DNA of 64,000 bases from Celeribacter baekdonensis (GTDB lineage Bacteria > Pseudomonadota > Alphaproteobacteria > Rhodobacterales > Rhodobacteraceae): the NCBI RefSeq assembly GCF_900102315.1, contig NZ_FNBL01000003.1:248001-312000 (forward strand). Direction: 5' to 3'. The notes under the pieces are model-generated. The model was not told the origin of the DNA, did no database searches, and was given only the letters and a program-made list of their open reading frames with translations. Positions 1 to 64,000 of the stretch are shown one piece after another. Position numbers and translations under genes: made by a program. Each line of letters begins with the position of its first letter. Position 1 is the first letter of the stretch.

Positions 1-137
1 GTCACCGGGGTGGCGGTGCCATCGGTGGAAAAGGCGGGGGTCACCTCTTCGGCCTCATAGGGATACCACGCATCGGCAAGCGCCGGGGTGGTGAGCATGG
101 CGGCAAAGGCCACGCTGGTCAAAAGGGCATGTTTCAT
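1..137 (-). CDS. Partial secreted protein, signal peptide end only
   Basis: Only the first 45 or so codons are in the window; the gene runs off the left edge. The start ATG is at 135-137. The protein opens with a clear Sec signal peptide: Lys-His, then a hydrophobic stretch, then an Ala-x-Ala type cleavage site (PALA-D) near residue 22. The mature start (DAWYPYEAEEV) is aromatic and acidic. This is compatible with a periplasmic solute-binding protein, and the WYP start reminds me weakly of TorT-like binding proteins, but the fragment is too short to assign. It lies upstream of, and on the same strand as nothing else visible to its left, and about 100 bp beyond the end of the pxp operon, so it may be its last gene or a separate unit. 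Confidence 0.6.
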   Translation of the reverse strand, partial: MKHALLTSVAFAAMLTTPALADAWYPYEAEEVTPAFSTDGTATPV

Positions 138-237
138 GGATCTGACTCCTTGTTGGGTCCATCAGTTGGAGATGCGGTCATTGCCGCGTTTTTATTATGA
201 GAGATGGGAGCGGGCGCTCCCTGTCGGCATCAGGCCC

Positions 238-1221
238 CTATGCGAGGGCCTGACGGATGTCTGCGAGCATGGCTTTGCGCGCGGCGCGTGCCGCCAGCGC
301 TTCGTCCATCTCGACACGTTTGAAGGTGACGGGGGTGTTGGGTTGCAATTGACCGATCAGATCCATATCCGCCGAAATCACCGCACCCAGGGTAAAATAG
401 CCACCGCCCGAGACCGCATCGCGGTGCAACACGATGGGTTCCAAGCCGCCGGGCACCTGAATGGAGCCATAGGAATAGCAGCCATCCACGATGTTTGAGG
501 GATCGGAGCCTGCGCCAAAGGGTTGCGGACGATCGACAAATTCCATCGGAGTGCCACCGCGGAACCGATAGCCCATGCGGTCGGCCTCAGGGGCGACCAC
601 CCATGCGTCATCGAAAAACGCCTTTTGGCTTTTCTCGGTCAGACGGTGCCAATAGAGCCCGGTCAACACCCGCAATACGGCGGGGGTGCCGGGGCGGCGG
701 CGGAGCGCCAGGGGAACAGAGCGCCCCTCCGCCACCACCGCGCCAGTTCCAACCGGGATCACGTCCCCGGCGGCCACGGCGCGCCCTTCGAAACCACCCA
801 AGGCCCCGATGGGATAGGTGGACCGCGACCCAAGCGCGGGCTCGGTCGCGATGCCGCCGGAGACGGCGATGTACATCCGCGCACCGGCTTTGAGAAAGCC
901 AAAGGACAGAACCTGACCGGGCTTGACGGTGAAGGCAGTCCATGTCTCGCGCGGGTCCCCGTCAAGCATCATCGGGATGTCCGCGCCGGTGACGGCGACG
1001 CTCATCCCTGCGCCAATTTCGGGGCCAAATTTGATCTCCGGCCCCATGAACACGGCTTCCAATCCCGCCGCGCCCTCGTCATTGCCGACCAAAAGGTTCG
1101 CAGCCCGCAGCGCCAGACGATCCATCGCACCGCCTTCGGGAATGCCAAGGTGAAAATAGCCGGGGCGGCCAAGGTCCTGAACACTGGTTGCAAGTCCCGG
1201 TTTGATGATCTCAAGCGTCAT
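238..1221 (-). CDS. pxpC: 5-oxoprolinase subunit C (KipA/carboxyltransferase family)
   Basis: This 327-residue protein belongs to the KipA / biotin-dependent carboxyltransferase family, which includes PxpC of the ATP-dependent 5-oxoprolinase and one half of the carboxyltransferase region of urea carboxylase. The family start is clear (a motif like LATSVQDLGRPGY at about residues 10-22), followed by GGAMD and, in the C-terminal half, SDRMGYR-like and PIVL-type segments. With PxpA and PxpB it should convert pyroglutamate to glutamate in the cytoplasm. The start ATG overlaps the end of pxpB by 11 bases, so the two are translationally coupled. It is the last recognisable gene of the leftward pxpA-accB-accC-pxpB-pxpC operon. 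Length is normal for the family (about 310-330). Confidence 0.88.
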   Translation of the reverse strand: MTLEIIKPGLATSVQDLGRPGYFHLGIPEGGAMDRLALRAANLLVGNDEGAAGLEAVFMGPEIKFGPEIGAGMSVAVTGADIPMMLDGDPRETWTAFTVKPGQVLSFGFLKAGARMYIAVSGGIATEPALGSRSTYPIGALGGFEGRAVAAGDVIPVGTGAVVAEGRSVPLALRRRPGTPAVLRVLTGLYWHRLTEKSQKAFFDDAWVVAPEADRMGYRFRGGTPMEFVDRPQPFGAGSDPSNIVDGCYSYGSIQVPGGLEPIVLHRDAVSGGGYFTLGAVISADMDLIGQLQPNTPVTFKRVEMDEALAARAARKAMLADIRQALA

Positions 1222-2086
1222 TGAGGGCCTCCATCAGCTTGGCGTTGAATCCGGTCATGTCGGCGTTGAACGCGTCGAGATCAAATTTGACCTCGGCGAT
1301 GCGCGGCGCATAGGTGCCCGCCTCGACCTCCTTGACGATGCGGTCGTAGTCTGTGCGATCAATCGGTTTCCATTTGACGATGTCGCCGGGGCGGAAAAAC
1401 ACCATGAAATCGCTCAGGTAGCTGGTCTTTTGCTCCGGGTCATAAATCGGCATCGGTGTGATCCCGAACATCTGATAACCACCGGCACCACGCACCGAAT
1501 AGATACAGGCAAAGCAGCCACCATGACCGACGGTCAGTTTCGGCGTATCTGTGCGGGGCCGCAGGTATTTTGGCACCTCAAGCTGTTTGTCGCGCTCGAC
1601 CAGTTGATAGAGAAACGGCAGTCCCGACACAAAGCCCACCATCGAGACGAACCAAGGCTGGGAATGATGCGCCTCGATAAAGGCGGCGACACTGTCATAG
1701 CCGTTGATCTTGGCGGCATATTCCAAATCCGATCCGTTCGGGTCTTGGTGGCGTTCGCGGAACCGCATCAGGGTTTCATGGGTCCAAGGGTCTTCATAAA
1801 ACACCGGAATTTCAATGATCCGGGTCTCAAGGCGTTTCTCTTGCGCCTCTGCCTCGTGTTCCAATTCCTTGATCTTGGCCATCATGGCGTCGGGGGCGAT
1901 GACATCGGGGTCAAACCGCACCTCAAAGGAGGCATTCGCCGGGCAAATCTCGGTCACGCCGGGGATATTCGCGGCGCGCACCAGTTTGCTTAAGGACAGG
2001 CAGATAAAGAAGGCATCCAGAGACATTTCATCGTCGATCTCGACATAGATATGTTCGTCCCCGCCATAGCTGTAACGCGTTTTCAT
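1211..2086 (-). CDS. pxpB: 5-oxoprolinase subunit B (KipI/allophanate hydrolase subunit 1 family)
   Basis: This is a 291-residue KipI-family protein (also called allophanate hydrolase subunit 1 or carboxyltransferase domain C/D). Diagnostic segments include the ANIPGVTEICPA region near residues 35-46, the FVSMVGFVSGLPFLY segment and the GGCFACIYSVRGAGGYQ region. I chose the ATG at 2086 because it follows an AAGGAGAC ribosome site and overlaps the accC stop codon as ATGA; a longer reading upstream would run into accC. It pairs with PxpC to form the 5-oxoproline-opening complex together with PxpA. At 291 residues it is longer than the about 218-residue E. coli protein; an N-terminal extension of the roseobacter/proteobacterial long form is visible. 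Confidence 0.85.
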   Translation of the reverse strand: MKTRYSYGGDEHIYVEIDDEMSLDAFFICLSLSKLVRAANIPGVTEICPANASFEVRFDPDVIAPDAMMAKIKELEHEAEAQEKRLETRIIEIPVFYEDPWTHETLMRFRERHQDPNGSDLEYAAKINGYDSVAAFIEAHHSQPWFVSMVGFVSGLPFLYQLVERDKQLEVPKYLRPRTDTPKLTVGHGGCFACIYSVRGAGGYQMFGITPMPIYDPEQKTSYLSDFMVFFRPGDIVKWKPIDRTDYDRIVKEVEAGTYAPRIAEVKFDLDAFNADMTGFNAKLMEALNDA

Positions 2087-3459
2087 GCGGCGTCTCCTTT
2101 GGTTGCGGTCAAATGTCCAGCGGCCAGCCACGGTTCCAACCATTGAGTGTGAAACGCGCCTTTGCGCACCTCTGGGTCGGCGGCCAGCGCTAGGTGCAGC
2201 GGCACCGTGGTTTTCGTCCCGCCGATTTCCAACTCGGTGAGGGCGGTGACCAATTTATCAATCGCCGCGTCGCGGGTCGGGGCATGGACAATCACCTTGC
2301 CCAACAGCGAGTCGTAGAACGGTGGGATTTGGTAGCCTTCGGAGAGGAAGTGATCAAAGCGCACGCCATCGCCCGTGGGTTCGACCAGTTTTGACACCAC
2401 ACCGGGCCATGGCATGAATTGCAGGAACGGATCTTCGGCACAGATGCGCACCTCGATGGCATGGCCTGAACGGGTGATCTGATCTTGGGTCATCGACAGT
2501 TTGGCCCCGCCGCAGACCTTGATCATTTCTGCCACAAGATCGACGCCGGTGAGCATTTCGGTGACCGGATGTTCGACCTGAATGCGGGTGTTCATTTCGA
2601 TGAAATAAAACGCGTTGGTCGCCTCGTCATAGAGATACTCAAGCGTGCCTGCGCCGCGATAGTTGACCGCCTTGGCCAGCGCCACGGCAGAGGCGCAAAG
2701 AGCTTCGCGGGTCGGCGCGTCCAGACAGGCGGCCCCCGCTTCTTCCCAGACCTTTTGCCGACGTCGTTGCAGTGAACATTCGCGTTCAAAACAATGCACC
2801 GCCGTGTCGCCGTCACCCAAGATTTGCACCTCGATGTGGCGCGGTGACAGGATCGCGCGTTCGATATAGAGGCCCCCGTCGCCAAAGGCGGCTTCGGCTT
2901 CGGCCTTGGCTTGGGGGGCGAGGGCTTTGAGTTCCGCCTCATTGGTGGCGATGCGAATGCCGCGCCCGCCGCCGCCCGCTGCGGCTTTGATCATCACCGG
3001 ATAACCGATCTCGGCGGCCACTTTCAGTGCGTCCTCGACGTCAATTCGCCCTTCTGAGCCGGGCACCACCGGCACACCGGCGGCCAAAGCGGCCTGACGC
3101 GCCGCGACCTTGTCGCCCATCCGTTCGATCGTGTCCGCCGTGGGACCGACGAAAATCAACCCGGCGGCTTCGACAGCGCGGGCAAAGCGCGGGCTCTCAG
3201 ATAAAAAGCCATAGCCGGGATGGATCGCATCCGCACCCGTATCCTTGGCGGCTTTCAGCACCGCCTCGATGTTGAGATAGCTGTCTTTCGAGGGCGCAGG
3301 GCCGATACAGACGGCCTCGTCGGCCAGTTTGACCGCCAACATATCGGTGTCGGCTTCGGAATGGGCCTGGATCGCGTGGATGCCCAACGCTTGGGCGGCG
3401 CGCACGATCCGCACGGCAATCTCGCCCCGGTTGGCAATGAAAAGACGTTCAATAGCCAT
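2083..3459 (-). CDS. accC: Biotin carboxylase, AccC-like, in the pxp operon
   Basis: The 458-residue protein is a full-length biotin carboxylase with ATP-grasp fold. It starts with the family signature (LFIANRGEIAVRI near residues 5-17), has the glycine-rich ATP loop (AAGGGGRGIRIA, about residue 160-175), the CSLQRRRQKV segment and the catalytic MNTRIQVEHPVTE motif. It should carboxylate biotin on a carrier protein using ATP and bicarbonate. The ATG at 3459 starts the conserved N terminus; a 10-residue upstream extension is not needed. The gene sits between accB and pxpB and overlaps pxpB by four bases. Being inside a 5-oxoprolinase operon it is probably not the fatty acid synthesis enzyme. 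QRRRQKV departs from the usual QRRHQK, with Arg in place of His. Confidence 0.88.
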   Translation of the reverse strand: MAIERLFIANRGEIAVRIVRAAQALGIHAIQAHSEADTDMLAVKLADEAVCIGPAPSKDSYLNIEAVLKAAKDTGADAIHPGYGFLSESPRFARAVEAAGLIFVGPTADTIERMGDKVAARQAALAAGVPVVPGSEGRIDVEDALKVAAEIGYPVMIKAAAGGGGRGIRIATNEAELKALAPQAKAEAEAAFGDGGLYIERAILSPRHIEVQILGDGDTAVHCFERECSLQRRRQKVWEEAGAACLDAPTREALCASAVALAKAVNYRGAGTLEYLYDEATNAFYFIEMNTRIQVEHPVTEMLTGVDLVAEMIKVCGGAKLSMTQDQITRSGHAIEVRICAEDPFLQFMPWPGVVSKLVEPTGDGVRFDHFLSEGYQIPPFYDSLLGKVIVHAPTRDAAIDKLVTALTELEIGGTKTTVPLHLALAADPEVRKGAFHTQWLEPWLAAGHLTATKGDAA

Positions 3460-3463
3460 CAGA

Positions 3464-3697
3464 TCACGCAAGCTCCGCAAGCACGGCACCGGCAGTCACC
3501 GGCGCGGCATCGTCGATCATGTATTTGACAAAGGTGCCCTCAATTTCGGAGGTCACAGCGATAAAGGTTTTCATCACTTCGACCAGACCGATGGTGTCGC
3601 CAATGGCCACCGCATCGCCGGGGGATTTGAACACCGGCTCCTCGGGGGAGGGCTTGTGATAAAACGTGCCGGGGAGGGGGGATTGAATGTTGCTCAT
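3464..3697 (-). CDS. accB: Biotin carboxyl carrier protein-like (77 residues)
   Basis: A short biotinyl-domain protein of 77 residues. It consists only of the lipoyl/biotinyl fold: SPLPGTFYHKPSPEE at the start and the biotinylation site VEVMKTF at residues 39-45, with Lys43 as the probable biotin acceptor. The usual acceptor motif in AccB is EAMKM; this V-M-K-T variant is typical of carriers found next to KipI/KipA genes rather than of the lipid enzyme. It lacks the N-terminal part found in fatty-acid AccB (about 150 residues). It is five bases upstream of accC and 32 bases after pxpA, in one operon. Confidence 0.85.
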   Translation of the reverse strand: MSNIQSPLPGTFYHKPSPEEPVFKSPGDAVAIGDTIGLVEVMKTFIAVTSEIEGTFVKYMIDDAAPVTAGAVLAELA

Positions 3698-3729
3698 GAT
3701 CGTTTCCCTGTTGGTTTAGCTCTGTTGGC

Positions 3730-4509
3730 TTAGGCGGTTTCAAGCACGGCGGAGGCCGGTGCGATATGGATGCCGTTTTCGGTCAGAGTGGCGCGGATGG
3801 CGCGTCCGATGTCCAGAGCGCCCGGCGTATCGGAATGAAAACAAATCGACTCGAACGCGATGTCGATGTCTTTGCCCTCAACCGTGGTCACTTTGCCCTC
3901 AAGACAGGCGCGCAGACATTTTTGCGCAATGGCATCCGGGTCGGGGCGGCCAACGCGACGGGTGAAAACAATCGCGCCGTCAGTGCCATAATCGCGGTCG
4001 GCATAGAATTCGCGCACCACAGGATGACCCAACCGTTTGGCGACCTCATAGGTCTTGGACACACCCATGCAATAGATCAAAAGATCGCCGCTGATCGCGC
4101 CAAGGCTTTCGATCATGTGGCGTGACAGATCTTCGTTGCGCGCGGCCTCCATGTAAAGTGCGCCATGGGGTTTGACGTGCTGAAGGCGGATGCCGTGACG
4201 GCGGCCAAATTCGCGCACTGCGCCGACTTGGTAAATAATGTCGTTGACCAGTTCTTCGTGCGTGGTCTGGATGAAGCGGCGGCCAAAGCCCTGAAGGTCG
4301 CGATAGCCGGGATGCGCGCCAAGCCCGACGCCGTAGACCTGCGCCAATTTGATCACCCGGTCCATGGAGTTCGGATCACCGGCGTGAAACCCTGCGGCGA
4401 TATTGGCCGAAGAGATCAGCGCCATCAGATCTTCGTCGGGCGCTTCGCCCAAGACCCAATGGCCAAAGCCCTCACCCATGTCGCAATTTAAATCGATGAT
4501 CTTCTGCAT
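3730..4509 (-). CDS. pxpA: 5-oxoprolinase subunit A (LamB/YcsF family)
   Basis: A 259-residue LamB/YcsF family protein, the PxpA subunit of 5-oxoprolinase. Visible family motifs are [11 protein letters not shown] at residues 6-16, the [11 protein letters not shown] segment near residue 45, VKPHGALY, and CFHSDTPGA near the C terminus. It is predicted to bind the cyclic substrate and, with PxpB and PxpC, hydrolyse 5-oxoproline to glutamate at the cost of ATP. I chose the ATG at 4509 since the conserved N terminus begins there; the reading frame stays open for 23 codons upstream into AT-rich promoter DNA. It is the first gene of the leftward operon and is divergent from a LysR regulator. Confidence 0.9.
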
Positions 4510-4804
4510 GACTGGTCCTTGTTCTCTGTGGAACCAGCATTTTCCAAATTGAGTCTGTTTGTAAAATTCAGAATTCAACTACAACATTATCGAATTTTCC
4601 AAATTCAAAATTTCAATTCAGATCAGATTTTGCGCGAATTTGGGCAAAATAGGCAATTTTGAAACGGCTGCCACAGTCGTTATTCTTTTTTAGAGATAAT
4701 GCTCGGATTAAAAATTGAATTTCCGAATTTACGGCACAACCTCTATACACTGTCATCGAAACGCCACGCCAAGGCGTTCGGAAAATCCGAAGAGGACGGT
4801 CCTG
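4510..4804. promoter_or_regulatory. Divergent promoter region pxpA / lysR with repeated AATTT-type motifs
   Basis: This 295-base AT-rich stretch separates pxpA from the LysR gene. A 12-base sequence ATTTTCCAAATT occurs twice in the same orientation, at 4539-4550 and 4594-4605, 55 bases apart. The second copy is embedded in a perfect 6-base dyad GAATTT-N3-AAATTC at 4592-4606. A related GAATTTCCGAATTT lies at 4717-4730, close to the LysR start. Such spaced dyads are what LysR regulators bind (T-N11-A type), so these are probable operator half sites; the assignment is inference. Confidence 0.55.
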
Positions 4805-5722
4805 ATGAATCTGCGCCAATTGAAATATTTCCTCGCCACCGCCGAATTGGGTCAGGTCAGCCGTGCCGCCAGTGAATTGTCGATCTCGCAATCCTCGATC
4901 ACCACGGCGATCCGCGAGTTGGAACAGGAAATGGACACCATCCTGTTTGTGCGCACGGCGCATGGGATGGAACCGACCGCATCTGGGCGCGAACTTGTGG
5001 GGGCGGCGCGTGATGTGTTGGAAAAGGTCAATATCGCCCGCAACATCGGCCAAGGTCGATCCGAGATTGAAGGCACCATCAACATTGCCGCGACCTATAC
5101 GGTGATCGGCTATTTCCTGCCGTTTCACCTGGATCGTCTGACCCACAGATTCCCAAAACTCGACATCCGCATCAGCGAGCTGAACCGCGAAAGCATCGAA
5201 GAGGGGTTGATGACCAATCGCTTTGACATGGCGGTTTTGCTGACTTCGAACACCGCCAATCCCGAACTTGAGACCGAAACCTTGCTGCGCTCGCACCGCC
5301 GCCTTTGGGTGCCGCAAAACCATCCGCTGCACCAACAGGGCCGCGCGACATTCGAAGACATCGCGAAAGAGGATTACATCATGTTGACCGTCGATGAGGC
5401 GGCCAATACGTCGATGAAATATTGGGGGCCGACCGGGCTGACGCCCAACATCAAACTGCGCACCTCATCGACCGAAGCGGTGCGTTCCATGGTCGCCAAT
5501 GGCCAAGGCATCACCATTCTCTCGGATATGGTTTATCGGCCTTGGTCGTTGGAGGGGCGGCGGATTGGCACGGTCGCCACAGACCGCGAAATCCCGTCGA
5601 TGGATGTGGGGCTGGCGTGGCGGCGCACACAGGAGATGAGCGAGCCTGTTCGGGTGTTTTACGACTATTTCATGGATGCGTTCCTGTCACCGCAAATGTC
5701 GCAACTCGCCGGACGCAGTTAA
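4805..5722 (+). CDS. LysR-family transcriptional regulator of the pxp operon
   Basis: A 305-residue LysR-type regulator. The N-terminal winged helix-turn-helix covers about residues 1-60 (MNLRQLKYFLATAELGQVSRAA start), followed by a typical linker helix and a periplasmic-binding-like effector domain to the end. The ATG at 4805 begins the canonical LysR N terminus; an in-frame upstream ATG at 4715 would add 30 residues that look non-coding. It is divergent from pxpA across 295 bases with repeated operator-like motifs, so it probably controls the 5-oxoproline operon and its own gene. The effector is unknown; 5-oxoproline or a related cyclic compound is a guess from context. Confidence 0.85.
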   Translation: MNLRQLKYFLATAELGQVSRAASELSISQSSITTAIRELEQEMDTILFVRTAHGMEPTASGRELVGAARDVLEKVNIARNIGQGRSEIEGTINIAATYTVIGYFLPFHLDRLTHRFPKLDIRISELNRESIEEGLMTNRFDMAVLLTSNTANPELETETLLRSHRRLWVPQNHPLHQQGRATFEDIAKEDYIMLTVDEAANTSMKYWGPTGLTPNIKLRTSSTEAVRSMVANGQGITILSDMVYRPWSLEGRRIGTVATDREIPSMDVGLAWRRTQEMSEPVRVFYDYFMDAFLSPQMSQLAGRS

Positions 5723-5750
5723 GGGCGGCGGCCCGTCAGAGCCGCCACCC
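5723..5750 (+). terminator. GC-rich hairpin after the LysR gene
   Basis: Directly after the LysR stop codon there is a 10-pair stem (GGGCGGCGGC against GCCGCCACCC, one C-A mismatch) with an 8-base loop. There is no T tract, so it is a weak intrinsic terminator at best; it lies between convergent genes. Confidence 0.45.
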
Positions 5751-5760
5751 GATCCGCGCG

Positions 5761-5782
5761 GTGAAAGGCGTGACGCTTTAGG
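5761..5782. repeat. 22-base repeat, copy 1 (second copy 61237-61258)
   Basis: The 22 bases beginning GTGAAAGGCGTGACGC are identical to bases 61237-61258, 55 kb away and in the same orientation. This copy reaches a few bases into the 3' end of the M20 amidohydrolase gene, including its stop codon. The second copy forms one arm of a hairpin. Confidence 0.6.
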
Positions 5783-6944
5783 CCGACAGACGTTGCCGCA
5801 CCAGCGTGACCCAATAGGAACTGCCCCAGCCGATCACATCGTCGTTAAAATTATAGGCCGGGTGATGCAGATTGGCCGACGGTCCATTGCCGATATTGAT
5901 CATGCAACCCGGCACTTTGTTCAGCATAAAGGCGAAATCTTCACCCCCCAAAGTGGGCGTCATATCCAGCGTCACATTCTCCACACCTGCCACCGCGCGC
6001 GCGGCTTCGGCGGCAAATTCGGTCTCTTGCGCATGGTTCACCAGCACCGGATAGCTGCGTTTATACTCCAGCGTCCCAACACAGCCATGTCCGGCGGCGA
6101 TATTGGACACGATCTCGCCCACGCGGCGTTCGACATGATCACGCAGCGCCTCATTCATCGTGCGGACCGTGCCTTTGATGGTGATCTCCTGCGGGATGAC
6201 GTTATGGGCATGGCCGCCCTCAATCGCGCACAATGAGACGACATGGGCGTCAAACGGGTCGACGGAGCGCGCGCTCATGCCGTGAATCGCCTGAATGATC
6301 CCGGCGAGCGCTGGAAACGGATCAATGCTTGTGTGCGGTTCGGCAGCATGCCCGCCTTTGCCGGTGATGGTGATGGTCAGGATGTCCACGGCGGCCATAT
6401 TCGGCCCCGGCGCGGTGGTGAATTTTCCCACATCCAGCCCCGGCATATTGTGCATGCCGTAGACCTCATCACAGGGCCAGCGCTCAAACAACCCGTCTTC
6501 GATCATCGCCTGCGCGCCCGCGCCGCCCTCTTCGGCAGGTTGGAAAATCACGATCACCGTGCCGTCAAAGGCCCGCGTTTCTGCCAGATGTTTCGCCGCG
6601 CCCAGCAACATGGTCGAATGGCCGTCATGACCACAGGCGTGCATTTTTCCCGGCACTTTCGAGGCATAGGCCAGCCCGGTTTCTTCCAGAATTGGCAGCG
6701 CATCCATATCGGCGCGCAGGCCAATCATCCGCCCGGAGATATTGGTTTTGCCGTGGATCACACCGACCACGCCGGTCTGGCCCAGCCCCTCGACGACCTC
6801 ATCCACTCCGGCTGCACGCAGGGCCTCGGCCACTTTCGCGGCGGTGCGATGGACCTCGTACAAAAGCTCGGGGTTTTCATGTAAATCATGGCGAAAAGCG
6901 ATCAAACCTTCGATCTCGCGCGCCACCCAATTTTCAATCGCCAT
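5778..6944 (-). CDS. M20 family amidohydrolase (hippurate/N-acyl amino acid hydrolase type)
   Basis: A 388-residue M20 metallopeptidase-family amidohydrolase. The binuclear metal site is visible: MHACGHDGH at residues 101-109 (Cys104, His106), the AEEGGAGA segment near 138-144 with the metal/general-base glutamates, His164 in YGMHNMPG and GGEDFAF near the C terminus. A dimerisation lid with a GGHAAEPHTSIDP segment follows residue 210. The family cleaves N-acyl, N-carbamoyl or peptide bonds of amino acids. It is the last gene of a three-gene leftward operon, three bases after an ATC-hydrolase-family gene and downstream of an amino acid oxidase gene, so an N-carbamoyl or N-acyl amino acid produced by its neighbour is a reasonable substrate guess. 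The exact substrate cannot be read from the sequence. Confidence 0.85.
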   Translation of the reverse strand: MAIENWVAREIEGLIAFRHDLHENPELLYEVHRTAAKVAEALRAAGVDEVVEGLGQTGVVGVIHGKTNISGRMIGLRADMDALPILEETGLAYASKVPGKMHACGHDGHSTMLLGAAKHLAETRAFDGTVIVIFQPAEEGGAGAQAMIEDGLFERWPCDEVYGMHNMPGLDVGKFTTAPGPNMAAVDILTITITGKGGHAAEPHTSIDPFPALAGIIQAIHGMSARSVDPFDAHVVSLCAIEGGHAHNVIPQEITIKGTVRTMNEALRDHVERRVGEIVSNIAAGHGCVGTLEYKRSYPVLVNHAQETEFAAEAARAVAGVENVTLDMTPTLGGEDFAFMLNKVPGCMINIGNGPSANLHHPAYNFNDDVIGWGSSYWVTLVRQRLSA

Positions 6945-6947
6945 ATT

Positions 6948-7415
6948 TTATCCTCTCAACATTTTATATCGAAAATCACAATGGCTCGCGCCTTTCATGA
7001 TCGTCTGTGTCCGGGTCAATTCGATCTCCGGGTTGTAGCCGACGCAAAAATCGCCATCGCGATTGCAGGACAGTAAATGCCCAATGTCGCCCAGGCCCAT
7101 CTCCTGATACATTTCCGCATAGCGACAGCGCGTGACGTTAAAGGCCATCTGATCCGGCTCGGTCACCAACACATCCATCTCAAGCGCGTCTTCTTTGGTC
7201 CAGTTTGGCAGAATATCGGCGAAATCCGACAGGTTCGGTGCATGGCCCAGATCTTCGGCCAAGGCTTTGCCCTGTTCAATTGCCGAGCGCGAACAGGTCG
7301 CGCCAATCACCGCTTCCGCCTCGGCGCGGCCAGAGCGTTCGGTGATCACGTCGAGCACATGTTTCAGGATCATCGCCTCAATGCGGCGGCGTTCGAGGAT
7401 GGGGAGGTCTTTCAT
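6948..7415 (-). CDS. ATC hydrolase-family protein 1 (L-2-amino-thiazoline-4-carboxylate hydrolase-like)
   Basis: This 155-residue protein resembles the family named after L-2-amino-thiazoline-4-carboxylic acid hydrolase, which in Pseudomonas opens the thiazoline ring to N-carbamoyl-cysteine. Features I can see are the helical N terminus (LERRRIEAMILKHVLDVI), a VTRCRYAEMY motif, a conserved Cys in LLSCNRDGDF and the terminal GASHCDFRYKM motif, which carries the family's Cys-x-Phe-Arg-Tyr hallmark. No signal peptide is present, so it is cytoplasmic. It lies between an FAD oxidase gene and an M20 hydrolase gene with gaps of 13 and 3 bases. A second, diverged family member is encoded at 14075-14575. 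Many members of this family have no tested activity, so the reaction is uncertain. Confidence 0.7.
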   Translation of the reverse strand: MKDLPILERRRIEAMILKHVLDVITERSGRAEAEAVIGATCSRSAIEQGKALAEDLGHAPNLSDFADILPNWTKEDALEMDVLVTEPDQMAFNVTRCRYAEMYQEMGLGDIGHLLSCNRDGDFCVGYNPEIELTRTQTIMKGASHCDFRYKMLRG

Positions 7416-7428
7416 AGCGTCACCTTTC

Positions 7429-8757
7429 TCATAGTTTCGGCTCCTGACGGTCTTTGCGTTGCAACCATGTCAGATAGAGCGGTGCAACCCGGCGACCAAT
7501 GGCATGAAACGGCAGCGGATGCGGCTCGGTGACAGGAAGGGCCAGCCCGCGCTCATCCTCGCCATCCACAGCCCGCGCGATCTCGCGTCCCAACGCATTG
7601 CCAAGCGCCACGCCGCGCCCGTTGCATCCAATCCACGTCCAGCCATTCGGGCCGAGTTTATGGACCCGCGGAAAGCGATCCCAATTCATTGACAGATAGC
7701 CGGACCAGACATGGGTCATTTTCGGCGGCGCAAGCTGCGGGAAACTGTCGGCCAGATTGGCGGCGACCTTGCGTGCGATCCGGGCCTGAACGTCGCCACC
7801 GCCCAGAATGGCCCCGCCGGTGATCAACCGATTGCGCGCATCATAGCGGAAAAACCGCAAATCGCCACGCGTGTCAGACACCGCCTGACGCCCCGGCAAA
7901 AGCGTGGCGCGCAAATTGTCCGAGAGCGGTTCGGTGGACATTTGCCACGAATGCACGGGGATGATGGACCGCGCCAACCGCCGCGCCAGTCCGGGGGCCA
8001 AGATGCCAGTGTAGGCATTGGTGGCAAGGATCAGCGCGCGGGCTTTCACCGTGCTTTTGACTGTACTATTGACTGTGCCCTGCGCGGTTTTGACGACCCA
8101 CTCAGACCCGGTGTGAGCATAGCTCTCCACGCGGGTTTGTTCATAAAGTGTGCCGCCATGGCGCTCTACCGCCCCGGCCAATCCGCGCGCCAAAGCCAGC
8201 GGGTTGATATGCCCGCCCGAAGGCGCCAACATCCCGCCGTACCAATGATCCGTGCCCATCAATGCGGTGGTGGCGGCGCGATCAAGGTATTGGACCTCAA
8301 GCCCAAAGCGCGTCCAGGCTTCCACCCGCTTTTGGCTCAGCTTTGTGCGTCCGGGCGAGTGCGCCGGTTGAAACCACCCGGTTTGCTCCGCTTCGGCCTC
8401 AATCCCCTCATCGCGGATTTTATCAAACAACATCCCCGCCGAGGCCCCGATGAGTTCGGCAAATTTGCGCCCTGTCTCGCCAAAGCGCGCCACCCACATA
8501 TCGGGTTCGGCGGCGGTCAGCGTTGGGATCACCTGACCGTTGTTGCGCCCCGACGCGCCCCAGCCCACGGCCTGACCTTCGAGCACCACAACATCGCGCC
8601 CGGCCTTGGCCAGATGTAGGGCTGCGGAGAGGCCGGAAAAGCCGCCGCCGATGATCACGGTGTCGGTTTCAATCGGACCCGTCAGGGGCGCAGTGGGCGG
8701 GCGTTTGGGGGCGGTGTCGGCCCAAAGCGAGGGCGGGAAGGAAACGGGGCTTTGCAT
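7429..8757 (-). CDS. FAD-dependent amino acid oxidase/dehydrogenase (DadA/PuuB type)
   Basis: A 442-residue DAO-family flavoprotein. The Rossmann dinucleotide motif (IIGGGFSGLSAALHL) sits at residues 35-49 and the FAD-contacting GRNNGQVIP segment at about 70-78. The C-terminal part has a GWTWIGCNGRGVALG segment that closes the FAD site. The length and layout match gamma-glutamylputrescine oxidase and related amine or amino acid oxidases; the substrate is open. Around residues 225-240 a four-residue unit (GTVN, STVK, STVK) is repeated three times at 8044-8079, a small in-frame 12-base duplication. It is the first gene of an operon with the ATC-hydrolase-like and M20 genes, and is divergent from an Lrp regulator 117 bases away. 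Confidence 0.85.
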   Translation of the reverse strand: MQSPVSFPPSLWADTAPKRPPTAPLTGPIETDTVIIGGGFSGLSAALHLAKAGRDVVVLEGQAVGWGASGRNNGQVIPTLTAAEPDMWVARFGETGRKFAELIGASAGMLFDKIRDEGIEAEAEQTGWFQPAHSPGRTKLSQKRVEAWTRFGLEVQYLDRAATTALMGTDHWYGGMLAPSGGHINPLALARGLAGAVERHGGTLYEQTRVESYAHTGSEWVVKTAQGTVNSTVKSTVKARALILATNAYTGILAPGLARRLARSIIPVHSWQMSTEPLSDNLRATLLPGRQAVSDTRGDLRFFRYDARNRLITGGAILGGGDVQARIARKVAANLADSFPQLAPPKMTHVWSGYLSMNWDRFPRVHKLGPNGWTWIGCNGRGVALGNALGREIARAVDGEDERGLALPVTEPHPLPFHAIGRRVAPLYLTWLQRKDRQEPKL

Positions 8758-8874
8758 TTCGGGTCTTTCGGTGGTGTGATGGGTAAATTCTACGGAATGG
8801 GCGTTTTGGCGAATGGATTTCTATGGTTTGCGTAAACACGGGTATGTATTCAGAGGTAAACGAGGCGAGGCGAT

Positions 8875-9348
8875 ATGAGCGACACAAGTTTTGATGAGAT
8901 CGACCAGCGCATTCTCGACATTTTGCAGGTGGACAGCGACCTGCCGATTGCCGAGGTGGCGGATCGGGTGGGGCTGAGCCCGACGCCGATTTGGCGGCGC
9001 ATCAAACGTATGGAGGCGGCGGGGTTGATCCGGGGCCGGGTTGCCTTGGTCGATCAAAAACTGGCCAATGTGCCGATGACGATTTTCATCGGCGTGACCG
9101 CGCCGCGTCATGCGATGGAATGGTTCACCCAATTTCGCGCGCTGATCGAAGACATCCCGGAGGTGGTCGAGGCTTATCGCCTCACCGGGGCGACGGATTA
9201 CATCATGAAGGTCGTGGTGCCCGATATTGCCACCTATGACGTGGTCTATCAGCGGATGATCGAGGAGGTGGAATTTTCGACGGTGAACTCGTCGATCTCG
9301 ATGGAGGAGTTGAAATTCACCACCGCCGTTCCGACCAAATATCTGTGA
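8875..9348 (+). CDS. Lrp/AsnC-family transcriptional regulator
   Basis: A 157-residue Lrp/AsnC regulator. It has an N-terminal helix-turn-helix (DEIDQRILDILQ, then AEVADRVGLSPTPIWRRIKRME, residues 6-45) and a C-terminal RAM effector domain (about 65-150) with the ATDYIMKVVV segment. Such proteins sense amino acids and often control a divergent catabolic gene. Here the divergent gene encodes a flavin amino acid oxidase, the classic arrangement (compare PutR or DadR-type pairs), so local control of the oxidase-ATC hydrolase-M20 operon is likely. The ATG follows a purine-rich GAGGCGAGGCG stretch. Confidence 0.88.
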   Translation: MSDTSFDEIDQRILDILQVDSDLPIAEVADRVGLSPTPIWRRIKRMEAAGLIRGRVALVDQKLANVPMTIFIGVTAPRHAMEWFTQFRALIEDIPEVVEAYRLTGATDYIMKVVVPDIATYDVVYQRMIEEVEFSTVNSSISMEELKFTTAVPTKYL

Positions 9349-9363
9349 TTTGGGCGTTCGGGG

Positions 9364-9420
9364 CAGGGGCCCAGACAGGGGCCCAGACTGGGGGCCAGAC
9401 AGGGGCGTGTTCAGCCCCTG
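9364..9420. repeat. 12-base tandem repeat ending in a hairpin between convergent genes
   Basis: Three full 12-base units (CAGGGGCCCAGA, an exact second copy, and CTGGGGGCCAGA) run from 9364 to 9399, followed by a partial unit. The last unit forms a perfect 7-pair stem CAGGGGC/GCCCCTG (9400-9406 with 9414-9420). It lies between the Lrp gene and the end of livF and could act as a bidirectional transcription stop without a T tract. Confidence 0.65.
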
Positions 9421-9436
9421 CCGATATGGGATGTGT

Positions 9437-10153
9437 TCACGCCGTCTCATGGACGTGACCGCCCAAATAGGCCTCAGCCACACGCGGATCATTGGCCAAT
9501 GCCGAGGCATCGCCTTCGATCACGATTTTGCCGTGTTCAATCACCGAAGCCGTGTCTGAAATCCGCAACGCGGCTTTGACGTTTTGCTCGACCAAAAGCA
9601 CGGCGTAGCCTTCGGCGCGGATTTTCGACACCAGCTCGCAGATGAACCCAACCAAACGCGGGGCGAGACCCAGAGAGGGTTCGTCCAACAGCAACACTTT
9701 GGGTTTGCGCATCAAGGCGCGCCCGATGCAGAGCATCTGTTGCTCGCCACCCGACATCGACCCGGCCTGTTGTTTCAGCCGCTCTTCGAGGCGCGGGAAC
9801 AGGGCCAACACGTGATCCAATTCCTGCCGCCCCAAAGGTCCGGCCCCGATCACAAGGTTTTCCAACACGGTCATGTTGGAAAAAATCTGCCGCCCTTCCG
9901 GGGCCTGCATGATGCCACGTTCGACGATTTCATGGCTTTTAAGTTTGGAAATGTCTTCGCCCTGCAAAAGGATTTCCCCGCCCGTGGCGTGATAAATCCC
10001 GGAGATACAGCGCATGAGGGAGGTTTTGCCCACCCCGTTGGCACCCAGCACAGATACGATGCCTTGCTCCGGCACAGTGACCGAAATGTCGTGCAAGATG
10101 TCCTGAATGCCGATTTTGAGCGACAGGTTTTTGATCTCAAGAATGTTGCTCAT
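9437..10153 (-). CDS. livF: Branched-chain/amide ABC importer ATP-binding protein, LivF type
   Basis: A 238-residue ABC ATPase of the LivF type. The Walker A motif (GANGVGKTSLM) is near residues 37-47, the signature MSGGEQQMLCIGRAL near 133-147 and Walker B (VLLLDEPSLGLAP) directly after. It powers import of a solute captured by the binding protein encoded at 12877-13989. It overlaps livG by four bases and is the last gene of a seven-gene operon. LivF-type systems carry branched-chain amino acids, amides or urea; the operon context here argues for a special amino acid substrate. Confidence 0.88.
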   Translation of the reverse strand: MSNILEIKNLSLKIGIQDILHDISVTVPEQGIVSVLGANGVGKTSLMRCISGIYHATGGEILLQGEDISKLKSHEIVERGIMQAPEGRQIFSNMTVLENLVIGAGPLGRQELDHVLALFPRLEERLKQQAGSMSGGEQQMLCIGRALMRKPKVLLLDEPSLGLAPRLVGFICELVSKIRAEGYAVLLVEQNVKAALRISDTASVIEHGKIVIEGDASALANDPRVAEAYLGGHVHETA

Positions 10154-10908
10154 CCCTCATCTCCCCCAAGGTAGGCTTCTAACACGCCGGGGTCCTGGCG
10201 CACCACGGCGGGCACGTCATCGGCGATTTTGCGGCCCGAGGCGAGCACCACAAGACGTTCACAAATGCCCATGACCAGTCCCATATCGTGTTCCACCAAC
10301 ATGATGGTCAGCCCTTCTTTGTTCAGCCCGGTGATGAATTGCGCCAGTTCCGTGGTTTCGGAATCGTTCATCCCCGCGGCCGGTTCGTCCAGGATCAAAA
10401 GCTCCGGTTTCATCGCCAAGGCCCGCGCGATCTCAAGGTATTTGCGCTTGCCATAGCTGAGGTTGGCGGCGAGATCATCAGCGTGATCGGCCAGACCCAC
10501 CCGTTCCAACATCTCATAGCTGCGCTCAGAGATCTCTTTTGCCCGCGCCTTGCCACCGAAGAGCGACGACATTGGACCGACGCCAATCATCCCAAGGGCC
10601 CCGACAGAGATATTGTCGAACACCGTCATGTTCGGAAACACCCGCAGGTTTTGAAAGGTGCGCGACATGCCTTTGTGGGCGATCTTATGCGCCGACAATC
10701 CGGTGATGACCTCGCCTTTAAACCGCACCTCGCCCGAGGAGGGCGGCGTGAAGCCGGAGATCAGGTTGAACAGCGTGGTTTTCCCCGCGCCATTCGGTCC
10801 GATCAGGCCAAACAATTCGCCTTGATTGACCTGTGTGGTGACATCATCGACCGCTTTGAGACCGCCAAAGGCGCGGGTCAGATGGTCGAGTTCCAGAATG
10901 GGCGTCAT
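10150..10908 (-). CDS. livG: ABC importer ATP-binding protein, LivG type
   Basis: A 252-residue LivG-type ABC ATPase. It has Walker A (GPNGAGKTTLFNLI) near residue 37, the extended segment after it typical of LivG, a YGKRKYLEIARAL signature region and Walker B (LLILDEPAAGMN). The ATG at 10908 overlaps the livM stop as ATGA; a TTG two codons upstream at 10914 is an alternative. In the signature the usual LSGG is LSYGKR, which is normal for LivG. Confidence 0.88.
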   Translation of the reverse strand: MTPILELDHLTRAFGGLKAVDDVTTQVNQGELFGLIGPNGAGKTTLFNLISGFTPPSSGEVRFKGEVITGLSAHKIAHKGMSRTFQNLRVFPNMTVFDNISVGALGMIGVGPMSSLFGGKARAKEISERSYEMLERVGLADHADDLAANLSYGKRKYLEIARALAMKPELLILDEPAAGMNDSETTELAQFITGLNKEGLTIMLVEHDMGLVMGICERLVVLASGRKIADDVPAVVRQDPGVLEAYLGGDEG

Positions 10909-11903
10909 TTCCAACCGATGCCTTTCTCGCCTTTTTGGGCGGCCCAGCCTTGGCCAAGGACACGGCGGGCAAAGTTGAGGGCAGAGACTTCGCCAAACAG
11001 ACCTTTGGGTAAGAACAGGATGGCGGAGAACATCAGCACACCGACGATGATGTTGCGAATATCCCCGACCGAGCGCAGGGCTTCGGGCAGAAGGATCAGC
11101 AACAGCGCACCGATCAAAACCCCCGGAAGACTGCCCAAACCGCCGACCACAACCATGGTCAGGATCAGGATGGATTGCGAAAAGTGGAAGTCATTGGGCG
11201 AGATGTAGCCCGTGGTATAGGCCCAGAGCGCACCGGCGATGCCGGCGAAAAAGGCAGAGATCACAAAGGCCTGGATTTTCATCACGGTGACATTGATGCC
11301 CATGGCCGAGGCGCATTGATCATCCTCGCGCAAGGAGCGCAACGCATTGCCGTAATAGGAATGGCTGAGCCGGTTGAGCACGAGGATAGACACGGCAACG
11401 ACCCCCGCGACGACATAGTAGATGCCCAGATCACTGTCGATCTCAAGGCCAAACAGGTTGATGCCAGAGAACAACATCACACCATTCGGCCCGTTGGTCA
11501 GACCAACCCAGTTGAGAAACACCAGATAAAGCATCTGACCAATGCCCAGCGTGGCGACGGCGAAATAGATCGACATCAGGCGCATGGTGGGCAAGGCGAC
11601 CAAAAAGGCGATGGCGGCGGCGGACAGGCCCGCAAGCGGCAAACCAAGGGTGAAGCCGATCCCATGATTGGCCCCCAAAATCGCCGCCACATAGGCACCG
11701 ACCCCGTAAAGCGCCGCATGACCCAAGTGCAGCAATCCAGCCACCCCGGTGACAAGGTGAAGCGAGGCCGCGAGCAACATGAAAATCGCGGCGATGGTGG
11801 CGATCTGATAGTAATAGCCTTTGTCAAACCCCATGAGCAGCGCCGGGATCAGGATAAAGGCCAACACGAGCAGGCCGAGTTTGATGAGGAGCGATTTAGA
11901 CAC
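10905..11903 (-). CDS. livM: ABC importer permease, LivM type
   Basis: A permease of about 332 residues with eight to ten hydrophobic segments and the LivM family core (GVAGLLHLGHAALYGVGAY near residue 55, and SIYFAVATLG near 110). The cytoplasmic loop that contacts the ATPase is visible as NALRSLREDDQCASAMGIN. I prefer the GTG at 11903, preceded by GGAGGGAAC and overlapping the livH stop; a TTG six codons upstream is possible. It forms the inner membrane channel with LivH. Confidence 0.87.
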   Translation of the reverse strand: MSKSLLIKLGLLVLAFILIPALLMGFDKGYYYQIATIAAIFMLLAASLHLVTGVAGLLHLGHAALYGVGAYVAAILGANHGIGFTLGLPLAGLSAAAIAFLVALPTMRLMSIYFAVATLGIGQMLYLVFLNWVGLTNGPNGVMLFSGINLFGLEIDSDLGIYYVVAGVVAVSILVLNRLSHSYYGNALRSLREDDQCASAMGINVTVMKIQAFVISAFFAGIAGALWAYTTGYISPNDFHFSQSILILTMVVVGGLGSLPGVLIGALLLILLPEALRSVGDIRNIIVGVLMFSAILFLPKGLFGEVSALNFARRVLGQGWAAQKGEKGIGWK

Positions 11904-12810
11904 GTTCCCTCCTTGCGCCAAAAAGGCCTTGCGGGAAAAAGATCAGGGTCAACAAAAGGAAGGCATAGGCCACCATGTCGGACCAAACGGAGGGCATGAA
12001 ACTGGTCGAAAGACTTTCCGAGAGGCCCAAAATGATCGCAGAGATCACAGCGCCCGGCACGGAGGACAGCCCGCCCATGACCATGGCAACAAAGGCCTTG
12101 ATCCCCGGCGTGAAGCCCATCGACGGGAAAATCGCGCCGTAATACAGGCCCACCAAGATGCCCGCGAGCGCGCCCATGGCGGAGCCGATGACAAATGTGA
12201 TGATGATGGTGCGGTCGGTGTTGATGCCGCAATATTTCGCGCCCAACGCGTTGTTGGACACGGCGCGGATCGACAGGCCGATGGGGCTTTTTTTGAGCAA
12301 CCATTGCAAACCGCCCAGCATCACCAAAGTGACGCCCAAGATGATCAGATCACCGTTGACGATGGTGATCGGGCCGATGTGGATCGGTTTGTTGATCAGA
12401 TAGGCCAGATCAACGGTTTGGAATTGCGAGCCAAAGATCATCTCCATCGCTTCGCGGGCGATGATCGACATGGCGAGCGAGGACATCAGCGTGGCCTCCC
12501 GCATGGCGCGTGATTTCAACGAGGCCTCATCCGAGAAGCGGCGGAACGGGCGAAACGCCAAACGTTCAAGGCCAAATCCGGCCAAGGCACCGGCCGCCAA
12601 TGCGATAAACAGCACCACCAAAAGCGGCGGTCCAAAGGCCGAAATCGCCATCAACCCGGCAAAGGCGCCGATGGTGTAGACCTCGCCATGGGCGAAGTTG
12701 ACCACATTCAACACGCCAAAGATCAGCGTAAATCCGATGGCCATAAGCGCGTAGATCATGCCCAAGGACAGACCGATGGCCAATTGTTGCAGGATATAAG
12801 GATCGAGCAC
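11896..12810 (-). CDS. livH: ABC importer permease, LivH type
   Basis: A 304-residue LivH-type permease with about eight membrane segments. The N terminus (GLSLGMIYALMAIGFTLIFG, then NFAHGEVYTIGAF) is diagnostic of the family. The ATPase-contacting loop is SIRAVSNNALGAKYCGIN. It follows the binding-protein gene by 66 bases that contain an intercistronic hairpin, and overlaps livM. Confidence 0.88.
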   Translation of the reverse strand: MLDPYILQQLAIGLSLGMIYALMAIGFTLIFGVLNVVNFAHGEVYTIGAFAGLMAISAFGPPLLVVLFIALAAGALAGFGLERLAFRPFRRFSDEASLKSRAMREATLMSSLAMSIIAREAMEMIFGSQFQTVDLAYLINKPIHIGPITIVNGDLIILGVTLVMLGGLQWLLKKSPIGLSIRAVSNNALGAKYCGINTDRTIIITFVIGSAMGALAGILVGLYYGAIFPSMGFTPGIKAFVAMVMGGLSSVPGAVISAIILGLSESLSTSFMPSVWSDMVAYAFLLLTLIFFPQGLFGARRERV

Positions 12811-12832
12811 GTCGTCCCCCTTTTGCTATGGT

Positions 12833-12868
12833 CCCCGCCCGTTCAGCCCAGAGGCCGTGCGGACGGGG
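12833..12868 (-). terminator. Intercistronic hairpin between livK and livH
   Basis: A 9-pair stem with one G-T wobble (on the coding strand CCCCGTCCG against CGGGCGGGG) and an 18-base loop lies in the 66-base gap after the binding-protein gene. No T tract follows immediately. Such hairpins commonly raise the amount of binding protein relative to permease by protecting mRNA or causing partial termination. Confidence 0.45.
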
Positions 12869-12876
12869 AGAAGGGT

Positions 12877-13989
12877 TTATTCGACTTCGACAAACATGCC
12901 GCCCACGACGGAAGCTTTGGTCAGCTCCTTAAGCGGTTCGCCGTTTTCATCGAATGTGGTGTTGCCGGTGACGCCGGGGAAATCAGTCGTGGCGGCCACA
13001 GCATCGCGCAGGCTGTCGCGGGTGAGATCCGGGTAGGCTTTGACCACGGCGGCCAACATGATGTTCACCGCGTCATAGGCCTGTGCCGGGAATTGGCCGG
13101 GGGCGTGATCATGGGTTTTGTCCCATTCGGTGACGAATTCTTGAACATTCGCATCCATCCGCGTCGGCAAGAAGGTCGCGGTCAACAACAGCCCTTCGGC
13201 GGCGTCGCCCGCCAATTCGATCAACTGGTCATTATAGGCCGCCGAGGTCGAATAGACCGGGATTGCGGCGTCAAGCTGTGCCATTTGTTTCAGGAACTGC
13301 GCGCCGTCTTCATAAAAGAACCCGGTGTAGACCGCGTCAGGTGCCTGATCTTCGAGCTTGGTGATGATGGAACGGAAATCGGCCAGACCACGGTTGAAGA
13401 ATTCGGTGTAAACCACTTCGCCACCGGCGGCTTCAAACGGCTCGACAAAGCCTTTCGCCACGGATTGACCCCAATCGGTCTGCTCCGCGATCACCGCGAC
13501 TTTTTTGATGCCTTTGTCCATCATCCATTGGGCGTTCACCGCGCCCTCTTGGTCTTGGGTGGTGATGTTGCGGAACTGCCATTTGGAGATTTTGGCAAAA
13601 TCCGGGTGCGACGCGGTTTGCGACAATTGCACCATTCCGGCTTTTTTATACACCTGAGCCGCCGCCATTGACACGGTCGAGGTGAAATCGCCCAAAACGC
13701 CGACGATCTCTTTGTCATCGACAAATTTACGCGCGATGGTCACGCCCTCTTTGGCGTCAGAGCGCGAATCCTCATAGATGATTTCGACCGGAACAGGCAG
13801 CGCGCCCGAGGCGTTGAATTTGGTCAATGCGATCTCTGCCGCATCTTTGAAATCCTGACCATATTGCGCGGTGTTGCCGGTGAGCGGCAGTTGGTAACCG
13901 AGTTTAACACTGTCTTGGGCAAAGGCTGCGACCGGGGTCAATGCGGTGGCAGCAGCAAGCAAAAGTGCCGTTCTGCGTGTGAGTTTCAT
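12877..13989 (-). CDS. ABC importer substrate-binding protein, LivK type
   Basis: A 370-residue periplasmic binding protein of the leucine/isoleucine/valine type I fold. The signal peptide (MKLTRRTALLLAAATALTPVAAFA) has an RR pair before the hydrophobic core and cleaves near residue 24. The mature protein starts SVKLGYQLPLTGNTAQYGQ, the usual ligand-site start of this family. It captures the solute for the LivHMGF importer. It lies 85 bases after an ATC-hydrolase-family gene in the same operon, so the ligand is probably related to that enzyme's substrate rather than plain leucine. Confidence 0.87.
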   Translation of the reverse strand: MKLTRRTALLLAAATALTPVAAFAQDSVKLGYQLPLTGNTAQYGQDFKDAAEIALTKFNASGALPVPVEIIYEDSRSDAKEGVTIARKFVDDKEIVGVLGDFTSTVSMAAAQVYKKAGMVQLSQTASHPDFAKISKWQFRNITTQDQEGAVNAQWMMDKGIKKVAVIAEQTDWGQSVAKGFVEPFEAAGGEVVYTEFFNRGLADFRSIITKLEDQAPDAVYTGFFYEDGAQFLKQMAQLDAAIPVYSTSAAYNDQLIELAGDAAEGLLLTATFLPTRMDANVQEFVTEWDKTHDHAPGQFPAQAYDAVNIMLAAVVKAYPDLTRDSLRDAVAATTDFPGVTGNTTFDENGEPLKELTKASVVGGMFVEVE

Positions 13990-14074
13990 GGTGAGTTCCT
14001 CTGTTGGTCGGAAGGGTGTTTGAGTGTGAAAGAGCCCGGTTGATCCGGGTCTGAGGGTGTGAACTTTGGCGGGC

Positions 14075-14575
14075 TTATTCCACCGCCACGGGGCCGGGTT
14101 CCACGATCAGGCGGCAACATCCGGTTTGGCCGGGTTTCCAGGTTTCGCCCTTAAAGGTAAACCCTGCCGCGCCAAACATGCCCGCGTCAATCGCGCCCGC
14201 CGCACGGCAGAGCATCTCAAGCTCTTCGCCCTCGCGCCCGGCGGCTTCCCAATTGTCTTTGAGTGGGCAGCGGTGAAACTGAATCTCCATCCCCTCAGCG
14301 TCGCATTTGCGCAGCTCAGGCGCAAACAGGTGATCGCGGCAGGGGATGCCAGCCAGAAACTGTTCGGTCAGCGCTTCGATATTGGCGGGGCCATGCGGTT
14401 TGAGCTTTTGCCCCATTTCGGCGCCAAGGCGGTAGGTGGCTTCGCCCATCAATTCGATGGTCTTTTCCGGGCCAAATTCTTCGCGCAGCACATCGAACAT
14501 GTGCATGTAGAATTTCGCGCGCATCGCGTAAGCGCCGGACAGTTGTTCCAGAGTGATTTCGGGGGCGTCGGTCAT
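14075..14575 (-). CDS. ATC hydrolase-family protein 2
   Basis: This 166-residue protein is a second member of the L-2-amino-thiazoline-4-carboxylate hydrolase family. It has the longer-form hallmarks: HRCPLKDNWEAAG around residues 100-112, MLCRAAGAIDAGMFGAAGF, then a TGCCRL motif near the C terminus. Candidate functional Cys residues occur in each of these segments. It shares little direct identity with the paralogue at 6948-7415, so the two probably act on different ring compounds. The ATG at 14575 follows AGGAGACC; 13 upstream in-frame codons are not needed. It is second in the operon, 54 bases after the PLP-enzyme gene and upstream of the importer genes. The family name is known; the substrate here is inferred. 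Confidence 0.75.
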   Translation of the reverse strand: MTDAPEITLEQLSGAYAMRAKFYMHMFDVLREEFGPEKTIELMGEATYRLGAEMGQKLKPHGPANIEALTEQFLAGIPCRDHLFAPELRKCDAEGMEIQFHRCPLKDNWEAAGREGEELEMLCRAAGAIDAGMFGAAGFTFKGETWKPGQTGCCRLIVEPGPVAVE

Positions 14576-14629
14576 GTCGGTCTCCTGTGGTCCATTTATA
14601 TCGGCGCGCCGCACGGGCGTGTTTGGCGG

Positions 14630-16321
14630 TCAAGTCGGGGGATGAGACACCACATCCTGTGGCATCCAAAACCCCCGCAGAGCTTCGCAATTCGGCTCAA
14701 AGACGGGGCTGTGTTTCAAAGCGGGACGGTCCCGCGCAGCGGCAAGCTCGGCGGCGAGCGTAAGAAACATGTCCCGTTGCGCAAAGGGTTGGCGTTTGGT
14801 TGGGGTGTCGATCCTCCAGAAGCCTTTGAGTGTGGCGGGGGTGTTGGCCGCACCGTTTTTGTGCCGCCACAGCCCCTGAGCCACATCCACATCATAGTCC
14901 GAAAGGAAGCGCAATCCATTGTTACATATAAACAAAATCGAAGATATGATGTAGTCAACCGTCTGCGCGTCAAAGAAGTAGTTGAACCCCAGCCGCACCC
15001 AACCGGGCCGCATCAGGCTTTTGCCCTGCGCAATCGCGGCCTCATAGGCGGTGGCGGTGTCTTGCGGGATATGCAGCAATTCATGGCCATAGGGCCCGGC
15101 ACAAGAACAGCCACCCCGCGCCTGAATGCCAAACAGATCGTTGAGCAGAGCCACGACATAACCATAATGCAGCATTCGCCCTTCACACGAGATGTTGAAG
15201 GACAAAACCCCAAGCCGATCCGTGTCCAGTGGCCCAAGAAGACTCAGACCCGGCGCGGTGGAGAGGCGGGCAAAGGCCTCGCGCATCATCGCGCGTTCGC
15301 GCCGTTCGATCTCGGTTGATCCCACCGCTTCTTTCAGCGCCATGACGGCCCCCGCGCGGATGTCCCCGACGATACCCGGCGTGCCCGCCTCTTCGCGCCG
15401 CTCGATGTCGCGCACATAGGTGTGGTGACCTGCGGTGACATAGCTCACCGTGCCGCCACCTGTTACACCGGGGCGAGTGGAGGTGAACAGCGCCTTATCC
15501 GCCACCAAAACGCCAGAGGCACCGGGGCCACCAATGAATTTATGCGAGGAATAGAAAATCGCGTCGATCCGCGCATCCGGGTCCGTGGCGTCAAGGGTCA
15601 AAGACATGTCGACATAGGGAGCCGCAGCGGCAAAATCACAGACGAAGCGCGCGCCATGTCGGTGCAGCAGCGTCGCGATGGCTTTCAGATCGGAGCGCAC
15701 GCCGGTCACATTGGAAGCGGCGGAGAAGGCACCGATTTTAAGGACCTCTTCCGGGTGGGCCTTCAGGCGTTCGGCCAGATGGGCGAGGTCGATTTGGCCC
15801 AAAGTATCCAAGCCGATCCGCTCAATCACCGCGCCGGTTTCGCGCCACGGCAGATCGTTTGAGTGGTGCTCATAGGGGCCGACAAAAACCACCGGAGCGT
15901 CGCCCGCGCGCACTTTGGCCTCAATGTCCATGCCGCGCACCAGCCGATCCACCGCCGCCGTCGCGCCATTGCCGGTGAAGATCACCACATGGTCGTTGGT
16001 TGCGCCAAGCGCATCGGCGATGATGCGCCGCGCCTCTTCGCGCAGGGCCGTGGTTTCGCGCCCGGTATAGGAGGTCTCGGTGTGGGTGTTGCCATACACC
16101 GGCAGGGCGATGTCCGTGATGGCCGCTTCGATCATGCCAAGCGAACGCCCCGAGGCGATGAAATCGGCATAGACCAAAGGGCGTGGGCCATAGGGGCCGG
16201 GGATGGCTTGACCCTCGCCGATGACGCTATCGCGGATTCGCGTGATCAAATCCTCTTTGGCATCGAGGTCAAAGGCGACCTCTGTCTCAGGATGTATCGG
16301 AGTTGCCGCAGGGTGGACCAT
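14630..16321 (-). CDS. Class-V PLP aminotransferase-fold enzyme, cysteine desulfurase-like
   Basis: A 563-residue fold-type I PLP enzyme of aminotransferase class V. The PLP lysine is in YSSHKFIGGPGASG, preceded by the CDFAAAAPYVD aspartate segment and the TGNGATAAVDRL phosphate-binding region. A RGGCSCAGPYGH motif occupies the place where desulfurases such as SufS carry the catalytic Cys loop, so Cys chemistry is plausible. At over 560 residues it is longer than SufS (about 400); the extra part is a C-terminal extension of more than 100 residues of no clear family. The start may be ATG 16321 or TTG 16327; both follow GAGGAA. It leads the operon with ATC-hydrolase-like protein 2 and the Liv importer. 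A role in handling cysteine released from a thiazoline is an inference. Confidence 0.75.
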   Translation of the reverse strand: MVHPAATPIHPETEVAFDLDAKEDLITRIRDSVIGEGQAIPGPYGPRPLVYADFIASGRSLGMIEAAITDIALPVYGNTHTETSYTGRETTALREEARRIIADALGATNDHVVIFTGNGATAAVDRLVRGMDIEAKVRAGDAPVVFVGPYEHHSNDLPWRETGAVIERIGLDTLGQIDLAHLAERLKAHPEEVLKIGAFSAASNVTGVRSDLKAIATLLHRHGARFVCDFAAAAPYVDMSLTLDATDPDARIDAIFYSSHKFIGGPGASGVLVADKALFTSTRPGVTGGGTVSYVTAGHHTYVRDIERREEAGTPGIVGDIRAGAVMALKEAVGSTEIERRERAMMREAFARLSTAPGLSLLGPLDTDRLGVLSFNISCEGRMLHYGYVVALLNDLFGIQARGGCSCAGPYGHELLHIPQDTATAYEAAIAQGKSLMRPGWVRLGFNYFFDAQTVDYIISSILFICNNGLRFLSDYDVDVAQGLWRHKNGAANTPATLKGFWRIDTPTKRQPFAQRDMFLTLAAELAAARDRPALKHSPVFEPNCEALRGFWMPQDVVSHPPT

Positions 16322-16659
16322 CGTCAAAAGTTCCTCGCATGATCTTCATGTGCCACCGGGGCCTGCGTTGATGTCGGGCATGCCGGTGATTTGAGGAAAA
16401 AGTGACACCTATTCGTCATATTGAGCAATAGGTTTCTAGTATTAGTCATAAGAAAGCAAAATAAATCTAATATATGTAATTTTTGAGGGGGGACGGAGCG
16501 GGAAACGTTCAAAAATGGCGATTTCGGAGAAAAATTTTCGACAGTTTCAATCTGTTGAAGAAAGCCCCACGTTTCCGATGCCTGTTTTAACGGCAAAATG
16601 AAAACGAGGAGGCGCAGGCCTCCCCGTCTAAATCGTTCTTAAACCGCATAAAAACTGGG
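16322..16659. promoter_or_regulatory. AT-rich intergenic region with a dyad operator candidate
   Basis: About 340 bases between the PLP-enzyme gene and the end of the ugp operon. The middle (16430-16480) is very AT-rich and a likely leftward promoter zone. A 7-base inverted repeat ACCTATT/AATAGGT (16407-16413 and 16427-16433, 13-base spacer) lies about 90 bases upstream of the start codon and is a candidate operator. An open frame of 90 codons across this region looks non-coding. Confidence 0.5.
16604..16627 (-). terminator. Probable terminator of the ugp operon
   Basis: A stem of nine pairs with one mismatch (ACG-A-GGAGGC against GCCTCC-C-CGT, loop GCAG) is followed on the minus strand by a T-rich tract (CGTTTTCATTTT). 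It lies just past the last gene of the leftward ugp operon. Confidence 0.7.
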
Positions 16660-17655
16660 CTAAATGGCGATGCGGCACCAGACGCAATCATGATCTGCCA
16701 GAGGCCGACCTGTGGCGTCGAGAGAGGTGAGAATCCCTTTGTCCCGGCTCACCAGATCGCGGCCCGCAAGCCAATCGAGCTTCATCACCCGCTCCGGGTG
16801 CGGCGTGATCAGGGAGGGGCGCGTGGTCATGCCCTCGGCGGTGAACTCCCAACTGTAGCCCCGCTCTTGGCCAAGGGCAAAAAGCGTCTCTTTGCGCCAA
16901 TCGAATTCTGGCGGCATGTGATTGCCGGTGTTGAGATCGCCACCGATGAGCACGGGCATATTCGGCGCAAAATCCTCTACCGCCTTGAGCAAAATCTCAA
17001 ATTGCGCGTGTCGATGCGCGGGGCCCGCGTTGCTTTCCAGATGGGTGGAAACGACACAGATCGGCCCGCGTTCCGTCGGCACAATCGCGGCCAGTGCCAT
17101 CCGCCCGCCCAAACGTGGTTGATCCGGGTCGGCGCCGCTGTCGGTGCTGAACCAATGGCCGTGATCATCGAGCCGGATCAACGTCACCGCCTCAAAGGGC
17201 ACAGAAGACAGGATCGCGTTGCCATGCCAACCGAGTGCATTGACATCATCGGTGCAATAGGCCCGTTCAGTCGCGCCGCCCAAATCCAGCTCGTGAAACT
17301 CCACGCCAAAAGCGTAGACCATGCCCAAAGCCTTGGCCATCTCAGCCGTGGTGTGGCGCTGGCCGGTGCGGGCCATGCCGTGATCAACCTCTGAGAGCAG
17401 CACCACATCGGGGGCCACCGCACCCAGATGCGCAGCGGTGTCAGCGGGGAAGAGGCAACGTTCGACATTCCATGCCGCAACGGTGATCTCGGCGGGCAGG
17501 GTGGTGCGGGCGGTTTGGCCGCCCAATTGCACCGCGTTCATCGCCATGACCTCGGCCATCAGCGCGCGGTGCGCCTCGGCGGTGCGCGGGGCGGCCAAAA
17601 GGGTGGCGCGTTGTTCGGAGGTGACGGGTGGGAGTCTGTCCAACAGCGAAATCAC
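16660..17655 (-). CDS. Endonuclease/exonuclease/phosphatase-fold hydrolase in the ugp operon
   Basis: A 331-residue protein of the EEP (DNase I-like) superfamily. The metal and catalytic motifs are in order: AAWNVER (about residue 60), LLSEVDHG (about 90), the central HLES segment, GGDLNTG (about 245), DWLAGR and a final LADHDCV with the catalytic His. No signal peptide is present, so it acts in the cytoplasm. The start ATG overlaps the ugpC stop as ATGA. In other bacteria the ugp operon ends with the glycerophosphodiesterase ugpQ (GDPD fold); here an EEP-fold phosphodiesterase holds that place, so cleavage of imported glycerophosphodiesters is a reasonable inference. EEP enzymes also act on nucleic acids, sphingomyelin and inositol phosphates, so the substrate is unproven. 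Confidence 0.8.
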
Positions 17656-18752
17656 GCGTCACTCTCCACCGTGGTGTTGAGAGGGGCCTGCAGCGCGCCC
17701 TTATGCCGCGCATCCATCCGTTTGCCCGTGTCCGGGTGAAACAGGCACAGATGCGACGGATCGCAGGACAGGCGCAGCGGGCCGGATTTGGCGGTGATCT
17801 CTTTGGCCAGATGCACGGTCAACTGTTGCCCGTCGACGCGCCCATGCAGCAAGCGATGCGCGCCCAACTCCTCGACCAGATCGACCTCCATCGCAATCGG
17901 GCCTTTCGCGTCGATGAACAAATCTTCAGGGCGTAGGCCAAGCGTGACCGGACCGCGATGATCCACCGTCATTGGCACGTCAAGCCCGGCGAAAGACAGG
18001 ATGCCATCTGACAATTCGCCCGCAACAAGGTTCATCGGCGGTGCGCCCATGAAAGAGGCGACAAAGGTCGAGGCCGGGTTGTGGTAAATCTCGGAGGGCG
18101 TGCCGATTTGTTCGATGCGGCCCCCGTTCAACACGATGATGCGATCGGCCATGGTCATGGCTTCGACCTGATCATGGGTGACATAGATCGAGGTGACACC
18201 AAGGCGACGTTGCAGGGCCTTGATCTCGATCCGCATCTGGTTGCGCAGCTTGGCGTCCAGGTTCGAAAGCGGTTCGTCAAACAGAAACAGGGCCGGATCG
18301 CGCACGATGGCGCGGCCCATGGCGACACGTTGACGTTGCCCGCCCGACAACTGGCTGGGCTTACGGTCGAGATAGTCATCTAAGTTGAGCATCGCAGAGG
18401 CTTCGGCCACTTTCGCCGCGATCACGTCATTGGGCGTTTTGCGGTTTTTCAGGCCATAGGCGATGTTTTTGCGCACGCTCATATGCGGGTAGAGCGCATA
18501 GTTTTGAAACACCATGGCGATGTCGCGATCCGCCGGATCGACGTCATTGACGATGCGCTCACCGATGGACAGCGTCCCTTCGGTGATGTCCTCAAGCCCG
18601 GCGATCATTCGCAACAAGGTGGATTTGCCACAGCCCGAGGGGCCGACGAGGACAACGAATTCGCCATCTTCGATGTGGAAAGAGGAAGGGGTCACGGCCT
18701 CTGCGCCGTTCGGGTAGATTTTGCGGACAGAGTCCAAGCTAACCTGAGCCAT
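17652..18752 (-). CDS. ugpC: sn-glycerol-3-phosphate ABC importer ATP-binding protein
   Basis: A 366-residue MalK/UgpC-type ABC ATPase. It has Walker A ([14 protein letters not shown] near residue 38), the signature [15 protein letters not shown] near 135, Walker B ([17 protein letters not shown]) and a C-terminal TOBE/OB regulatory domain beyond residue 240. It energises the importer with UgpA and UgpE. The gene is 11 bases after ugpE and overlaps the phosphodiesterase gene by four bases. Confidence 0.88.
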
Positions 18753-18763
18753 TGTTGTAGTCC

Positions 18764-19663
18764 TTATTTATCGGATTCCGTGAGGCCCTTGACGAACCAG
18801 CTCTGGAAGAAAATGACGACGAGCACGGGCGGCAGAATGGCGATCAGTGCCAACATATTGGCCCGGCCATATTCGGGGATGTTGTTGCCTTCGAGCGTCT
18901 GCACGATCTGTTTGATGCCGCGCACGAGGGTGTACATGTTCTCATCCGTGGTGATCATGGTGGGCCAGAGGTATTGGTTCCAGCCGTAGACAAACATGAT
19001 GATGAACATCGCCGCGATCATGGTCTGTGAGAGCGGCACAAGGATGTCGATGAAGAATTTGATCGGCCCCGCCCCATCAATCCGCGCCGCTTCGATCAAT
19101 TCTTCGGGCACGGAGCGAAAGAATTGCCGAAAGAAAAACGTGGCCGTGGCCGAGGCGATCAGTGGGATGATCAGGCCTTGGTAGGTGTTCATCATGCCAA
19201 GCTGTTGCACGATTTCATAGGAGGGCAGGATGCGGACCTCCAAAGGCAACAACAGCGTGGTGAAGATCAACCAAAACGCCAGCGTGGCAAAGCGCAGCCG
19301 GAAATAGACGATCGCATAGGCGGCCATCATGCCGATCACGATCTTGCCCACGGCAAAACCAATGCCCAAGATCAACGAGTTTTTCAGCATGTTCATCCCG
19401 GTGTTTTGACCGGAAAAGCCCGAGGCCTCGAACATCGCTTTGCGAAAGTTGTCATCCAACTCGGTGCCGATGGTCAGCGTTGGGCCGAATTTCATCGTCT
19501 CAAGGTCCGGCGTGGTCACGGTTTGCAACATGATCAACAGTGGCAACAGCATAAGCAGAGAGCCAAAGATCAGGATGGCGTGATCAACCACAGTCTCAAG
19601 TTTGAACCACGAACGTTTGCGCGTCTGCGCGATGGCATGGGCGTGGGCGGAAATGTCAGTCAT
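18764..19663 (-). CDS. ugpE: sn-glycerol-3-phosphate ABC importer permease, UgpE type
   Basis: A 299-residue binding-protein-dependent permease with six membrane segments. The EAA loop that docks on the ATPase reads [26 protein letters not shown] near residue 200, matching UgpE/MalG. The C-terminal segment ends with [12 protein letters not shown], a typical UgpE end. It follows ugpA by nine bases. Confidence 0.88.
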
Positions 19664-19672
19664 GTCAGTTCC

Positions 19673-20554
19673 TCAAGTGTAATGAATGCGCCGCTCAATC
19701 AGGCGGAACTGAAAGACGGTGAGGGCAAGGACGAGGATCATCAGGATCACCGATTGCGCCGAGGAACCGCCAAGATCATTGCCGCGGAAACCATCGACAA
19801 AGACCTTGTACACCAGCGTCATCGGGTTGTTGCCCGGCTCACCCTTGTTGATCGTGTCGATCACACCAAAGGTCTCAAACAGCGAATAGGTGATGTTGGT
19901 GATCAACAGGAAAAACCCGGTCGGCGCGAGCAGTGGAAAGGTGATGTCCCAAAACCGGCGGGTGCCAGAGCGGTTGTCCAAAAGCGCGGCTTCGCGCACC
20001 GAACGCGGGATGGATTGCAGGCCGGAGAGGAAAAAGATGAAATTGACCGGCACTTGTTTCCAAACTGAGACCACGGTCATGGCAAAGGCTGTGTCAAAAT
20101 AATTGACGCCAAGTGTGAAGTCCCAGCCAAAGAATTTGAACAACTCTGACAGCGGCCCCCAGGTTTGGTTGAACATCAAAAGCCCGATGAAGCCCGCGAC
20201 AGGGGGCGCAACCGCATAGACCCACATCAACAGCGTGCGATAGGTTTTCGCCCCGCGCAGAACCTTATCGGCCTTGACCGCAAACAACAGCGCCAGAGCG
20301 AGCGAGAAAAACGTCACCAACACCGTGAAGAGCACGGTGAATTTCGCCACTTTGAGATATTCGACGGAGGCTGCGAGGTGAGTGTAATTCTCAAGCCCAA
20401 CAAAGGTCTGACCAAAGCCAAACGGGTCTTGCAGGTAGAACGAAGAGGTCACGGCGTGCAAAGCCGGCCAATAGAAAAAGATCGCGATGATCAACAGTTG
20501 CGGCAAAAGCAACAGGATCGGCAACCATTTGGTGGAGAATCCAGCGCGTTTCAT
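19673..20554 (-). CDS. ugpA: sn-glycerol-3-phosphate ABC importer permease, UgpA type
   Basis: A 293-residue permease of the UgpA/MalF type with six membrane segments. The start (TKWLPILLLLPQLLIIAIFFYWPA) and the EAA loop SVREAALLDNRSGTRRFWDITFPLL are typical. It forms the channel with UgpE. It lies 73 bases after ugpB; the gap contains an 11-pair hairpin. Confidence 0.88.
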   Translation of the reverse strand: MKRAGFSTKWLPILLLLPQLLIIAIFFYWPALHAVTSSFYLQDPFGFGQTFVGLENYTHLAASVEYLKVAKFTVLFTVLVTFFSLALALLFAVKADKVLRGAKTYRTLLMWVYAVAPPVAGFIGLLMFNQTWGPLSELFKFFGWDFTLGVNYFDTAFAMTVVSVWKQVPVNFIFFLSGLQSIPRSVREAALLDNRSGTRRFWDITFPLLAPTGFFLLITNITYSLFETFGVIDTINKGEPGNNPMTLVYKVFVDGFRGNDLGGSSAQSVILMILVLALTVFQFRLIERRIHYT

Positions 20555-20578
20555 GAGGGAGGGCCTTTATGAGAAAGC

Positions 20579-20607
20579 CTGACGGCCGCAGCGGATGCGG
20601 CCGTCAG
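20579..20607 (-). terminator. Perfect 11-pair hairpin between ugpB and ugpA
   Basis: CTGACGGCCGC and GCGGCCGTCAG pair perfectly over a 7-base loop 20 bases after the ugpB stop codon. No T tract follows. It probably causes partial termination or stabilises the ugpB mRNA, giving an excess of binding protein over permease. Confidence 0.65.
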
Positions 20608-20627
20608 TGTGGTGTCAAAGCAAAGGC

Positions 20628-21944
20628 TTAGCCTTGGGTTTTTGCGAAACGAGCGAGAAGTTCGTTACCTTCTTTTTCGATCGTGGCCATTGCGTCCTCG
20701 ACCGTGGTCTCACCCGAAAGGATGCGGCTGAATTCGCGGTTTTCGACGTCACGGATTTGAACGTAGAAGCCCATGCGATAGCCTTTGGTGTTTTCACCGG
20801 AGGTCAGCATCAACTGTTTGATGCCGGTTTCAGCGGCCGGGAAACGGTCGTAATGGCCGTCTGCTTTGGCCATTTCGTAGGCCGCAGTGGTGATCGGCAC
20901 ATAGCCGGTTTCACGGTGCCACATATACTGAACCTCAGGCGAGGTCAGGTAACGGAAGAACTCAGCCGTGGCTTTGTTTTCCTCGGCGGATTTGCCGGAC
21001 ATGGCAAAGAGGGACGCGCCGCCGATGAAGGTTTGGTAACCCTCTTCGGTGATGGAGGACCAGAACGGCAGGTTGGTGGCGGAGAATTCAAACGGAAGGT
21101 CTTTTTTCATCAACCCGCCGAAGGAGCCAGAAGAGCCGATCCAAAGGCCAACTTTACCCTGTTCGAACTGCGCTTGGTTGTCGTTCCAGCCGGTGCCGTA
21201 AAAGCCAAAGTAACCGTCATCAAGCCACTGCTTGACATGGGTCCAATGCATTTTGAATTCGTCGGTGTTGACGAGGATTTTGGTGCCTTCTGCGCCATCG
21301 TAGCCGTTGTCATTCGTGGCGAACGGCAGGTTGTGACGGCTAAAGAAGTTCTCGGCAAATTCCCACGGCAGGTGCGATTGCACGAGCGGCACGTAACCGG
21401 CGGCTTTCAGGGCCGGGGCGGTGACGGTTTCGAACTCTTCATAGGTTACAGGAGCTTCAACGCCCGCCGCTTCAAGTGCCTGTTCGTTGAAATACATGAT
21501 CGGCGAGGAGGAGTTGAACGGCATGCCGATCATTTTGCCCGCGTTGTCGGCGTAGAAGTAACGCACACCAGAGATGTAGTCTTCGATGTTGAAATCCACA
21601 CCATTCTCGGACAGCAGATCCTGAACCGGAACAGTCGCGCCTTTTGCCCCGATCACGGTGGCGGAGCCTGCGTCAAACACCTGAAGGATGTTCGGCTGTT
21701 CACCGGCGCGGAACGCCGCGATGCCCGACGTCAGGGTCTCTTCGTAAGAGCCTTTGAACACGGGGGTGATTTTGTACTCATCTTGCGAGGCATTGAACCC
21801 AGAAGCGATTTCATTGACGGTTTCGCCAAGATCGCCACCCATCGCGTGCCACCACGTGATTTCGGTTTCGGCAAAGGCAGCAGAGCCCAACAGGGTGAAC
21901 GCGGTTGCGGCCCCTAGGAATTTCGATGTTGTCTTGATGGTCAT
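20628..21944 (-). CDS. ugpB: sn-glycerol-3-phosphate ABC importer binding protein
   Basis: A 438-residue periplasmic binding protein. After a signal peptide (MTIKTTSKFLGAATAFTLLG, cleaved near AFAE) the mature protein begins EITWWHAMGGDLGE and continues with FKGSYEETLTSGIAAFRAGE and MPFNSSSPIMYFNE, closely following UgpB. Trp and Ser residues of the glycerol-phosphate site region are in the right places (IGGASLFAM, GYVPIT). The ATG at 21944 starts the signal peptide; the frame is open for 52 codons upstream but without a signal-like start. It leads the ugpBAEC-phosphodiesterase operon and is divergent from a LacI regulator 244 bases away. Confidence 0.88.
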   Translation of the reverse strand: MTIKTTSKFLGAATAFTLLGSAAFAETEITWWHAMGGDLGETVNEIASGFNASQDEYKITPVFKGSYEETLTSGIAAFRAGEQPNILQVFDAGSATVIGAKGATVPVQDLLSENGVDFNIEDYISGVRYFYADNAGKMIGMPFNSSSPIMYFNEQALEAAGVEAPVTYEEFETVTAPALKAAGYVPLVQSHLPWEFAENFFSRHNLPFATNDNGYDGAEGTKILVNTDEFKMHWTHVKQWLDDGYFGFYGTGWNDNQAQFEQGKVGLWIGSSGSFGGLMKKDLPFEFSATNLPFWSSITEEGYQTFIGGASLFAMSGKSAEENKATAEFFRYLTSPEVQYMWHRETGYVPITTAAYEMAKADGHYDRFPAAETGIKQLMLTSGENTKGYRMGFYVQIRDVENREFSRILSGETTVEDAMATIEKEGNELLARFAKTQG

Positions 21945-22188
21945 GTCACATCTCCGGTGTCTGTTTGAAACGCGCCGCACCCCTGTCAGGCGCTCACGCA
22001 GAAAAGGTCCGTCCTCCCTCACGGGAGAAACGCGCAAGAAACGTGCAGGCCCCGGCTGTCCATCAGCGATGTCCGCCAGGGTCTGCATGTCTATGCACAC
22101 GCGTTCAGATACCCGGCGGATGTAATGGGAATGTGAAAGATTTTTATCATTCTTGACAACATATGACCCAAAGCCCGAGAGAAAGCCC

Positions 22189-23205
22189 GTGGATCAAGAC
22201 AAGCTCATATCACCCAAGCGTCATCGCCGTGTGACAGCCCAAGACGTGGCCGACGCGGCGGGCGTGTCGCGTTCTGCGGTCTCGCGCGCCTTTACCGAGG
22301 GTGCCTATCTGGACGAGGAAAAACGCCAGCGCGTGCGCGCCGCTGCGCTCGACCTTGGCTATCGGCCAAATGCGCTGGCCGCGGGGCTTCAGGGGGGGCG
22401 CTCGCATCTGGTTGCGATTTTCGTGGGCGATATGCGCAACGCCTATGACACCGAAGTCGTCACCCGTCTTGTCGGCGCATTGAACGCCATTCAAAAATGG
22501 CCGATCCTGATTGATGGTGGCGGGCTTTCGTCGGTCAAAGAGGCGATGGGCGAGGTGCTGCGCTATCCTTTGGATGCGTTGATCCTGCGCTCCGGCTCCA
22601 TGGACCCCGCGATCGCCAGAGAATGCACCAAGCTGCACATCCCGGTGATCTCGTCGGGGCGCGTCCTCTATCATCCGCAAATCGACAATGTCTGTTGTCG
22701 CAATCAAGAGGGAAGCCAGGCCGCCGCCCAGCTTTTGTTGGACCGTGGCCGTGTGCGGTTTGGCTATATCGCCGGGCCTGCGGGCTATAGCTCTTCAAGC
22801 GCGCGTCAAGACGGTATGACCCGCGCTTTGGCCGCCGCCGGGTTGACGCCTGTCGCTGTGGAACAGGGCGATTTCACCGTCGAAGGGGGGCTCGCCGCGG
22901 CTGAGCGCCTGTTTGAGCGCGCCCGCCTCGATGCGCTACTTTGCGCCAATGATGCCATGGCCATCGGTGCGCTGGGCGCCGCGCGCGCGCGTGGAATCGA
23001 CGTCCCGAATGATCTATCCATCGTTGGGTTTGATGATATTTCCATGGCGCGCTGGCCGGGGATCAACCTGACAACCGTCTGCAACCCGATCGACATTTAC
23101 GCCGATAAAGTCGTCGAATTGCTGGCCGCACGTCTGGCCGATCCCGAAAAGCCCAGTGACGTGGCCTATATCGACACACATCTGGTTTTGCGCGGGACTC
23201 ATTAG
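22189..23205 (+). CDS. LacI-family transcriptional regulator of the ugp operon
   Basis: A LacI-type repressor of about 338 residues. The helix-turn-helix (VTAQDVADAAGVSRSAVSRAF, about residues 14-34) and hinge helix (RPNALAAGLQ) are followed by a two-lobe periplasmic-binding-like effector domain, with FGYIAGP and IVGFDDISMARWPG segments. I prefer the GTG at 22189 after GAGAGAAAG; a TTG at 22153 would add twelve residues. It is divergent from ugpB, so it likely represses the ugp operon. That is unusual, since ugp systems are normally driven by phosphate limitation through PhoB. Confidence 0.85.
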   Translation: MDQDKLISPKRHRRVTAQDVADAAGVSRSAVSRAFTEGAYLDEEKRQRVRAAALDLGYRPNALAAGLQGGRSHLVAIFVGDMRNAYDTEVVTRLVGALNAIQKWPILIDGGGLSSVKEAMGEVLRYPLDALILRSGSMDPAIARECTKLHIPVISSGRVLYHPQIDNVCCRNQEGSQAAAQLLLDRGRVRFGYIAGPAGYSSSSARQDGMTRALAAAGLTPVAVEQGDFTVEGGLAAAERLFERARLDALLCANDAMAIGALGAARARGIDVPNDLSIVGFDDISMARWPGINLTTVCNPIDIYADKVVELLAARLADPEKPSDVAYIDTHLVLRGTH

Positions 23206-23433
23206 GTCGCAGCCTCTGTTGCGGCCCTCTGGCCCGGATCACATCCGCCATAATTTTGACCCCCAGACCCCAAAACCGCCCGGAGAATGACCAAAAGCGC
23301 CTGTCGGCGGATTTCCCCCATAGGTTGTGGTCTTTGTGCGGCACAGCTCAGCATATCCTGATCTCAATCGACGCGATCCGCCTGTAGATCGTCCTGGGGA
23401 GGAGGATACAGGCCTTATTTGAAAGAGAGAGAT

Positions 23434-24372
23434 ATGATTTCAGTCTTGGATTTCCGGGCATTTTCGTCGGGGCAAGATCCGGTCGGGTTTACGACAGCAC
23501 TGGGGGAGGCCTGTCGCGACAGTGGCGTTTTCTTTCTCACACATCACGGCATTCCGCGCGGGCTTTTGACGGATGTGGGCGAGGTGGCCGATACGTTTTT
23601 TGCCCTGCCAACGCAGGACAAAACCCCCCTCGACATTCGCCATTCCAACACCAATCGCGGCTGGGCGGGATATGGCGTCGAAGTGATGGCGGATCGCCCC
23701 GATGTGCCTTTGTACAAGGAAAGCTTTAGCATCGGCTTGGACCTTCAACCCCATGATCCGCGTGTGCTGGCACATGAGCCGTTCCGCGCGCCAAACGCGT
23801 GGCCCGCGCTTGATCAGTTTCGCGATGTGATGTTGGATTATTACAAGGAAATGTTGGCGCTGGGGCGGCTTTTGATGCGCGCGGTCGAACGTGATCTCGA
23901 TCTGCACGCCGATTTTTTCCAGCCGCATTTCACCGAACCCATGGCCACCCTGCGCCTGTCGCATTACCCGGCCAATCCGTGGGACATCGCCGCCACAGAC
24001 GCCGTGGGCGGTCCGGCGCAGCATGATTACGGCGCGCTGACGATGGTGCTGACCGATGGCTCCGCCGGGATTCAGGTTCAGGACAGGGCGGGCAACTGGG
24101 TCGATGTGCCGGACATGCCGGACAGTTTGTTGGTGTTGGTCGGGGATTGCCTGATGCGGTGGTCCAATGATCAATACCGCTCTGCACCGCATCGGATTTT
24201 GCCGCCCGCCGCGCCACGCCGTTTGGCGGCCTTTTACCTTGATCCCAACCCCGAGAGCCTGATCACCCCGCTGCCCGGCACGGGTGCAGCGCATTACGCG
24301 CCAATCCGCGCGGCGGAGTATTTGCGGGCGCGTTTGGACGAGATTTATCTTTCGGCGGTCGTGGCCCAGTAA
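23434..24372 (+). CDS. 2-oxoglutarate/Fe(II) oxygenase, isopenicillin N synthase family
   Basis: A 312-residue non-haem iron oxygenase of the IPNS/2OG-Fe(II) family. The N-terminal DIOX_N region includes CRDSGVFFLTHHGIP, and the iron ligands are HxD in GPAQHDYGALTM (about residue 190) and the distal His in RSAPHRI (about 250). The 2-oxoglutarate anchor Arg is in PRRLAAFYLDP. There the usual R-x-S motif has Ala rather than Ser. The ATG at 23434 follows GAAAGAGAGAGAT; a TTG at 23419 is in frame. The gene stands alone after the LacI gene. The substrate is not predictable; close relatives hydroxylate amino acids, purines or small metabolites. Confidence 0.82.
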   Translation: MISVLDFRAFSSGQDPVGFTTALGEACRDSGVFFLTHHGIPRGLLTDVGEVADTFFALPTQDKTPLDIRHSNTNRGWAGYGVEVMADRPDVPLYKESFSIGLDLQPHDPRVLAHEPFRAPNAWPALDQFRDVMLDYYKEMLALGRLLMRAVERDLDLHADFFQPHFTEPMATLRLSHYPANPWDIAATDAVGGPAQHDYGALTMVLTDGSAGIQVQDRAGNWVDVPDMPDSLLVLVGDCLMRWSNDQYRSAPHRILPPAAPRRLAAFYLDPNPESLITPLPGTGAAHYAPIRAAEYLRARLDEIYLSAVVAQ

Positions 24373-24425
24373 GGTCGGATTGAGACGGGCTGGACAGGGG
24401 CATGGGCGGCCAGTAAGGCTGCATT

Positions 24426-24674
24426 ATGACCCATATTTTTGATCACGACCTTGATGCCATCGACCTGTTGTGCCCGCTGCCCGTGCTCAAAGCGCGCAAG
24501 CGGCTTTTGGCGATGGCACCGGGCGAGATCTTGCGCCTGCGGGCCTCTGATCCGGCGGCGGTGATCGACGTGCCGCATTTTTGCGCCGAGGCGGGGCATG
24601 AATTTGTGTCGATGTCGGACGAGGGTGGGGTGCAGAGCTATCTGATCCGCTGTGGCGCGCACGCTTTACGGTGA
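24426..24674 (+). CDS. TusA-family sulfurtransferase
   Basis: An 82-residue TusA-like protein. The conserved Cys is Cys16 in DLLCPLPVLKARKRL (the CPxP motif) and the rest follows the small alpha/beta fold. TusA proteins carry persulfide sulfur to tRNA thiolation or to molybdenum cofactor enzymes. It overlaps the convergent mobA gene by nine bases at their 3' ends. Being next to mobA and a DUF2478 gene just ahead of nitrate assimilation genes, a part in molybdenum cofactor sulfur supply is plausible. Confidence 0.83.
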   Translation: MTHIFDHDLDAIDLLCPLPVLKARKRLLAMAPGEILRLRASDPAAVIDVPHFCAEAGHEFVSMSDEGGVQSYLIRCGAHALR

Positions 24675-25277
24675 CGCCAAGAGGGCTTCGGCGCGGGCAA
24701 GGTCCGTTTCCGTGTTGATGTTGAAAAACGCGTCCTGCGCCCCGGAGTTTTCAAACACCACCGGCACGACGCCTTTGCTCTCTGCAAACTGCCGCATCCG
24801 CCGTTGATCGTGCCTCAACGCCACCCGAAGATCATCGCGCAGCGCCACAGGCCAAAGCGCGAAGGTCGGATGCCAAAACCGCCGCTCCTCTGCCTCGGTC
24901 ACGGCCATGCCAAAGCCTTCGGGCACAGAGTTCGCCTGCAGCCGGTCCACAAGGTCGGTGGGAAAAAACGGCGTGTCGGTGGCCACGGTCACAATCGCCT
25001 CAAAGCCCATGCGCGCGGCCCAGTCCAACCCGGCCAAAACCCCCGCCAAAGGCCCCTGCGACTCTGTGCTGCCATCGGCGAACACCGGATAGCCAAAATC
25101 GGCAAAGCGGCTCAGATCGCCATTGGCGCTGATCGCGAGCGTAGCGCATTGCGGCGAAAGCCGCGCGATCACCCGTTCGATCAAAGGCAGCCCGCCAAGC
25201 CGCATCATGCCCTTGTCCTGCCCGCCCATCCGGGTCGCTTGCCCCCCCGCAAGGATCACCCCGGCGATCTGCGTCAT
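24666..25277 (-). CDS. mobA: Molybdenum cofactor guanylyltransferase
   Basis: A 203-residue MobA. The N terminus has the nucleotide motif AGVILAGGQATRMGGQDKG (residues 4-22), then LPLIERVIARL, GPLAGVLAGLDW and a TVATDTPFFP metal-binding segment, all diagnostic. It attaches GMP to molybdopterin to make the bis-MGD cofactor, which the nitrate reductase encoded at 33549-36185 requires. The ATG at 25277 is the natural start; 22 upstream codons are in frame but not conserved-looking. Confidence 0.9.
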   Translation of the reverse strand: MTQIAGVILAGGQATRMGGQDKGMMRLGGLPLIERVIARLSPQCATLAISANGDLSRFADFGYPVFADGSTESQGPLAGVLAGLDWAARMGFEAIVTVATDTPFFPTDLVDRLQANSVPEGFGMAVTEAEERRFWHPTFALWPVALRDDLRVALRHDQRRMRQFAESKGVVPVVFENSGAQDAFFNINTETDLARAEALLASP

Positions 25278-25385
25278 CTTTGACCTCACTGTGTGCTTTC
25301 CTCTCTGGCGTTCCGTCTGTATGTCCAGATACCATCCAATCAAGGCTCGCGGACTGCAAGGGCCAGACAGATCAAGGGCTGGTCC

Positions 25386-25892
25386 ATGTTGGGATATGTG
25401 ATGATGGCGGGGCGCGGCGAGACCGATGCGGTGCTATGCGCCCTGGCCGATCGGTTGTCGTCCGAAGGCCGCAGCCTTGCGGGCGCGGTGCAACTCAACC
25501 GTGAGCGTCCCGGCGCAAGCAAATGCCATATGGAACTGAAGCTCTTGCCCTCAGGTGAGTGTCGGTCGATCACGCAAGCCTTGGGCGAGATGTCGCAAGG
25601 CTGCCGTTTGGACGCAGAGGGGCTTGAATTGGCCGTGGCACAGGCGGAACGGGCCTTGGACGCGGGGGCGGAGCTTGTCGTGATCAACAAATTCGGCAAA
25701 CAGGAAGTGGCGGGCCGGGGCTTTCGTGCGCTGATCGCTGAGGCACTGCATCGCGGCGTCCCGGTGATCCTTGGGGTCAATGAGAAAAACCTCCACGGCT
25801 TTGTTGCCTTTGCCGGCGAGGTCGCCGAACCACTTGCGCCTGATCTGACGGTGCTGTTGGAGTGGTGCCATGCAAAGCTGCATGTTGATTAA
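25386..25892 (+). CDS. DUF2478 family protein
   Basis: A 168-residue protein matching my recollection of the DUF2478 family (start LGYVMMAGRGETDAVL, middle ELKLLPSGECRSITQ, then GAELVVINKFGKQEVAGRGFR and GVPVILGVNEKNL). The layout suggests a P-loop NTPase-like core without a classical Walker A. Family members are often near molybdate transport or molybdoenzyme genes. Here it is divergent from mobA across 108 bases and 100 bases upstream of nasT, supporting a link to molybdenum enzymes. The biochemical function is unknown. Confidence 0.7.
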   Translation: MLGYVMMAGRGETDAVLCALADRLSSEGRSLAGAVQLNRERPGASKCHMELKLLPSGECRSITQALGEMSQGCRLDAEGLELAVAQAERALDAGAELVVINKFGKQEVAGRGFRALIAEALHRGVPVILGVNEKNLHGFVAFAGEVAEPLAPDLTVLLEWCHAKLHVD

Positions 25893-25995
25893 AAAATGTG
25901 CGCATAAGCTTAATTTTTGACATATTGCCAAAGGGCGATGCGCGCCCCGCGCGGGAATCGTTTACTTTATGGGCCGATCGCCGCGATCTGAGGCC

Positions 25996-26580
25996 ATGAG
26001 CGCCCCCCTATCCATCATCGTCGTCGAAACCGACCGCACCCGCGCGCAGCTGATCGTGGACAGCCTGCGCCAAGCGGGCGACTTCGACATTTATATCATC
26101 GCCGAAGTCACGGGGCTGGCGCGCCAAATTCAGGCCCGCAACCCGGATATCGTGCTGATCGACATCGAAAACCCGTCTCGTGACACGATGGAAGAGCTGA
26201 CCTTGGCCTCCGGCCCTCTGGATCGCCCGGTGGCGATGTTTGTGGATCGTTCGGATGAGGGCCTGTCTGCCGCTGCGATCGAGGCGGGGGTCTCCGCCTA
26301 TATCGTCGATGGGTTACATTCAAACCGGGTCAAACCGATTTTGGACGCCGCCATCGCCCGGTTTCGGATGTTTCAACGGATGCGCACGGAATTGGCCGAA
26401 ACCAAAAAGGCGCTCGAAGAACGCAAGGTCATTGACCGCGCCAAGGGCATGTTGATGCGCGCGAAAGGCATCGGCGAAGACGAAGCCTATGCGCTTTTGC
26501 GTAAAACCGCGATGGACCAAGGACGCCGCGTGGCCGATGTGGCGCAGGCTTTGGTGACGGCGGCGGGGCTTTTGGCATGA
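25996..26580 (+). CDS. nasT: ANTAR-domain response regulator, nitrate antiterminator
   Basis: A 194-residue NasT-type protein. The N-terminal pseudo-receiver domain (IIVVETDRTRAQLIVDSL to about residue 120) is followed by a coiled helix and the C-terminal ANTAR RNA-binding domain (ALEERKVIDRAKGMLM to the end, about 130-190). ANTAR proteins bind paired hairpins in mRNA leaders and prevent formation of a terminator. The start ATG at 25996 is chosen because the receiver domain begins just after it. It overlaps nasS (ATGA). The probable target is the leader at 27753-28012. Confidence 0.88.
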   Translation: MSAPLSIIVVETDRTRAQLIVDSLRQAGDFDIYIIAEVTGLARQIQARNPDIVLIDIENPSRDTMEELTLASGPLDRPVAMFVDRSDEGLSAAAIEAGVSAYIVDGLHSNRVKPILDAAIARFRMFQRMRTELAETKKALEERKVIDRAKGMLMRAKGIGEDEAYALLRKTAMDQGRRVADVAQALVTAAGLLA

Positions 26581-27752
26581 GGGCGGTGACGGTTTCGGTC
26601 GGGTTCATACCGCTCGTCGATGCAGCCCCTTTGATTGTGGCGCAGGAAATGGGATTTGCCGCCGAGGAGGGCATCAACCTTGCCCTCAAACCCGCGCCCT
26701 CCTGGTCCTCGCTGCGCGATATGTTGTCTTTTGGTCAGGTCGAGGCGGCGCATATGCTGTCGCCCATTCCGGTGGCCACGGCGCTGGGTCTGGGCGGGGC
26801 GGGGGCGAAACTGTCGGCCGTCTCAGTGCTGTCGGTGAATGGCAACGTGATCGGCGTGTCCAATGCTTTGGCCGCGCGGCTGCACGATCAGGGCCATGAT
26901 TTCGGCTTTAACGACGCCTATAAGGCAGGCACCGCCTTGATCGGAGCCGCCAAGGGCCGGTTGCGGATCGGCGTGCCATTTCCGTTTTCGATGCATGCCG
27001 AACTTTTATATTACTGGCTCTCGGCGCTGGGTCTTCCTGCGCCGCAATCGGTCGATATCCACACCGTGCCGCCGCCTTTGATGGCCGATGCGATGGAGGC
27101 AGGCGACATTGACGCGTTTTGCGTTGGCGAACCTTGGGGCTCGCAGGCGGTGGATACTGGCGTGGGGCAGCTTTTGTTGCCGGGATCGGCAATCTGGTCC
27201 TGTGCGCCCGAAAAGGTCTTGGCGGTGCGCTCAGACTGGGCCGAACAGGAAAGCGCCTTGATGGGCCGGTTGATCCGGGCCGTGTGGCGCGCGGGGCGTT
27301 GGTTGGGCGAACCGGACAGCCGGATGTTGACCTCCGAACTTTTGAGCCGCCCCGAATATCTTGATCTGCCCTCGGATATGCTGGAGCGCGCCTTGATGGG
27401 GCGTTTGGTGATCGGACCTGCGGGCGAAGAGCGCCATGTCGACGGGTTTGTCGAATTCTTCAAAGGGGCTGCGACTTTCCCATGGCGGTCGCAGGCCGAA
27501 TGGATCGGAATGCAGTTGGCCACCCGGATGGGGCTGGATCAGGCGATGGCGCGCAACGTGGCCGGTGGGGTGTTTCGCTCGGATATTCACTGTCAGGCGC
27601 TTGCGGGGACGACGGCGGATTTGCCGGGGGCCTCCTCAAAAGTTGAGGGCGGATTGGAAGCGCCCATGGCGGTGGCCTCTGAGGCGGGGCACTTGATCCT
27701 TGGTCAAAATCGGTTCTTTGATGGGCGCGTTTTTGATCCAAAAGGGGATTGA
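26577..27752 (+). CDS. nasS: Nitrate/nitrite sensor protein NasS (NrtA-like, cytoplasmic)
   Basis: A 391-residue protein of the NrtA/CmpA binding-protein family but with no signal peptide, which marks it as the cytosolic sensor NasS. Motifs shared with NrtA are VGFIPLVDAAPLIVAQEMGF at the start, AHMLSPIPVATALG near 60 and CVGEPWGSQAV near 180. NasS holds NasT inactive until it binds nitrate or nitrite. It is the second gene of the nasTS operon, translationally coupled to nasT, and precedes the leader and the nrt-nas operon. Confidence 0.86.
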   Translation: MRAVTVSVGFIPLVDAAPLIVAQEMGFAAEEGINLALKPAPSWSSLRDMLSFGQVEAAHMLSPIPVATALGLGGAGAKLSAVSVLSVNGNVIGVSNALAARLHDQGHDFGFNDAYKAGTALIGAAKGRLRIGVPFPFSMHAELLYYWLSALGLPAPQSVDIHTVPPPLMADAMEAGDIDAFCVGEPWGSQAVDTGVGQLLLPGSAIWSCAPEKVLAVRSDWAEQESALMGRLIRAVWRAGRWLGEPDSRMLTSELLSRPEYLDLPSDMLERALMGRLVIGPAGEERHVDGFVEFFKGAATFPWRSQAEWIGMQLATRMGLDQAMARNVAGGVFRSDIHCQALAGTTADLPGASSKVEGGLEAPMAVASEAGHLILGQNRFFDGRVFDPKGD

Positions 27753-28012
27753 TGCGCAAATAATGGGCAAATTTATGCGATTGCAGCATTTTTTGATCCG
27801 CACGACCCGAGGCCTTTTGCATATGCAGCGTGATTCCACGCATAGATAAGACATCGAAGGCAACGATGCCGCGATACGAAATTTCCATCCCGATGATCGG
27901 GATGACTGAGCAAAGCCGCTCGACAATCGTCCCCTCCTCCCGGGCGATTTGTCGGCGGCTTTTTTTTATTTTTCGCCTCCAACAGGGCATGCACTGACTA
28001 AGGGACACACAG
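27753..28012 (+). promoter_or_regulatory. Leader of the nitrate operon, probable NasT/ANTAR target
   Basis: The 260 bases between nasS and nrtA contain hairpins in series: GCGTG/CACGC at 27828-27841 (4-base loop), CATCG/CGATG at 27852-27868 with an AAGGCAA loop, CATCCCG/CGGGATG at 27886-27904, then the terminator at 27912-27967. ANTAR targets are paired stem-loops with six-base loops having A at position 1 and G at position 4; the AAGGCA of the second hairpin fits that pattern but its loop is seven bases, so the exact pairing is not certain. Placement directly downstream of nasTS supports regulation by antitermination. Confidence 0.6.
27912..27967 (+). terminator. Strong intrinsic terminator in the nrt leader
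   Basis: A long interrupted stem (AAGCCGC-T-CGACAA-TCG-T-CCC against GGGCGATTTGTCG-GCGGCTT) closes a short C/T-rich loop and is followed by eight T residues at 27960-27967. It lies 45 bases upstream of the nrtA start, so it must be bypassed for expression of the nitrate genes. Confidence 0.8.
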
Positions 28013-29380
28013 ATGAAACACCTTCTTCTCGGCCTCGCGGCCACCACGGCGCTCGCCACTCCCGGCTGGGCTGAGATGCTTGATCTCGAAAAAGATCAAT
28101 TGACCTTTGGTTTTATCAAGCTGACCGATATGGCACCCTTGGCCGTGGCCTATGAACAGGGTTTTTTCGATGACGAAGGCCTGTTTGTGACGCTGGAAGC
28201 CCAAGCCAACTGGAAAGTGCTTTTGGACGGCGTGATCGACGGCACCTTGGATGGCGCGCATATGTTGGCGGGGCAACCCTTGGCCGCGACCATGGGCTAT
28301 GGCACCGAAGCGCATATCATCACGCCATTTTCGATGGACCTGAACGGCAACGGCATCACGGTCTCAAACGACGTTTGGGCAGAGATGAAGCCGAACATCC
28401 CATTGGATGCGGAGGGCAAGGTGCAGCACCCGATTTCCGCCTCGGCTCTGGCTCCGGTGGTTGAAAGATTCCGCTCCGAAGGCAAGCCCTTTAACATGGG
28501 CATGGTTTTTCCGGTCTCCACCCACAACTACGAGCTGCGCTACTGGTTGGCAGCGGGCGGGTTGCATCCGGGGTTCTATTCCCCCGACAACATCACCGGC
28601 CAGATTGGCGCGGATGTGTTTCTCTCTGTCACGCCGCCGCCGCAGATGCCGGCCACGTTGGAAGCGGGCACCATCAACGGCTATTGCGTCGGTGAACCGT
28701 GGAACCAACAGGCCGTGTTCAAAGGCATCGGCGTGCCGGTTGTGACCGATTACGAGCTGTGGAAAAACAACCCGGAAAAGGTCTTTGGCATCACCGCTGA
28801 GTTTGCCGAAGAGAACCCGAACACCACCAAAGCGGTTGTCAAAGCGTTGATCCGCGCCGCGATGTGGTTGGACGAAAACGACAACGCCAACCGCGCAGAG
28901 GCCGTCAAAATCCTGTCACGCCCGGATTATGTCGGCGCCGACGAAGAGGTGATTGCCGCCTCGATGACCGGCACATTTGAATATGAAAAGGGTGACAAAC
29001 GCTCTGTGCCCGATTTCAACGTGTTCTTCCGCTACAACGCCACATATCCGTTCTACTCGGACGCCGTGTGGTATCTGACCCAAATGCGCCGTTGGGGGCA
29101 AATCTCTGAGGCCAAGCCGGACAGTTGGTACGATGAGGTCGCCAAATCCGTCTACAAGCCGGAGATTTATTTGGAGGCTGCAAAGCTTTTGGTCGAAGAA
29201 GGTTTGGCCGATGCGGCCGACTTCCCGTGGGACAGCGATGGCTACAAAACACCGACCCCGGCCGAAGATGTCATTGACGGCATCGGCTATGACGGCCGCG
29301 CGCCCAACGCCTATCTCGACAGCCTGCCGATCGGCCTGAAAGGCGAACAGATCGTCGTCGGCACCGAAGTCAAAGGCTGA
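28013..29380 (+). CDS. nrtA: Nitrate ABC importer substrate-binding protein
   Basis: A 455-residue NrtA/CmpA-family binding protein. It starts with a signal peptide ([20 protein letters not shown], cleaved near residue 20). The family segments [38 protein letters not shown] and [16 protein letters not shown] are present. It binds nitrate in the periplasm for the NrtB/NrtCD importer. No lipobox Cys is visible, unlike cyanobacterial NrtA. It is the first gene after the regulatory leader. Confidence 0.9.
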
Positions 29381-29395
29381 CCCATACCTCCCCTC

Positions 29396-29423
29396 GGGCG
29401 CGCTTTCGGGTGCGCCCATTTTT
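29396..29423 (+). terminator. Hairpin with T tract between nrtA and nrtB
   Basis: GGGCGCGC pairs with GTGCGCCC (one G-T wobble) over a 6-base loop, then ATTTTT. Located 16 bases after the nrtA stop, it probably causes partial termination so that binding protein exceeds the membrane components. Confidence 0.7.
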
Positions 29424-29454
29424 CCGACCCTGATTTTCCCGCGAGGACCCTGCA

Positions 29455-30537
29455 ATGACCGCCATAGATCCGCACGCTCTGGACGCACAGGCCAAAGCGG
29501 CCCGCCGTGCGAAACTGTTCACCCGTATCAACAAGGCCGACACTTGGTTTCAGGTCTTGGGTCTGAGTTGGATGACCCCGATTTTGAAAGCCATTGCGGG
29601 TGATAACCCAAAGGTGCAGGTCAAAGAGATTTGGAAACTCCTGGGTGTGCCCGTGTTGTCCATCCTGTGTTTTCTGATGCTCTGGGGCACATTGGCGCCG
29701 AAAGTGCAAACCTCCTTGGGCGCGATCCCCGGTCCCGCCGCCGTCTGGGAAGAGGCGGTGAACCTGCATCATGATGCGATGGCCAAGGCCGAAAAGAAGG
29801 CCGCGTTTGAAGAGCGCGTGGACAAACGCAATGCGCGGCTGATCGAACAGGGCAAGGCCGACGAGGTCAAAGACATCGCCTACACCGGCTCGCCGTCCTA
29901 TTACACGCAAATCTGGACCTCGATCAAAACCGTGTTTTTCGGCTTTCTGATCGGCTCGGCCATTGCCATTCCTTTGGGGATTTTCGCGGGCCTGTCGCCC
30001 TATGCCAATGCTGCGATCAATCCTTTGGTGCAGATTTTCAAACCGGTGTCGCCGCTCGCGTGGCTGCCGATTGTGACGATGATCGTCTCCGCGCTTTATA
30101 CCAACAATGACGGAATGTTCGCGAAATCCTTCCTTGTCTCCGCCATCACCGTGACGCTCTGTTCGCTTTGGCCAACCCTGATCAACACATCGCTGGGGGT
30201 CGCCTCCATCGACAAGGACCTGATTTCCGTCTCCAAAGTGCTCAAAATGAACACCTATTCCAAAGTCACCAAATTGGTGCTGCCCTCGGCTTTGCCGCTG
30301 ATCTTTACCGGGCTGCGTCTCTCTTTGGGTGTGGGCTGGATGGTGTTGATCGCCGCTGAAATGCTGGCGCAGAACCCCGGCCTTGGCAAATTCGTCTGGG
30401 ATGAGTTCCAAAACGGCTCCTCGCAATCTCTGGCCAAAATCATCGTCGCGGTGCTGACCATCGGCATCATCGGCTTTCTGTTGGATCGGGTGATGTTTGC
30501 GCTGCAATCCCTTTTCACCTTCTCGAACAACCGGTGA
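29455..30537 (+). CDS. nrtB: Nitrate ABC importer permease
   Basis: A 360-residue NrtB-type permease. One membrane segment lies near residues 62-82 and the remainder of the BPD_transp_1 domain begins near 155 with five further segments. The EAA-like loop (DLISVSKVLKMNTYSKVTKLVLPSALP) and the GVGWMVLIAAEML segment match nitrate/taurine-type permeases. A charged, probably coiled-coil region (KAEKKAAFEERVDKRNARL, about 115-140) is inserted after the first segment and faces the periplasm. It overlaps the next gene by four bases. Confidence 0.88.
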   Translation: MTAIDPHALDAQAKAARRAKLFTRINKADTWFQVLGLSWMTPILKAIAGDNPKVQVKEIWKLLGVPVLSILCFLMLWGTLAPKVQTSLGAIPGPAAVWEEAVNLHHDAMAKAEKKAAFEERVDKRNARLIEQGKADEVKDIAYTGSPSYYTQIWTSIKTVFFGFLIGSAIAIPLGIFAGLSPYANAAINPLVQIFKPVSPLAWLPIVTMIVSALYTNNDGMFAKSFLVSAITVTLCSLWPTLINTSLGVASIDKDLISVSKVLKMNTYSKVTKLVLPSALPLIFTGLRLSLGVGWMVLIAAEMLAQNPGLGKFVWDEFQNGSSQSLAKIIVAVLTIGIIGFLLDRVMFALQSLFTFSNNR

Positions 30538-32225
30538 ACGACATGAGCATTCTCACATTCGACAACGTGTCCAAAGGCTTCGGTCAGGGCCTCACACGCA
30601 CCGAGGTGTTGAAGGGGATCAACCTTGACGTCAAAGAGGGCGAGTTCCTTGTGCTCTTGGGCTTTTCCGGTTCGGGCAAGACCACGCTGATCAATCTGAT
30701 GGCCGGGCTTGAGACGCCGTCGGCGGGCACCGTGTCCTTTAAGGGCAAGCCGATCACCGGGCCGGGGCCAGAGCGCGGCTTGATTTTTCAAAGCTATTCT
30801 TTGATGCCCTGGCTGACAGTGGCGGGCAATGTGCGCTTGGCGGTGGATACGATCTTTCCGGGTCTGTCCAATGCCGAGAAAGAGGCCAAGGTCGATCACT
30901 ATGTCGCCATGGTCGGTCTGTCACATGCCGCCGCGCGCCGTCCTGCCGAATTGTCGGGCGGGATGCGTCAACGCGTCAATGTCGCCCGCGCCTTGGCGAT
31001 GAACCCCGAGGTTCTGTTGCTTGATGAGCCGCTCTCGGCACTTGATGCGCTCACCCGCGCCAATCTGGCCGATGAGATCGAACATATCTGGGAGGCGGAT
31101 CAAAAGACCTGTGTGCTGATCACCAATGACGTGGATGAGGCCATTCTTTTGGCCGACCGGATCATCGCGCTCAATCCTGACGGGACGCTGGGCGAGGAGT
31201 TTCCGGTGACCATCCCGCGCCCGCGCGACCGGATTGCGATGAATACGGATGACGGGTTTAAAAAGCTGCGCGCGAGCGTGACCAAATATCTGATGGATGT
31301 CGGGATCGAAAGCAAAGCCGAGGGCACCAAGGTCCTGCCCAATGTCATGCCGATCCATTCCGTGCCTGCCGCTGTCGCCAAGGCGCAAGAGGGGATGATC
31401 GAAGACCGCTTCCTCGATTTCTCGCAAATCCATAAAATCTATCCAACCCCCAAAGGTCCGCTGACCGTGGTTGAAAATTTCGATCTGAAAGTGAACCGGG
31501 GCGAGTTCATTTCGATCATCGGCCATTCCGGCTGTGGCAAATCCACGGTCCTGACCATGGCGGCGGGGCTCAATGACATCTCCAAAGGCGTGATCAAACT
31601 CGACGGCTATGAAGTCCGGGGCGCTGACCCCGAACGCGCCGTGGTGTTTCAATCGCCAAACCTCTTTCCATGGCTCACCGCCAAGGAAAACGTCGCCATC
31701 GGTGTCGACAAGGTCTATCCGAAAGCCTCGCAAGCCGAGCGTCAGGACGTGATCGAATATTACCTTGAACGGGTCGGTCTGGCCGATGCGATGGACAAAG
31801 AGGCCGCGTCGATGTCGAACGGCATGAAACAACGCGTCGGCATCGCCCGCGCCTTTGCCCTGTCGCCGAAACTGCTGTTGTTGGATGAACCGTTCGGCAT
31901 GCTCGACAGCCTCACGCGCTGGGAGTTGCAGGAGGTGTTGATGGAGGTCTGGGAGCGCACCAAAGTCACCGCGATCTGTGTCACCCATGACGTCGATGAG
32001 GCGATTTTGCTCTCGGACCGGGTGGTGATGATGACCAACGGCCCACAGGCGACCATCGGCAAAATCACCGACGTCAAACTGCCCCGCCCGCGCACCCGCA
32101 AGGCGTTGTTGGCGCACCCGGATTATTACCACTACCGGCAAGAGGTGCTCGATTTCCTTGAAGAATACGAACATGGAGCCAAGCCCAAATCCATACCGAC
32201 CCCAAAAGCCGTCGCGGCGGAGTGA
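30534..32225 (+). CDS. nrtCD: Fused double ABC ATPase of the nitrate importer
   Basis: A 563-residue protein with two complete ABC ATPase domains in tandem. Domain 1 (about 5-250) has Walker A GFSGSGKTTLIN, signature LSGGMRQRVNVARAL and Walker B VLLLDEPLSALD. Domain 2 (about 295-540) has GHSGCGKSTVLTM, signature MSNGMKQRVGIARAF and LLLLDEPFGMLD. The linker is about 45 residues. This corresponds to NrtC and NrtD ATPases fused into one chain, without the NrtA-like domain that cyanobacterial NrtC carries. The GTG at 30534 overlaps the nrtB stop; an ATG at 30543 is the alternative start. Confidence 0.87.
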   Translation: MNDMSILTFDNVSKGFGQGLTRTEVLKGINLDVKEGEFLVLLGFSGSGKTTLINLMAGLETPSAGTVSFKGKPITGPGPERGLIFQSYSLMPWLTVAGNVRLAVDTIFPGLSNAEKEAKVDHYVAMVGLSHAAARRPAELSGGMRQRVNVARALAMNPEVLLLDEPLSALDALTRANLADEIEHIWEADQKTCVLITNDVDEAILLADRIIALNPDGTLGEEFPVTIPRPRDRIAMNTDDGFKKLRASVTKYLMDVGIESKAEGTKVLPNVMPIHSVPAAVAKAQEGMIEDRFLDFSQIHKIYPTPKGPLTVVENFDLKVNRGEFISIIGHSGCGKSTVLTMAAGLNDISKGVIKLDGYEVRGADPERAVVFQSPNLFPWLTAKENVAIGVDKVYPKASQAERQDVIEYYLERVGLADAMDKEAASMSNGMKQRVGIARAFALSPKLLLLDEPFGMLDSLTRWELQEVLMEVWERTKVTAICVTHDVDEAILLSDRVVMMTNGPQATIGKITDVKLPRPRTRKALLAHPDYYHYRQEVLDFLEEYEHGAKPKSIPTPKAVAAE

Positions 32226-32271
32226 TCTCGATGGACGATCCGAACATTTTTCTCGTCGGGGGTGGCCTCTG

Positions 32272-33552
32272 ATGCCGCAGCGGCTTGTCATCATCGGGGC
32301 GGGGATGGCCTCTGGGCGGATGTTGGAGCATCTGTTTGCGCAGGCCCCAGAGGCCTTTGAGGTCACCCTGTTCAATGCCGAGCCGCGCGGCACTTATAAT
32401 CGCCTGATGCTCTCGCCCGTTTTGGCCGGAGAGCTGAGCTATGCCGAGATCGTCACCCATGACGACGCATGGTACGCCCGCCATAACGTGACCTGTCGCT
32501 TTGGCGAATGGGTCACCGCGATTGACCGCGACGGCAAGCGGGTGATCGGCACCAAGGGCGCTGTGCCCTATGACCGTTTGGTCATCGCCACTGGCTCGAC
32601 CCCCTATATCCCGCCTTTGCCCGGTCATGACCTGCCCGGTGTGATCGCTTACCGTGATGTCGAAGACACCGACCGGATGATCGGGTTGGGCGCGGGGGAC
32701 AAGGCCGTGGTGATCGGTGGTGGGCTTTTGGGGCTTGAGGCGGCCGCTGGAATGGCGGCGCGCGGGGTTGAGGTCACCGTGGTGCATCGGGCGGGTCATT
32801 TGATGAACCGCCAACTCGATGCGCCTGCTGCCGATCTGTTGCAACAGGCGCTTGAGGCGCGCGGCATCACCGTTGTCTGCAACGCCCAATCGCAAGAGAT
32901 TCTGGCCGATAACAAAGGACAAGCGCGGGCGCTGCGGCTGGCCGATGGCTCTGAATTCCCTTGTGATCTGGTGCTGATGGCCGTGGGGATTGTGCCCTCT
33001 GTCGGCCTTGCGCGCGCGGCGGGGTTGACGGTCGGGCAGGGGGTTTGTGTCGATGATCAACTCGCCACCTCTGATCCATCCATCTATGCGCTGGGCGAAT
33101 GTGTCGAACACCGAGGCGCGGTCTTTGGTCTTGTCGCACCGCTGTTTGATCAGGCCAAAGTGCTGGCCCAAACCCTGCGCGATCTGCCCGGCAGTTTTGT
33201 CAACAAAGACGTCTCCGCCAAGTTGAAAGTCACCGGATGTGATCTTTTTTCCGCGGGCGATTTTTCCGAGGCGGAGGGGCGCGACAGCATCACCTTTTCC
33301 GATCTGCGCGCGGGTGTTTACAAGCGTTTGGTGATTGAAAATAACCGTCTGATCGGCGCGGTGATTTATGGCGACACCCAAGATGGCGGCTGGTTTTTCA
33401 ACCTGATCCGCAATGGTGCCGATGTGTCTGCGCTGCGCGACACATTGATTTTTGGCCCGGCCTATCAAGGCGCGCCCAAACCCGAATCTGTTGCCACAGC
33501 ACAGGATCATGCGCCGATTGAAGCCCCCGTTTTGATGGAGATTTCGGCATGA
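32272..33552 (+). CDS. NirB-like FAD/NADH oxidoreductase, nitrate reductase electron transfer subunit
   Basis: A 426-residue pyridine nucleotide-disulfide family flavoprotein. FAD motif VIIGAGMASGRMLEHL is at residues 5-20, the NAD motif VVIGGGLLGLEAAAGM near 145, and the GVYKRLVIENNRLIGAVIYGD region and terminal RDTLIFGPAYQG match the N-terminal third of NirB. The protein ends where NirB would continue into its [2Fe-2S] and sirohaem domains. It is therefore the stand-alone electron carrier from NADH to the nitrate reductase (NasC/NasB-type). The ATG at 32272 starts the flavin motif; earlier in-frame codons overlap nrtCD. It overlaps the reductase gene by four bases. Confidence 0.82.
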   Translation: MPQRLVIIGAGMASGRMLEHLFAQAPEAFEVTLFNAEPRGTYNRLMLSPVLAGELSYAEIVTHDDAWYARHNVTCRFGEWVTAIDRDGKRVIGTKGAVPYDRLVIATGSTPYIPPLPGHDLPGVIAYRDVEDTDRMIGLGAGDKAVVIGGGLLGLEAAAGMAARGVEVTVVHRAGHLMNRQLDAPAADLLQQALEARGITVVCNAQSQEILADNKGQARALRLADGSEFPCDLVLMAVGIVPSVGLARAAGLTVGQGVCVDDQLATSDPSIYALGECVEHRGAVFGLVAPLFDQAKVLAQTLRDLPGSFVNKDVSAKLKVTGCDLFSAGDFSEAEGRDSITFSDLRAGVYKRLVIENNRLIGAVIYGDTQDGGWFFNLIRNGADVSALRDTLIFGPAYQGAPKPESVATAQDHAPIEAPVLMEISA

Positions 33553-36185
33553 AACGCCCCAAATCCGCCTGTTCTCTGCGCTCGACCTGCCCCTATTGCG
33601 GGGTCGGCTGTGGCGTCCTTTTGGCGGTCGATGCGCAAGGCGCATTGGAGGTGCGGGGCGATCCCGATCACCCGGCCAATTTCGGACGGCTCTGTTCCAA
33701 AGGCTCGGCTTTGGGCGAAACCGTCTCACTCGACGACCGCCTTTTGGCCCCACGCGTCCATGGCCAAGACACGGATTGGGACAGCGCGCTGGATTTGGTC
33801 GCAACGACTTTCAAAGACACCATCGCCAAACACGGGCCAGATTCGGTTGCCTTTTACGTCTCAGGCCAATTGTTGACCGAGGATTACTATGTCGCCAACA
33901 AGCTGATGAAAGGCTTTATCGGCTCCGCCAATATCGACACCAATTCGCGGCTCTGCATGGCCTCGACCGTGGCCGGGCACAAACGTGCCTTTGGCACCGA
34001 CACGGTGCCGGGCACCTATGAGGATTTGGACGAGGCTGATGTGATCGTGCTCACCGGGTCGAACCTCGCGTGGTGCCATCCGGTGCTCTATCAACGCATC
34101 CTCGCCGCCCGCAAAGCGCGCCCGGACCAAAAACTCGTGGTCATCGACCCACGCCGCACCGCGTCCTGTGATCTGGCGGATTTGCATCTGCCGCTGGCGC
34201 TTGGCTCTGACGTGGCGCTGTTCAACGGGCTTTTGGCGGAGATCGAAAACCGTGGTTTGGTGGATCATGATTTTGCCAAACATGTCTCCGGGCTGGACGC
34301 GGCTTTGGTGAGCGCGCGCGCCGATGATCTCTCGGCCACCGGGCTTTCCGATGACGTTCTGGCCGAGTTCTTCGATCTCTGGTGCGGCACGAAAAAGGTC
34401 GTCACGATCTTTTCCCAAGGCGTCAATCAATCCTCCTCGGGCACCGATAAAGTCAATGCCATCACCAATTGTCACCTCGCCACCGGGCGAATTGGGCGCG
34501 CGGGGATGGGGCCGTTTTCCGTCACGGGCCAACCCAATGCCATGGGCGGGCGCGAGGTCGGCGGATTGGCCAATATGTTGGCCTGTCACCTTGATCTCGA
34601 GAACGCCGATCATCGCAATGCCGTCAAAGACTTTTGGTCCGCCCCCGCCATGCCTGAGGCTGCGGGGCTGAAAGCCGTTGAGATGTTCAAAGCGGTGGGC
34701 GAGGGCAAGATCAAGGCGCTCTGGATCATTCACACCAACCCCGCCGTCTCCATGCCCGATGCCGATAAAGTGCGCGATGCCATTGCCGGATGCGATTTCG
34801 TCGTCGTGTCCGACATCACCGCCGCCACCGACACCGCCCGTTTGGCGCATGTGCTTTTGCCCGCCACCGGATGGGGCGAAAAGGACGGCACGGTGACCAA
34901 TTCCGACCGGATGATGTCGCGTCAACGCGCGGTCTTGCCCGCGCCGGGATTGGCCCGCCCCGATTGGGATCAACTGGCCGAGGTCGGGCGGCGCATGGGC
35001 TTCAACGCCGCGTTTGAATATGAAACCCCGGCGGAGATTTTCCGCGAATATGCGGCCCTTTCGGGCATAGCGGGCGGCTTTGGCCGCGATTTTGACATCT
35101 CCGGCCTCTCGGACCTCTCGAACACCGCTTATGCCGATCTCGCGCCGACCCGTTGGCCGGTTTCAAGTGACAAAAAGGGCGGTCGCTTTTTTGCCGATGG
35201 CGGGTTTTTCACCGCCGATGGCAAGGGGCGGATGCTGCCCGTGGCGTGGAAACCACCCGTTGCCAAAACGGAGAAACGCTATCCTTTCCGCCTGAACACC
35301 GGGCGCATTCGCGATCAGTGGCACACCATGACCCGCACCGCGCGTTCGCCGCGTTTGTCGGCGCATATGGCCGAACCTTTCGTGGAAATTCACCCAGAGG
35401 ATGCGAGCGTAAATGGCATTGGTCCGACCGCATTGGTTGCGCTCAAAACCCCGAATGGCCGCGCCATTGTGCGCGCGATGATCACGGATCGGACTCCCAA
35501 AGGCGAGGTCTTTGTGCCGATGCACTGGAGCGGGGAAAATGCGCCCTCGGCGCGGATTGATGCTTTGGTGCCCTCCGTCACGGACCCGATTTCCGGCCAA
35601 CCCGAAAGCAAAGCTGCGGTGGTCTCGGTCACGCCCTTTGCCGCCAAATGGTACGGCTTTGCCATCTCGCAAATGCCGATCAAACCGACGTGCGACTATT
35701 GGGCCTTGGCCAAAACCTATGCGGGCTACCGGGTCGAATTGGCCGGGACGACCCTCCCAAAAGACTGGGTCGAAGAGGCGCGCACGCTGTTTGGCCTGCC
35801 CGATGCCGATGTCCAGACCATGTTGGACCCGGCCAAAGGCACGGCGCGGGTGGCGTTTCATGTCAACGGTGCCTTGGTCGCAGCCCTGTTCATCTCGCGC
35901 ACACCCGTTGCCGTCATGCGCGACTATTTGGCGGCACTGCCGGGCCAAGAGGTGCCGGGCGTGTTGGCGGGCAAGTCGCCTGCCAATCAACCGGACCCCG
36001 GCCCCGTGCTCTGCTCTTGTTTTAATGTCGGGATCAACACTATCTTGGCGGCAATCGAAACGCGCGGGTTGATGAGCGTGGAGGCGATTGGCGCGGCATT
36101 GGATGCGGGCACGAACTGTGGCTCTTGTCGCCCGGAAATCGCAGCGCTCATCGCCAAGGCCCAAACCAAAGAAGCCGCTGAGTGA
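33549..36185 (+). CDS. nasA: Assimilatory nitrate reductase catalytic subunit
   Basis: An 878-residue molybdopterin oxidoreductase. The N-terminal [4Fe-4S] ligands are Cys14, Cys17, Cys21 and Cys49 (STCPYCGVGCGV start). The molybdenum ligand region reads NTNSRLCMAS-like near residue 135, giving a Cys ligand, as in NapA/NasA. The C terminus carries a BFD-like [2Fe-2S] domain with Cys822, Cys824, Cys857 and Cys860 (VLCSCFNVG ... TNCGSC), as in Klebsiella NasA. It reduces nitrate to nitrite in the cytoplasm with electrons from the adjacent FAD protein. Gene symbols vary between species (nasA or nasC). Confidence 0.9.
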   Translation: MKRPKSACSLRSTCPYCGVGCGVLLAVDAQGALEVRGDPDHPANFGRLCSKGSALGETVSLDDRLLAPRVHGQDTDWDSALDLVATTFKDTIAKHGPDSVAFYVSGQLLTEDYYVANKLMKGFIGSANIDTNSRLCMASTVAGHKRAFGTDTVPGTYEDLDEADVIVLTGSNLAWCHPVLYQRILAARKARPDQKLVVIDPRRTASCDLADLHLPLALGSDVALFNGLLAEIENRGLVDHDFAKHVSGLDAALVSARADDLSATGLSDDVLAEFFDLWCGTKKVVTIFSQGVNQSSSGTDKVNAITNCHLATGRIGRAGMGPFSVTGQPNAMGGREVGGLANMLACHLDLENADHRNAVKDFWSAPAMPEAAGLKAVEMFKAVGEGKIKALWIIHTNPAVSMPDADKVRDAIAGCDFVVVSDITAATDTARLAHVLLPATGWGEKDGTVTNSDRMMSRQRAVLPAPGLARPDWDQLAEVGRRMGFNAAFEYETPAEIFREYAALSGIAGGFGRDFDISGLSDLSNTAYADLAPTRWPVSSDKKGGRFFADGGFFTADGKGRMLPVAWKPPVAKTEKRYPFRLNTGRIRDQWHTMTRTARSPRLSAHMAEPFVEIHPEDASVNGIGPTALVALKTPNGRAIVRAMITDRTPKGEVFVPMHWSGENAPSARIDALVPSVTDPISGQPESKAAVVSVTPFAAKWYGFAISQMPIKPTCDYWALAKTYAGYRVELAGTTLPKDWVEEARTLFGLPDADVQTMLDPAKGTARVAFHVNGALVAALFISRTPVAVMRDYLAALPGQEVPGVLAGKSPANQPDPGPVLCSCFNVGINTILAAIETRGLMSVEAIGAALDAGTNCGSCRPEIAALIAKAQTKEAAE

Positions 36186-36191
36186 ACCCCG

Positions 36192-37145
36192 ATGAGCATT
36201 TCTGAATTTGTCCGCATTCTGGGGCGTGGCCCTGGTCGGTCCCGATCCTTGACCTTTGACGAGGCGCAAGAGGCGCTTTTGCGGGTGTTGCGTGGCGAGG
36301 CCGCGCCTGAAAGCGTGGGTGCGATGCTGATGCTTATGCGGATGAAAGGCGAGGTGCCGGGCGAGATTGCGGGGTTCACCGCCGCCTTGCGCGCCGGGTT
36401 GACCGCCGTGCCGAGGCCGGATTTGGACTGGCCGTCCTATGCCGCCGGGCGTACGCGCGGCCTGCCGTGGTTTTTGCTTTCGGCGCGATTGGTGGCCTTG
36501 GGCGGGCATCAGGTTTTGATGCATGGTTGGAACGGGCTGGGCGAAAACGGCCATTTGATCCGCGAGGGCCTACCCTTTGCCGGGATCGAGAGTTGCGACA
36601 GTCCGCGTGCTGCGCGCGACACGATGGCGCGCGCAGGCATCGCCTATCTGCCGTTGGAAAATTTCTCGCCTGAGCTGTTGCGTCTGTTGCAATTGCGCGC
36701 CGATTTTGGCCTGCGGTCTTGCCTCAACACCGTGGCGCGGATGCTCAACCCCGGCGGTGCGCGCGCCTCGGTCCAAGGCGTGTTTCATCCGCCCTACCGC
36801 GAACTTCAGGCCGATGCCTCCGCCCTTTTGGGCCTGCCCGCGATGACGGTGATCAAAGGCGGCGGCGGCGAATTTGAACGCAACCCGTCAAAGGATATTC
36901 AGGCCTTTGGGTTGCGCAATGGTCAAAGCTGGGAGGCGCTTTTCCCGCCCGCCGGGGAAGAGGCGCGCCGGTTGAATGACGGCGAAACGGAGCTGTCGCG
37001 CCTGTCTGATCTGTGGCACGGGCGTCTGGATGATCCGTTTGCCGAGGCGATTGTCCTGTCCACCGCAGCGCTGGCGCTTGACACGCTGGGCGAGGCTGCG
37101 CCGGAGGAGACAGCGCAGAGGCTTTGGGCCAATCGCTTGGCGTAA
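36192..37145 (+). CDS. TrpD2/YbiB-like phosphoribosyltransferase-family protein
   Basis: A 317-residue protein related to anthranilate phosphoribosyltransferase, of the TrpD2/YbiB branch usually annotated as glycosyl transferase family protein. The helical N-terminal domain (FDEAQEALLRVLRGEAAPESVGAMLMLMRMKGE) is clear. The Gly-rich phosphoribosyl loop of TrpD is modified (HGWNGLGENG), and the FHPPYRELQADASALLG and VIKGGGGEFERNPSK segments match TrpD2. YbiB of E. coli binds nucleic acid and lacks TrpD activity. It lies six bases after nasA, an association I recall from other proteobacteria, so it is probably the last gene of the nas operon. Confidence 0.75.
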   Translation: MSISEFVRILGRGPGRSRSLTFDEAQEALLRVLRGEAAPESVGAMLMLMRMKGEVPGEIAGFTAALRAGLTAVPRPDLDWPSYAAGRTRGLPWFLLSARLVALGGHQVLMHGWNGLGENGHLIREGLPFAGIESCDSPRAARDTMARAGIAYLPLENFSPELLRLLQLRADFGLRSCLNTVARMLNPGGARASVQGVFHPPYRELQADASALLGLPAMTVIKGGGGEFERNPSKDIQAFGLRNGQSWEALFPPAGEEARRLNDGETELSRLSDLWHGRLDDPFAEAIVLSTAALALDTLGEAAPEETAQRLWANRLA

Positions 37146-37271
37146 ACGCGGCGTGGGGCGGGACGCCCTGTCTTTACCTTAAATTCCCTCCGCTTTCACC
37201 ATCTCCTTGCCTGATTTTCGCCGTTTTACGCCAGCACTGTGAGGGCATGACAGGCGATGGAGGCCCGGAAC

Positions 37272-37565
37272 ATGGACTATGCACTCGACTATGCACATAA
37301 GGCAAAAGAGGCGCTGACACAGTGGATGGCGAGATTGGATGCCGCTGATCAGGTGACGATGATGGCGATCGGTTTTGGCCTGATGATCTTTGCGGTCGCA
37401 GCCCTGATGATTCAACGTCACCGCGAGGCCAAAGCACAGCACCCGACCCGCAGCGCGCTGGTCGAGGAGAGCGCGCGCTATGTGATCCCCGGCGAACGCC
37501 ACATCGCACCGGCGGGCAAGCAAAAGGGCGATGCGTTCCTGCGTCGGCTCGATCACATGGCCTAA
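37272..37565 (+). CDS. Small single-pass membrane protein, unknown
   Basis: A 97-residue protein with one membrane segment at about residues 31-52 (MAIGFGLMIFAVAALMIQRH). The ATG at 37272 is preceded by GGAGG at 37259-37263 with an 8-base gap, better than the ATG five codons upstream. The C-terminal part is charged and ends GDAFLRRLDHMA. I do not recognise a family. It stands alone between the nas operon and another small secreted-type protein; roseobacter genomes often have such small conserved proteins. Confidence 0.65.
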   Translation: MDYALDYAHKAKEALTQWMARLDAADQVTMMAIGFGLMIFAVAALMIQRHREAKAQHPTRSALVEESARYVIPGERHIAPAGKQKGDAFLRRLDHMA

Positions 37566-37619
37566 CAATACTATGGCCTAACATTCGAATTTTATTCAGA
37601 TATTTTACACGAGCACGTT

Positions 37620-38030
37620 ATGTATAAATTGGTTCTTCAGGCATTTTTATTTTCTGCCATGGCGATTGGATTCATTGTCTTTAAATCGGACGGGTTGCGC
37701 CACGCGGCGCAGACCGGGGACATGTCGCACCTGTCCTCAACCAGCGTGGCCGCCGCGTCTTATATGTCGTTGACCGACCAGCTTTCGGGCAAATCGGGCC
37801 ATGCCACCGCAGGCCACGGTACATATGATGCCTATGGCAGCCCGAGCCAACCTTGGTACGCCAAATATGACCCGCGTCACCTGTGGCGCGAGCGCCCGAA
37901 ACAGATCAAATTGAACCCCAAAACCATCCGCGCGCCACAAAGCGATGGGAAGACCCCCGACAGCCTTGCCGCGCAGCTTGCCAAAAAGGGATTGCGCGTT
38001 GAGGATGTGAGCGTGGTCAAATTGAACTGA
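37620..38030 (+). CDS. Small exported or membrane-anchored protein, unknown
   Basis: A 136-residue protein with an N-terminal hydrophobic segment (LVLQAFLFSAMAIGFIVF, residues 4-21) that acts as signal or anchor. The rest is polar, with a Gly/His/Tyr-rich stretch (GKSGHATAGHGTYDAYGSP) and a basic patch (LWRERPKQIKLNPKTIR). No family is recognised. It is preceded by a 54-base AT-rich gap after the previous small gene, so co-transcription is possible. Convergent to mipZ with 20 bases between them. Confidence 0.6.
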   Translation: MYKLVLQAFLFSAMAIGFIVFKSDGLRHAAQTGDMSHLSSTSVAAASYMSLTDQLSGKSGHATAGHGTYDAYGSPSQPWYAKYDPRHLWRERPKQIKLNPKTIRAPQSDGKTPDSLAAQLAKKGLRVEDVSVVKLN

Positions 38031-38050
38031 ACGCCCCCGTTCAAACCTGA

Positions 38051-38878
38051 TTAAAAATCGACGTCAACATTGGGCAATTTCAGCTCTTTCATCAAGTCGC
38101 GAAGCTCCTGACGGGCGGCAACGTTGGAAATATTGAGCGCCGATTTCACGCCGATGTCTTTCAAATCCAAAAGCGTCAGACCGCGTGGGAACAGCTCGCG
38201 GTAAATCACCCGTTCGGAAAACCCCGGCGCGACACGGAACCCGATCCGCTTGGCCAGTTCTTCCATCGCGTCGCCGATCTTTTTCTTGTTGTGCATCTGT
38301 TGCGCACCCAAACGGTTGCGCAAGACCACCCATTCGATCGGTTTCAACCCGGCCTGCGCCCGCAATTGTCGCGCGTTCCACACCATTTCGGAATAGACCG
38401 AAGGGCCGAGAATTTTATTGGTGTCGGGATCGACCCGCGCCAAAAGGTCAAAGTCGATGAAACTGTCGTTCATCGGCGTGATCAACGTGTCGGCCAGCGA
38501 ATGCGCCACCTGAGACAGGCGGGTATGCGAGCCGGGGCAGTCGATCAGGATGAAATCACAGGATTCCTCAAGCCCGGTCACCGCCATTGACAGGCGACGA
38601 TCATAAATATTCTCGCCCTCGGCCAAATCCGTGGCCTCCACTTGAGGCAGGTCGCGATATTCGGGGGTCGGAAGATCAATCCCCTCGCGCACGCAATAGG
38701 ACAGGCGGTTTTCCAAATAGCGGGCGAATGTTTTTTGGCGCAAATCCAGATCCAGCGCGCCCACGCGCAGGCCCAGACGGGACAAAGCCGTTGCCACATG
38801 CATGGACACGGTTGACTTCCCGGCCCCGCCCTTTTCGTTCCCGACGATGATAATATGCGCCACGTCCCGTATTCCCAC
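38051..38878 (-). CDS. mipZ: ParA-family ATPase MipZ
   Basis: A 275-residue ParA/MinD-fold ATPase. The deviant Walker A (GNEKGGAGKSTVSMHVA) and the long insert with PTPEYRDLP, the DCPGSHTRLSQVAHS Walker B region and a C-terminal RVAPGFSERVIYRELFPRGLT segment fit MipZ, the alphaproteobacterial protein that forms a gradient from the pole and places the division ring. The start is GTG at 38878 or GTG five codons later at 38863; neither has a strong ribosome site. Typically about 270 residues, as here. Confidence 0.85.
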   Translation of the reverse strand: MGIRDVAHIIIVGNEKGGAGKSTVSMHVATALSRLGLRVGALDLDLRQKTFARYLENRLSYCVREGIDLPTPEYRDLPQVEATDLAEGENIYDRRLSMAVTGLEESCDFILIDCPGSHTRLSQVAHSLADTLITPMNDSFIDFDLLARVDPDTNKILGPSVYSEMVWNARQLRAQAGLKPIEWVVLRNRLGAQQMHNKKKIGDAMEELAKRIGFRVAPGFSERVIYRELFPRGLTLLDLKDIGVKSALNISNVAARQELRDLMKELKLPNVDVDF

Positions 38879-39050
38879 TTCTCTCGGCGCGCTTGTTGGT
38901 CTGCGCGCTCATGTCGTTTGAATTCTTGTATGCCGTTGTTCGGGGCTTTTGTTCAAGTGCGATCAACACGCGGGCCGGGGCAACGTCAGGGCCGTTGCCG
39001 AAATGTGGCATTGCTGCGCGGGGGGCTCGATCCGGTTTGGCCGAAGCCCA

Positions 39051-39116
39051 GAGATGCACACAGGAGATGCACACAGGAGATGCACGCTGGACTGGAAGAG
39101 GTGGACTGGAAAAGGT
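39051..39116. repeat. Two adjacent short tandem repeats
   Basis: A 13-base unit GAGATGCACACAG occurs twice exactly (39051-39063, 39064-39076) and once with a changed end (39077-39089). Immediately after, a 14-base unit GGACTGGAAGAGGT is followed by GGACTGGAAAAGGT (39089-39116). They lie in the 300-base gap between mipZ and rpmE, which otherwise shows only the terminator at 39133-39162. Confidence 0.75.
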
Positions 39117-39132
39117 TGACAGCGTGCTCTCA

Positions 39133-39162
39133 ACGAAAAACGCCGCCCCATGGGACGGCGTT
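39133..39162 (-). terminator. Intrinsic terminator of the rplS-rpmE operon
   Basis: On the minus strand AACGCCG-T-CCC pairs with GG-C-GGCGTT around an ATGG loop and runs into a TTTTT tract. It lies 24 bases past the rpmE stop codon. Confidence 0.85.
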
Positions 39163-39185
39163 GATCATCATAAAGGGGGATTGGC

Positions 39186-39407
39186 TTAAAAGCCGAGGCC
39201 CGCATATTTGTTTTTGAACTTCGACACGCGACCGCCAGCATCCATAAGGCGCGAGCTGCCGCCGGTCCATGCCGGGTGCACGGTCGGGTCGATGTCGAGG
39301 GCAAGCTGGTCGCCTTCGTTGCCCCAGGTGGAGCGCATCTGAAGGATCGTGCCGTCGGTCATTTTGACGTCGATGAAGTGGTATTCGGGGTGTGTATCTT
39401 TTTTCAT
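39186..39407 (-). CDS. rpmE: 50S ribosomal protein L31
   Basis: A 73-residue L31. The start [19 protein letters not shown], the [22 protein letters not shown] middle and the end [11 protein letters not shown] are characteristic. It lacks the CxxC zinc pairs of the C+ form of L31, as usual in alphaproteobacteria. It is 11 bases after rplS and followed by a terminator. Confidence 0.95.
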
Positions 39408-39418
39408 CGGTCAGGTCC

Positions 39419-39802
39419 TTACGCGTCTGCGCCGGAAAGCGGCTTGTAATTGGTGACTTCGGCGATACGTGCGGATTTACCACGACGATCACGGAGGTAG
39501 TACAGTTTGGCGCGACGCACACGGCCACGACGCACAACTTCGATCGACTCGATGTTGGTCGAGAACAGCGGGAACACACGTTCCACGCCTTCGCCAAAGG
39601 AGATTTTACGCACGGTGAAAGAGCCAGCGATGCCCTTGCCGTTTTTGCGGGAGATGCAGACACCTTCGTAGTTCTGCACGCGGGTGCGTGTGCCTTCGGT
39701 CACTTTGTAACCGACGCGGATGGTGTCACCGGCTTTAAAATCCGGGATGGTCTTGCCGAGGGCAGCAATCTGCTCGGCTTCCAGTTGGGCGATAAGGTTC
39801 AT
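39419..39802 (-). CDS. rplS: 50S ribosomal protein L19
   Basis: A 127-residue L19. Family signatures are [15 protein letters not shown] near residue 20, [10 protein letters not shown] and [12 protein letters not shown] followed by the [14 protein letters not shown] basic end. It sits at the 30S-50S bridge. It is 11 bases upstream of rpmE. The gap to trmD is 251 bases, larger than in many bacteria, and holds an inverted repeat (39918-39970). Confidence 0.95.
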
Positions 39803-39917
39803 CGCTTTACTCCAATGATGCTCACGGTTTTGGCCCGTGAAGGTTTACGCGTCCTCAGAGCTCTGTGTCTTCTATCGGGTCCGCAGATGCGCCCGCCAGA
39901 GGTTCAGGTCGTCTTTG

Positions 39918-39970
39918 CTTTGGTCTTTTTCCGGGTCTCAGGCGATGTCGAAGAAAACATCAGACCAAAG
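39918..39970 (-). promoter_or_regulatory. Inverted repeat in the rplS leader
   Basis: CTTTGGTCT (39918-39926) and AGACCAAAG (39962-39970) form a perfect 9-base inverted repeat with a 35-base spacer. On the minus strand it lies 116 bases upstream of rplS, within the leader, and both arms are flanked by short homopolymer runs. It could be a structured leader or a terminator of trmD; which one is unclear. Confidence 0.45.
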
Positions 39971-40053
39971 AAAAAAGATCCGCGAACCGATTCCGGTCCC
40001 GGATGGGCGGTGTATAGGGCCACCCACCCATTCGATCAAGAGGGTTTGCCCCT

Positions 40054-40887
40054 TTATTTGTTGGATTTTTCGGCCTCATAGGCCGCCCACATGTCCGGCC
40101 GGCGTTCGCGGGTGATTTTTTCGGACATTTTCTGACGCCATTCGCTGATTTTGCCGTGGTGGCCGGACATCAAGACCTCGGGGATCGGCATCCCGCGCCA
40201 CTCAGCGGGTTTGGTGAATTGCGGATGTTCCAAAAGCCCGTTGGAATGGCTTTCTTCCTCAATGCTCTCGGCATTGCCCAAAACGCCGGGCAAAAGCCGC
40301 ACCGTGGCGTCGATCATCGCCTGCGCCGCAATCTCGCCGCCGGTGAGGACGAAATCGCCCAAAGATACCTCTTCGATGCCATAGTGGAACAGCACCCGAT
40401 CATCAACGCCTTCAAAGCGGCCACAGATCATCGTGATCCCGCGCGCTTTGGACCAACGTTTCGCCGTCGCCTGATCAAAGCGTTTGCCGCGTGGCGACAG
40501 GTACACCAGCGGCCAGTCTTCGCGGTTGGGCGGTGTGCCGTTCATGGCAAAGTCAATCGCCCGGCCCATCACGTCAGGACGCAGCACCATCCCCGCACCG
40601 CCCCCCGCAGGGGTGTCATCGACATTGCGGTGCTTGCCCTCGCCAAACTCGCGCAGGTGGATTTGCTCCAATTGCCATGTGCCCTCTTGCAACGCTTTGC
40701 CGGTCAGGCTCTCGCCCAAGACACCCGGAAAGGCTTCGGGGAACAGCGTGATGATCTTTGCTTTCCACACGCCCATCAGGTCCGGCGTGTTGGTCATCAA
40801 CTCGCGCGGCGCCACGGTGGGGCGCACGGCGAGGCGGCCATGGGATTTCATCGGCTTTGGGGCGGTGGGGTTGGATTCGTCGGACAT
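40054..40887 (-). CDS. trmD: tRNA (guanine-N1)-methyltransferase
   Basis: A 277-residue SPOUT-class TrmD that methylates G37 of tRNAs. The catalytic domain starts at WKAKIITLFPEAFPG (about residue 42), has VDDTPAGGGAGMVLRPD, YLSPRGKRFDQ and the knot region CGRFEGVDDRV...EVSLGDFVLTGGE. About 40 residues precede the domain; such an extension is common in roseobacter TrmD, so I keep the start at 40887. It lies in the conserved rpsP-rimM-trmD-rplS order, here with a 390-base gap from rimM. Confidence 0.93.
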   Translation of the reverse strand: MSDESNPTAPKPMKSHGRLAVRPTVAPRELMTNTPDLMGVWKAKIITLFPEAFPGVLGESLTGKALQEGTWQLEQIHLREFGEGKHRNVDDTPAGGGAGMVLRPDVMGRAIDFAMNGTPPNREDWPLVYLSPRGKRFDQATAKRWSKARGITMICGRFEGVDDRVLFHYGIEEVSLGDFVLTGGEIAAQAMIDATVRLLPGVLGNAESIEEESHSNGLLEHPQFTKPAEWRGMPIPEVLMSGHHGKISEWRQKMSEKITRERRPDMWAAYEAEKSNK

Positions 40888-41010
40888 ACCGCCATATAGA
40901 CGCGCCCAAGAGATGCGCCAAGGGCGAAAGGAAAAGTTAAAGCTGATCCGCTTTAGGTGCCGTTGGGTTTACAATCGCCTCGCGCACCATTTGATAGGCG
41001 GGGTTCTTTG

Positions 41011-41115
41011 ATGTCCAACAGCGAAAAGAAATCAATGGCGCGGGCTGTGACCTTGGTCTTGGCGGCTTTAGGCGTTACCGCGATGGCCCGACAAACCGAG
41101 AACCGCGCACCATAG
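41011..41115 (+). CDS. Possible 34-residue hydrophobic peptide
   Basis: An ATG-to-TAG frame of 34 codons in the rimM-trmD gap. The peptide has a charged start (NSEKK) and one short hydrophobic segment (AVTLVLAALGVTAMA). The upstream ribosome site is weak (GGCGGGG). It runs opposite to the surrounding operon and may be chance, or part of the decayed DNA around the sulfotransferase remnant. Confidence 0.2.
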   Translation: MSNSEKKSMARAVTLVLAALGVTAMARQTENRAP

Positions 41116-41149
41116 CGGTGTCAAAATCACGCGGTCTTGTAGGTCGGCT

Positions 41150-41272
41150 TCAACAGGCGGCGCAAGATGGCCGCATGTTGGAACGCGGCAGCAAGGTAGC
41201 CGCATGGCGAAACAAGGTGTTTTGGAGCGTCGTCGTGCCGGCTTTGTGAAACCCGGCGTGGATGAGAATCCG
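41150..41272 (-). pseudogene. Remnant of a sulfotransferase gene start
   Basis: On the minus strand, just after the rimM stop, a 40-codon frame encodes RILIHAGFHKAGTTTLQNT followed by LFRHAATLLPR. HxGFHKxGTTTLQ is the PAPS-binding 5' loop of bacterial sulfotransferases, which normally begins within the first ten residues. There is no start codon (a TGA precedes the first Arg) and the frame stops after 40 codons, while a full sulfotransferase has 200-350. It is thus a decayed 5' fragment left in the rimM-trmD gap. Confidence 0.6.
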
Positions 41273-41277
41273 TCAGC

Positions 41278-41787
41278 TCACTCAAACAGCCCCTCCGGTG
41301 GGTCCGCGATGATCCGGCCAGACGCCAAATCCACCGTCGGCACAACCGCCATCGTAAACGGCATCAACACCGAGGCTTTCAACGCGGGGCCTGAGACTTC
41401 CAACAGATCGCCCGCACCGTGGTTGAGCACATTGCTCACCGTGCCCAACACCGCGCCGCCCGTATCCAGTACAGTCAGCCCGATCAAATCGGCGTGGTAA
41501 TATTCGTCGTCGGGCAATGAGGGCAAAACGTCCCGCTCGGCATAAAGCACAACGCCTTTGAGCGCGTCGGCCTCTTCCTTGGTGGTCACACCTTCCAGAT
41601 CGGCGGCAAAGCCGTTTTTGATCGCGCGGGTGAGGGTGAGGTTATAGGTGGTTTTGCCGTCTTCTGAGGTGAGGGGCGAGTAGTCGCCAATCGCCTCGGG
41701 GTCCGCGCAGAAACTTTTGATCCGCACTTCGCCATAAACGCCAAACGCGCCCGCAATGGCGCCAACGATGATTCTTGTATCCGTCAT
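41278..41787 (-). CDS. rimM: Ribosome maturation factor RimM
   Basis: A 169-residue RimM. The N-terminal barrel begins [21 protein letters not shown] and the PRC-barrel part includes [16 protein letters not shown] and the GAGDLLEV and [13 protein letters not shown] segments. It helps assemble the 30S head domain together with S19. The ATG at 41787 follows a GAGAGTTGG stretch. It is the upstream partner of trmD. Confidence 0.92.
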
Positions 41788-41822
41788 ATCCAACTCTCGA
41801 CTGGCCTTTCCGGCGCTTTAGA

Positions 41823-42467
41823 TTAACGGTCCAGAATGTCCGGGCAAGGGTGACGTTTTTCCCACCCAAGGCGTTCCAGTTCCGGTTGTTCCGTGTCTTC
41901 TTCGGGATGCCCGATGCAAAGATAACCGATCAGGCTCCACGTGTCTGCCACCTCAAGGTCGCGGCAGAGCGCCTTGGGATCAAGGATCGACACCCAGCCC
42001 AATCCAATGCCCTCGGCACGCAGCATCAGCCAAAATTGCATGATCGCGGAGACCACGGAATAGCGCAGCATTTCGGGCATGGTCGCCACGCCCAAGCCTT
42101 TGCCCTCCGCCGTGGCCTCGTCACAAAATACTGCGATTTGCACGGGGGCTTCGCGCATCCCGGTCAGTTTCAACCCGGCATATTGTTTGGCGGTCTCGCC
42201 GCTATAGCCCGCCAAAGCCTCGGCATTGGCGGTCTCGAAATTCTCAAGCGCGGCTTTGCGCGCGGCCTCTGATGTCAGGCGCACAATCCGCCAAGGTTGC
42301 GACAACCCAACCGAGGGCGCCAAGGTGAACGCATCAAGGCATTTGGTCAAAGTCGCTTCGTCCACCGGATCGGTGCGAAACCGACGCACGTCCCGCCGCC
42401 ACCGCAAGAGCGCATGCAGATCGTTTCGAAACGCCTGTGAAAACTGGCCGATATGAGATGTCGTCAT
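41823..42467 (-). CDS. bluB: 5,6-dimethylbenzimidazole synthase
   Basis: A 214-residue nitroreductase-fold protein of the BluB type. Signatures are WRRDVRRFRTDPV near residue 24, APSVGLSQPWRIVRL near 53, LGWVSILDP near 163 and the end GHPEEDTEQPELERLGWE. BluB breaks down FMNH2 with oxygen to make the lower ligand of vitamin B12. The ATG at 42467 is preferred over a start seven codons earlier. It is inserted between rpsP and rimM; I saw no cobalamin riboswitch in front of it. Confidence 0.88.
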   Translation of the reverse strand: MTTSHIGQFSQAFRNDLHALLRWRRDVRRFRTDPVDEATLTKCLDAFTLAPSVGLSQPWRIVRLTSEAARKAALENFETANAEALAGYSGETAKQYAGLKLTGMREAPVQIAVFCDEATAEGKGLGVATMPEMLRYSVVSAIMQFWLMLRAEGIGLGWVSILDPKALCRDLEVADTWSLIGYLCIGHPEEDTEQPELERLGWEKRHPCPDILDR

Positions 42468-42560
42468 CTGTCTGATCCTGTGTTGCAACCGGCCGCCTCA
42501 TGCCGCGTGGGTCAGCATCAAAGGCAGGTTTTTCGTGTCAGAAAACCACCCAAAAGGGGA

Positions 42561-42592
42561 AACGCCGGGCCCACCAAACGGCAGGCCCGGCG
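42561..42592 (-). terminator. Hairpin between rpsP and bluB
   Basis: A 9-pair stem (CGCCGGGCC against GGCCCGGCG, 42563-42571 with 42584-42592) is followed on the minus strand by TTTCCCCTTTT. It is a probable terminator or attenuator after rpsP. Confidence 0.65.
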
Positions 42593-42604
42593 CAGAACAG
42601 CAGA

Positions 42605-42625
42605 GGTCAGGTCAAAGGCCTGACC
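42605..42625 (-). terminator. Second hairpin downstream of rpsP
   Basis: GGTCAGG and CCTGACC pair perfectly around a 7-base loop, 41 bases past the rpsP stop codon. It has no T tract of its own and may support the neighbouring terminator at 42561-42592. Confidence 0.4.
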
Positions 42626-42666
42626 CCCCCCTATACCGATGCGGACAGGCCGCAGCGGTTCAGGGC

Positions 42667-43053
42667 TTATTCCTCAGCAGCAGCTTCGGCCGGAGCGGCA
42701 GCAGCTTCAGCGGCAGCAGCCACTTTTGCGGCTTTCTCTTCAGCGCGCTCAACGGCTTTTTTGCCCGGCTTGGCTTTGTTCGGGTTGGCGCGGACTTTTT
42801 TCTCAAGAACGCCAGCAGCTTCGAGCATACGTGCCAAACGGTCGGTCGGCTGTGCGCCTTGACCGAGCCAATATTTCACGCGATCGAGGTCCATTTTGAC
42901 GCGATCTTCGGAGTCTTTCGGCAAGAGCGGGTTGTAGGTGCCCAGCTTTTCGATAAAGCGGCCATCACGCGGCATACGCGCGTCGGATGCAACGATGGAA
43001 TAGTGCGGGCGTTTTTTGGAACCGCCGCGGGCGAGACGAATTTTCATAGCCAT
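42667..43053 (-). CDS. rpsP: 30S ribosomal protein S16
   Basis: A 128-residue S16. The core is [21 protein letters not shown], then [14 protein letters not shown] and [20 protein letters not shown]. The tail after residue 85 is a long Ala/Lys/Glu-rich extension ([18 protein letters not shown]), common in alphaproteobacterial S16 and longer than the about 82-residue E. coli protein. Confidence 0.95.
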
Positions 43054-43102
43054 GGTGTAATCTCCTGATTGAGCTATTGAGCTGAGACGTGTTTGAAAAC
43101 GC

Positions 43103-43417
43103 TCAGCAATCCTGGTGTTTTTCGTGGTGGTGAATGACTTCCTGAATGATGAATTTCAGGAATTCCTTTGCGAATTCCGGGTCAAGATCGGCACGTTTGG
43201 CCAAATCTTCGAGCCGGGCAATTTGTTTGGCCTCCCGATCGGGGTCAGAAGGCGGCAGGTCGTGTGCGGCTTTGAGTTTGCCGACAGCCTGTGTGTGTTT
43301 GAACCGCTCGCCCAGCGTATAGACGAGGATCGCGTCCAGCCGGTCGATGCTTTCGCGATGCTCTTTGAGGATTTCCTGAGCGAGGATCTCCTGAGCGCGG
43401 CTGATGTCATTGCTCAT
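43103..43417 (-). CDS. Chorismate mutase, AroQ type
   Basis: A 104-residue all-helical chorismate mutase of the AroQ class. The first helix ([21 protein letters not shown]) carries the active-site Arg and the later [18 protein letters not shown] and [18 protein letters not shown] helices fit the family. It converts chorismate to prephenate for phenylalanine and tyrosine synthesis. Its start overlaps the preceding acetyltransferase gene by four bases. The His-rich C terminus ([11 protein letters not shown]) is typical. Confidence 0.85.
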
Positions 43418-43956
43418 GCGTAGGCCTCCATACCGCCGTCTTGCAGGGCGTCCGGGGTGGGGTGACGATAGACAAGGCAGTCCTCGTCATCGGGTGTTTT
43501 GGCCGTGGTGTCCAAGGTTGCGCCCAGCCGTTCGGCCAGCGCAATCGAACGGACATTGCCCGCGTCGATATAGGACACCAACGTGTCGTGACCCAGTTCG
43601 ACATAGGCATAGGCACGAGCCATTTCGGCGGCTTCAAAGGCGTAACCGTGGCCCTCAAACCCCTCCATCATGAACCAGCCCAGTTCGAGTTCCGGGAAAT
43701 GCGGCGGTTTGTTGAGTGCAACCTGACCAACAAATGCCCCGTCTTTGAGCCGCTCAATGCCCCATGCGCCGTGCCCAAACAGGTCCCATTGCGCGATGTC
43801 ACCACAGAACGCGAACCAAGCCTGACGGCGGGTCAGCGGCCCGTGCATAAACGTCGAGCGCTCGGACGCGAACATGTTGGCAAAGTGATCGAAATCATTT
43901 GCAACATGGCCGCGCAACCGCAGGCGCTGGGTGTCTATGGTGGGGGCGAGGGTCAT
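43414..43956 (-). CDS. GNAT-family acetyltransferase (RimJ/RimL type)
   Basis: A 180-residue GNAT acetyltransferase. It begins TQRLRLRGHVANDFDHFANMF, the usual start of RimJ/RimL-like proteins, and has ELGWFMMEGFEGHGYAFEAAEMARAYAY as acetyl-CoA binding motif A, then SYIDAGNVRSIALAERLGA. The substrate, protein N-terminus or small molecule, is unknown. It sits two bases after ffh and overlaps the chorismate mutase gene, so all three are one transcript. Confidence 0.85.
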   Translation of the reverse strand: MTLAPTIDTQRLRLRGHVANDFDHFANMFASERSTFMHGPLTRRQAWFAFCGDIAQWDLFGHGAWGIERLKDGAFVGQVALNKPPHFPELELGWFMMEGFEGHGYAFEAAEMARAYAYVELGHDTLVSYIDAGNVRSIALAERLGATLDTTAKTPDDEDCLVYRHPTPDALQDGGMEAYA

Positions 43957-43958
43957 GG

Positions 43959-45482
43959 TTATTTCTTTTTGCCGAGACCAGAGAGATTGGAGGGCAGGCC
44001 CATGCCGCCGCCCAGACCCGGAAGGCCGCCGGGAAGGCCGGACATGCCTTTGGGCAATGCGCCAGAGAGCGCCTTGGTGGCTTCGGCCATTTTGGCCGGG
44101 TCCATATCCTCAAGACCTTCGGGGCCGCCTTTGCCAAACATGCCTTTGACCGCTTGTTTGAGCATCCCGCCTTTGCCCATTTTGCCCATCTTTTTCATCA
44201 TGTCCGCCATTTGGCGGTGCATTTTCAAAAGCTTGTTGAGCTCGGACACTTCAAGACCCGCGCCCTTGGCGATCCGCTTTTTGCGCGAGGCCTGAAGCAG
44301 CGCCGGGTTGGCGCGTTCTTTTTTGGTCATGGATTGCACGAGCGCGATTTGGCGGGTGATGACCTTGTCGTCAAAGCCCGCATCGCTGACCTGCTTGGCC
44401 ATTTTGCCCATGCCCGGCATCATCCCCATGATGCCTTCCATGCCGCCCATTTTTTGCATCTGTTCAAGCTGCATCTTCAGGTCGTTCATGTTGAACTGAC
44501 CCTTTTGAAAGCGCTTCATCATCCGCTGCGCTTGGTCGGCCTCAATGGTTTCCTGCGCCTTTTCGACCAGCGCAACAATGTCGCCCATGCCCAGGATGCG
44601 ACCGGCCACGCGGTCCGGGTGGAATTCTTCGAGCGCGTCCATCTTTTCGCCCAAGCCGACGAATTTGATCGGCTTGCCGGTGACCGCGCGCATGGAGAGC
44701 GCCGCACCACCGCGCCCGTCGCCATCCATCCGGGTCAATACAACGCCGGTGATGCCGATGCGGCCATCAAAGTTTTCGGCGGTGTGGACCGCATCTTGAC
44801 CGGTCAGGCCGTCAACCACCAAAAGCGTCTCACGCGGCGCGGTGATGGCTTTGACCTCTTCGACCTCAGTCATCAACGCATCGTCGATGGACAGACGGCC
44901 CGCCGTGTCGAGCATATAGACGTCATAGCCGCCCATCAGCGCCTGTTGTTTGGCGCGTTTGGCGATGTCGGCGGGCTTTTGTCCGGGCACGATGGGCAGC
45001 GTGTCGACGCCGATCTGATCGCCCAAGACCTTGAGCTGATCCATCGCCGCCGGGCGGTAGACGTCAAGCGAGGCCATCAACACGCGCTTGCCTTGTTTGT
45101 CTTTCAGGCGCTTGGCCAGTTTCGCGGTGGTTGTGGTTTTACCACCGCCTTGCAGACCGACCATCAAGATCGCGGCAGGCGGGTTGTCGACCTTCAACTG
45201 ACCGATTTCTGCGCCGTCCCCGGCCAGAACGGCGATCAATTCGTCATGGACGATTTTGACCACTTGCTGACCCGGAGTCACAGATTTGGTCACCGCATGG
45301 CCGGTGGCCTTGGCTTCGACCGCTTTGACGAAATCACGCGCCACGGGAAGCGAGACATCGGCCTCAAGCAGCGCCACACGTACTTCGCGCAGCGCGGTTT
45401 TTACATCGTCTTCAGACAACGCACCCTGTTTGGTGAGCTTGTCGAAGACGCCAGAGAGGCGTTCGGACAGATTTTCAAACAT
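43959..45482 (-). CDS. ffh: Signal recognition particle protein Ffh
   Basis: A 507-residue Ffh. The N domain helical bundle is followed by the GTPase with G1 GLQGGGKTTTTAKLA, DTAGRLSIDDALM, TRMDGDGRGGAALS and the methionine-rich M domain (from about 330) that binds SRP RNA and signal peptides (RIAKGAGLEVSELNKLLKMHRQM). It ends in a Gly/Leu/Pro-rich tail finishing GKKK. With 4.5S RNA it targets inner membrane proteins; the RNA gene itself was not found here. Confidence 0.95.
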   Translation of the reverse strand: MFENLSERLSGVFDKLTKQGALSEDDVKTALREVRVALLEADVSLPVARDFVKAVEAKATGHAVTKSVTPGQQVVKIVHDELIAVLAGDGAEIGQLKVDNPPAAILMVGLQGGGKTTTTAKLAKRLKDKQGKRVLMASLDVYRPAAMDQLKVLGDQIGVDTLPIVPGQKPADIAKRAKQQALMGGYDVYMLDTAGRLSIDDALMTEVEEVKAITAPRETLLVVDGLTGQDAVHTAENFDGRIGITGVVLTRMDGDGRGGAALSMRAVTGKPIKFVGLGEKMDALEEFHPDRVAGRILGMGDIVALVEKAQETIEADQAQRMMKRFQKGQFNMNDLKMQLEQMQKMGGMEGIMGMMPGMGKMAKQVSDAGFDDKVITRQIALVQSMTKKERANPALLQASRKKRIAKGAGLEVSELNKLLKMHRQMADMMKKMGKMGKGGMLKQAVKGMFGKGGPEGLEDMDPAKMAEATKALSGALPKGMSGLPGGLPGLGGGMGLPSNLSGLGKKK

Positions 45483-45790
45483 GGGCCGTTCTCCTTTTTC
45501 GATCCGTTTTGGGATCAGGGGCCGTTAACGATATGCTCTATTTGGGGACAGAGCGGCGAATTGCAAAGCCCAAATGCGGTTCCGCCCCCGTGGGCGTATA
45601 ACGCTGACGGGGGGCGATCCTGGCACTCGGCCTGAGGACCGGAAGATGCGACTTCCGGGGAATTTGATCCGGGCATTACGCGCCTGCGTATGGAGAGTCA
45701 AGACAATGAGGCGTCAGACCCGCGCAAAACGCGCTGGTCGATGGGCCAGATCACTCTAATATTTAATCTACGGCTCAGGGGAGAGACCAG
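45483..45790. other. Intergenic region between ffh and the glycosyltransferase gene
   Basis: This 308-base divergent gap holds two hairpins: CGCCCC-CGT against ACGGGGGGCG (about 45590-45616, one bulge) and a perfect 7-pair CCGGAAG/CTTCCGG with loop ATGCGA at 45639-45658. The end (AATATTTAATC) is AT-rich before a GGGGAGAG ribosome site. I saw no RNA gene here; the hairpins may belong to promoter-region RNAs or be chance. Confidence 0.4.
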
Positions 45791-46606
45791 ATGAAGGACG
45801 CACAGATGACAGTCCGCGCACAAGAGGCCTGTGAAACCGGCGTGCTTTATGTGGCGGGCGGGGCGGATTATGTGGATTTGGCGATCCAATCGGCGCGCTC
45901 CTTACGGGCACAGGACCCCGATATTGCCATTGATCTGGTCACCGACCTGCCGGAAAACCTGCCGCGGGATCTGTTTGATCGGGTCACCGCCTGTTCCGAC
46001 ATGCACCCGCGTGAGAAACTGCGTGCCATGTCCGCCACCCGGTTTCAACGCACGCTCTATGTCGATTGCGATACGCTTTTTCTCGCCCCGCTGGGCGATC
46101 TCTTTGCGGTGCTGGATCGGTTTGAATGCGCGCTCACCCATGATGTGCGCCGGGATTGGGCCTTGATCCAACAGGGCCGAGACCACCACACCCCCTATGC
46201 TTTTCCGCAACACAATTCCGGGGTGTTTCTCTATCGCCGCTCCGAACCGATGTGGGCCTTTCTGGCCGAATGGGCGGATCGGTTTTTCGCCGATGATGCG
46301 ATTGAGCGCGATCAGATCATTCTTAAGGACCTGTTATGGGAAAGCGATTTGCGCTTTTACGTTTTGCCGCCCGAATTCAACCTGCGCCGGGTGACGGTCT
46401 TGGATGCGTGGGAGCCGCTGGATGCCCGCCCGACCATTCTCCATTCGCATCGGTTTCAGGATCACATGCGTGCCAAGGACGGTCAGGCCGCAGAGCGCAT
46501 TTCTACCCTGGAGACGCTTTTGGCGGTCGAACGGGTGGCCTTGGCGCAGGAATGGGATGCGGCGCTGCCTGAGCAGGCGCAGCGTTGGGCGCATTTGCGA
46601 AAATAA
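45791..46606 (+). CDS. Small nucleotide-sugar glycosyltransferase-fold protein
   Basis: A 271-residue protein with the look of a GT-A fold glycosyltransferase (GT8-like). The N terminus (VLYVAGGADYVDLAIQSARSL) resembles glycogenin-type starts and TLYVDCDTLFLAPL supplies a D-x-D metal/nucleotide motif near residue 95. A later PQHNSGVFLYRR segment and NLRRVTVLD continue the fold, with a His (ILHSHRF) near the C terminus. No signal peptide or membrane segment. The acceptor is unknown. A GGGGAGAG ribosome site precedes the ATG; the gene is monocistronic, upstream of a LysR gene. Confidence 0.65.
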   Translation: MKDAQMTVRAQEACETGVLYVAGGADYVDLAIQSARSLRAQDPDIAIDLVTDLPENLPRDLFDRVTACSDMHPREKLRAMSATRFQRTLYVDCDTLFLAPLGDLFAVLDRFECALTHDVRRDWALIQQGRDHHTPYAFPQHNSGVFLYRRSEPMWAFLAEWADRFFADDAIERDQIILKDLLWESDLRFYVLPPEFNLRRVTVLDAWEPLDARPTILHSHRFQDHMRAKDGQAAERISTLETLLAVERVALAQEWDAALPEQAQRWAHLRK

Positions 46607-46681
46607 AGGAATGCCCTTGCAATTTTGAACGGACGGCGTGAGTGTGGCGGGAAGCGTTCCTTGCTGCACATGAGGTTGTTG

Positions 46682-47587
46682 ATGTCTGTTGAAAACTGGG
46701 ATGAATTTCGCACCGCCTTTCAGGTCGCCAAGATGGGCACCGTTTCAGGCGCAGCCCAGGCCCTTGGCGTGCACCATGCCACCGTGATCCGCCATATCGA
46801 CTCTTTGGAATCGCGCCTTGGGGTCAAACTGTTCCAACGTCATGCGCGCGGGTACACCTCGACCGAGGCCGGGCTTGATCTGTTGAAAATTGCCCAGACC
46901 ACCGACGATCAGTTTTCACAGCTCGTCTCACGCATCAAAGGCCGTGGTGAAAAGGTCGAGGGCGAATTGGTGATCACCTCCTTGCCCGGTGTCGCGCGGC
47001 TTATGGCGCCCGCGATTGCCGAGTTTCAGTACCAACACCAGGATCTCTATGTGCGCTATGTGATGGACGAACGTGTGCTGCGGCTGGAATATGGCGAGGC
47101 GCATGTTGCCATTCGTGCGGGCCTGCCGCCGCAGGAACCCGACAATGTGGTCCAGAAATTTTACAGCCAAGCCTTTGGCCTCTACACGCATGAGACCTAC
47201 CTTGAACGCTATGGCCGGCCAGATGACGCCGATCTCACAACCAAGCTGCGCTTCGTCGCCTTGGACAACAAGACCTCGCGCGCGCCTTTCATGATCTGGA
47301 TGAATGAGAATGTCGCCGATGATCGGGTGGTGTTTCGCACCTCTGATGGCGAAGCTCTGGCCGAGGCTGTCATAGCGGGGGCAGGGGCAGGGTTCATGCC
47401 AACATGGCGGGGCGAGCGGACGTCCGGGTTGGTACAACTGATGCCTCCCACGCCGGAGCTGGAGAGTCAGGGGTGGCTGGTGACCCATGTCGATCTGCAT
47501 CGCACCGCCAAAGTGCAGGCTTTTCTAAAGTTTTTGAAAGCCTATGCGAAGGACATGGAAGATTTGCCCGAAAGATGCTCGGCGTGA
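46682..47587 (+). CDS. LysR-family transcriptional regulator
   Basis: A 301-residue LysR regulator. The helix-turn-helix region (DEFRTAFQVAKMGTVSGAAQALGVHHATVIRHI, residues 6-38) and the SRLGVKLFQRHARGYTSTEAG wing are clear, followed by an effector domain. The ATG at 46682 has GAGG seven bases upstream; another ATG lies four codons earlier. It is followed on the same strand by a DMT exporter gene 112 bases later, which it may control. Confidence 0.85.
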   Translation: MSVENWDEFRTAFQVAKMGTVSGAAQALGVHHATVIRHIDSLESRLGVKLFQRHARGYTSTEAGLDLLKIAQTTDDQFSQLVSRIKGRGEKVEGELVITSLPGVARLMAPAIAEFQYQHQDLYVRYVMDERVLRLEYGEAHVAIRAGLPPQEPDNVVQKFYSQAFGLYTHETYLERYGRPDDADLTTKLRFVALDNKTSRAPFMIWMNENVADDRVVFRTSDGEALAEAVIAGAGAGFMPTWRGERTSGLVQLMPPTPELESQGWLVTHVDLHRTAKVQAFLKFLKAYAKDMEDLPERCSA

Positions 47588-47699
47588 TGACAGCGCACGT
47601 CACGTCCCCTGTGCGCGTGCGGGCAATGGACGCGCACGCGCCGTTTCGGTAAGGGGCATGGGGCCAGTTGATCGCAACTGGTTTCACAGGGAGCCTCTC

Positions 47700-48599
47700 G
47701 TGCCAAACAAAGCCTCTGCCAATGACCGGCGCAACGGGCATCTTGCGATGCTCACCTTTTCTTTCCTCGTTGCCGGGTCCTTTTCGCTTGGGTCCATGGC
47801 CGCCAATGAAATCACCCCTCTTGCAATCAACGGGCTGCGTTTTGTGCTGGCGGCGCTGATCGTGGGTGTTTTGGCACTTGCGACTGGCGGCATCCCGCGT
47901 GCGTCTTTCAAACAGCCATGGCGCTACGCCATCCTCGGCGGGATTTTCGCGCTGTATTTCGTGATGATGTTTGTCGGATTGAAAACGGCCACGCCTGTCT
48001 CCGCCTCGGCCGTCTTTACCCTGACCCCGGTTTTGGCCGCGTTCTTCGGCTATCTCATCATGCGCCAAATCACCACGCGCCGCATCGCCATGGCATTGGC
48101 CATTGGGGCGGCGGGCGCGCTTTGGGTGATTTTTCGGGCGGATCTCAGCGCGCTTTTGGCGTTTCAGATTGGCAAAGGCGAGGCGCTATATCTTATCGGC
48201 GTTGTCGCCCATGCGATCTATACGCCCTTGGTGCCGCGTTTGCACCGGGGTGAGCGCACCTTTGTCTTTACCTTCTTTGTCCTTTCCGCCGCCTCCATCG
48301 TGATCCTCGCGTTCGGCTGGCGCGACATTCTGGCCACCGATTGGGCCGCGCTGCCTCCAATCGTCTGGATCACCATGGCTTATCTCGCCGTTGTGGCCAC
48401 CACCATCACCGCCTCGCTTTTGGCCTTTGCCTCCGTGCGTTTGGCGGCGGCGAAAGTCATGGCTTATACCTATCTTGTGCCCTCATGGGTGATCATTTGG
48501 GAAATCCTGTTGGGCCATGGCGTGCCGCCGATCTTGGTGTTCGGTGGGATTGGCTTGACGATGTTGGCGCTCTATTTGTTGCTCAAACACGAGGCGTAA
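47700..48599 (+). CDS. EamA/DMT-superfamily transporter
   Basis: A 299-residue membrane protein with ten predicted hydrophobic segments in two EamA repeats. The first repeat carries NEITPLAINGLRFVLAALIVG, the usual RF motif, and the second VVATTITASLLAFASVRLAAAKVMAYTYLVP. Such proteins export amino acids or metabolites. I chose the GTG at 47700 with GGGAG before it; the frame is open upstream but overlaps the LysR gene. Its end overlaps the convergent metallo-beta-lactamase gene by 17 bases. Confidence 0.8.
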   Translation: MPNKASANDRRNGHLAMLTFSFLVAGSFSLGSMAANEITPLAINGLRFVLAALIVGVLALATGGIPRASFKQPWRYAILGGIFALYFVMMFVGLKTATPVSASAVFTLTPVLAAFFGYLIMRQITTRRIAMALAIGAAGALWVIFRADLSALLAFQIGKGEALYLIGVVAHAIYTPLVPRLHRGERTFVFTFFVLSAASIVILAFGWRDILATDWAALPPIVWITMAYLAVVATTITASLLAFASVRLAAAKVMAYTYLVPSWVIIWEILLGHGVPPILVFGGIGLTMLALYLLLKHEA

Positions 48600-49308
48600 A
48601 CCTTTGCCGTAGCGTGTCACTGTGGCGTTGAACGGCTGTGGCGGGAAGCGGGCCGCCGTGACCCAGAAAAAACAGGCCACAGTCGAGAGACAAGAGATGC
48701 TGCAAGGATGCGACGACGCGCATGGGCTCCTCTTCGAATGGCGGTGATTTCGGGTGGGCGCGGCAGGCGATGCCGCCAAGCAAAATCCCGGATGCTGCCA
48801 AATCCCCGGCGATGACGCGGCCGTCGTCCAAAAGGACCGACACGGACCCCGGCGTATGGCCGGGCGTGTGGAGCACCTGCGCCGCAATCCCAAACTCTGA
48901 GAGATCGAACACGTCCGTGGTCATGATCACATCGGGCGTCACGGTGTCAAAGGGCCGTTGGATCGCACCCGTCCTGTAAAACACCCGACCAAAGGGGCCG
49001 CTGGGTGTGAGCAGCGGCGGCTGGCCCTGACAATAGGGCAGCTCATCGTGATGCGCGAGCAGGGGCGCGGCGCTGCGCGTCTGCACACGGGCGGCGGAGC
49101 CGGCGTGATCAATGTGGGCATGGGTGAGAATGGTGAGGGTGAGATTTGACCAATCCAAGCCCCTTGCGTTCAAAGCCTTTTCGATCTTGCGTTCCGAATT
49201 GGGCAGGCCTGTGTCCACCAAAACGGCGCGATCTCCCCGGCTGATCAGAAAGGCATTGAGCATGCCAAAGGGCAGCATGGGGATGGTATCGACAAATGTT
49301 TGGGTCAT
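48583..49308 (-). CDS. Metallo-beta-lactamase-fold hydrolase
   Basis: A 241-residue MBL-fold enzyme. The metal motif THAHIDHAGS (HxHxDH) is near residue 60 and the second metal His is in LHTPGHTPGSVSVLL. The start GGTMLPF-like region and FLGHGGPLPATA complete the set. Substrates of the family range from thioesters to lactones. The ATG at 49308 starts the conserved part; the frame is open for 63 codons upstream through the promoter of a divergent HxlR regulator, which likely controls it. Confidence 0.83.
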   Translation of the reverse strand: MTQTFVDTIPMLPFGMLNAFLISRGDRAVLVDTGLPNSERKIEKALNARGLDWSNLTLTILTHAHIDHAGSAARVQTRSAAPLLAHHDELPYCQGQPPLLTPSGPFGRVFYRTGAIQRPFDTVTPDVIMTTDVFDLSEFGIAAQVLHTPGHTPGSVSVLLDDGRVIAGDLAASGILLGGIACRAHPKSPPFEEEPMRVVASLQHLLSLDCGLFFLGHGGPLPATAVQRHSDTLRQRFTPRV

Positions 49309-49402
49309 GGCGCGTATCTCGGATAGGATCAGGATGCGATTGGTGATGACATCACCGTCAAAGGGTCGCAATTGGGCACTTTTTTGTAACCGGAGGACCG
49401 AG

Positions 49403-49747
49403 ATGCAGCATGTGAGGCCGCCCCAAAACCGCCCGTGGACCGTCCCGGAGACAGGTGCCTGTCCTGTGGGGCAGACGCTGCGGCTGCTGGGCGGCAAGCA
49501 CGGCCCAAGCGTGCTTCATTGTTTGCTGGGGGGAGAGATGCATTTCCTCGAACTCACCCGTGCCCTCGATGGCATCAGCCGAAAGGTTTTAAAGGCACAG
49601 TTGCGAGAGTTTGAAGACAATGGATTGGTTTTGCGGGTCGCTAAACAAGACGCCCGCCGACGGGTCGGCTATTCTTTGACCGACAAGGGCCGCGCGTTGG
49701 GCGAGATCGTGGGACAGCTTTACGACTGGAGCCAAGAATGGGCATAG
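49403..49747 (+). CDS. HxlR-family transcriptional regulator
   Basis: A 114-residue winged helix protein of the HxlR family. The conserved Cys in TGACPVGQTLRLLGGKHG near residue 18 and the FLELTRALDGISRKVLKAQLREFEDNGLVLR helix-turn-helix are diagnostic. Such regulators sense aldehydes or disulfide stress through that Cys. A GGAGG site lies seven bases before the ATG. It is divergent from the MBL-fold enzyme by 94 bases and is likely its regulator. Confidence 0.83.
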   Translation: MQHVRPPQNRPWTVPETGACPVGQTLRLLGGKHGPSVLHCLLGGEMHFLELTRALDGISRKVLKAQLREFEDNGLVLRVAKQDARRRVGYSLTDKGRALGEIVGQLYDWSQEWA

Positions 49748-49752
49748 TGGGC

Positions 49753-50079
49753 CTAGTCTTGCACCAGTTCCTGCGCCAAAAACCGTTCCAACCCATCCAG
49801 GTCCAGTTCCACAAACTGGCCAAACCCCTGCATCCACACAGAGGAGGCGCGGATGGCGCTCGGGTCGAGTTTGCACCATTTCACCCGCCCGCGCTTTTCT
49901 TGCACGATCAATCCGGCGCGGGTGAGAATGCCGAGATGTTTGGAAATCGCCGCCAGTGACATCTCGAACGGTTCGGCCACATCGGTCACCGCCATGTCAT
50001 CCTCAAGCAACATCTCAAGGATCGCCCGACGGGTCGGATCAGACAGGGCGGCAAAAATGAGATCAAGATCATGCGACAT
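49753..50079 (-). CDS. ArsR-family transcriptional regulator
   Basis: A 108-residue ArsR-type winged helix regulator (IFAALSDPTRRAILEMLLEDDMAVTDVAEPFEMSLAAISKHLGIL). No metal-binding Cys pair of the ArsR/SmtB kind (ELCVCDL) is present, so it is of the metal-independent branch often paired with SRPBCC proteins. The ATG at 50079 starts the family domain. It is convergent with the HxlR gene. No target gene is adjacent. Confidence 0.85.
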   Translation of the reverse strand: MSHDLDLIFAALSDPTRRAILEMLLEDDMAVTDVAEPFEMSLAAISKHLGILTRAGLIVQEKRGRVKWCKLDPSAIRASSVWMQGFGQFVELDLDGLERFLAQELVQD

Positions 50080-50310
50080 GTGAAATGCGTTAGGGCCGCG
50101 CGACGCTTTGGTCAACCATTTGGTTGAATAACGAAAACGCGAGCGGCGAGCGCTAACAGCGGCAAAGGCATGGGGTGTCCCGTCTTTACCGTGATCTAAA
50201 TACTTAATAAAAACAGTATCTTAATCCATTTCAAAATGGGGTATTCCCGTGTTGACTCTGAATGTCCCCCCGCATAGCTTGCCGCCAAGCAACCAAAGGG
50301 GCTTTTTGCC
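50080..50310 (+). promoter_or_regulatory. Promoter region of the F0 ATP synthase operon
   Basis: A 231-base divergent gap between the ArsR gene and atpI. The stretch at 50190-50225 is AT-rich (AAATACTTAATAAAAACAGTATC) and is the probable promoter. No consensus boxes can be assigned with confidence. Confidence 0.35.
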
Positions 50311-50667
50311 ATGACCGACCCGCATGATCCCGAGCGCCTGCGCGCTTTGGAAGAGCGGATTGAAAAGGTGAAAGGGGCACTTGCTCCCAAAACCTCCCGC
50401 GGTGAAGAACACTTTTCTCAGGCCAATATGGCCTGGCGGATGGTGGTGGAATTGGTGGCCGGTCTCTTGATCGGCTTTGGTATAGGGTGGGGCTTGGATA
50501 AGCTCTTGGGCACAATGCCCTTGTTCCTCGTACTGTTCATAGGCTTCGGTCTTGCTGCGGGCGTCAAAACGATGATGCGAACCGCCAAGGAAATCGAAGC
50601 TGGGCAGGTGGCAGATGCCGCCAAGAATGATAACGCGGGTGATCCCGCACGTGATGAGAGGGATTGA
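50311..50667 (+). CDS. atpI: ATP synthase protein I
   Basis: A 118-residue AtpI/AtpZ-type small membrane protein. Two membrane segments ([22 protein letters not shown] and [16 protein letters not shown]) lie in the second half, after a charged N terminus. AtpI assists c-ring assembly or Mg uptake. It is the first gene of the F0 operon and overlaps the atpB reading frame start region. Confidence 0.88.
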
Positions 50668-50669
50668 AC

Positions 50670-51425
50670 GTGGCAACTGAAGCGCATGGTTCCGAGAGCA
50701 GCTTGGCCTTCCACCCGATGGATCAGTTCAAGCCGGTGTCTCTGTTTGGCGACGGCACGATCCATTGGTACACCGTGACCAACGTCACGCTTTGGATGGC
50801 GATCACCGTTCTGGCGATCGTGCTCCTTTTGGTCGTCGGCTCGCGTGGCCGCGCCATGGTGCCCTCGAAAGGTCAGTCCATTGCCGAGCTGATGTACGGT
50901 TTCGTCTATAAGATGGTCGAAGATGTCGCCGGCAAAGACGCCATCCGCTACTTCCCTTACATCATGACGCTGTTCTCGTTCATCGTCTTCGCCAACATCC
51001 TCGGCCTTCTGCCGCTCTCCTTCACCACCACTTCGCATATTGCTGTGACCGGTGTTCTGGCCCTTCTGGTGTTCACCTTTGTCACTGTCTTGGGCTTCGT
51101 GAAAAACGGCTCCAAATTCCTCGCTTTGTTCTGGATCTCCTCCGCGCCGCTCGCTGTGCGCCCGCTTCTTGCGGTGATTGAGTTGATCTCCTACTTCGTG
51201 CGCCCCGTCAGCCACTCCATTCGTTTGGCGGGCAACATGATGGCTGGCCACGCCGTGATCAAAGTGTTCGCGGGCTTCGCCGCCATCGCCGCTATCTCGC
51301 CGGTTTCGATCCTTGCGATCACCGCGATGTACGGTCTCGAAATTCTCGTGGCCTTCATTCAGGCCTACGTGTTCACCATTCTGACCTGTGTCTATCTCAA
51401 GGACGCGCTTCACCCGGCTCACTAA
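50670..51425 (+). CDS. atpB: ATP synthase F0 subunit a
   Basis: A 251-residue subunit a with six hydrophobic segments. The proton-path Arg is in [14 protein letters not shown] near residue 190, and the [18 protein letters not shown] region precedes it. The GTG at 50670 follows GAGAGGGA; a TTG two codons earlier is the alternative. It forms the stator channel with the c ring. Confidence 0.95.
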
Positions 51426-51483
51426 GTCCGGTCAGGTTTAGAACTCGCTTTTTCAGCCAATTCCAACGTAAGGAGATACCCCC

Positions 51484-51720
51484 ATGGAAGGCAATATCGC
51501 AGAACTCGGCAAATACATCGGTGTAGGCCTCACAGCAATCGGCATGGGTGGCGCAGCCATCGGTGTGGGTAACGTGGCTGGCAACTACCTGTCCGGCGCT
51601 CTTCGTAACCCGTCCGCCGCTGCGTCGCAGACGGCGACCCTCTTCATCGGCATGGCCTTTGCAGAAGCTCTGGGGATCTTCTCGTTCCTCGTCGCTCTTC
51701 TGCTGATGTTCGCCGTCTGA
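51484..51720 (+). CDS. atpE: ATP synthase F0 subunit c
   Basis: A 78-residue hairpin protein of two membrane helices. The glycine-rich first helix ([18 protein letters not shown]) and loop RNPS are typical, and Glu61 in [12 protein letters not shown] is the proton-binding carboxylate. No sodium-binding signature (Gln in helix 1 with Ser next to Glu) is present, so a proton ring is expected. A TAAGGAGAT site precedes the ATG. Confidence 0.95.
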
Positions 51721-51833
51721 TCGAACACTCTATCCTTACGGCAGGGTGGGTCGGTTTTCCGATCCACCCTCGCGTAAACTAGGGGTCTCTCCGGCATGGG
51801 TTCGGAGAATTAGGTCAGAGCCAGGAGGATAAG

Positions 51834-52364
51834 ATGGCAACAGAGACGCACGGGGCAGAGTTGGCGACCGCTGAGGCAGGCATGCCGCAGCTCGACTTCG
51901 CGACATTCCCCAACCAAATTTTCTGGCTTCTGGTCACGCTTGTCGTGATCTATTTCGTGCTCTCGAAAATCGCCCTGCCGCGCATCTCTACGGTGCTTGC
52001 GGAACGGTCCGGCACGATCATGAATGATATTTCTGCCGCCGAAGAGCTCAAACTCAAGGCCAAAGAGGCAGAAGCAGCCTATAACGCGGCTCTCGCTGAG
52101 GCGAAGTCTGAAGCGCAACGGATCTCAAACGAGACTCGCGCTGCGATTCAGGCCGATCTCGACACAGCGCTGGCCAAAGCCGATGCACAGATTGCGGCCA
52201 AAGCGGCCGAATCTGAGAAAGCCATCAACGAAATCCGCGATGGTGCGATGGACAGTGTCAAAGCTGTGGCCAAAGACACCGCCAAAGAAATCGTCGCCGC
52301 CCTCGGCTCAACTGCGGATGCACGCACCATCACCGCCGCGGTCACCGCGCGTATGAAAGGGTAA
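51834..52364 (+). CDS. atpX: ATP synthase F0 subunit b'
   Basis: A 176-residue b-type stator subunit. One membrane helix ([25 protein letters not shown], about 27-50) is followed by a long Ala/Lys/Glu coiled coil. The [13 protein letters not shown] start identifies the b' form found in Rhodobacterales and phototrophs, pairing with the b subunit as a heterodimer. Confidence 0.9.
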
Positions 52365-52368
52365 GGAT

Positions 52369-52941
52369 ATGAAAAAACTTTCTCTTCTCATCGCTCTCGT
52401 CACCGCGACTCCGGCCTTGGCCGCATCCCAAAACCCGTTTTCGGGTGATTTCTGGACACTGACCAACACCAACCTGATCGTCCTTTTGGGCTTTTTGGTG
52501 TTTGTTGGCATTCTGATCTGGAAAAAGGTTCCGGCTCTGTTGGGCAAAATGCTTGACGACCGTGCGGCTGGTATCAAATCTGACCTCGACGAAGCCCGTG
52601 CGCTGCGCGACGAAGCGCAGTCGATCTTGGCCTCCTACGAGCGCAAGCAGCGCGAAGTGCAGAACCAAGCCGATGCCATCGTCGCTCAGGCGAAAAAAGA
52701 CGCGGAAGCTGCCGCCGAGAAAGCGAAAGAGGACATCAAGACCTCGATCCAACGTCGTCTCGCCGCCGCTGAAGACCAGATTGCGGCAGCCGAAGCCGCG
52801 GCCATCCGCGACGTGCGCAACGCGGCCATCACGGTGGCCATTGGCGCGGCCTCTGACATCATCACCAAACAGATGACGGCAGCGGATGCCAACGCGTTGA
52901 TCGAAACCTCGATCACCGAAGTGGGTGAAAAACTGCACTGA
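52369..52941 (+). CDS. atpF: ATP synthase F0 subunit b
   Basis: A 190-residue b subunit. A hydrophobic N-terminal stretch resembling a signal peptide (LSLLIALVTATPALA) precedes the membrane helix (LIVLLGFLVFVGILIWKKVP, about 42-62), then a long coiled coil with LDEARALRDEAQSIL. It lies four bases after atpX and ends the operon at a shared terminator. F1 genes are not in the window, as usual in Rhodobacterales. Confidence 0.92.
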   Translation: MKKLSLLIALVTATPALAASQNPFSGDFWTLTNTNLIVLLGFLVFVGILIWKKVPALLGKMLDDRAAGIKSDLDEARALRDEAQSILASYERKQREVQNQADAIVAQAKKDAEAAAEKAKEDIKTSIQRRLAAAEDQIAAAEAAAIRDVRNAAITVAIGAASDIITKQMTAADANALIETSITEVGEKLH

Positions 52942-52974
52942 TCTTTTCCTGACCTGACCCATCAGACCCCGATC

Positions 52975-53006
52975 AAAAAACCCCCGCCTTTGCGGGGGTT
53001 TTGTTT
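52975..53006. terminator. Bidirectional terminator between atpF and the GntR gene
   Basis: AAAACCCCCGC pairs with GCGGGGGTTTT over a short loop, with A runs on the left and T runs on the right, so it can stop transcription from both sides. Confidence 0.92.
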
Positions 53007-53032
53007 TGAGTATTTGGCTGCAATGAAACGGT

Positions 53033-53803
53033 TCAGCCCCGCGACTGTTCATGCTCAAACCTGAGCCGGGCAATGTCTTCGTTGCGCTCAAATTTTTGCT
53101 GATCGCTGAGCGCCGCTTCGACATAATCCAGATGCCGGATCACGGCGGCGCGGGCGGCGTCCGGGTCGCGCGCTTGCAACGCGTCATTGATGGCGCGGTG
53201 TTGATCCAACAGCAGGGCGCGGTTGGTGCGTTGTTTGAAGATCACCGAGCGGTTGTAAAACACGCCCTCACGCAGCAGATCAAACATTGACCGCATCATA
53301 TGCAGCATGATGACATTGTGGCTGGCCTCAATGATCGAGAGGTGAAACTCCGCATCAAGCCGCGCCTCATCGGTTGGATTGCGCTTTGGATGCGCCGCTT
53401 CCATTTTTTTAAAGATCGCGTTGATGACGTTCAAATCGGTGTCTGAGGCAAAGCGGGTGGCGCGTTCGGCGGCCAAGCCCTCCATGTCACGGCGAAACGC
53501 GATATAGTCAAACACCGCCTCGTCATGGCTGCCAAAGAGTTTGACCAAGGCGGGGGAAAAGGCCGACCCCAAGACATCTGCGACAAACACGCCCGCGCCG
53601 GCTTTTGTGGTCAAAAGCCCCTTGGACGAGAGCTCTGCGAGGGCTTCGCGCACGGAGGGCCGCGACACGCCCAGACGCTCCGCCAAATCGCGTTCCGAGG
53701 GCAGGCGTTCGCCGGGGCGCAAAATGCCACGCAGGATCAACAATTCGATTTGCTTCATCACCGAATGCGCCAGTTTTTCGGCATTGATTTTTTGAAATGG
53801 CAT
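53033..53803 (-). CDS. GntR-family (FadR subfamily) transcriptional regulator
   Basis: A 256-residue FadR-type regulator. The winged helix part (LLILRGILRPGERLPSERDLAERLGVSRPSVREALAEL, residues 18-55) is followed by an all-helical FCD effector domain with metal-binding His and Asp in LDAEFHLSIIEASHN and LDQHRAI. Such proteins sense organic acids. The ATG at 53803 follows GGAGGGG. A TGAT-CAA-ATCA dyad lies just upstream (about 53822-53832) and may be its own operator. No target gene is adjacent. Confidence 0.83.
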   Translation of the reverse strand: MPFQKINAEKLAHSVMKQIELLILRGILRPGERLPSERDLAERLGVSRPSVREALAELSSKGLLTTKAGAGVFVADVLGSAFSPALVKLFGSHDEAVFDYIAFRRDMEGLAAERATRFASDTDLNVINAIFKKMEAAHPKRNPTDEARLDAEFHLSIIEASHNVIMLHMMRSMFDLLREGVFYNRSVIFKQRTNRALLLDQHRAINDALQARDPDAARAAVIRHLDYVEAALSDQQKFERNEDIARLRFEHEQSRG

Positions 53804-53932
53804 GGGCCCCTCCATAAGAGTGATCAAATCATATGACCAGACGCGCAGAGGTGCCACGAAAACACGCATCTGTTGGCCGTGAAAAAGGCCGGGACTGAGC
53901 CCGGCCTTTCAAATCGTCCCCTTATGGCAAGG

Positions 53933-54580
53933 TCAGGTCATCGGCGTGATGACGATTTCGACGCGGCGGTTTTGCGCGCGGCCTTCCGGGGTGAGGTTGG
54001 TGGTCACAGGCGCATCTTCGCCGCGGCCATAGGCCTGAACCCGGCCCGGAGCCACACCATTGGCGGTCAGGATCGTCGCCACAGCAGAGGCGCGGCGGGT
54101 CGACAAGGCTTGGTTGTAGGTCGCAGAGCCGGTGTTGTCCGTGTGACCGATCACCTGAACCGTGGTGTTCGGATAATCCTGAAGGTTATAGGCCAGTTTG
54201 CTCAGGTCGCTTTGCAGCGAGGGCATCACAACGGAGCTATCGGTGGCAAACAGAATGTCCTGTGGCATGGTGACGATCAACTGCGAGCCGGTGTTGACGA
54301 TTTTCACGTCATCATTGCCGAGGTCCTGACGCAAATCTGCGGCTTGTTTGTCCAATTGTTGACCGATGGCACCACCGATGGCCCCACCAATCACCGCACC
54401 GACGGCGGCTTTTGCCAATTTGTCGTCATTGGAGCTTGCGCCCAAAATGCCGCCAAGGGTCGCGCCGATAACGGCACCTTGGGTGGTTTTTTGATTGGAA
54501 TCAGTGGCATAGGTGTCCATGCACGCAGTCAGGCCAAAACTGGCGATCAGCGGGATGGCAACGAAAAGAGGGGATTTCAT
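53933..54580 (-). CDS. OmpA-family lipoprotein with glycine zipper
   Basis: A 215-residue outer membrane lipoprotein. The lipobox LTAC at residues 17-20 follows a signal peptide. A glycine-zipper segment (GAVIGATLGGILGA and AVGAVIGGAIGGAIG) spans about 35-75, and a C-terminal OmpA/MotB peptidoglycan-binding domain (VIGHTDNTGSATYNQALSTRRA and YGRGEDAPV) follows from about 105. It tethers the outer membrane to peptidoglycan, similar to YiaD. Confidence 0.88.
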   Translation of the reverse strand: MKSPLFVAIPLIASFGLTACMDTYATDSNQKTTQGAVIGATLGGILGASSNDDKLAKAAVGAVIGGAIGGAIGQQLDKQAADLRQDLGNDDVKIVNTGSQLIVTMPQDILFATDSSVVMPSLQSDLSKLAYNLQDYPNTTVQVIGHTDNTGSATYNQALSTRRASAVATILTANGVAPGRVQAYGRGEDAPVTTNLTPEGRAQNRRVEIVITPMT

Positions 54581-54617
54581 ATCGTATCCTCGTGTTAAAA
54601 CTGCTCTGGCGCTGGTT

Positions 54618-55544
54618 TTACCGCTCTATTGCGCCAGAAACACGGTGGATTTTCGCGGAGCACGCAAGTGCGGCGGGTTTCTGCTCAGTCGGGAGGTGGA
54701 GTTGACTGTCGGCTTGCAGGCTTTCATAGGCCAAAAGCGCGCGTTTGACGGGTAAACCCCAGTGATAGCCGCCCAAAGCGCCGGTTTTGCGCAAAACGCG
54801 GTGGCAGGGGATCAGCCAGCTCACCGGGTTGCGCCCGACGGCGGTGCCGACCGCACGCACGGCTTTGGGCGCACCAATGGCCGCAGCAATGTCGGAATAG
54901 GTGGTGACCTGACCCGAAGGGATCGACAAAAGCGCCTCCCAGACTTTGATCTGAAACGGCGCGCCGATGAGGTGCAGTTTCAGATCGCCGCCGCCGATGG
55001 CTGCGGTGATGTAGGGGCGCACGGCTTCGGTGTCCTCGATGTAGGTGGCGGCGGGCCAACGCCCGGAGAGGTCGGCAAAGGCCGCCTCTCGCGTGGTCTC
55101 AGACGTAAATGCGAGGGCGCAGAGGCCACGTTCGGTGGACATGGCCAAGGCTTCGCCAAAGGGTGTGGCGAACCAGCCGTAAGCAAGGGTCAGCCCCGCA
55201 CCTTTGCGGGCAAAATCCCCCGGCGTCATCGCATCCCAGCGCATAAACAGGTCGTGCAGGCGGCCCGTGCCGGACAGCCCGGCACCATCGGCGGCCTCAA
55301 CCATTGTATGATTGCGTGCAATCATCGCCTTGGCGTGGCCCAAGGTTAGATATTGCTGAAACCGTTTAGGCGACACTCCGGCCCATTGCGAAAAGATTTT
55401 TTGCGCGTGATGCGGGCTCATGCCCAGATCCTGTGCCAGCGCGTCAAGCGGCAAGGGCAGGGGGGCCTGATCCAGCAGGTCGATGGCGCGACGGATCACG
55501 TTGTAATGGTATTGGTCCTCAAGTGGCGATGGTGCGTTGGTCAC
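54618..55544 (-). CDS. Ada-like AraC/O6-methylguanine-DNA methyltransferase fusion
   Basis: A protein of about 308 residues combining an AraC helix-turn-helix (LDALAQDLGMSPHHAQKIFSQWAGVSPKRF, about 35-65) with a C-terminal DNA alkyltransferase domain whose acceptor Cys lies in LIPCHRVLRKTG. The preceding IPSGQVTTYSDIAAAIG segment is the DNA-binding wing. It lacks the N-terminal zinc domain of E. coli Ada that repairs methylphosphotriesters, so it likely repairs O6-methylguanine only. A GTG at 55544 or TTG at 55577 may be the start; no strong ribosome site settles it. Confidence 0.82.
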   Translation of the reverse strand: MTNAPSPLEDQYHYNVIRRAIDLLDQAPLPLPLDALAQDLGMSPHHAQKIFSQWAGVSPKRFQQYLTLGHAKAMIARNHTMVEAADGAGLSGTGRLHDLFMRWDAMTPGDFARKGAGLTLAYGWFATPFGEALAMSTERGLCALAFTSETTREAAFADLSGRWPAATYIEDTEAVRPYITAAIGGGDLKLHLIGAPFQIKVWEALLSIPSGQVTTYSDIAAAIGAPKAVRAVGTAVGRNPVSWLIPCHRVLRKTGALGGYHWGLPVKRALLAYESLQADSQLHLPTEQKPAALACSAKIHRVSGAIER

Positions 55545-55641
55545 AGTCTGTATCCGGGATCTGATGGAATCTCCCAAAGCCTAATCGCTTTGTTGCCCTC
55601 TGCCGACCCGAAACTTGTCGAAACGTCGGCGCATTCTGGCA

Positions 55642-56349
55642 TCAGGCGGCCATGCGCCGCGCCGCGATTACGGAGCGGGGGTGCAACACCAAAGCCTCGC
55701 CCCGGTGGAGCATCAGGCGGGCAGATTGCGTGCTTAGGTGATGTGGCCCGAGTTTTGCGATGATTTTTCCCGCAGTTTTGGACGACAGCATGGATAGGGT
55801 GTTTGCATCGGCAAACAGGCTTTCGATCCAAACCCCTTCGGCCAAAAGCACCTCATGCTCCGCCATGAGCAGGTGGCAATAGGCATATTCCGGATGGGGG
55901 ATATTGAAGTTGGCCTCTGCTTCGGTGGCGATGTCGAAGGCGGGCACGAAAACTTCAGATTCGGCGAAATAGAGTTCAATCTGCGGTGCGCTCAATAGAA
56001 TATGGTGGTCCGGCGACAGGATCAGATCGCGTTCAGGGGTGCGTTCGCCCAAAGCGCCTGCGACGATGCGCATCGGTTTGGCGACATTGGCCTCATCCAA
56101 GGCACTTCTCCCGACCCAAAGGAGCGGTTGATATCCGTGATCGCGCGTCAACAACAGATCGCCGGGGCGCAGCCATTCGACGGGTTGCGGGCCCTCGGCG
56201 GTTTCAATCATCACACCGGGACCGAACCCCGAAAGAGATTTGGGACCGCTTTGAAGTGTGTGATCTGGCATCAAAGCCTCATCGGACAAACGCTCCGCCC
56301 CCGTCATCCCCATTCCCACAAAAGGGCTCATATCCGCAACAGCGTTCAT
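55642..56349 (-). CDS. Degenerate Hint-domain protein
   Basis: A 235-residue Hint (hedgehog/intein) domain protein of the roseobacter kind. The core reads VMIETAEGPQPVEWLRPGDLLLTRDHGYQPLLWVG, then LILSPDHHILL, both typical. The catalytic Cys that normally precedes the FxPGT motif is replaced: residues 41-45 are GFGPG, so self-cleavage by the usual Cys chemistry is not expected. There is no signal peptide, and no upstream calcium-binding or adhesin part as in many Hint proteins. The function is unknown. Confidence 0.8.
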   Translation of the reverse strand: MNAVADMSPFVGMGMTGAERLSDEALMPDHTLQSGPKSLSGFGPGVMIETAEGPQPVEWLRPGDLLLTRDHGYQPLLWVGRSALDEANVAKPMRIVAGALGERTPERDLILSPDHHILLSAPQIELYFAESEVFVPAFDIATEAEANFNIPHPEYAYCHLLMAEHEVLLAEGVWIESLFADANTLSMLSSKTAGKIIAKLGPHHLSTQSARLMLHRGEALVLHPRSVIAARRMAA

Positions 56350-56546
56350 ATGTGTGATCCTGCGATAGTGTGTGATCCTGGGATAGCCAAGTTAGGGCGA
56401 GTTTTTCAGGAAACCTTGAAGGCCGGATTAATCACCCCCCGTCTCAAAGGCTCTAAATTGCGCGTATTTTCATCTGATTTTAGGAAAACCGCACGCATGT
56501 CACCTACGACTTGCTCAAAACGGCGGGACAAGGCATTAGAACGCCC

Positions 56547-57191
56547 ATGAAACAGCTTGAGTATCACACGATCAAAGAGATCTTCACCCGGTTCCAAGCC
56601 GCCGAGGCCGAGCCGAAAGGCGAGCTTGATCACGTCAACGCCTATACTTTGGTGGTGGCCGTCGCGCTTTCGGCGCAGGCGACCGATAAGGGCGTGAACA
56701 AGGCCACGAATGCCCTGTTCAAAATCGCCGATACGCCGCAAAAGATGCTCGATTTGGGCGAAGAGGGCTTGATAGAGCATATCAAAACCATCGGCCTCTA
56801 TCGCAATAAGGCCAAGAATGTCATCAAACTGAGCCAGATTTTGGTCGATGACTATGATGGTGAGGTGCCCTCGTCCCGTGCGGCTCTTGAAAGTCTGCCG
56901 GGCGTGGGGCGCAAAACCGCCAATGTGGTGTTGAACATGTGGTGGCATGTGCCGACCCAAGCTGTCGACACCCATATTTTCCGGTTCGGCAATCGTTCGG
57001 GCGTGGCCGTGGGCAAAGATGTCGTCGCGGTCGAACGCGCGATTGAGGATCACATCCCCGCCGAATTCCAACAACACGCGCATCACTGGATGATCCTGCA
57101 CGGACGCTACACCTGCAAAGCGCGTAAACCTTTGTGCAGCACATGTTTGATACGAGACCTCTGCGCCTTCGAGGAGAAGAATTTTGACTAA
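56547..57191 (+). CDS. nth: Endonuclease III
   Basis: A 214-residue endonuclease III. The helix-hairpin-helix LPGVGRKTANVVLNMWW carries the catalytic Lys, VDTHIFRF the catalytic Asp, and the C-terminal iron-sulfur loop is C-x6-C-x2-C-x5-C (CKARKPLCSTCLIRDLC). It removes oxidised pyrimidines from DNA. The ATG at 56547 starts the conserved protein; the 12 codons before it are less likely. The next gene overlaps its end by eight bases. Confidence 0.93.
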   Translation: MKQLEYHTIKEIFTRFQAAEAEPKGELDHVNAYTLVVAVALSAQATDKGVNKATNALFKIADTPQKMLDLGEEGLIEHIKTIGLYRNKAKNVIKLSQILVDDYDGEVPSSRAALESLPGVGRKTANVVLNMWWHVPTQAVDTHIFRFGNRSGVAVGKDVVAVERAIEDHIPAEFQQHAHHWMILHGRYTCKARKPLCSTCLIRDLCAFEEKNFD

Positions 57192-58170
57192 AACCTATCA
57201 GGTTGTCGGTATCGGCAACGCCATCGTCGATGTGATCAGCCAGGCCGATGACAGTTTCCTCGACCTTATGGGGATCGACAAAGGCATCATGCAGCTTGTC
57301 GAAAGAGAGCGCGGTGAGATGCTTTATGGCGCGATGGAAAACCGGGTTCAAACGCCGGGTGGGTCCGTGGCCAACACTCTGGCGGGGCTGGGTATGCTGG
57401 GGCTGAAAACCGGCTTTATCGGGCGGGTGCATGACGACGCTCTGGGACGGTTTTATGCCGCCGAGATGGTGGCCGATGGCACCGCCTTTGTGAATGCGCC
57501 TGTGCCGGGTGGCGAATTGCCAACCTCGCGGTCGATGATTTTCGTTTCCCCCGATGGCGAGCGGTCGATGAACACTTACTTAGGGATTTCTTCGGAAATT
57601 TCCGAAGCTGATGTGACCGAGGCGGCCGCAGGCGACACGGACATCATGTTCCTTGAGGGCTATCTTTACGACAAACCCAAGGGCAAACACGCCTTTGACC
57701 AAGCCGCGAAACTGACCAAAGCGGCAGGCGGCAAGGTTGGGATTTCGCTGTCCGATCCGTTCTGTGTGGACCGTCACCGCGCCGATTTCCGTACCTTTGT
57801 CAAAGAGATGGATTTCGTCATCGGCAACGAACACGAATGGGAAAGCCTCTATCAGGCCGACCTGTCGACGGCCTTGGAATTGGCGGCCTTCGAATGCGGC
57901 CTCGTGGTCTGTTCGCGCGGCGGCTCTGACGTGGTGTTGGTGCGTGGCGATGAAGAGGCGGTGGTGCCGGTCAAACGCGTGCAACCCGTGGATACCACGG
58001 GGGCGGGCGATCAATTTGCGGCGGGCTTTCTTTATGGCTACGCCACCGGGCAAAGCCTTGCCACCTGTGGTCGGATGGGCTGTGTGGCCGCCGCCGAGGT
58101 GATTTCCCACATCGGCCCGCGCCCGGAGGCGGACCTCAAGGTCTTGTTCCAAAAAGAGGGGCTGATCTAA
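57184..58170 (+). CDS. PfkB-family kinase, adenosine kinase-like
   Basis: A 328-residue PfkB/ribokinase-fold kinase. The N-terminal motif VVGIGNAIVDVISQADDSF and the GGSVANTLAGLGMLG region match adenosine kinases of alphaproteobacteria, and the anion hole/catalytic motif DTTGAGDQFAAGFLYG is near residue 270. It phosphorylates adenosine or a similar nucleoside or sugar. It starts with TTG, preceded by GAGGAGAAG with a good gap, and overlaps nth by eight bases. A perfect 16-pair terminator follows. Confidence 0.86.
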   Translation: MTKTYQVVGIGNAIVDVISQADDSFLDLMGIDKGIMQLVERERGEMLYGAMENRVQTPGGSVANTLAGLGMLGLKTGFIGRVHDDALGRFYAAEMVADGTAFVNAPVPGGELPTSRSMIFVSPDGERSMNTYLGISSEISEADVTEAAAGDTDIMFLEGYLYDKPKGKHAFDQAAKLTKAAGGKVGISLSDPFCVDRHRADFRTFVKEMDFVIGNEHEWESLYQADLSTALELAAFECGLVVCSRGGSDVVLVRGDEEAVVPVKRVQPVDTTGAGDQFAAGFLYGYATGQSLATCGRMGCVAAAEVISHIGPRPEADLKVLFQKEGLI

Positions 58171-58186
58171 GGCCTGACCTCGGATC

Positions 58187-58224
58187 AAAAACGGCGCGCG
58201 GGAGGCTCCCCGCGCGCCGTTTTT
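58187..58224. terminator. Perfect 16-pair bidirectional terminator
   Basis: The 16 bases 58187-58202 pair perfectly with 58209-58224 around a 6-base loop (AGGCTC). The stem begins with five A and ends with five T, so it terminates both the kinase transcript and the convergent polA transcript. Confidence 0.95.
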
Positions 58225-58249
58225 ATGAGTATTTGAGCTGCCATGAAGA

Positions 58250-61054
58250 TCAGTGCGCTTCGGCCCAATTGTTGCCAATACCGGCATCCACCTCAATCGG
58301 GACATCGAGTTTGACGGCGGGTCCGGCGGCGTTTTCCATCACGTCTTTGACCACGTCGATCACCTGATCACAGGCGTCTTCATCGACCTCGAAAATCAAT
58401 TCATCGTGGACCTGCAACAACATGGTGGCGGGCAGATCACGGATCGCATCGGGCATCCGCACCATGGCGCGGCGGATGATGTCGGCGGCGGCACCTTGGA
58501 TCGGGGCGTTGATCGCGGCGCGTTTGGCAAAGCCGGCCTGTGGCCCTTTGGTAGCAATTTCCGGCGTGTGGATTTTGCGGCCAAACAGGGTTTGGACATA
58601 AAGGTGCTCTTTGGCGAAAGCCACGGTGTCGTCCATATAGGCGCGGATACCGGGGAAACGTTCGAAATAGCGGTCGATAAAGCCCTGTGCCTCGCCGCGC
58701 GGAATACGCAGGTTTCGTGCAAGTCCAAAGCCCGAAATGCCGTAAATCACACCAAAATTGATCGCTTTGGCTTGGCGGCGGACCATTGGGTCCATGCCTT
58801 CAATCGGCACGCCGAACATCTCGCTTGCGGTCATGGCGTGAATATCCAACCCGTCGCGAAACGCCTGTTTGAGACTGTCGATCCCGGCGACATGGGCCAG
58901 GATGCGCAGTTCGATTTGCGAGTAATCGAGCGAGATCAGCTTGCGCCCTTTGGGGGCAATAAAGGCCTCACGAATGCGGCGGCCTTCGTCCGAGCGAACC
59001 GGGATGTTTTGCAGGTTCGGATCGGTCGAGGACAAACGACCGGTGACTGCGCCGGTTTGTACATAAGAGGTGTGAACGCGACCCGTTTCGGGGTTGATGA
59101 ACCGTTGCAGCGCGTCGGTGTAGGTTGATTTCAGCTTGGAGAGTTGACGCCAATCCAGCACACGGGCGGGCAGGTCATGCCCCTCGGAGGCGAGGTCTTC
59201 GAGGATGTCCACACCCGTGGCATAGGCCCCGGTTTTGCCTTTTTTGCCGCCGGGCAACGACATTTTATCAAACAGGATTTCGCCCAATTGCTTGGGGGAG
59301 CCGACGTTGAAATTTTCGCCCGCCAGATCGTGAATTTCGGCCTCAAGCCCGGCCATTTTTTGCGCGAAAGCGTTGGACATGCGCGACAACACATCGCGAT
59401 CGACCATGACGCCCGCCATTTCCATCTGTGCCAAAACCGGCGAGAGCGGACGCTCCAGAGTTTCGTAGACGGTGGTGACCTGTTCGGTGTGGAGTTTTGG
59501 TTTGAACACCTGCCACAGGCGCAGGGTGACATCGGCATCTTCGGCGGCATAGGCGACCGCTTTGCTGATCTCGACCTTGTCAAAGGTAATCATGGATTTG
59601 CCACTGCCCAAAAGCTCTTTTGTCGGGATCGGAACATGGTCCAGATAGCGCTCGGACAGGGCGTCCATGCCGTGATTGTGCAGACCGGCGTGCAGCGCGT
59701 AGGACATCAACATGGTGTCATCATAGGGCGCGACGCGCACGCCGTTGCGGGCGAACATCTTGGCATCATATTTCATATTCTGGCCGATTTTGAGGATGCT
59801 GTCGTCCTCCAAAACCGGCCTGAGGGCGTCCAGAACCATGGGCTTGGCCAATTGCCCGTCGACAAGGTTTGCGCCACCAAACAGGTCATCTTCGCCAATC
59901 GTGTGGCTCAAGGGGATGTAACAGGCGGCGCCCGGTTCGACGCAGAGCGAAATGCCGACAAGCTCGGCCTGCATCTCATCCAAACTGGTGGTTTCCGTGT
60001 CCACGGCGACATAGCCGCGGGCATAGATTGCGTCGATCCAACGCTCAAGCGCGCCCATGGTCGAGACTTTTTCATAGGCTTCGGTGTCAAACGGCAGCAC
60101 TTTTGGCGTGGCCGGGGCCTCCGACGTGGTCGTGGGGGCCGGAACGTCCGGGACCGCAGGGGCCTCGACGCCAAAGCGTTCGGAGACGCGTTTGACGATG
60201 GTGCGGAACTCCATTTTGGCGAGAAAGGCGAGGAGATCATCGAGCTTGGGGGTTTGTACCTCAAGACTGTCGAGGGAGAAATCCAGGACCATGTCACAAT
60301 CAAGTTTCACCAAGTCGCGCGACACGCGGATTTGGTCGATATTGTCGATCAGGGCCTGACGGCGTTTGGGTTGTTTGATCTCTTCGGCGCGGGCCAAAAG
60401 TGTCTCAAGATCGCCATATTCATTGATCAAAAGCGCCGCCGTTTTGATCCCGATCCCCGGCGCGCCGGGCACATTATCCACCGAATCTCCCGCCAGCGCC
60501 TGCACATCGACAACCCGTTCGGGACCGACGCCGAATTTCTCTTCGACGCCTTCGCGGTCAATGCGTTTGTTTTTCATTGGATCGAGCATTTCAACCCCGC
60601 CGCCGATCAATTGCATCAGATCCTTGTCCGATGAAATGATGGTGACTCGCCCTCCCGCTTCGCGTGCCTGACAGGACAGCGTGCCAATGATGTCGTCGGC
60701 TTCAAACCCTTCGATTTCGATGCAAGACACATTGAACGCGCGGGTGGCTTCGCGGGTCAGTGGGAATTGTGGCACCAGTTCTTCGGGGGCAGGGGGGCGG
60801 TTGGCCTTATAGGCGGGATAGAGGTCGTTGCGAAAGGTTTTCCCGGAATAATCAAAGATAACAGCGGCGTGGGTGGGCGCATCATTGCCAGTGTTGGCCT
60901 CGATATAGCGGTAGAGCATGTTGCAAAACCCGGCGACGGCCCCGACGGGAAGCCCATCGGATTTGCGCGTCAGAGGAGGGAGCGCGTGGTAGGCCCTGAA
61001 TATGAAGGCAGAGCCGTCAATGAGGTGAAGATGGCTGCCTTTACCGAATGTCAT
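58250..61054 (-). CDS. polA: DNA polymerase I
   Basis: A 934-residue family A polymerase. The N-terminal 5'-3' exonuclease starts HLHLIDGSAFIFRAYHALP. The 3'-5' exonuclease is intact, with VAVDTETTSLDEMQ giving the first D-x-E pair. The polymerase domain has RRQAKAINFGVIYGISGFGLARNL (O helix), SLDYSQIELRILAH and LQVHDELIFEV. The ATG at 61054 begins the domain; 21 upstream codons are in frame but not needed. Confidence 0.95.
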   Translation of the reverse strand: MTFGKGSHLHLIDGSAFIFRAYHALPPLTRKSDGLPVGAVAGFCNMLYRYIEANTGNDAPTHAAVIFDYSGKTFRNDLYPAYKANRPPAPEELVPQFPLTREATRAFNVSCIEIEGFEADDIIGTLSCQAREAGGRVTIISSDKDLMQLIGGGVEMLDPMKNKRIDREGVEEKFGVGPERVVDVQALAGDSVDNVPGAPGIGIKTAALLINEYGDLETLLARAEEIKQPKRRQALIDNIDQIRVSRDLVKLDCDMVLDFSLDSLEVQTPKLDDLLAFLAKMEFRTIVKRVSERFGVEAPAVPDVPAPTTTSEAPATPKVLPFDTEAYEKVSTMGALERWIDAIYARGYVAVDTETTSLDEMQAELVGISLCVEPGAACYIPLSHTIGEDDLFGGANLVDGQLAKPMVLDALRPVLEDDSILKIGQNMKYDAKMFARNGVRVAPYDDTMLMSYALHAGLHNHGMDALSERYLDHVPIPTKELLGSGKSMITFDKVEISKAVAYAAEDADVTLRLWQVFKPKLHTEQVTTVYETLERPLSPVLAQMEMAGVMVDRDVLSRMSNAFAQKMAGLEAEIHDLAGENFNVGSPKQLGEILFDKMSLPGGKKGKTGAYATGVDILEDLASEGHDLPARVLDWRQLSKLKSTYTDALQRFINPETGRVHTSYVQTGAVTGRLSSTDPNLQNIPVRSDEGRRIREAFIAPKGRKLISLDYSQIELRILAHVAGIDSLKQAFRDGLDIHAMTASEMFGVPIEGMDPMVRRQAKAINFGVIYGISGFGLARNLRIPRGEAQGFIDRYFERFPGIRAYMDDTVAFAKEHLYVQTLFGRKIHTPEIATKGPQAGFAKRAAINAPIQGAAADIIRRAMVRMPDAIRDLPATMLLQVHDELIFEVDEDACDQVIDVVKDVMENAAGPAVKLDVPIEVDAGIGNNWAEAH

Positions 61055-61140
61055 GACGCGTGTCCTCTGATCGCAAATCCCGCGCCTTGATAGCACGGAA
61101 AGCGTGAGGGGCTGCAACCCGGATACGCGTCTTTCTGTGA

Positions 61141-61258
61141 TTAAAGCGTGCCGCCATAAACCTGTTTCACGGGTTTATGGCGGAACGCCCACACCCTTGA
61201 TATGTCTGGCAGCGTCACACCTTTCCCCTGTCTCAGGTGAAAGGCGTGACGCTTTAGG
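61141..61258. repeat. Composite palindromic element, BIME-like, containing the 22-base repeat copy 2
   Basis: Two hairpins sit in tandem. The first is a 12-pair stem CCGCCATAAACC/GGTTTATGGCGG (61151-61162 with 61172-61183), extended by GCGT/ACGC across a mismatch. The second pairs AGCGTCAC-A-CCTTTC with GAAAGG-C-GTGACGCT (61211-61253). Outer ends TAAAGCGT and ACGCTTTA (61142-61149, 61249-61256) are inverted repeats. The 22 bases at 61237-61258 match 5761-5782 exactly. The layout resembles a REP/BIME element between polA and the globin gene. Confidence 0.7.
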
Positions 61259-61298
61259 AGGGCCGTTCAAAGGACGATCGGGCACCGCGAAGCTAAAA

Positions 61299-61727
61299 TC
61301 AGGCGATTGCCCCTTTGGCCACAACCCCTTCTTTCATCCCTTGGGCGATAAAGATCAGCACGCTATGCCACGCCTTTTCAAGCTCCGATCCCCAGTCTTC
61401 GCCGCCGAATTCAGCAAACACTTCAACGAGCAAGTCGACGACCAAGTGCAATTTCGTTTCCCAAATGCCAAAACCGGAAAAATCGCGCCCCAAGGTGTGC
61501 AGTGTGGCAAACATGGCCTGAGGATGATCGAGGGAGAGAAAAGCGATTTCGAGAAGACCATTCACGCGACTGGATTCTTCCGTCAGGCTTTCCGAATAGA
61601 GATCGCGCGTGTGAGGCGCGATTTCAAACAGTCGGTCATAAAACCATTTGAACATCTCCGGTCGCGCCGGCGCGAGGCGCCGGAAGTCGTTTCGGACCAA
61701 AGAGATTTGTTTCACAGCCAGCACCAA
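61299..61727 (-). CDS. Single-domain globin
   Basis: A globin-fold protein of about 142 residues. The N-terminal SLVRNDFRRLAPARPEMFKWFYDRLFEIAP has the usual A-to-C helices with the conserved Phe. A His in ATLHTLGRDFSGFG sits at the expected F-helix position for the proximal haem ligand, and the C-terminal WHSVLIFIAQGM helix matches flavohaemoglobin-like globins. It has no reductase domain. A role in oxygen or nitric oxide chemistry is likely. The start is a TTG at 61727 or GTG at 61724; GTG with AAAGGCG ahead is plausible. Confidence 0.8.
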   Translation of the reverse strand: MVLAVKQISLVRNDFRRLAPARPEMFKWFYDRLFEIAPHTRDLYSESLTEESSRVNGLLEIAFLSLDHPQAMFATLHTLGRDFSGFGIWETKLHLVVDLLVEVFAEFGGEDWGSELEKAWHSVLIFIAQGMKEGVVAKGAIA

Positions 61728-61807
61728 GAACGCCTTTCACATCAATACAATGATGAGGCTAGGTGCAAGACTTTAAGATATTGCAAACATTCAGAAAGAG
61801 ACGCCGA

Positions 61808-61990
61808 TCAAGCGTCTTTGAGTTTTGCGCTTTCATGGATGAATTTTTTGTCGCAATAGCCGCATTCGACATAGCCCGTGTCGTGGGGGATTGCGAGCCA
61901 GACACGTGGATGACCCAAAGCGCCTTCGCTGCCATCACAGGCCACTTTCCAGGTAGAGACCACTTCGGTTTCTGGGGCTTGGATCGCCAT
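61808..61990 (-). CDS. Zinc-finger domain protein (zf-CHCC type)
   Basis: A 60-residue protein of the short zinc-finger CHCC family. The ligands are visible as Cys in VACDGSEG, His in LGHPRV and the pair in [10 protein letters not shown], a set related to the NDUFS6 subunit of respiratory complex I. The ATG at 61990 is preferred over a 37-codon upstream extension. It is convergent with nothing and lies between the globin and ABC ATPase genes. The role in alphaproteobacteria is not certain, possibly linked to complex I. Confidence 0.75.
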
Positions 61991-62191
61991 GTTTGTCTGT
62001 CCCTTTATGACTGTTTTGCTGTCCATCATGCGACCTGAGCGGGGATGTGCGGCGCCAATCATGGGGTCTGCACCACCGCGCTGTTGCCGAAGCGCGTCCA
62101 ACCGCCTAAGTCAGGTCAGCATGATAACGATCCGTGCGGCACGGACAAGAGGCATCCGCTTTATCTGACATGCCAAAGAGGGAGAGAGACC

Positions 62192-63124
62192 ATGACCGAT
62201 GCGATTGAGATCGAGGCTCTGCGCAAGACCTATAAGGGCAGCAAGGGTCAGCCGCCAAAAGAGGCGCTCAAGGGCATTGATTTGACCATCCCGCGCGGGT
62301 CGATTTTTGGCCTTTTGGGGCCGAATGGCGCGGGCAAATCGACGATGATCAATATCCTCGCCGGGCTGGTGATCAAATCCTCGGGCAAGGTCAAAATCTG
62401 GGGCTTTGATCAGGATGTGAATCCGCGACAATCGCGCGCCGCCATTGGCGTGATGCCGCAGGAGTTGAACCTTGATCCGTTCTTTACCCCACGCGGCGCT
62501 TTGGAGGTTCAGGCCGGATTATATGGCGTGCCAAAAAAGGACCGTCGTTCGGATGAAATCCTTGATTTGATTGGGTTAACCGACAAGGCGGACGCCTATG
62601 CGCGCACGCTCTCGGGGGGCATGCGTCGTCGGCTTTTGCTGGGCAAGGCGCTGGTGCACAATCCGCAAATTCTCGTGTTGGACGAACCGACGGCGGGCGT
62701 TGACATTGAGCTGCGTCAGATGCTTTGGACCAATGTGCGCCGCCTCAATGAGGAACGCGGCATGACCATCATTTTAACCACCCATTACCTCGAAGAAGCG
62801 CAGGAAATGTGTGACGAAATCGCCATCATCAACCACGGCGCATTGATCAAACGGGACACGACCAAAAATCTGTTGGGCTTGATGGACGCCAAGACGCTTT
62901 TGATCGAACCCAAAGGCGAGGCACCGGCGCAGTTTGATTTGCCGGAAGGCGTGCGGATGGAGCGCAAGAAAGACGGCACGTTTGTGTTTGATTATTCGCG
63001 CGGTAAAACCTCGGCCAATGCGATTTTGGATGCGGTGAAGGCCGCGGGAATCGTGATTGAAGATGTGCGCACGATGGAGCCCGATCTTGAGGATGTGTTT
63101 GTGGAACTGACCTCTGGAAAATAA
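62192..63124 (+). CDS. ABC-2 type transporter ATP-binding protein
   Basis: A 310-residue ABC ATPase of the DrrA/NatA-like export class. Walker A is GPNGAGKSTMINIL near residue 46, signature LSGGMRRRLLLGKAL near 143, Walker B ILVLDEPTAGVDIELRQ, and a C-terminal accessory domain (about 220-310). GAGGGAGAGA precedes the ATG at 62192. No ABC-2 permease gene is adjacent: the next gene is the HIT protein on the other strand, so the permease must be elsewhere. Confidence 0.86.
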   Translation: MTDAIEIEALRKTYKGSKGQPPKEALKGIDLTIPRGSIFGLLGPNGAGKSTMINILAGLVIKSSGKVKIWGFDQDVNPRQSRAAIGVMPQELNLDPFFTPRGALEVQAGLYGVPKKDRRSDEILDLIGLTDKADAYARTLSGGMRRRLLLGKALVHNPQILVLDEPTAGVDIELRQMLWTNVRRLNEERGMTIILTTHYLEEAQEMCDEIAIINHGALIKRDTTKNLLGLMDAKTLLIEPKGEAPAQFDLPEGVRMERKKDGTFVFDYSRGKTSANAILDAVKAAGIVIEDVRTMEPDLEDVFVELTSGK

Positions 63125-63143
63125 GTGAGATCACGTAAACACG

Positions 63144-63178
63144 AAAGCCCCGCAATCGCGGGGCTTTGTCGTTTTTGG
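63144..63178. terminator. Terminator between the ABC ATPase and HIT genes
   Basis: AAAGCCCCGC pairs with GCGGGGCTTT over the loop AATC (63144-63167), followed by GTCGTTTTT. It lies between two convergent genes and can act on both. Confidence 0.88.
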
Positions 63179-63189
63179 ATCATATGGGA

Positions 63190-63567
63190 TCAGCGGCTGG
63201 TCAGCGGGCCGATGGGTTCGCCACCCAAAAGATGGATGTGGAAATGCGGCACTTCCTGATGCGAATCTGGGCCGGAATTGGTGATCAACCGATAGCCATT
63301 GCCACCCGAGGCCTCTGACACGCCAAGCTGTTTGGCAATTTGCGCCACCGATTTGAAAAAATCGAGCTGCTCGGCATCTGAGGCGGCCTGTACAAAATGA
63401 TCAAAGCACCGGTACGCCCCTTTGGGGATCACCAAAACATGGGTCGCTTTTTGCGGCGAAATGTCGGGGAACGCCAATGTATGGTCGCTTTCAAAAATCG
63501 GGCTGACCGGAATCTCTTTGCGCAGGATTTTGGCGAAAACATTCTGGGCGTCATAAGCATAGGGCAT
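63190..63567 (-). CDS. HIT-family protein
   Basis: A 125-residue histidine triad protein. The catalytic motif is HFHIHLLG near residue 107, preceded by FPDISPQKATHVLVIPK. The length fits HinT-type nucleotide phosphoramidases, which hydrolyse AMP-linked compounds. It is 11 bases downstream of the partial gene at the right edge, on the same strand. Confidence 0.9.
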   Translation of the reverse strand: MPYAYDAQNVFAKILRKEIPVSPIFESDHTLAFPDISPQKATHVLVIPKGAYRCFDHFVQAASDAEQLDFFKSVAQIAKQLGVSEASGGNGYRLITNSGPDSHQEVPHFHIHLLGGEPIGPLTSR

Positions 63568-63578
63568 GGGGGTCTTCC

Positions 63579-64000
63579 TCAGTCGGAAAATAGATAATGC
63601 ATCGAGACGATCTCGCGCGCGTCATCTTCGGAGATGTCGAGGAAACGTGCAAGCGGGCGGGCGTTTTCCTCGGGGGGTTTGGATTGGGAAATCCGGTCGT
63701 AATTCTCAAATTCCGCGTCGCGAATGCGGTCACCTTCGTGGTTGATGTCGGCGCGGATCGTCGGCAACAGCCGTTCCAACGCGTCCTCAGGCGTCTGATC
63801 ACCGGCAAGCCCGGTGCGTTTGGCATGGCCGGTCAGATACTCATCGCTAAACTCGCATTCGATTTCCAAAAGCCGCGTGCCGGAGCGGTCGTTGTAAAAA
63901 TCGCGAATAAGGTCGAGCCCCGCGGGATCAATGCAGACGACCATACGGTTGGTTTCGAAATAATCCAAAAGCATCCGCACCCAAGCGCGCCTGTGCCGGG
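63579..64000 (-). CDS. Conserved protein of unknown function, 5' end outside the window
   Basis: At least 135 codons; the frame stays open to the right edge with no stop, reading RHRRAWVRMLLDYFETNRM at the start, so the real start may be outside, or GTG/ATG near 63980. The protein is acidic and hydrophilic, with a LEIECEFSDEYL segment and a helical end (LARFLDISEDDAREIVSMHYLF). I do not recognise a family. It is upstream of the HIT gene by 11 bases and probably in one operon. Confidence 0.55.
   Translation of the reverse strand, partial: RHRRAWVRMLLDYFETNRMVVCIDPAGLDLIRDFYNDRSGTRLLEIECEFSDEYLTGHAKRTGLAGDQTPEDALERLLPTIRADINHEGDRIRDAEFENYDRISQSKPPEENARPLARFLDISEDDAREIVSMHYLFSD

Follow-up and report, generated by a model that had tools for sequence, protein, structure and literature searches.

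A conserved gene module with ATC-hydrolase-family proteins in Celeribacter baekdonensis and a candidate oxidative route from thiazolidines to cysteine

Gene content of the locus

The window analysed here is a stretch of 64,000 nucleotides from Celeribacter baekdonensis (assembly GCF_900102315.1, contig NZ_FNBL01000003.1, positions 248,001 to 312,000). Positions 5778-16327 of the window are occupied by a gene module that lies on the minus strand, apart from the gene encoding an Lrp/AsnC regulator:

5778..6944, minus strand: M20, an aminoacylase-type amidohydrolase, proposed N-acylcysteine deacylase (PF01546, 162.6 bits)
6948..7415, minus strand: ATC1, ATC_hydrolase family, proposed thiazoline ring-opening hydrolase (PF14196, 128.5 bits)
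7429..8757, minus strand: DAO, a DAO-family FAD oxidase, proposed to carry out ring oxidation (PF01266, 213.2 bits)
8875..9348, plus strand: Lrp/AsnC regulator (PF13412, PF13404, PF01037)
9437..10153, minus strand: LivF ATPase (PF00005)
10150..10914, minus strand: LivG ATPase (PF00005, PF12399)
10905..11921, minus strand: LivM permease (PF02653)
11896..12810, minus strand: LivH permease (PF02653)
12877..13989, minus strand: LivK-type substrate-binding protein (PF13458, 199.1 bits)
14075..14614, minus strand: ATC2, a second, diverged PF14196 protein (PF14196, 47.1 bits)
14630..16327, minus strand: SufS-like class V PLP enzyme extended at its C-terminus, proposed to act as cysteine desulfurase or lyase (PF00266, 160.7 bits)

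The initial annotation had described two diverged ATC-hydrolase genes about 7 kb apart, one grouped with a flavin oxidase and an M20 enzyme and the other with a desulfurase-like PLP enzyme and a full Liv importer, and this layout is borne out by our analysis. Both reading frames are open, with 6.7 kb between them, and both products exceed the PF14196 cut-off. M20, ATC1 and DAO follow one another on the minus strand with gaps of 3 and 13 bp, and LivFGMHK, ATC2 and the PLP gene share that strand, with overlapping LivF/G/M/H genes and spacings of 85 bp (LivK-ATC2) and 15 bp (ATC2-PLP). The divergent Lrp/AsnC gene sits between the M20-ATC1-DAO operon and the Liv-ATC2-PLP operon. The open frame of the PLP gene starts at 16327 (TTG behind GAGGA), correcting the earlier 16321, and the true start of ATC2 is probably the ATG at 14575, the point where homology begins.

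Conservation of the gene set and its importers

The M20, ATC1, DAO, Liv, ATC2 and PLP genes are one conserved catabolic module, represented by 26 loci (16 with a Liv-type and 10 with a Dpp-type importer) in which presence and absence were scored with blastp identity thresholds chosen for this analysis, within the stretch examined for each locus. The co-occurrence check that had been suggested for related genomes found the linkage kept: among the 244 genomes of the window's order, a close DAO (E <= 1e-100) occurs in seven, in all seven within 80 bp of an ATC1 match, and a close PLP enzyme (at least 53% identity) in five, in all five beside or near DAO-ATC1. In that order, 22 PF14196 matches lie outside the window's genome, and 20 of them (all except G161 and G182) were examined in larger stretches. 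The same set is carried in other gene orders by Azospirillum megaplasmids. Because the linkage recurs in other orders and is reciprocal in the window's order, the association of these genes is more than chance, for a set of loci that are non-independent (L047 is near-identical to the window, and several loci from Stappia and Azospirillum are closely related). Thirteen loci were found through ATC2, in a scan that reaches close relatives only because it is based on short peptide patterns of one protein. Twelve of them (L047-L058, where ATC2 is hence present by construction) carry DAO, Liv and ATC1 no more than 20 kb away, and the thirteenth (L059) is a weak match of 28% without DAO, Liv or ATC1.

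We rejected the idea that the PLP family is always bound to the module, the close form being present in only 5 of 87 matching genomes and the remaining 82 holding only a form of 40-47% identity. Also rejected was the idea that ATC-family genes as a rule occur in the module context. In 20 stretches from other genomes of the class (L098-L117), each with a relative of 44-54% identity to ATC1, no DAO, PLP, ATC2 or carbamoylase gene was seen at the chosen thresholds, and L117 is the single stretch in which an M20 gene adjoins the ATC1 relative. PF14196 therefore serves several pathways.

A 5-oxoprolinase cluster (pxpABC, accC and a 77-aa biotin carrier) lies nearby, and it was a tempting candidate for inclusion because 2-oxothiazolidine-4-carboxylate is a substrate of 5-oxoprolinase. 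We rejected it as a part of the module: pxpA was seen among the 26 module loci only in L047, the near twin of the window, in a comparison where L049-L051 cover only 1.7-2.1 kb past M20 and a farther pxp cluster could be missed.

In a second version of the module, a Dpp-type importer and a glyoxalase-like protein replace Liv and ATC2, the latter being present in 16 of 16 Liv-type loci (12 of them found via ATC2) and in none of the 10 Dpp-type loci. This Dpp-type importer may be a sign of a different substrate. The nearest solved chain to LivK is 3hut (327.5 bits), the Liv genes of L058 are only 36-41% identical to those of the window, and L052 has an additional Dpp-type transporter upstream. 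VOC or Lrp genes farther out may be missed because of stretch limits, the stretch beginning 0.8 kb before DppA in L118 and the VOC gene standing at the stretch edge in L026 and L030.

Enzyme families and competing readings

With middling confidence on our part, the module would import cyclic cysteine derivatives, oxidise and open their ring, set cysteine free and finally release the sulfur from it. Among named models, DAO matches best L-pipecolate oxidase AmaA (NF050086), a cyclic imino acid oxidase, at 235.7 bits and thus far under the cut-off of 600, and searches of solved structures gave distant matches only (five rows, best E 8e-10). In the ATC1 tree, which excludes ATC1 matches under 40% identity, the partners of DAO fall in three places. 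These three places could reflect one old pairing with later losses, and in L031 an ATC1 of 71% identity stands without DAO.

M20 passes the cut-off of the TIGR01891 amidohydrolase subfamily (336.6 bits, cut-off 153.75). It scores as high against the carboxypeptidase CpsA model (336.1 bits, under its cut-off of 500) and reaches 301 bits, again under the cut-off, with the ectoine enzyme DoeB2 model. Residues C104, H106, E138, E139, H165 and H360, which are presumably those of the metal site, are invariant in 23 of 23 aligned rows (the window, 19 module loci and 3 other ATC loci). Its best solved match is YxeP (1ysj, 249 bits), which deacetylates N-acetylcysteine (PMC9706529).

The PLP enzyme (565 aa) shares with SufS the class V PLP fold and both the Lys and the Cys, but differs from it by the C-terminal extension, by a score under the SufS cut-off (TIGR01979, 153.8 against 475.1 bits) and by its catabolic operon; no Fe-S assembly gene is found among the genes assigned in positions 1-18752 of the window. 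K263 and C409, invariant in 17 of 17 rows, align to the SufS positions that we take to be the Schiff-base Lys and the catalytic Cys. Across the 26 module loci, the PLP slot holds a class V enzyme in 16, a Cds1-like enzyme in 4, both in 0 and neither in 6. The Cds1-like enzymes belong to Azospirillum, Agrobacterium and Shinella loci, not to the window, and a RidA gene adjoins the Cds1-like gene in three Azospirillum loci. Three Cds1-like proteins score 535.4, 561.7 and 569.3 bits against NF052478, just under the cut-off of 600, with the next model at 131-153; Cds1 being by far the nearest family, they probably work like Cds1, which in M. tuberculosis converts cysteine to H2S, pyruvate and ammonia (PMC8389258).

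Degradation of a sulfur-free cyclic or secondary amino acid (pipecolate-, proline- or ectoine-like) would have the hydrolases open a cyclic imine or amidine, M20 deacylate the product and the PLP enzyme act as something other than a desulfurase. Such a substrate would suit the Liv importer, a type that serves many amino acids, and would agree with the best named models of DAO (L-pipecolate oxidase) and M20 (DoeB2 among others), both under cut-off, but it is rather unlikely given the SufS-type Lys and Cys conserved in every PLP row and the Cds1-like enzymes that fill the PLP slot in four loci.

A parallel had also been drawn with Pseudomonas, where a route from ATC to cysteine is known (PMC10821248). 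At this locus, that classical route would import L-2-aminothiazoline-4-carboxylate and convert it through N-carbamoylcysteine to cysteine, leaving the oxidase incidental. ATC1 is a PF14196 member and recurs in the carbamoylase-type loci, two of the nine having a Cds1-like gene in common with the module as well. Against this, the second enzyme of the classical pathway falls in the TIGR01879 hydantoinase/carbamoylase subfamily, outside which M20 lies (27.7 bits against a cut-off of 204), and, at the chosen threshold, a carbamoylase was seen in 0 of 26 DAO loci and DAO in 0 of 9 carbamoylase loci. The ATC1s of these two kinds of loci fall mostly in separate tree branches, the exception being L057 and L060. 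The parallel through N-carbamoylcysteine is thus not supported, and we consider the classical route improbable here. The two systems are alike in having a PF14196 ring-opening hydrolase, then an M20-clan amidase, with cysteine as product (PMC10821248), but the module adds an FAD oxidase and an aminoacylase-type M20 replaces the carbamoylase, with no overlap between the 26 and the 9 loci. Two Shinella loci (L121, L129) hold ATC, carbamoylase and Cds1-like genes without DAO. The Pseudomonas genes of this pathway are presumably AtcB-AtcC. Four points are computed results: the genes stay linked, they fall in the families named above, the module is set apart from the carbamoylase version, and its last enzyme varies between loci.

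ATC1 (128.5 bits) and ATC2 (47.1 bits) both pass the curated Pfam cut-off for PF14196 (28.1 bits) and are its only matches in the whole Celeribacter genome. In an alignment of 21 ATC1/ATC2 rows, C97 and C146 are invariant and C117 is conserved at at least 90%, so that by alignment both proteins appear to carry the cluster of three conserved Cys of the ATC_hydrolase family, a cluster common to V4R (PMC5847659). The AlphaFold2 models predict, across the whole domain, a V4R/MopR-like fold for ATC1 (pLDDT 91.7) and a V4R/Bet3-like fold for ATC2 (pLDDT 88.2); a profile of both gave no useful match among solved sequences (five ion-channel rows, E 0.43 and above). Compared with other V4R/MopR-type domains, the domain in the Celeribacter locus is stand-alone and part of a metabolic operon. 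That ATC1 and ATC2 are non-enzymatic ligand-binding or sensor proteins on this fold, handling the substrate or regulating the operon, as their best structural matches (the phenol sensors MopR and PoxR, and TRAPP Bet3 subunits) might suggest, is very unlikely, since the family includes a purified hydrolase (Tashima 2006, as cited in PMC5847659) and in 14 of 26 module loci the genes for the oxidase and the amidase directly flank ATC1.

A candidate route for thiazolidine salvage

We see in the module what looks like an oxidative version of a pathway already known to release cysteine, and infer every chemical step, the order of the steps and the substrate. The Liv-type importer would take up a thiazolidine carboxylate formed from cysteine and an aldehyde (thioproline, for instance, or a relative substituted at position 2), and DAO would oxidise the ring N-C2 bond to yield a delta2-thiazoline-4-carboxylate. 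ATC1, as a hydrolase on the V4R fold, would open the thiazoline to N-acyl- (or N-formyl-) cysteine, from which the M20 aminoacylase would free cysteine and a carboxylic acid. Sulfur would then be removed by the SufS-like PLP enzyme or, elsewhere, by the Cds1-like L-cysteine desulfhydrase, alongside RidA in the case of Azospirillum. We would guess that ATC2, confined to the Liv version, probably handles a second ring substrate or a stereoisomer specific to that import route. Because M20 is unseen in 7 of the 26 loci, and PLP and Cds1-like enzymes in 6, the M20 or final steps may be carried out elsewhere in these cases, or the route may differ.

The end product is probably cysteine, reached via N-acyl- rather than N-carbamoyl-cysteine, because DAO loci and carbamoylase loci are separate yet both can include a gene for a Cds1-like cysteine desulfhydrase; the related loci suggest cysteine, followed by sulfide or sulfane sulfur. 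The initial proposal that the locus could degrade cyclic sulfur amino acids therefore stands in part, favoured by the conserved module and by these relatives, and loses the direct ATC parallel. Since both N-carbamoyl and S-carbamoyl intermediates are described for Pseudomonas in PMC10821248, the route proposed here might likewise pass through an S-acylcysteine.

Cysteine and formaldehyde combine spontaneously into thiazolidines, and in mammals a role as formaldehyde reservoir has been proposed for thioproline (PMC9814826). The same source describes the conversion of thioproline (timonacic) to N-formylcysteine by bacteria and mitochondria, which resembles the proposed route in the oxidation of a thiazolidine and its opening to an N-acylcysteine, but in which the known bacterial oxidisers are enzymes of the proline pathway (references in PMC9814826; PMC12899673), whereas the module would have a dedicated oxidase, hydrolase and amidase. 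As proline enzymes oxidise thioproline and N-formylcysteine also forms in buffer containing formaldehyde and cysteine (PMC9814826), dedicated genes would be unneeded for thioproline itself. The breakdown of S-(2-succino)cysteine by the yxe operon likewise involves an ABC importer, a flavoenzyme and an M20 deacylase freeing cysteine from N-acetylcysteine (PMC9706529), but the module has ATC hydrolases, and no acetyltransferase or monooxygenase was found among its genes.

No paper on the module itself was seen among the literature matches listed, in a search that left subscription papers largely outside. We give an even chance to a dedicated oxidative thiazolidine-salvage pathway, not found described, which would combine an FAD oxidase, one or more V4R-fold thiazoline hydrolases drawn from three places in the tree, an N-acylcysteine deacylase and a PLP enzyme that degrades cysteine with either of two interchangeable modules for import (Liv and ATC2, or Dpp and the glyoxalase-like protein), and would make adducts of aldehydes with cysteine usable as nutrients by marine and root-associated bacteria.

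The regulator of the module may sense cysteine. Of the two E. coli regulators compared, the Lrp gene product is closer to DecR (38% identity over 149 aa, 127 bits) than to Lrp (93 bits), and homologs of at least 38% identity occur in 15 of the 26 module loci.

Gene order in the window and linkage across its order

Genes of the module (coordinates, strand, product)
5778-6944, minus strand, aminoacylase-type amidohydrolase (M20)
6948-7415, minus strand, ATC1, ATC-hydrolase-family (PF14196) protein, 128.5 bits
7429-8757, minus strand, DAO-family FAD oxidase (DAO)
8875-9348, plus strand, divergent Lrp/AsnC gene
9437-13989, minus strand, importer genes LivF, G, M, H and K
14075-14614, minus strand, ATC2, second PF14196 protein, 47.1 bits
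14630-16327, minus strand, class V PLP enzyme

As the initial annotation had noted, two PF14196 genes lie near each other; both exceed the Pfam cut-off (ATC1 by a clear margin, ATC2 as a divergent family member), and they are the only PF14196 matches in this genome (38 contigs, 4.44 Mb). Its grouping of ATC1 with DAO and M20, and of ATC2 with the PLP enzyme and the Liv importer, is borne out by gene order and by operon-like spacing (gaps of 3, 13, 15 and 85 bp, with LivF-H overlapping). Fifteen proteins of the region are 95-100% identical to those of Celeribacter baekdonensis B30 (L047), which makes a Celeribacter origin very probable.

The co-occurrence proposed earlier as a check is likewise retained across the window's order, taken as Rhodobacterales (244 genomes): DAO matches at E <= 1e-100 occur in seven genomes, the window's included, each no more than 80 bp from an ATC1 match (7/7). 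PF14196 matches were found in 22 of the 244 genomes; leaving the window's genome aside there were 22 matches, and 20 of these were examined within larger stretches. Seven of these 20 (L025-L028, L030-L032) carry ATC1 at 67-79% identity; DAO and M20 directly adjoin it in six, together with the PLP enzyme in four of the six, and L031 has none of the three. Five of the 244 genomes encode the PLP enzyme at no less than 53% identity; it directly adjoins DAO in four, and in the window Liv and ATC2 stand between. The next matches, at 47%, are widespread. ATC2 is confined in this sample to the window's genome and one weak match (E 9.5e-4). In 82 of the 87 genomes of the order that match the module's PLP enzyme, the sole form is a class V paralogue sharing 40-47% identity with it.

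Distribution and composition of the module

Scanning GTDB contigs with ATC2 yielded 13 loci, one of which (L059) is a weak 28% match lacking the module. In all remaining 12 (Celeribacter, Actibacterium, Pacificibacter, Cohaesibacter, Tropicimonas, five Stappia, Azospirillum and a Hyphomicrobiales MAG), DAO, ATC2, Liv genes and ATC1 lie within 20 kb, with the class V PLP enzyme in ten and M20 seen in five. Azospirillum plasmids present other orders, M20-DAO-ATC2-LivKHMGF-ATC1 and Lrp-RidA-Cds1-ATC2-LivKHMGF-ATC1-M20-DAO, and a Dpp-type importer is followed by PLP-DAO-ATC1-M20 in Sagittula, Pseudosulfitobacter and relatives and by DAO-ATC1-M20-Cds1 in Agrobacterium. Among 40 of 77 plasmid matches listed, 22 DAO records reach at least 42% identity, and 21 of them have an ATC1 or ATC2 match within 10 kb, the exception being Roseomonas marmotae.

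We tallied 26 loci other than the window, not independent of one another, that carry ATC1 and DAO at thresholds we set. The importer is Liv in 16 and Dpp in 10, never both. ATC2 accompanies Liv (16/16) and not Dpp (0/10), and a glyoxalase-like VOC protein, assigned to PF13468 in the one protein tested, accompanies Dpp (9/10) and not Liv (0/16), a split suggesting that two classes of substrate feed into DAO-ATC1. The last enzyme is class V PLP in 16 loci, Cds1-like in four, neither in six and both in none; M20 is present in 19/26 and Lrp in 15/26.

Glyoxalase-like PF13468 genes of Dpp-type loci
L061, 615-1478
L062, 2392-3279
also in L025-L028, L030, L032 and L126

In an ATC1 tree of 64 rows (relatives at 40% identity or more), DAO linkage requires six changes, against a shuffled mean of 20.8 (0/500 shuffles as low). 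One starred branch of 25 rows holds 22 of the 27 DAO-linked rows, together with three that are unlinked. The remaining five DAO-linked rows come from Azospirillum and occupy two further positions: L064, L131 and L132 group with L117, which is unlinked; L057 and L060 lie inside a 14-row starred branch containing all nine rows linked to a carbamoylase. The ATC1s paired with DAO thus come from three separate parts of the tree. The simple reading is repeated pairing, although one old pairing followed by losses could produce the same pattern; repeated pairing would imply that the oxidase and the ring-opening hydrolase act in one route.

A putative thiazolidine route

The parallel drawn initially with the Pseudomonas N-carbamoyl-cysteine pathway finds no support here. 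M20 passes the TIGR01891 amidohydrolase subfamily cut-off and not that of carbamoylases, scores equally high against the carboxypeptidase model CpsA, yet below its cut-off, and has YxeP as best solved match; a carbamoylase occurs in 0/26 DAO-linked loci. Conversely, nine further loci pair ATC1 with a carbamoylase (Pantoea, Aminobacter, Sinorhizobium, two Shinella, two Ensifer, Burkholderia and Paraburkholderia) and have no DAO (0/9); two of the nine, both Shinella, carry a Cds1-like gene. In B. subtilis, YxeP deacetylates N-acetylcysteine (PMC9706529).

The PLP enzyme retains the Lys and Cys of SufS, invariant in 17/17 copies, but scores below the SufS cut-off and carries an extension. Its slot is filled in other loci by Cds1-like enzymes. 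Three of these score 535-569 bits to the Cds1 model, below its cut-off of 600, and 131-153 bits to the next model. For DAO, the best named model is L-pipecolate oxidase, below cut-off, and of two E. coli regulators compared, the window's Lrp/AsnC protein matches the cysteine-responsive DecR (127 bits) better than Lrp (93 bits). M. tuberculosis Cds1 converts cysteine to H2S, pyruvate and ammonia (PMC8389258). RidA beside Cds1 in Azospirillum is consistent with 2-aminoacrylate release.

The desulfurase- or desulfhydrase-like last enzymes point to cysteine; an aminoacylase replacing the carbamoylase suggests a ring-opened intermediate that is N-acyl rather than N-carbamoyl; and the added oxidase suggests that the imported ring is a thiazolidine, which is more reduced than a thiazoline by one step. 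In the route we infer, DAO would oxidise the imported thiazolidine to the thiazoline level, ATC1 would open the ring to an N-acyl intermediate on which M20 would act, and the last enzyme would then handle cysteine. Thioproline conversion to N-formylcysteine is known in bacteria and mitochondria, and N-formylcysteine arose in buffer as well (PMC9814826). The route from L-2-aminothiazoline-4-carboxylate to cysteine is already known (PMC10821248); its oxidase-containing variant appears new as far as we searched, no description being found among the papers listed from literature that excluded most subscription papers.

Neighbouring and related loci

A 5-oxoprolinase cluster with a LysR gene (238-5722; pxpA, a 77-aa biotin carrier at 3464-3697, accC, pxpB, pxpC) adjoins the module only in Celeribacter (window and L047) among the loci compared; an ATC-carbamoylase pair in Pantoea (L065) likewise has a hydantoinase/oxoprolinase pair beside it. 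Martelella plasmid pMM593 (L063, 3782-20453) combines an aspartate/glutamate racemase, LivKHMGF and ATC1 with a different, 490-aa flavoprotein in DAO's stead and a nonribosomal peptide synthetase close by. In two loci from genomes of the window's class (L098, 7222-13576; L099, 6717-13137), a pair of ATC1-like genes in opposite orientation, separated by about 5.3 kb, perhaps belongs to another PF14196 pathway; the L098 neighbours, judged by eye, resemble CoA-transferase, acyl-CoA ligase and TRAP transporter genes. In Azospirillum sp. B510 (L125, 7989-16447), an ATC1-like gene lies near GntR, phosphotransferase, class III aminotransferase and urea carboxylase genes.
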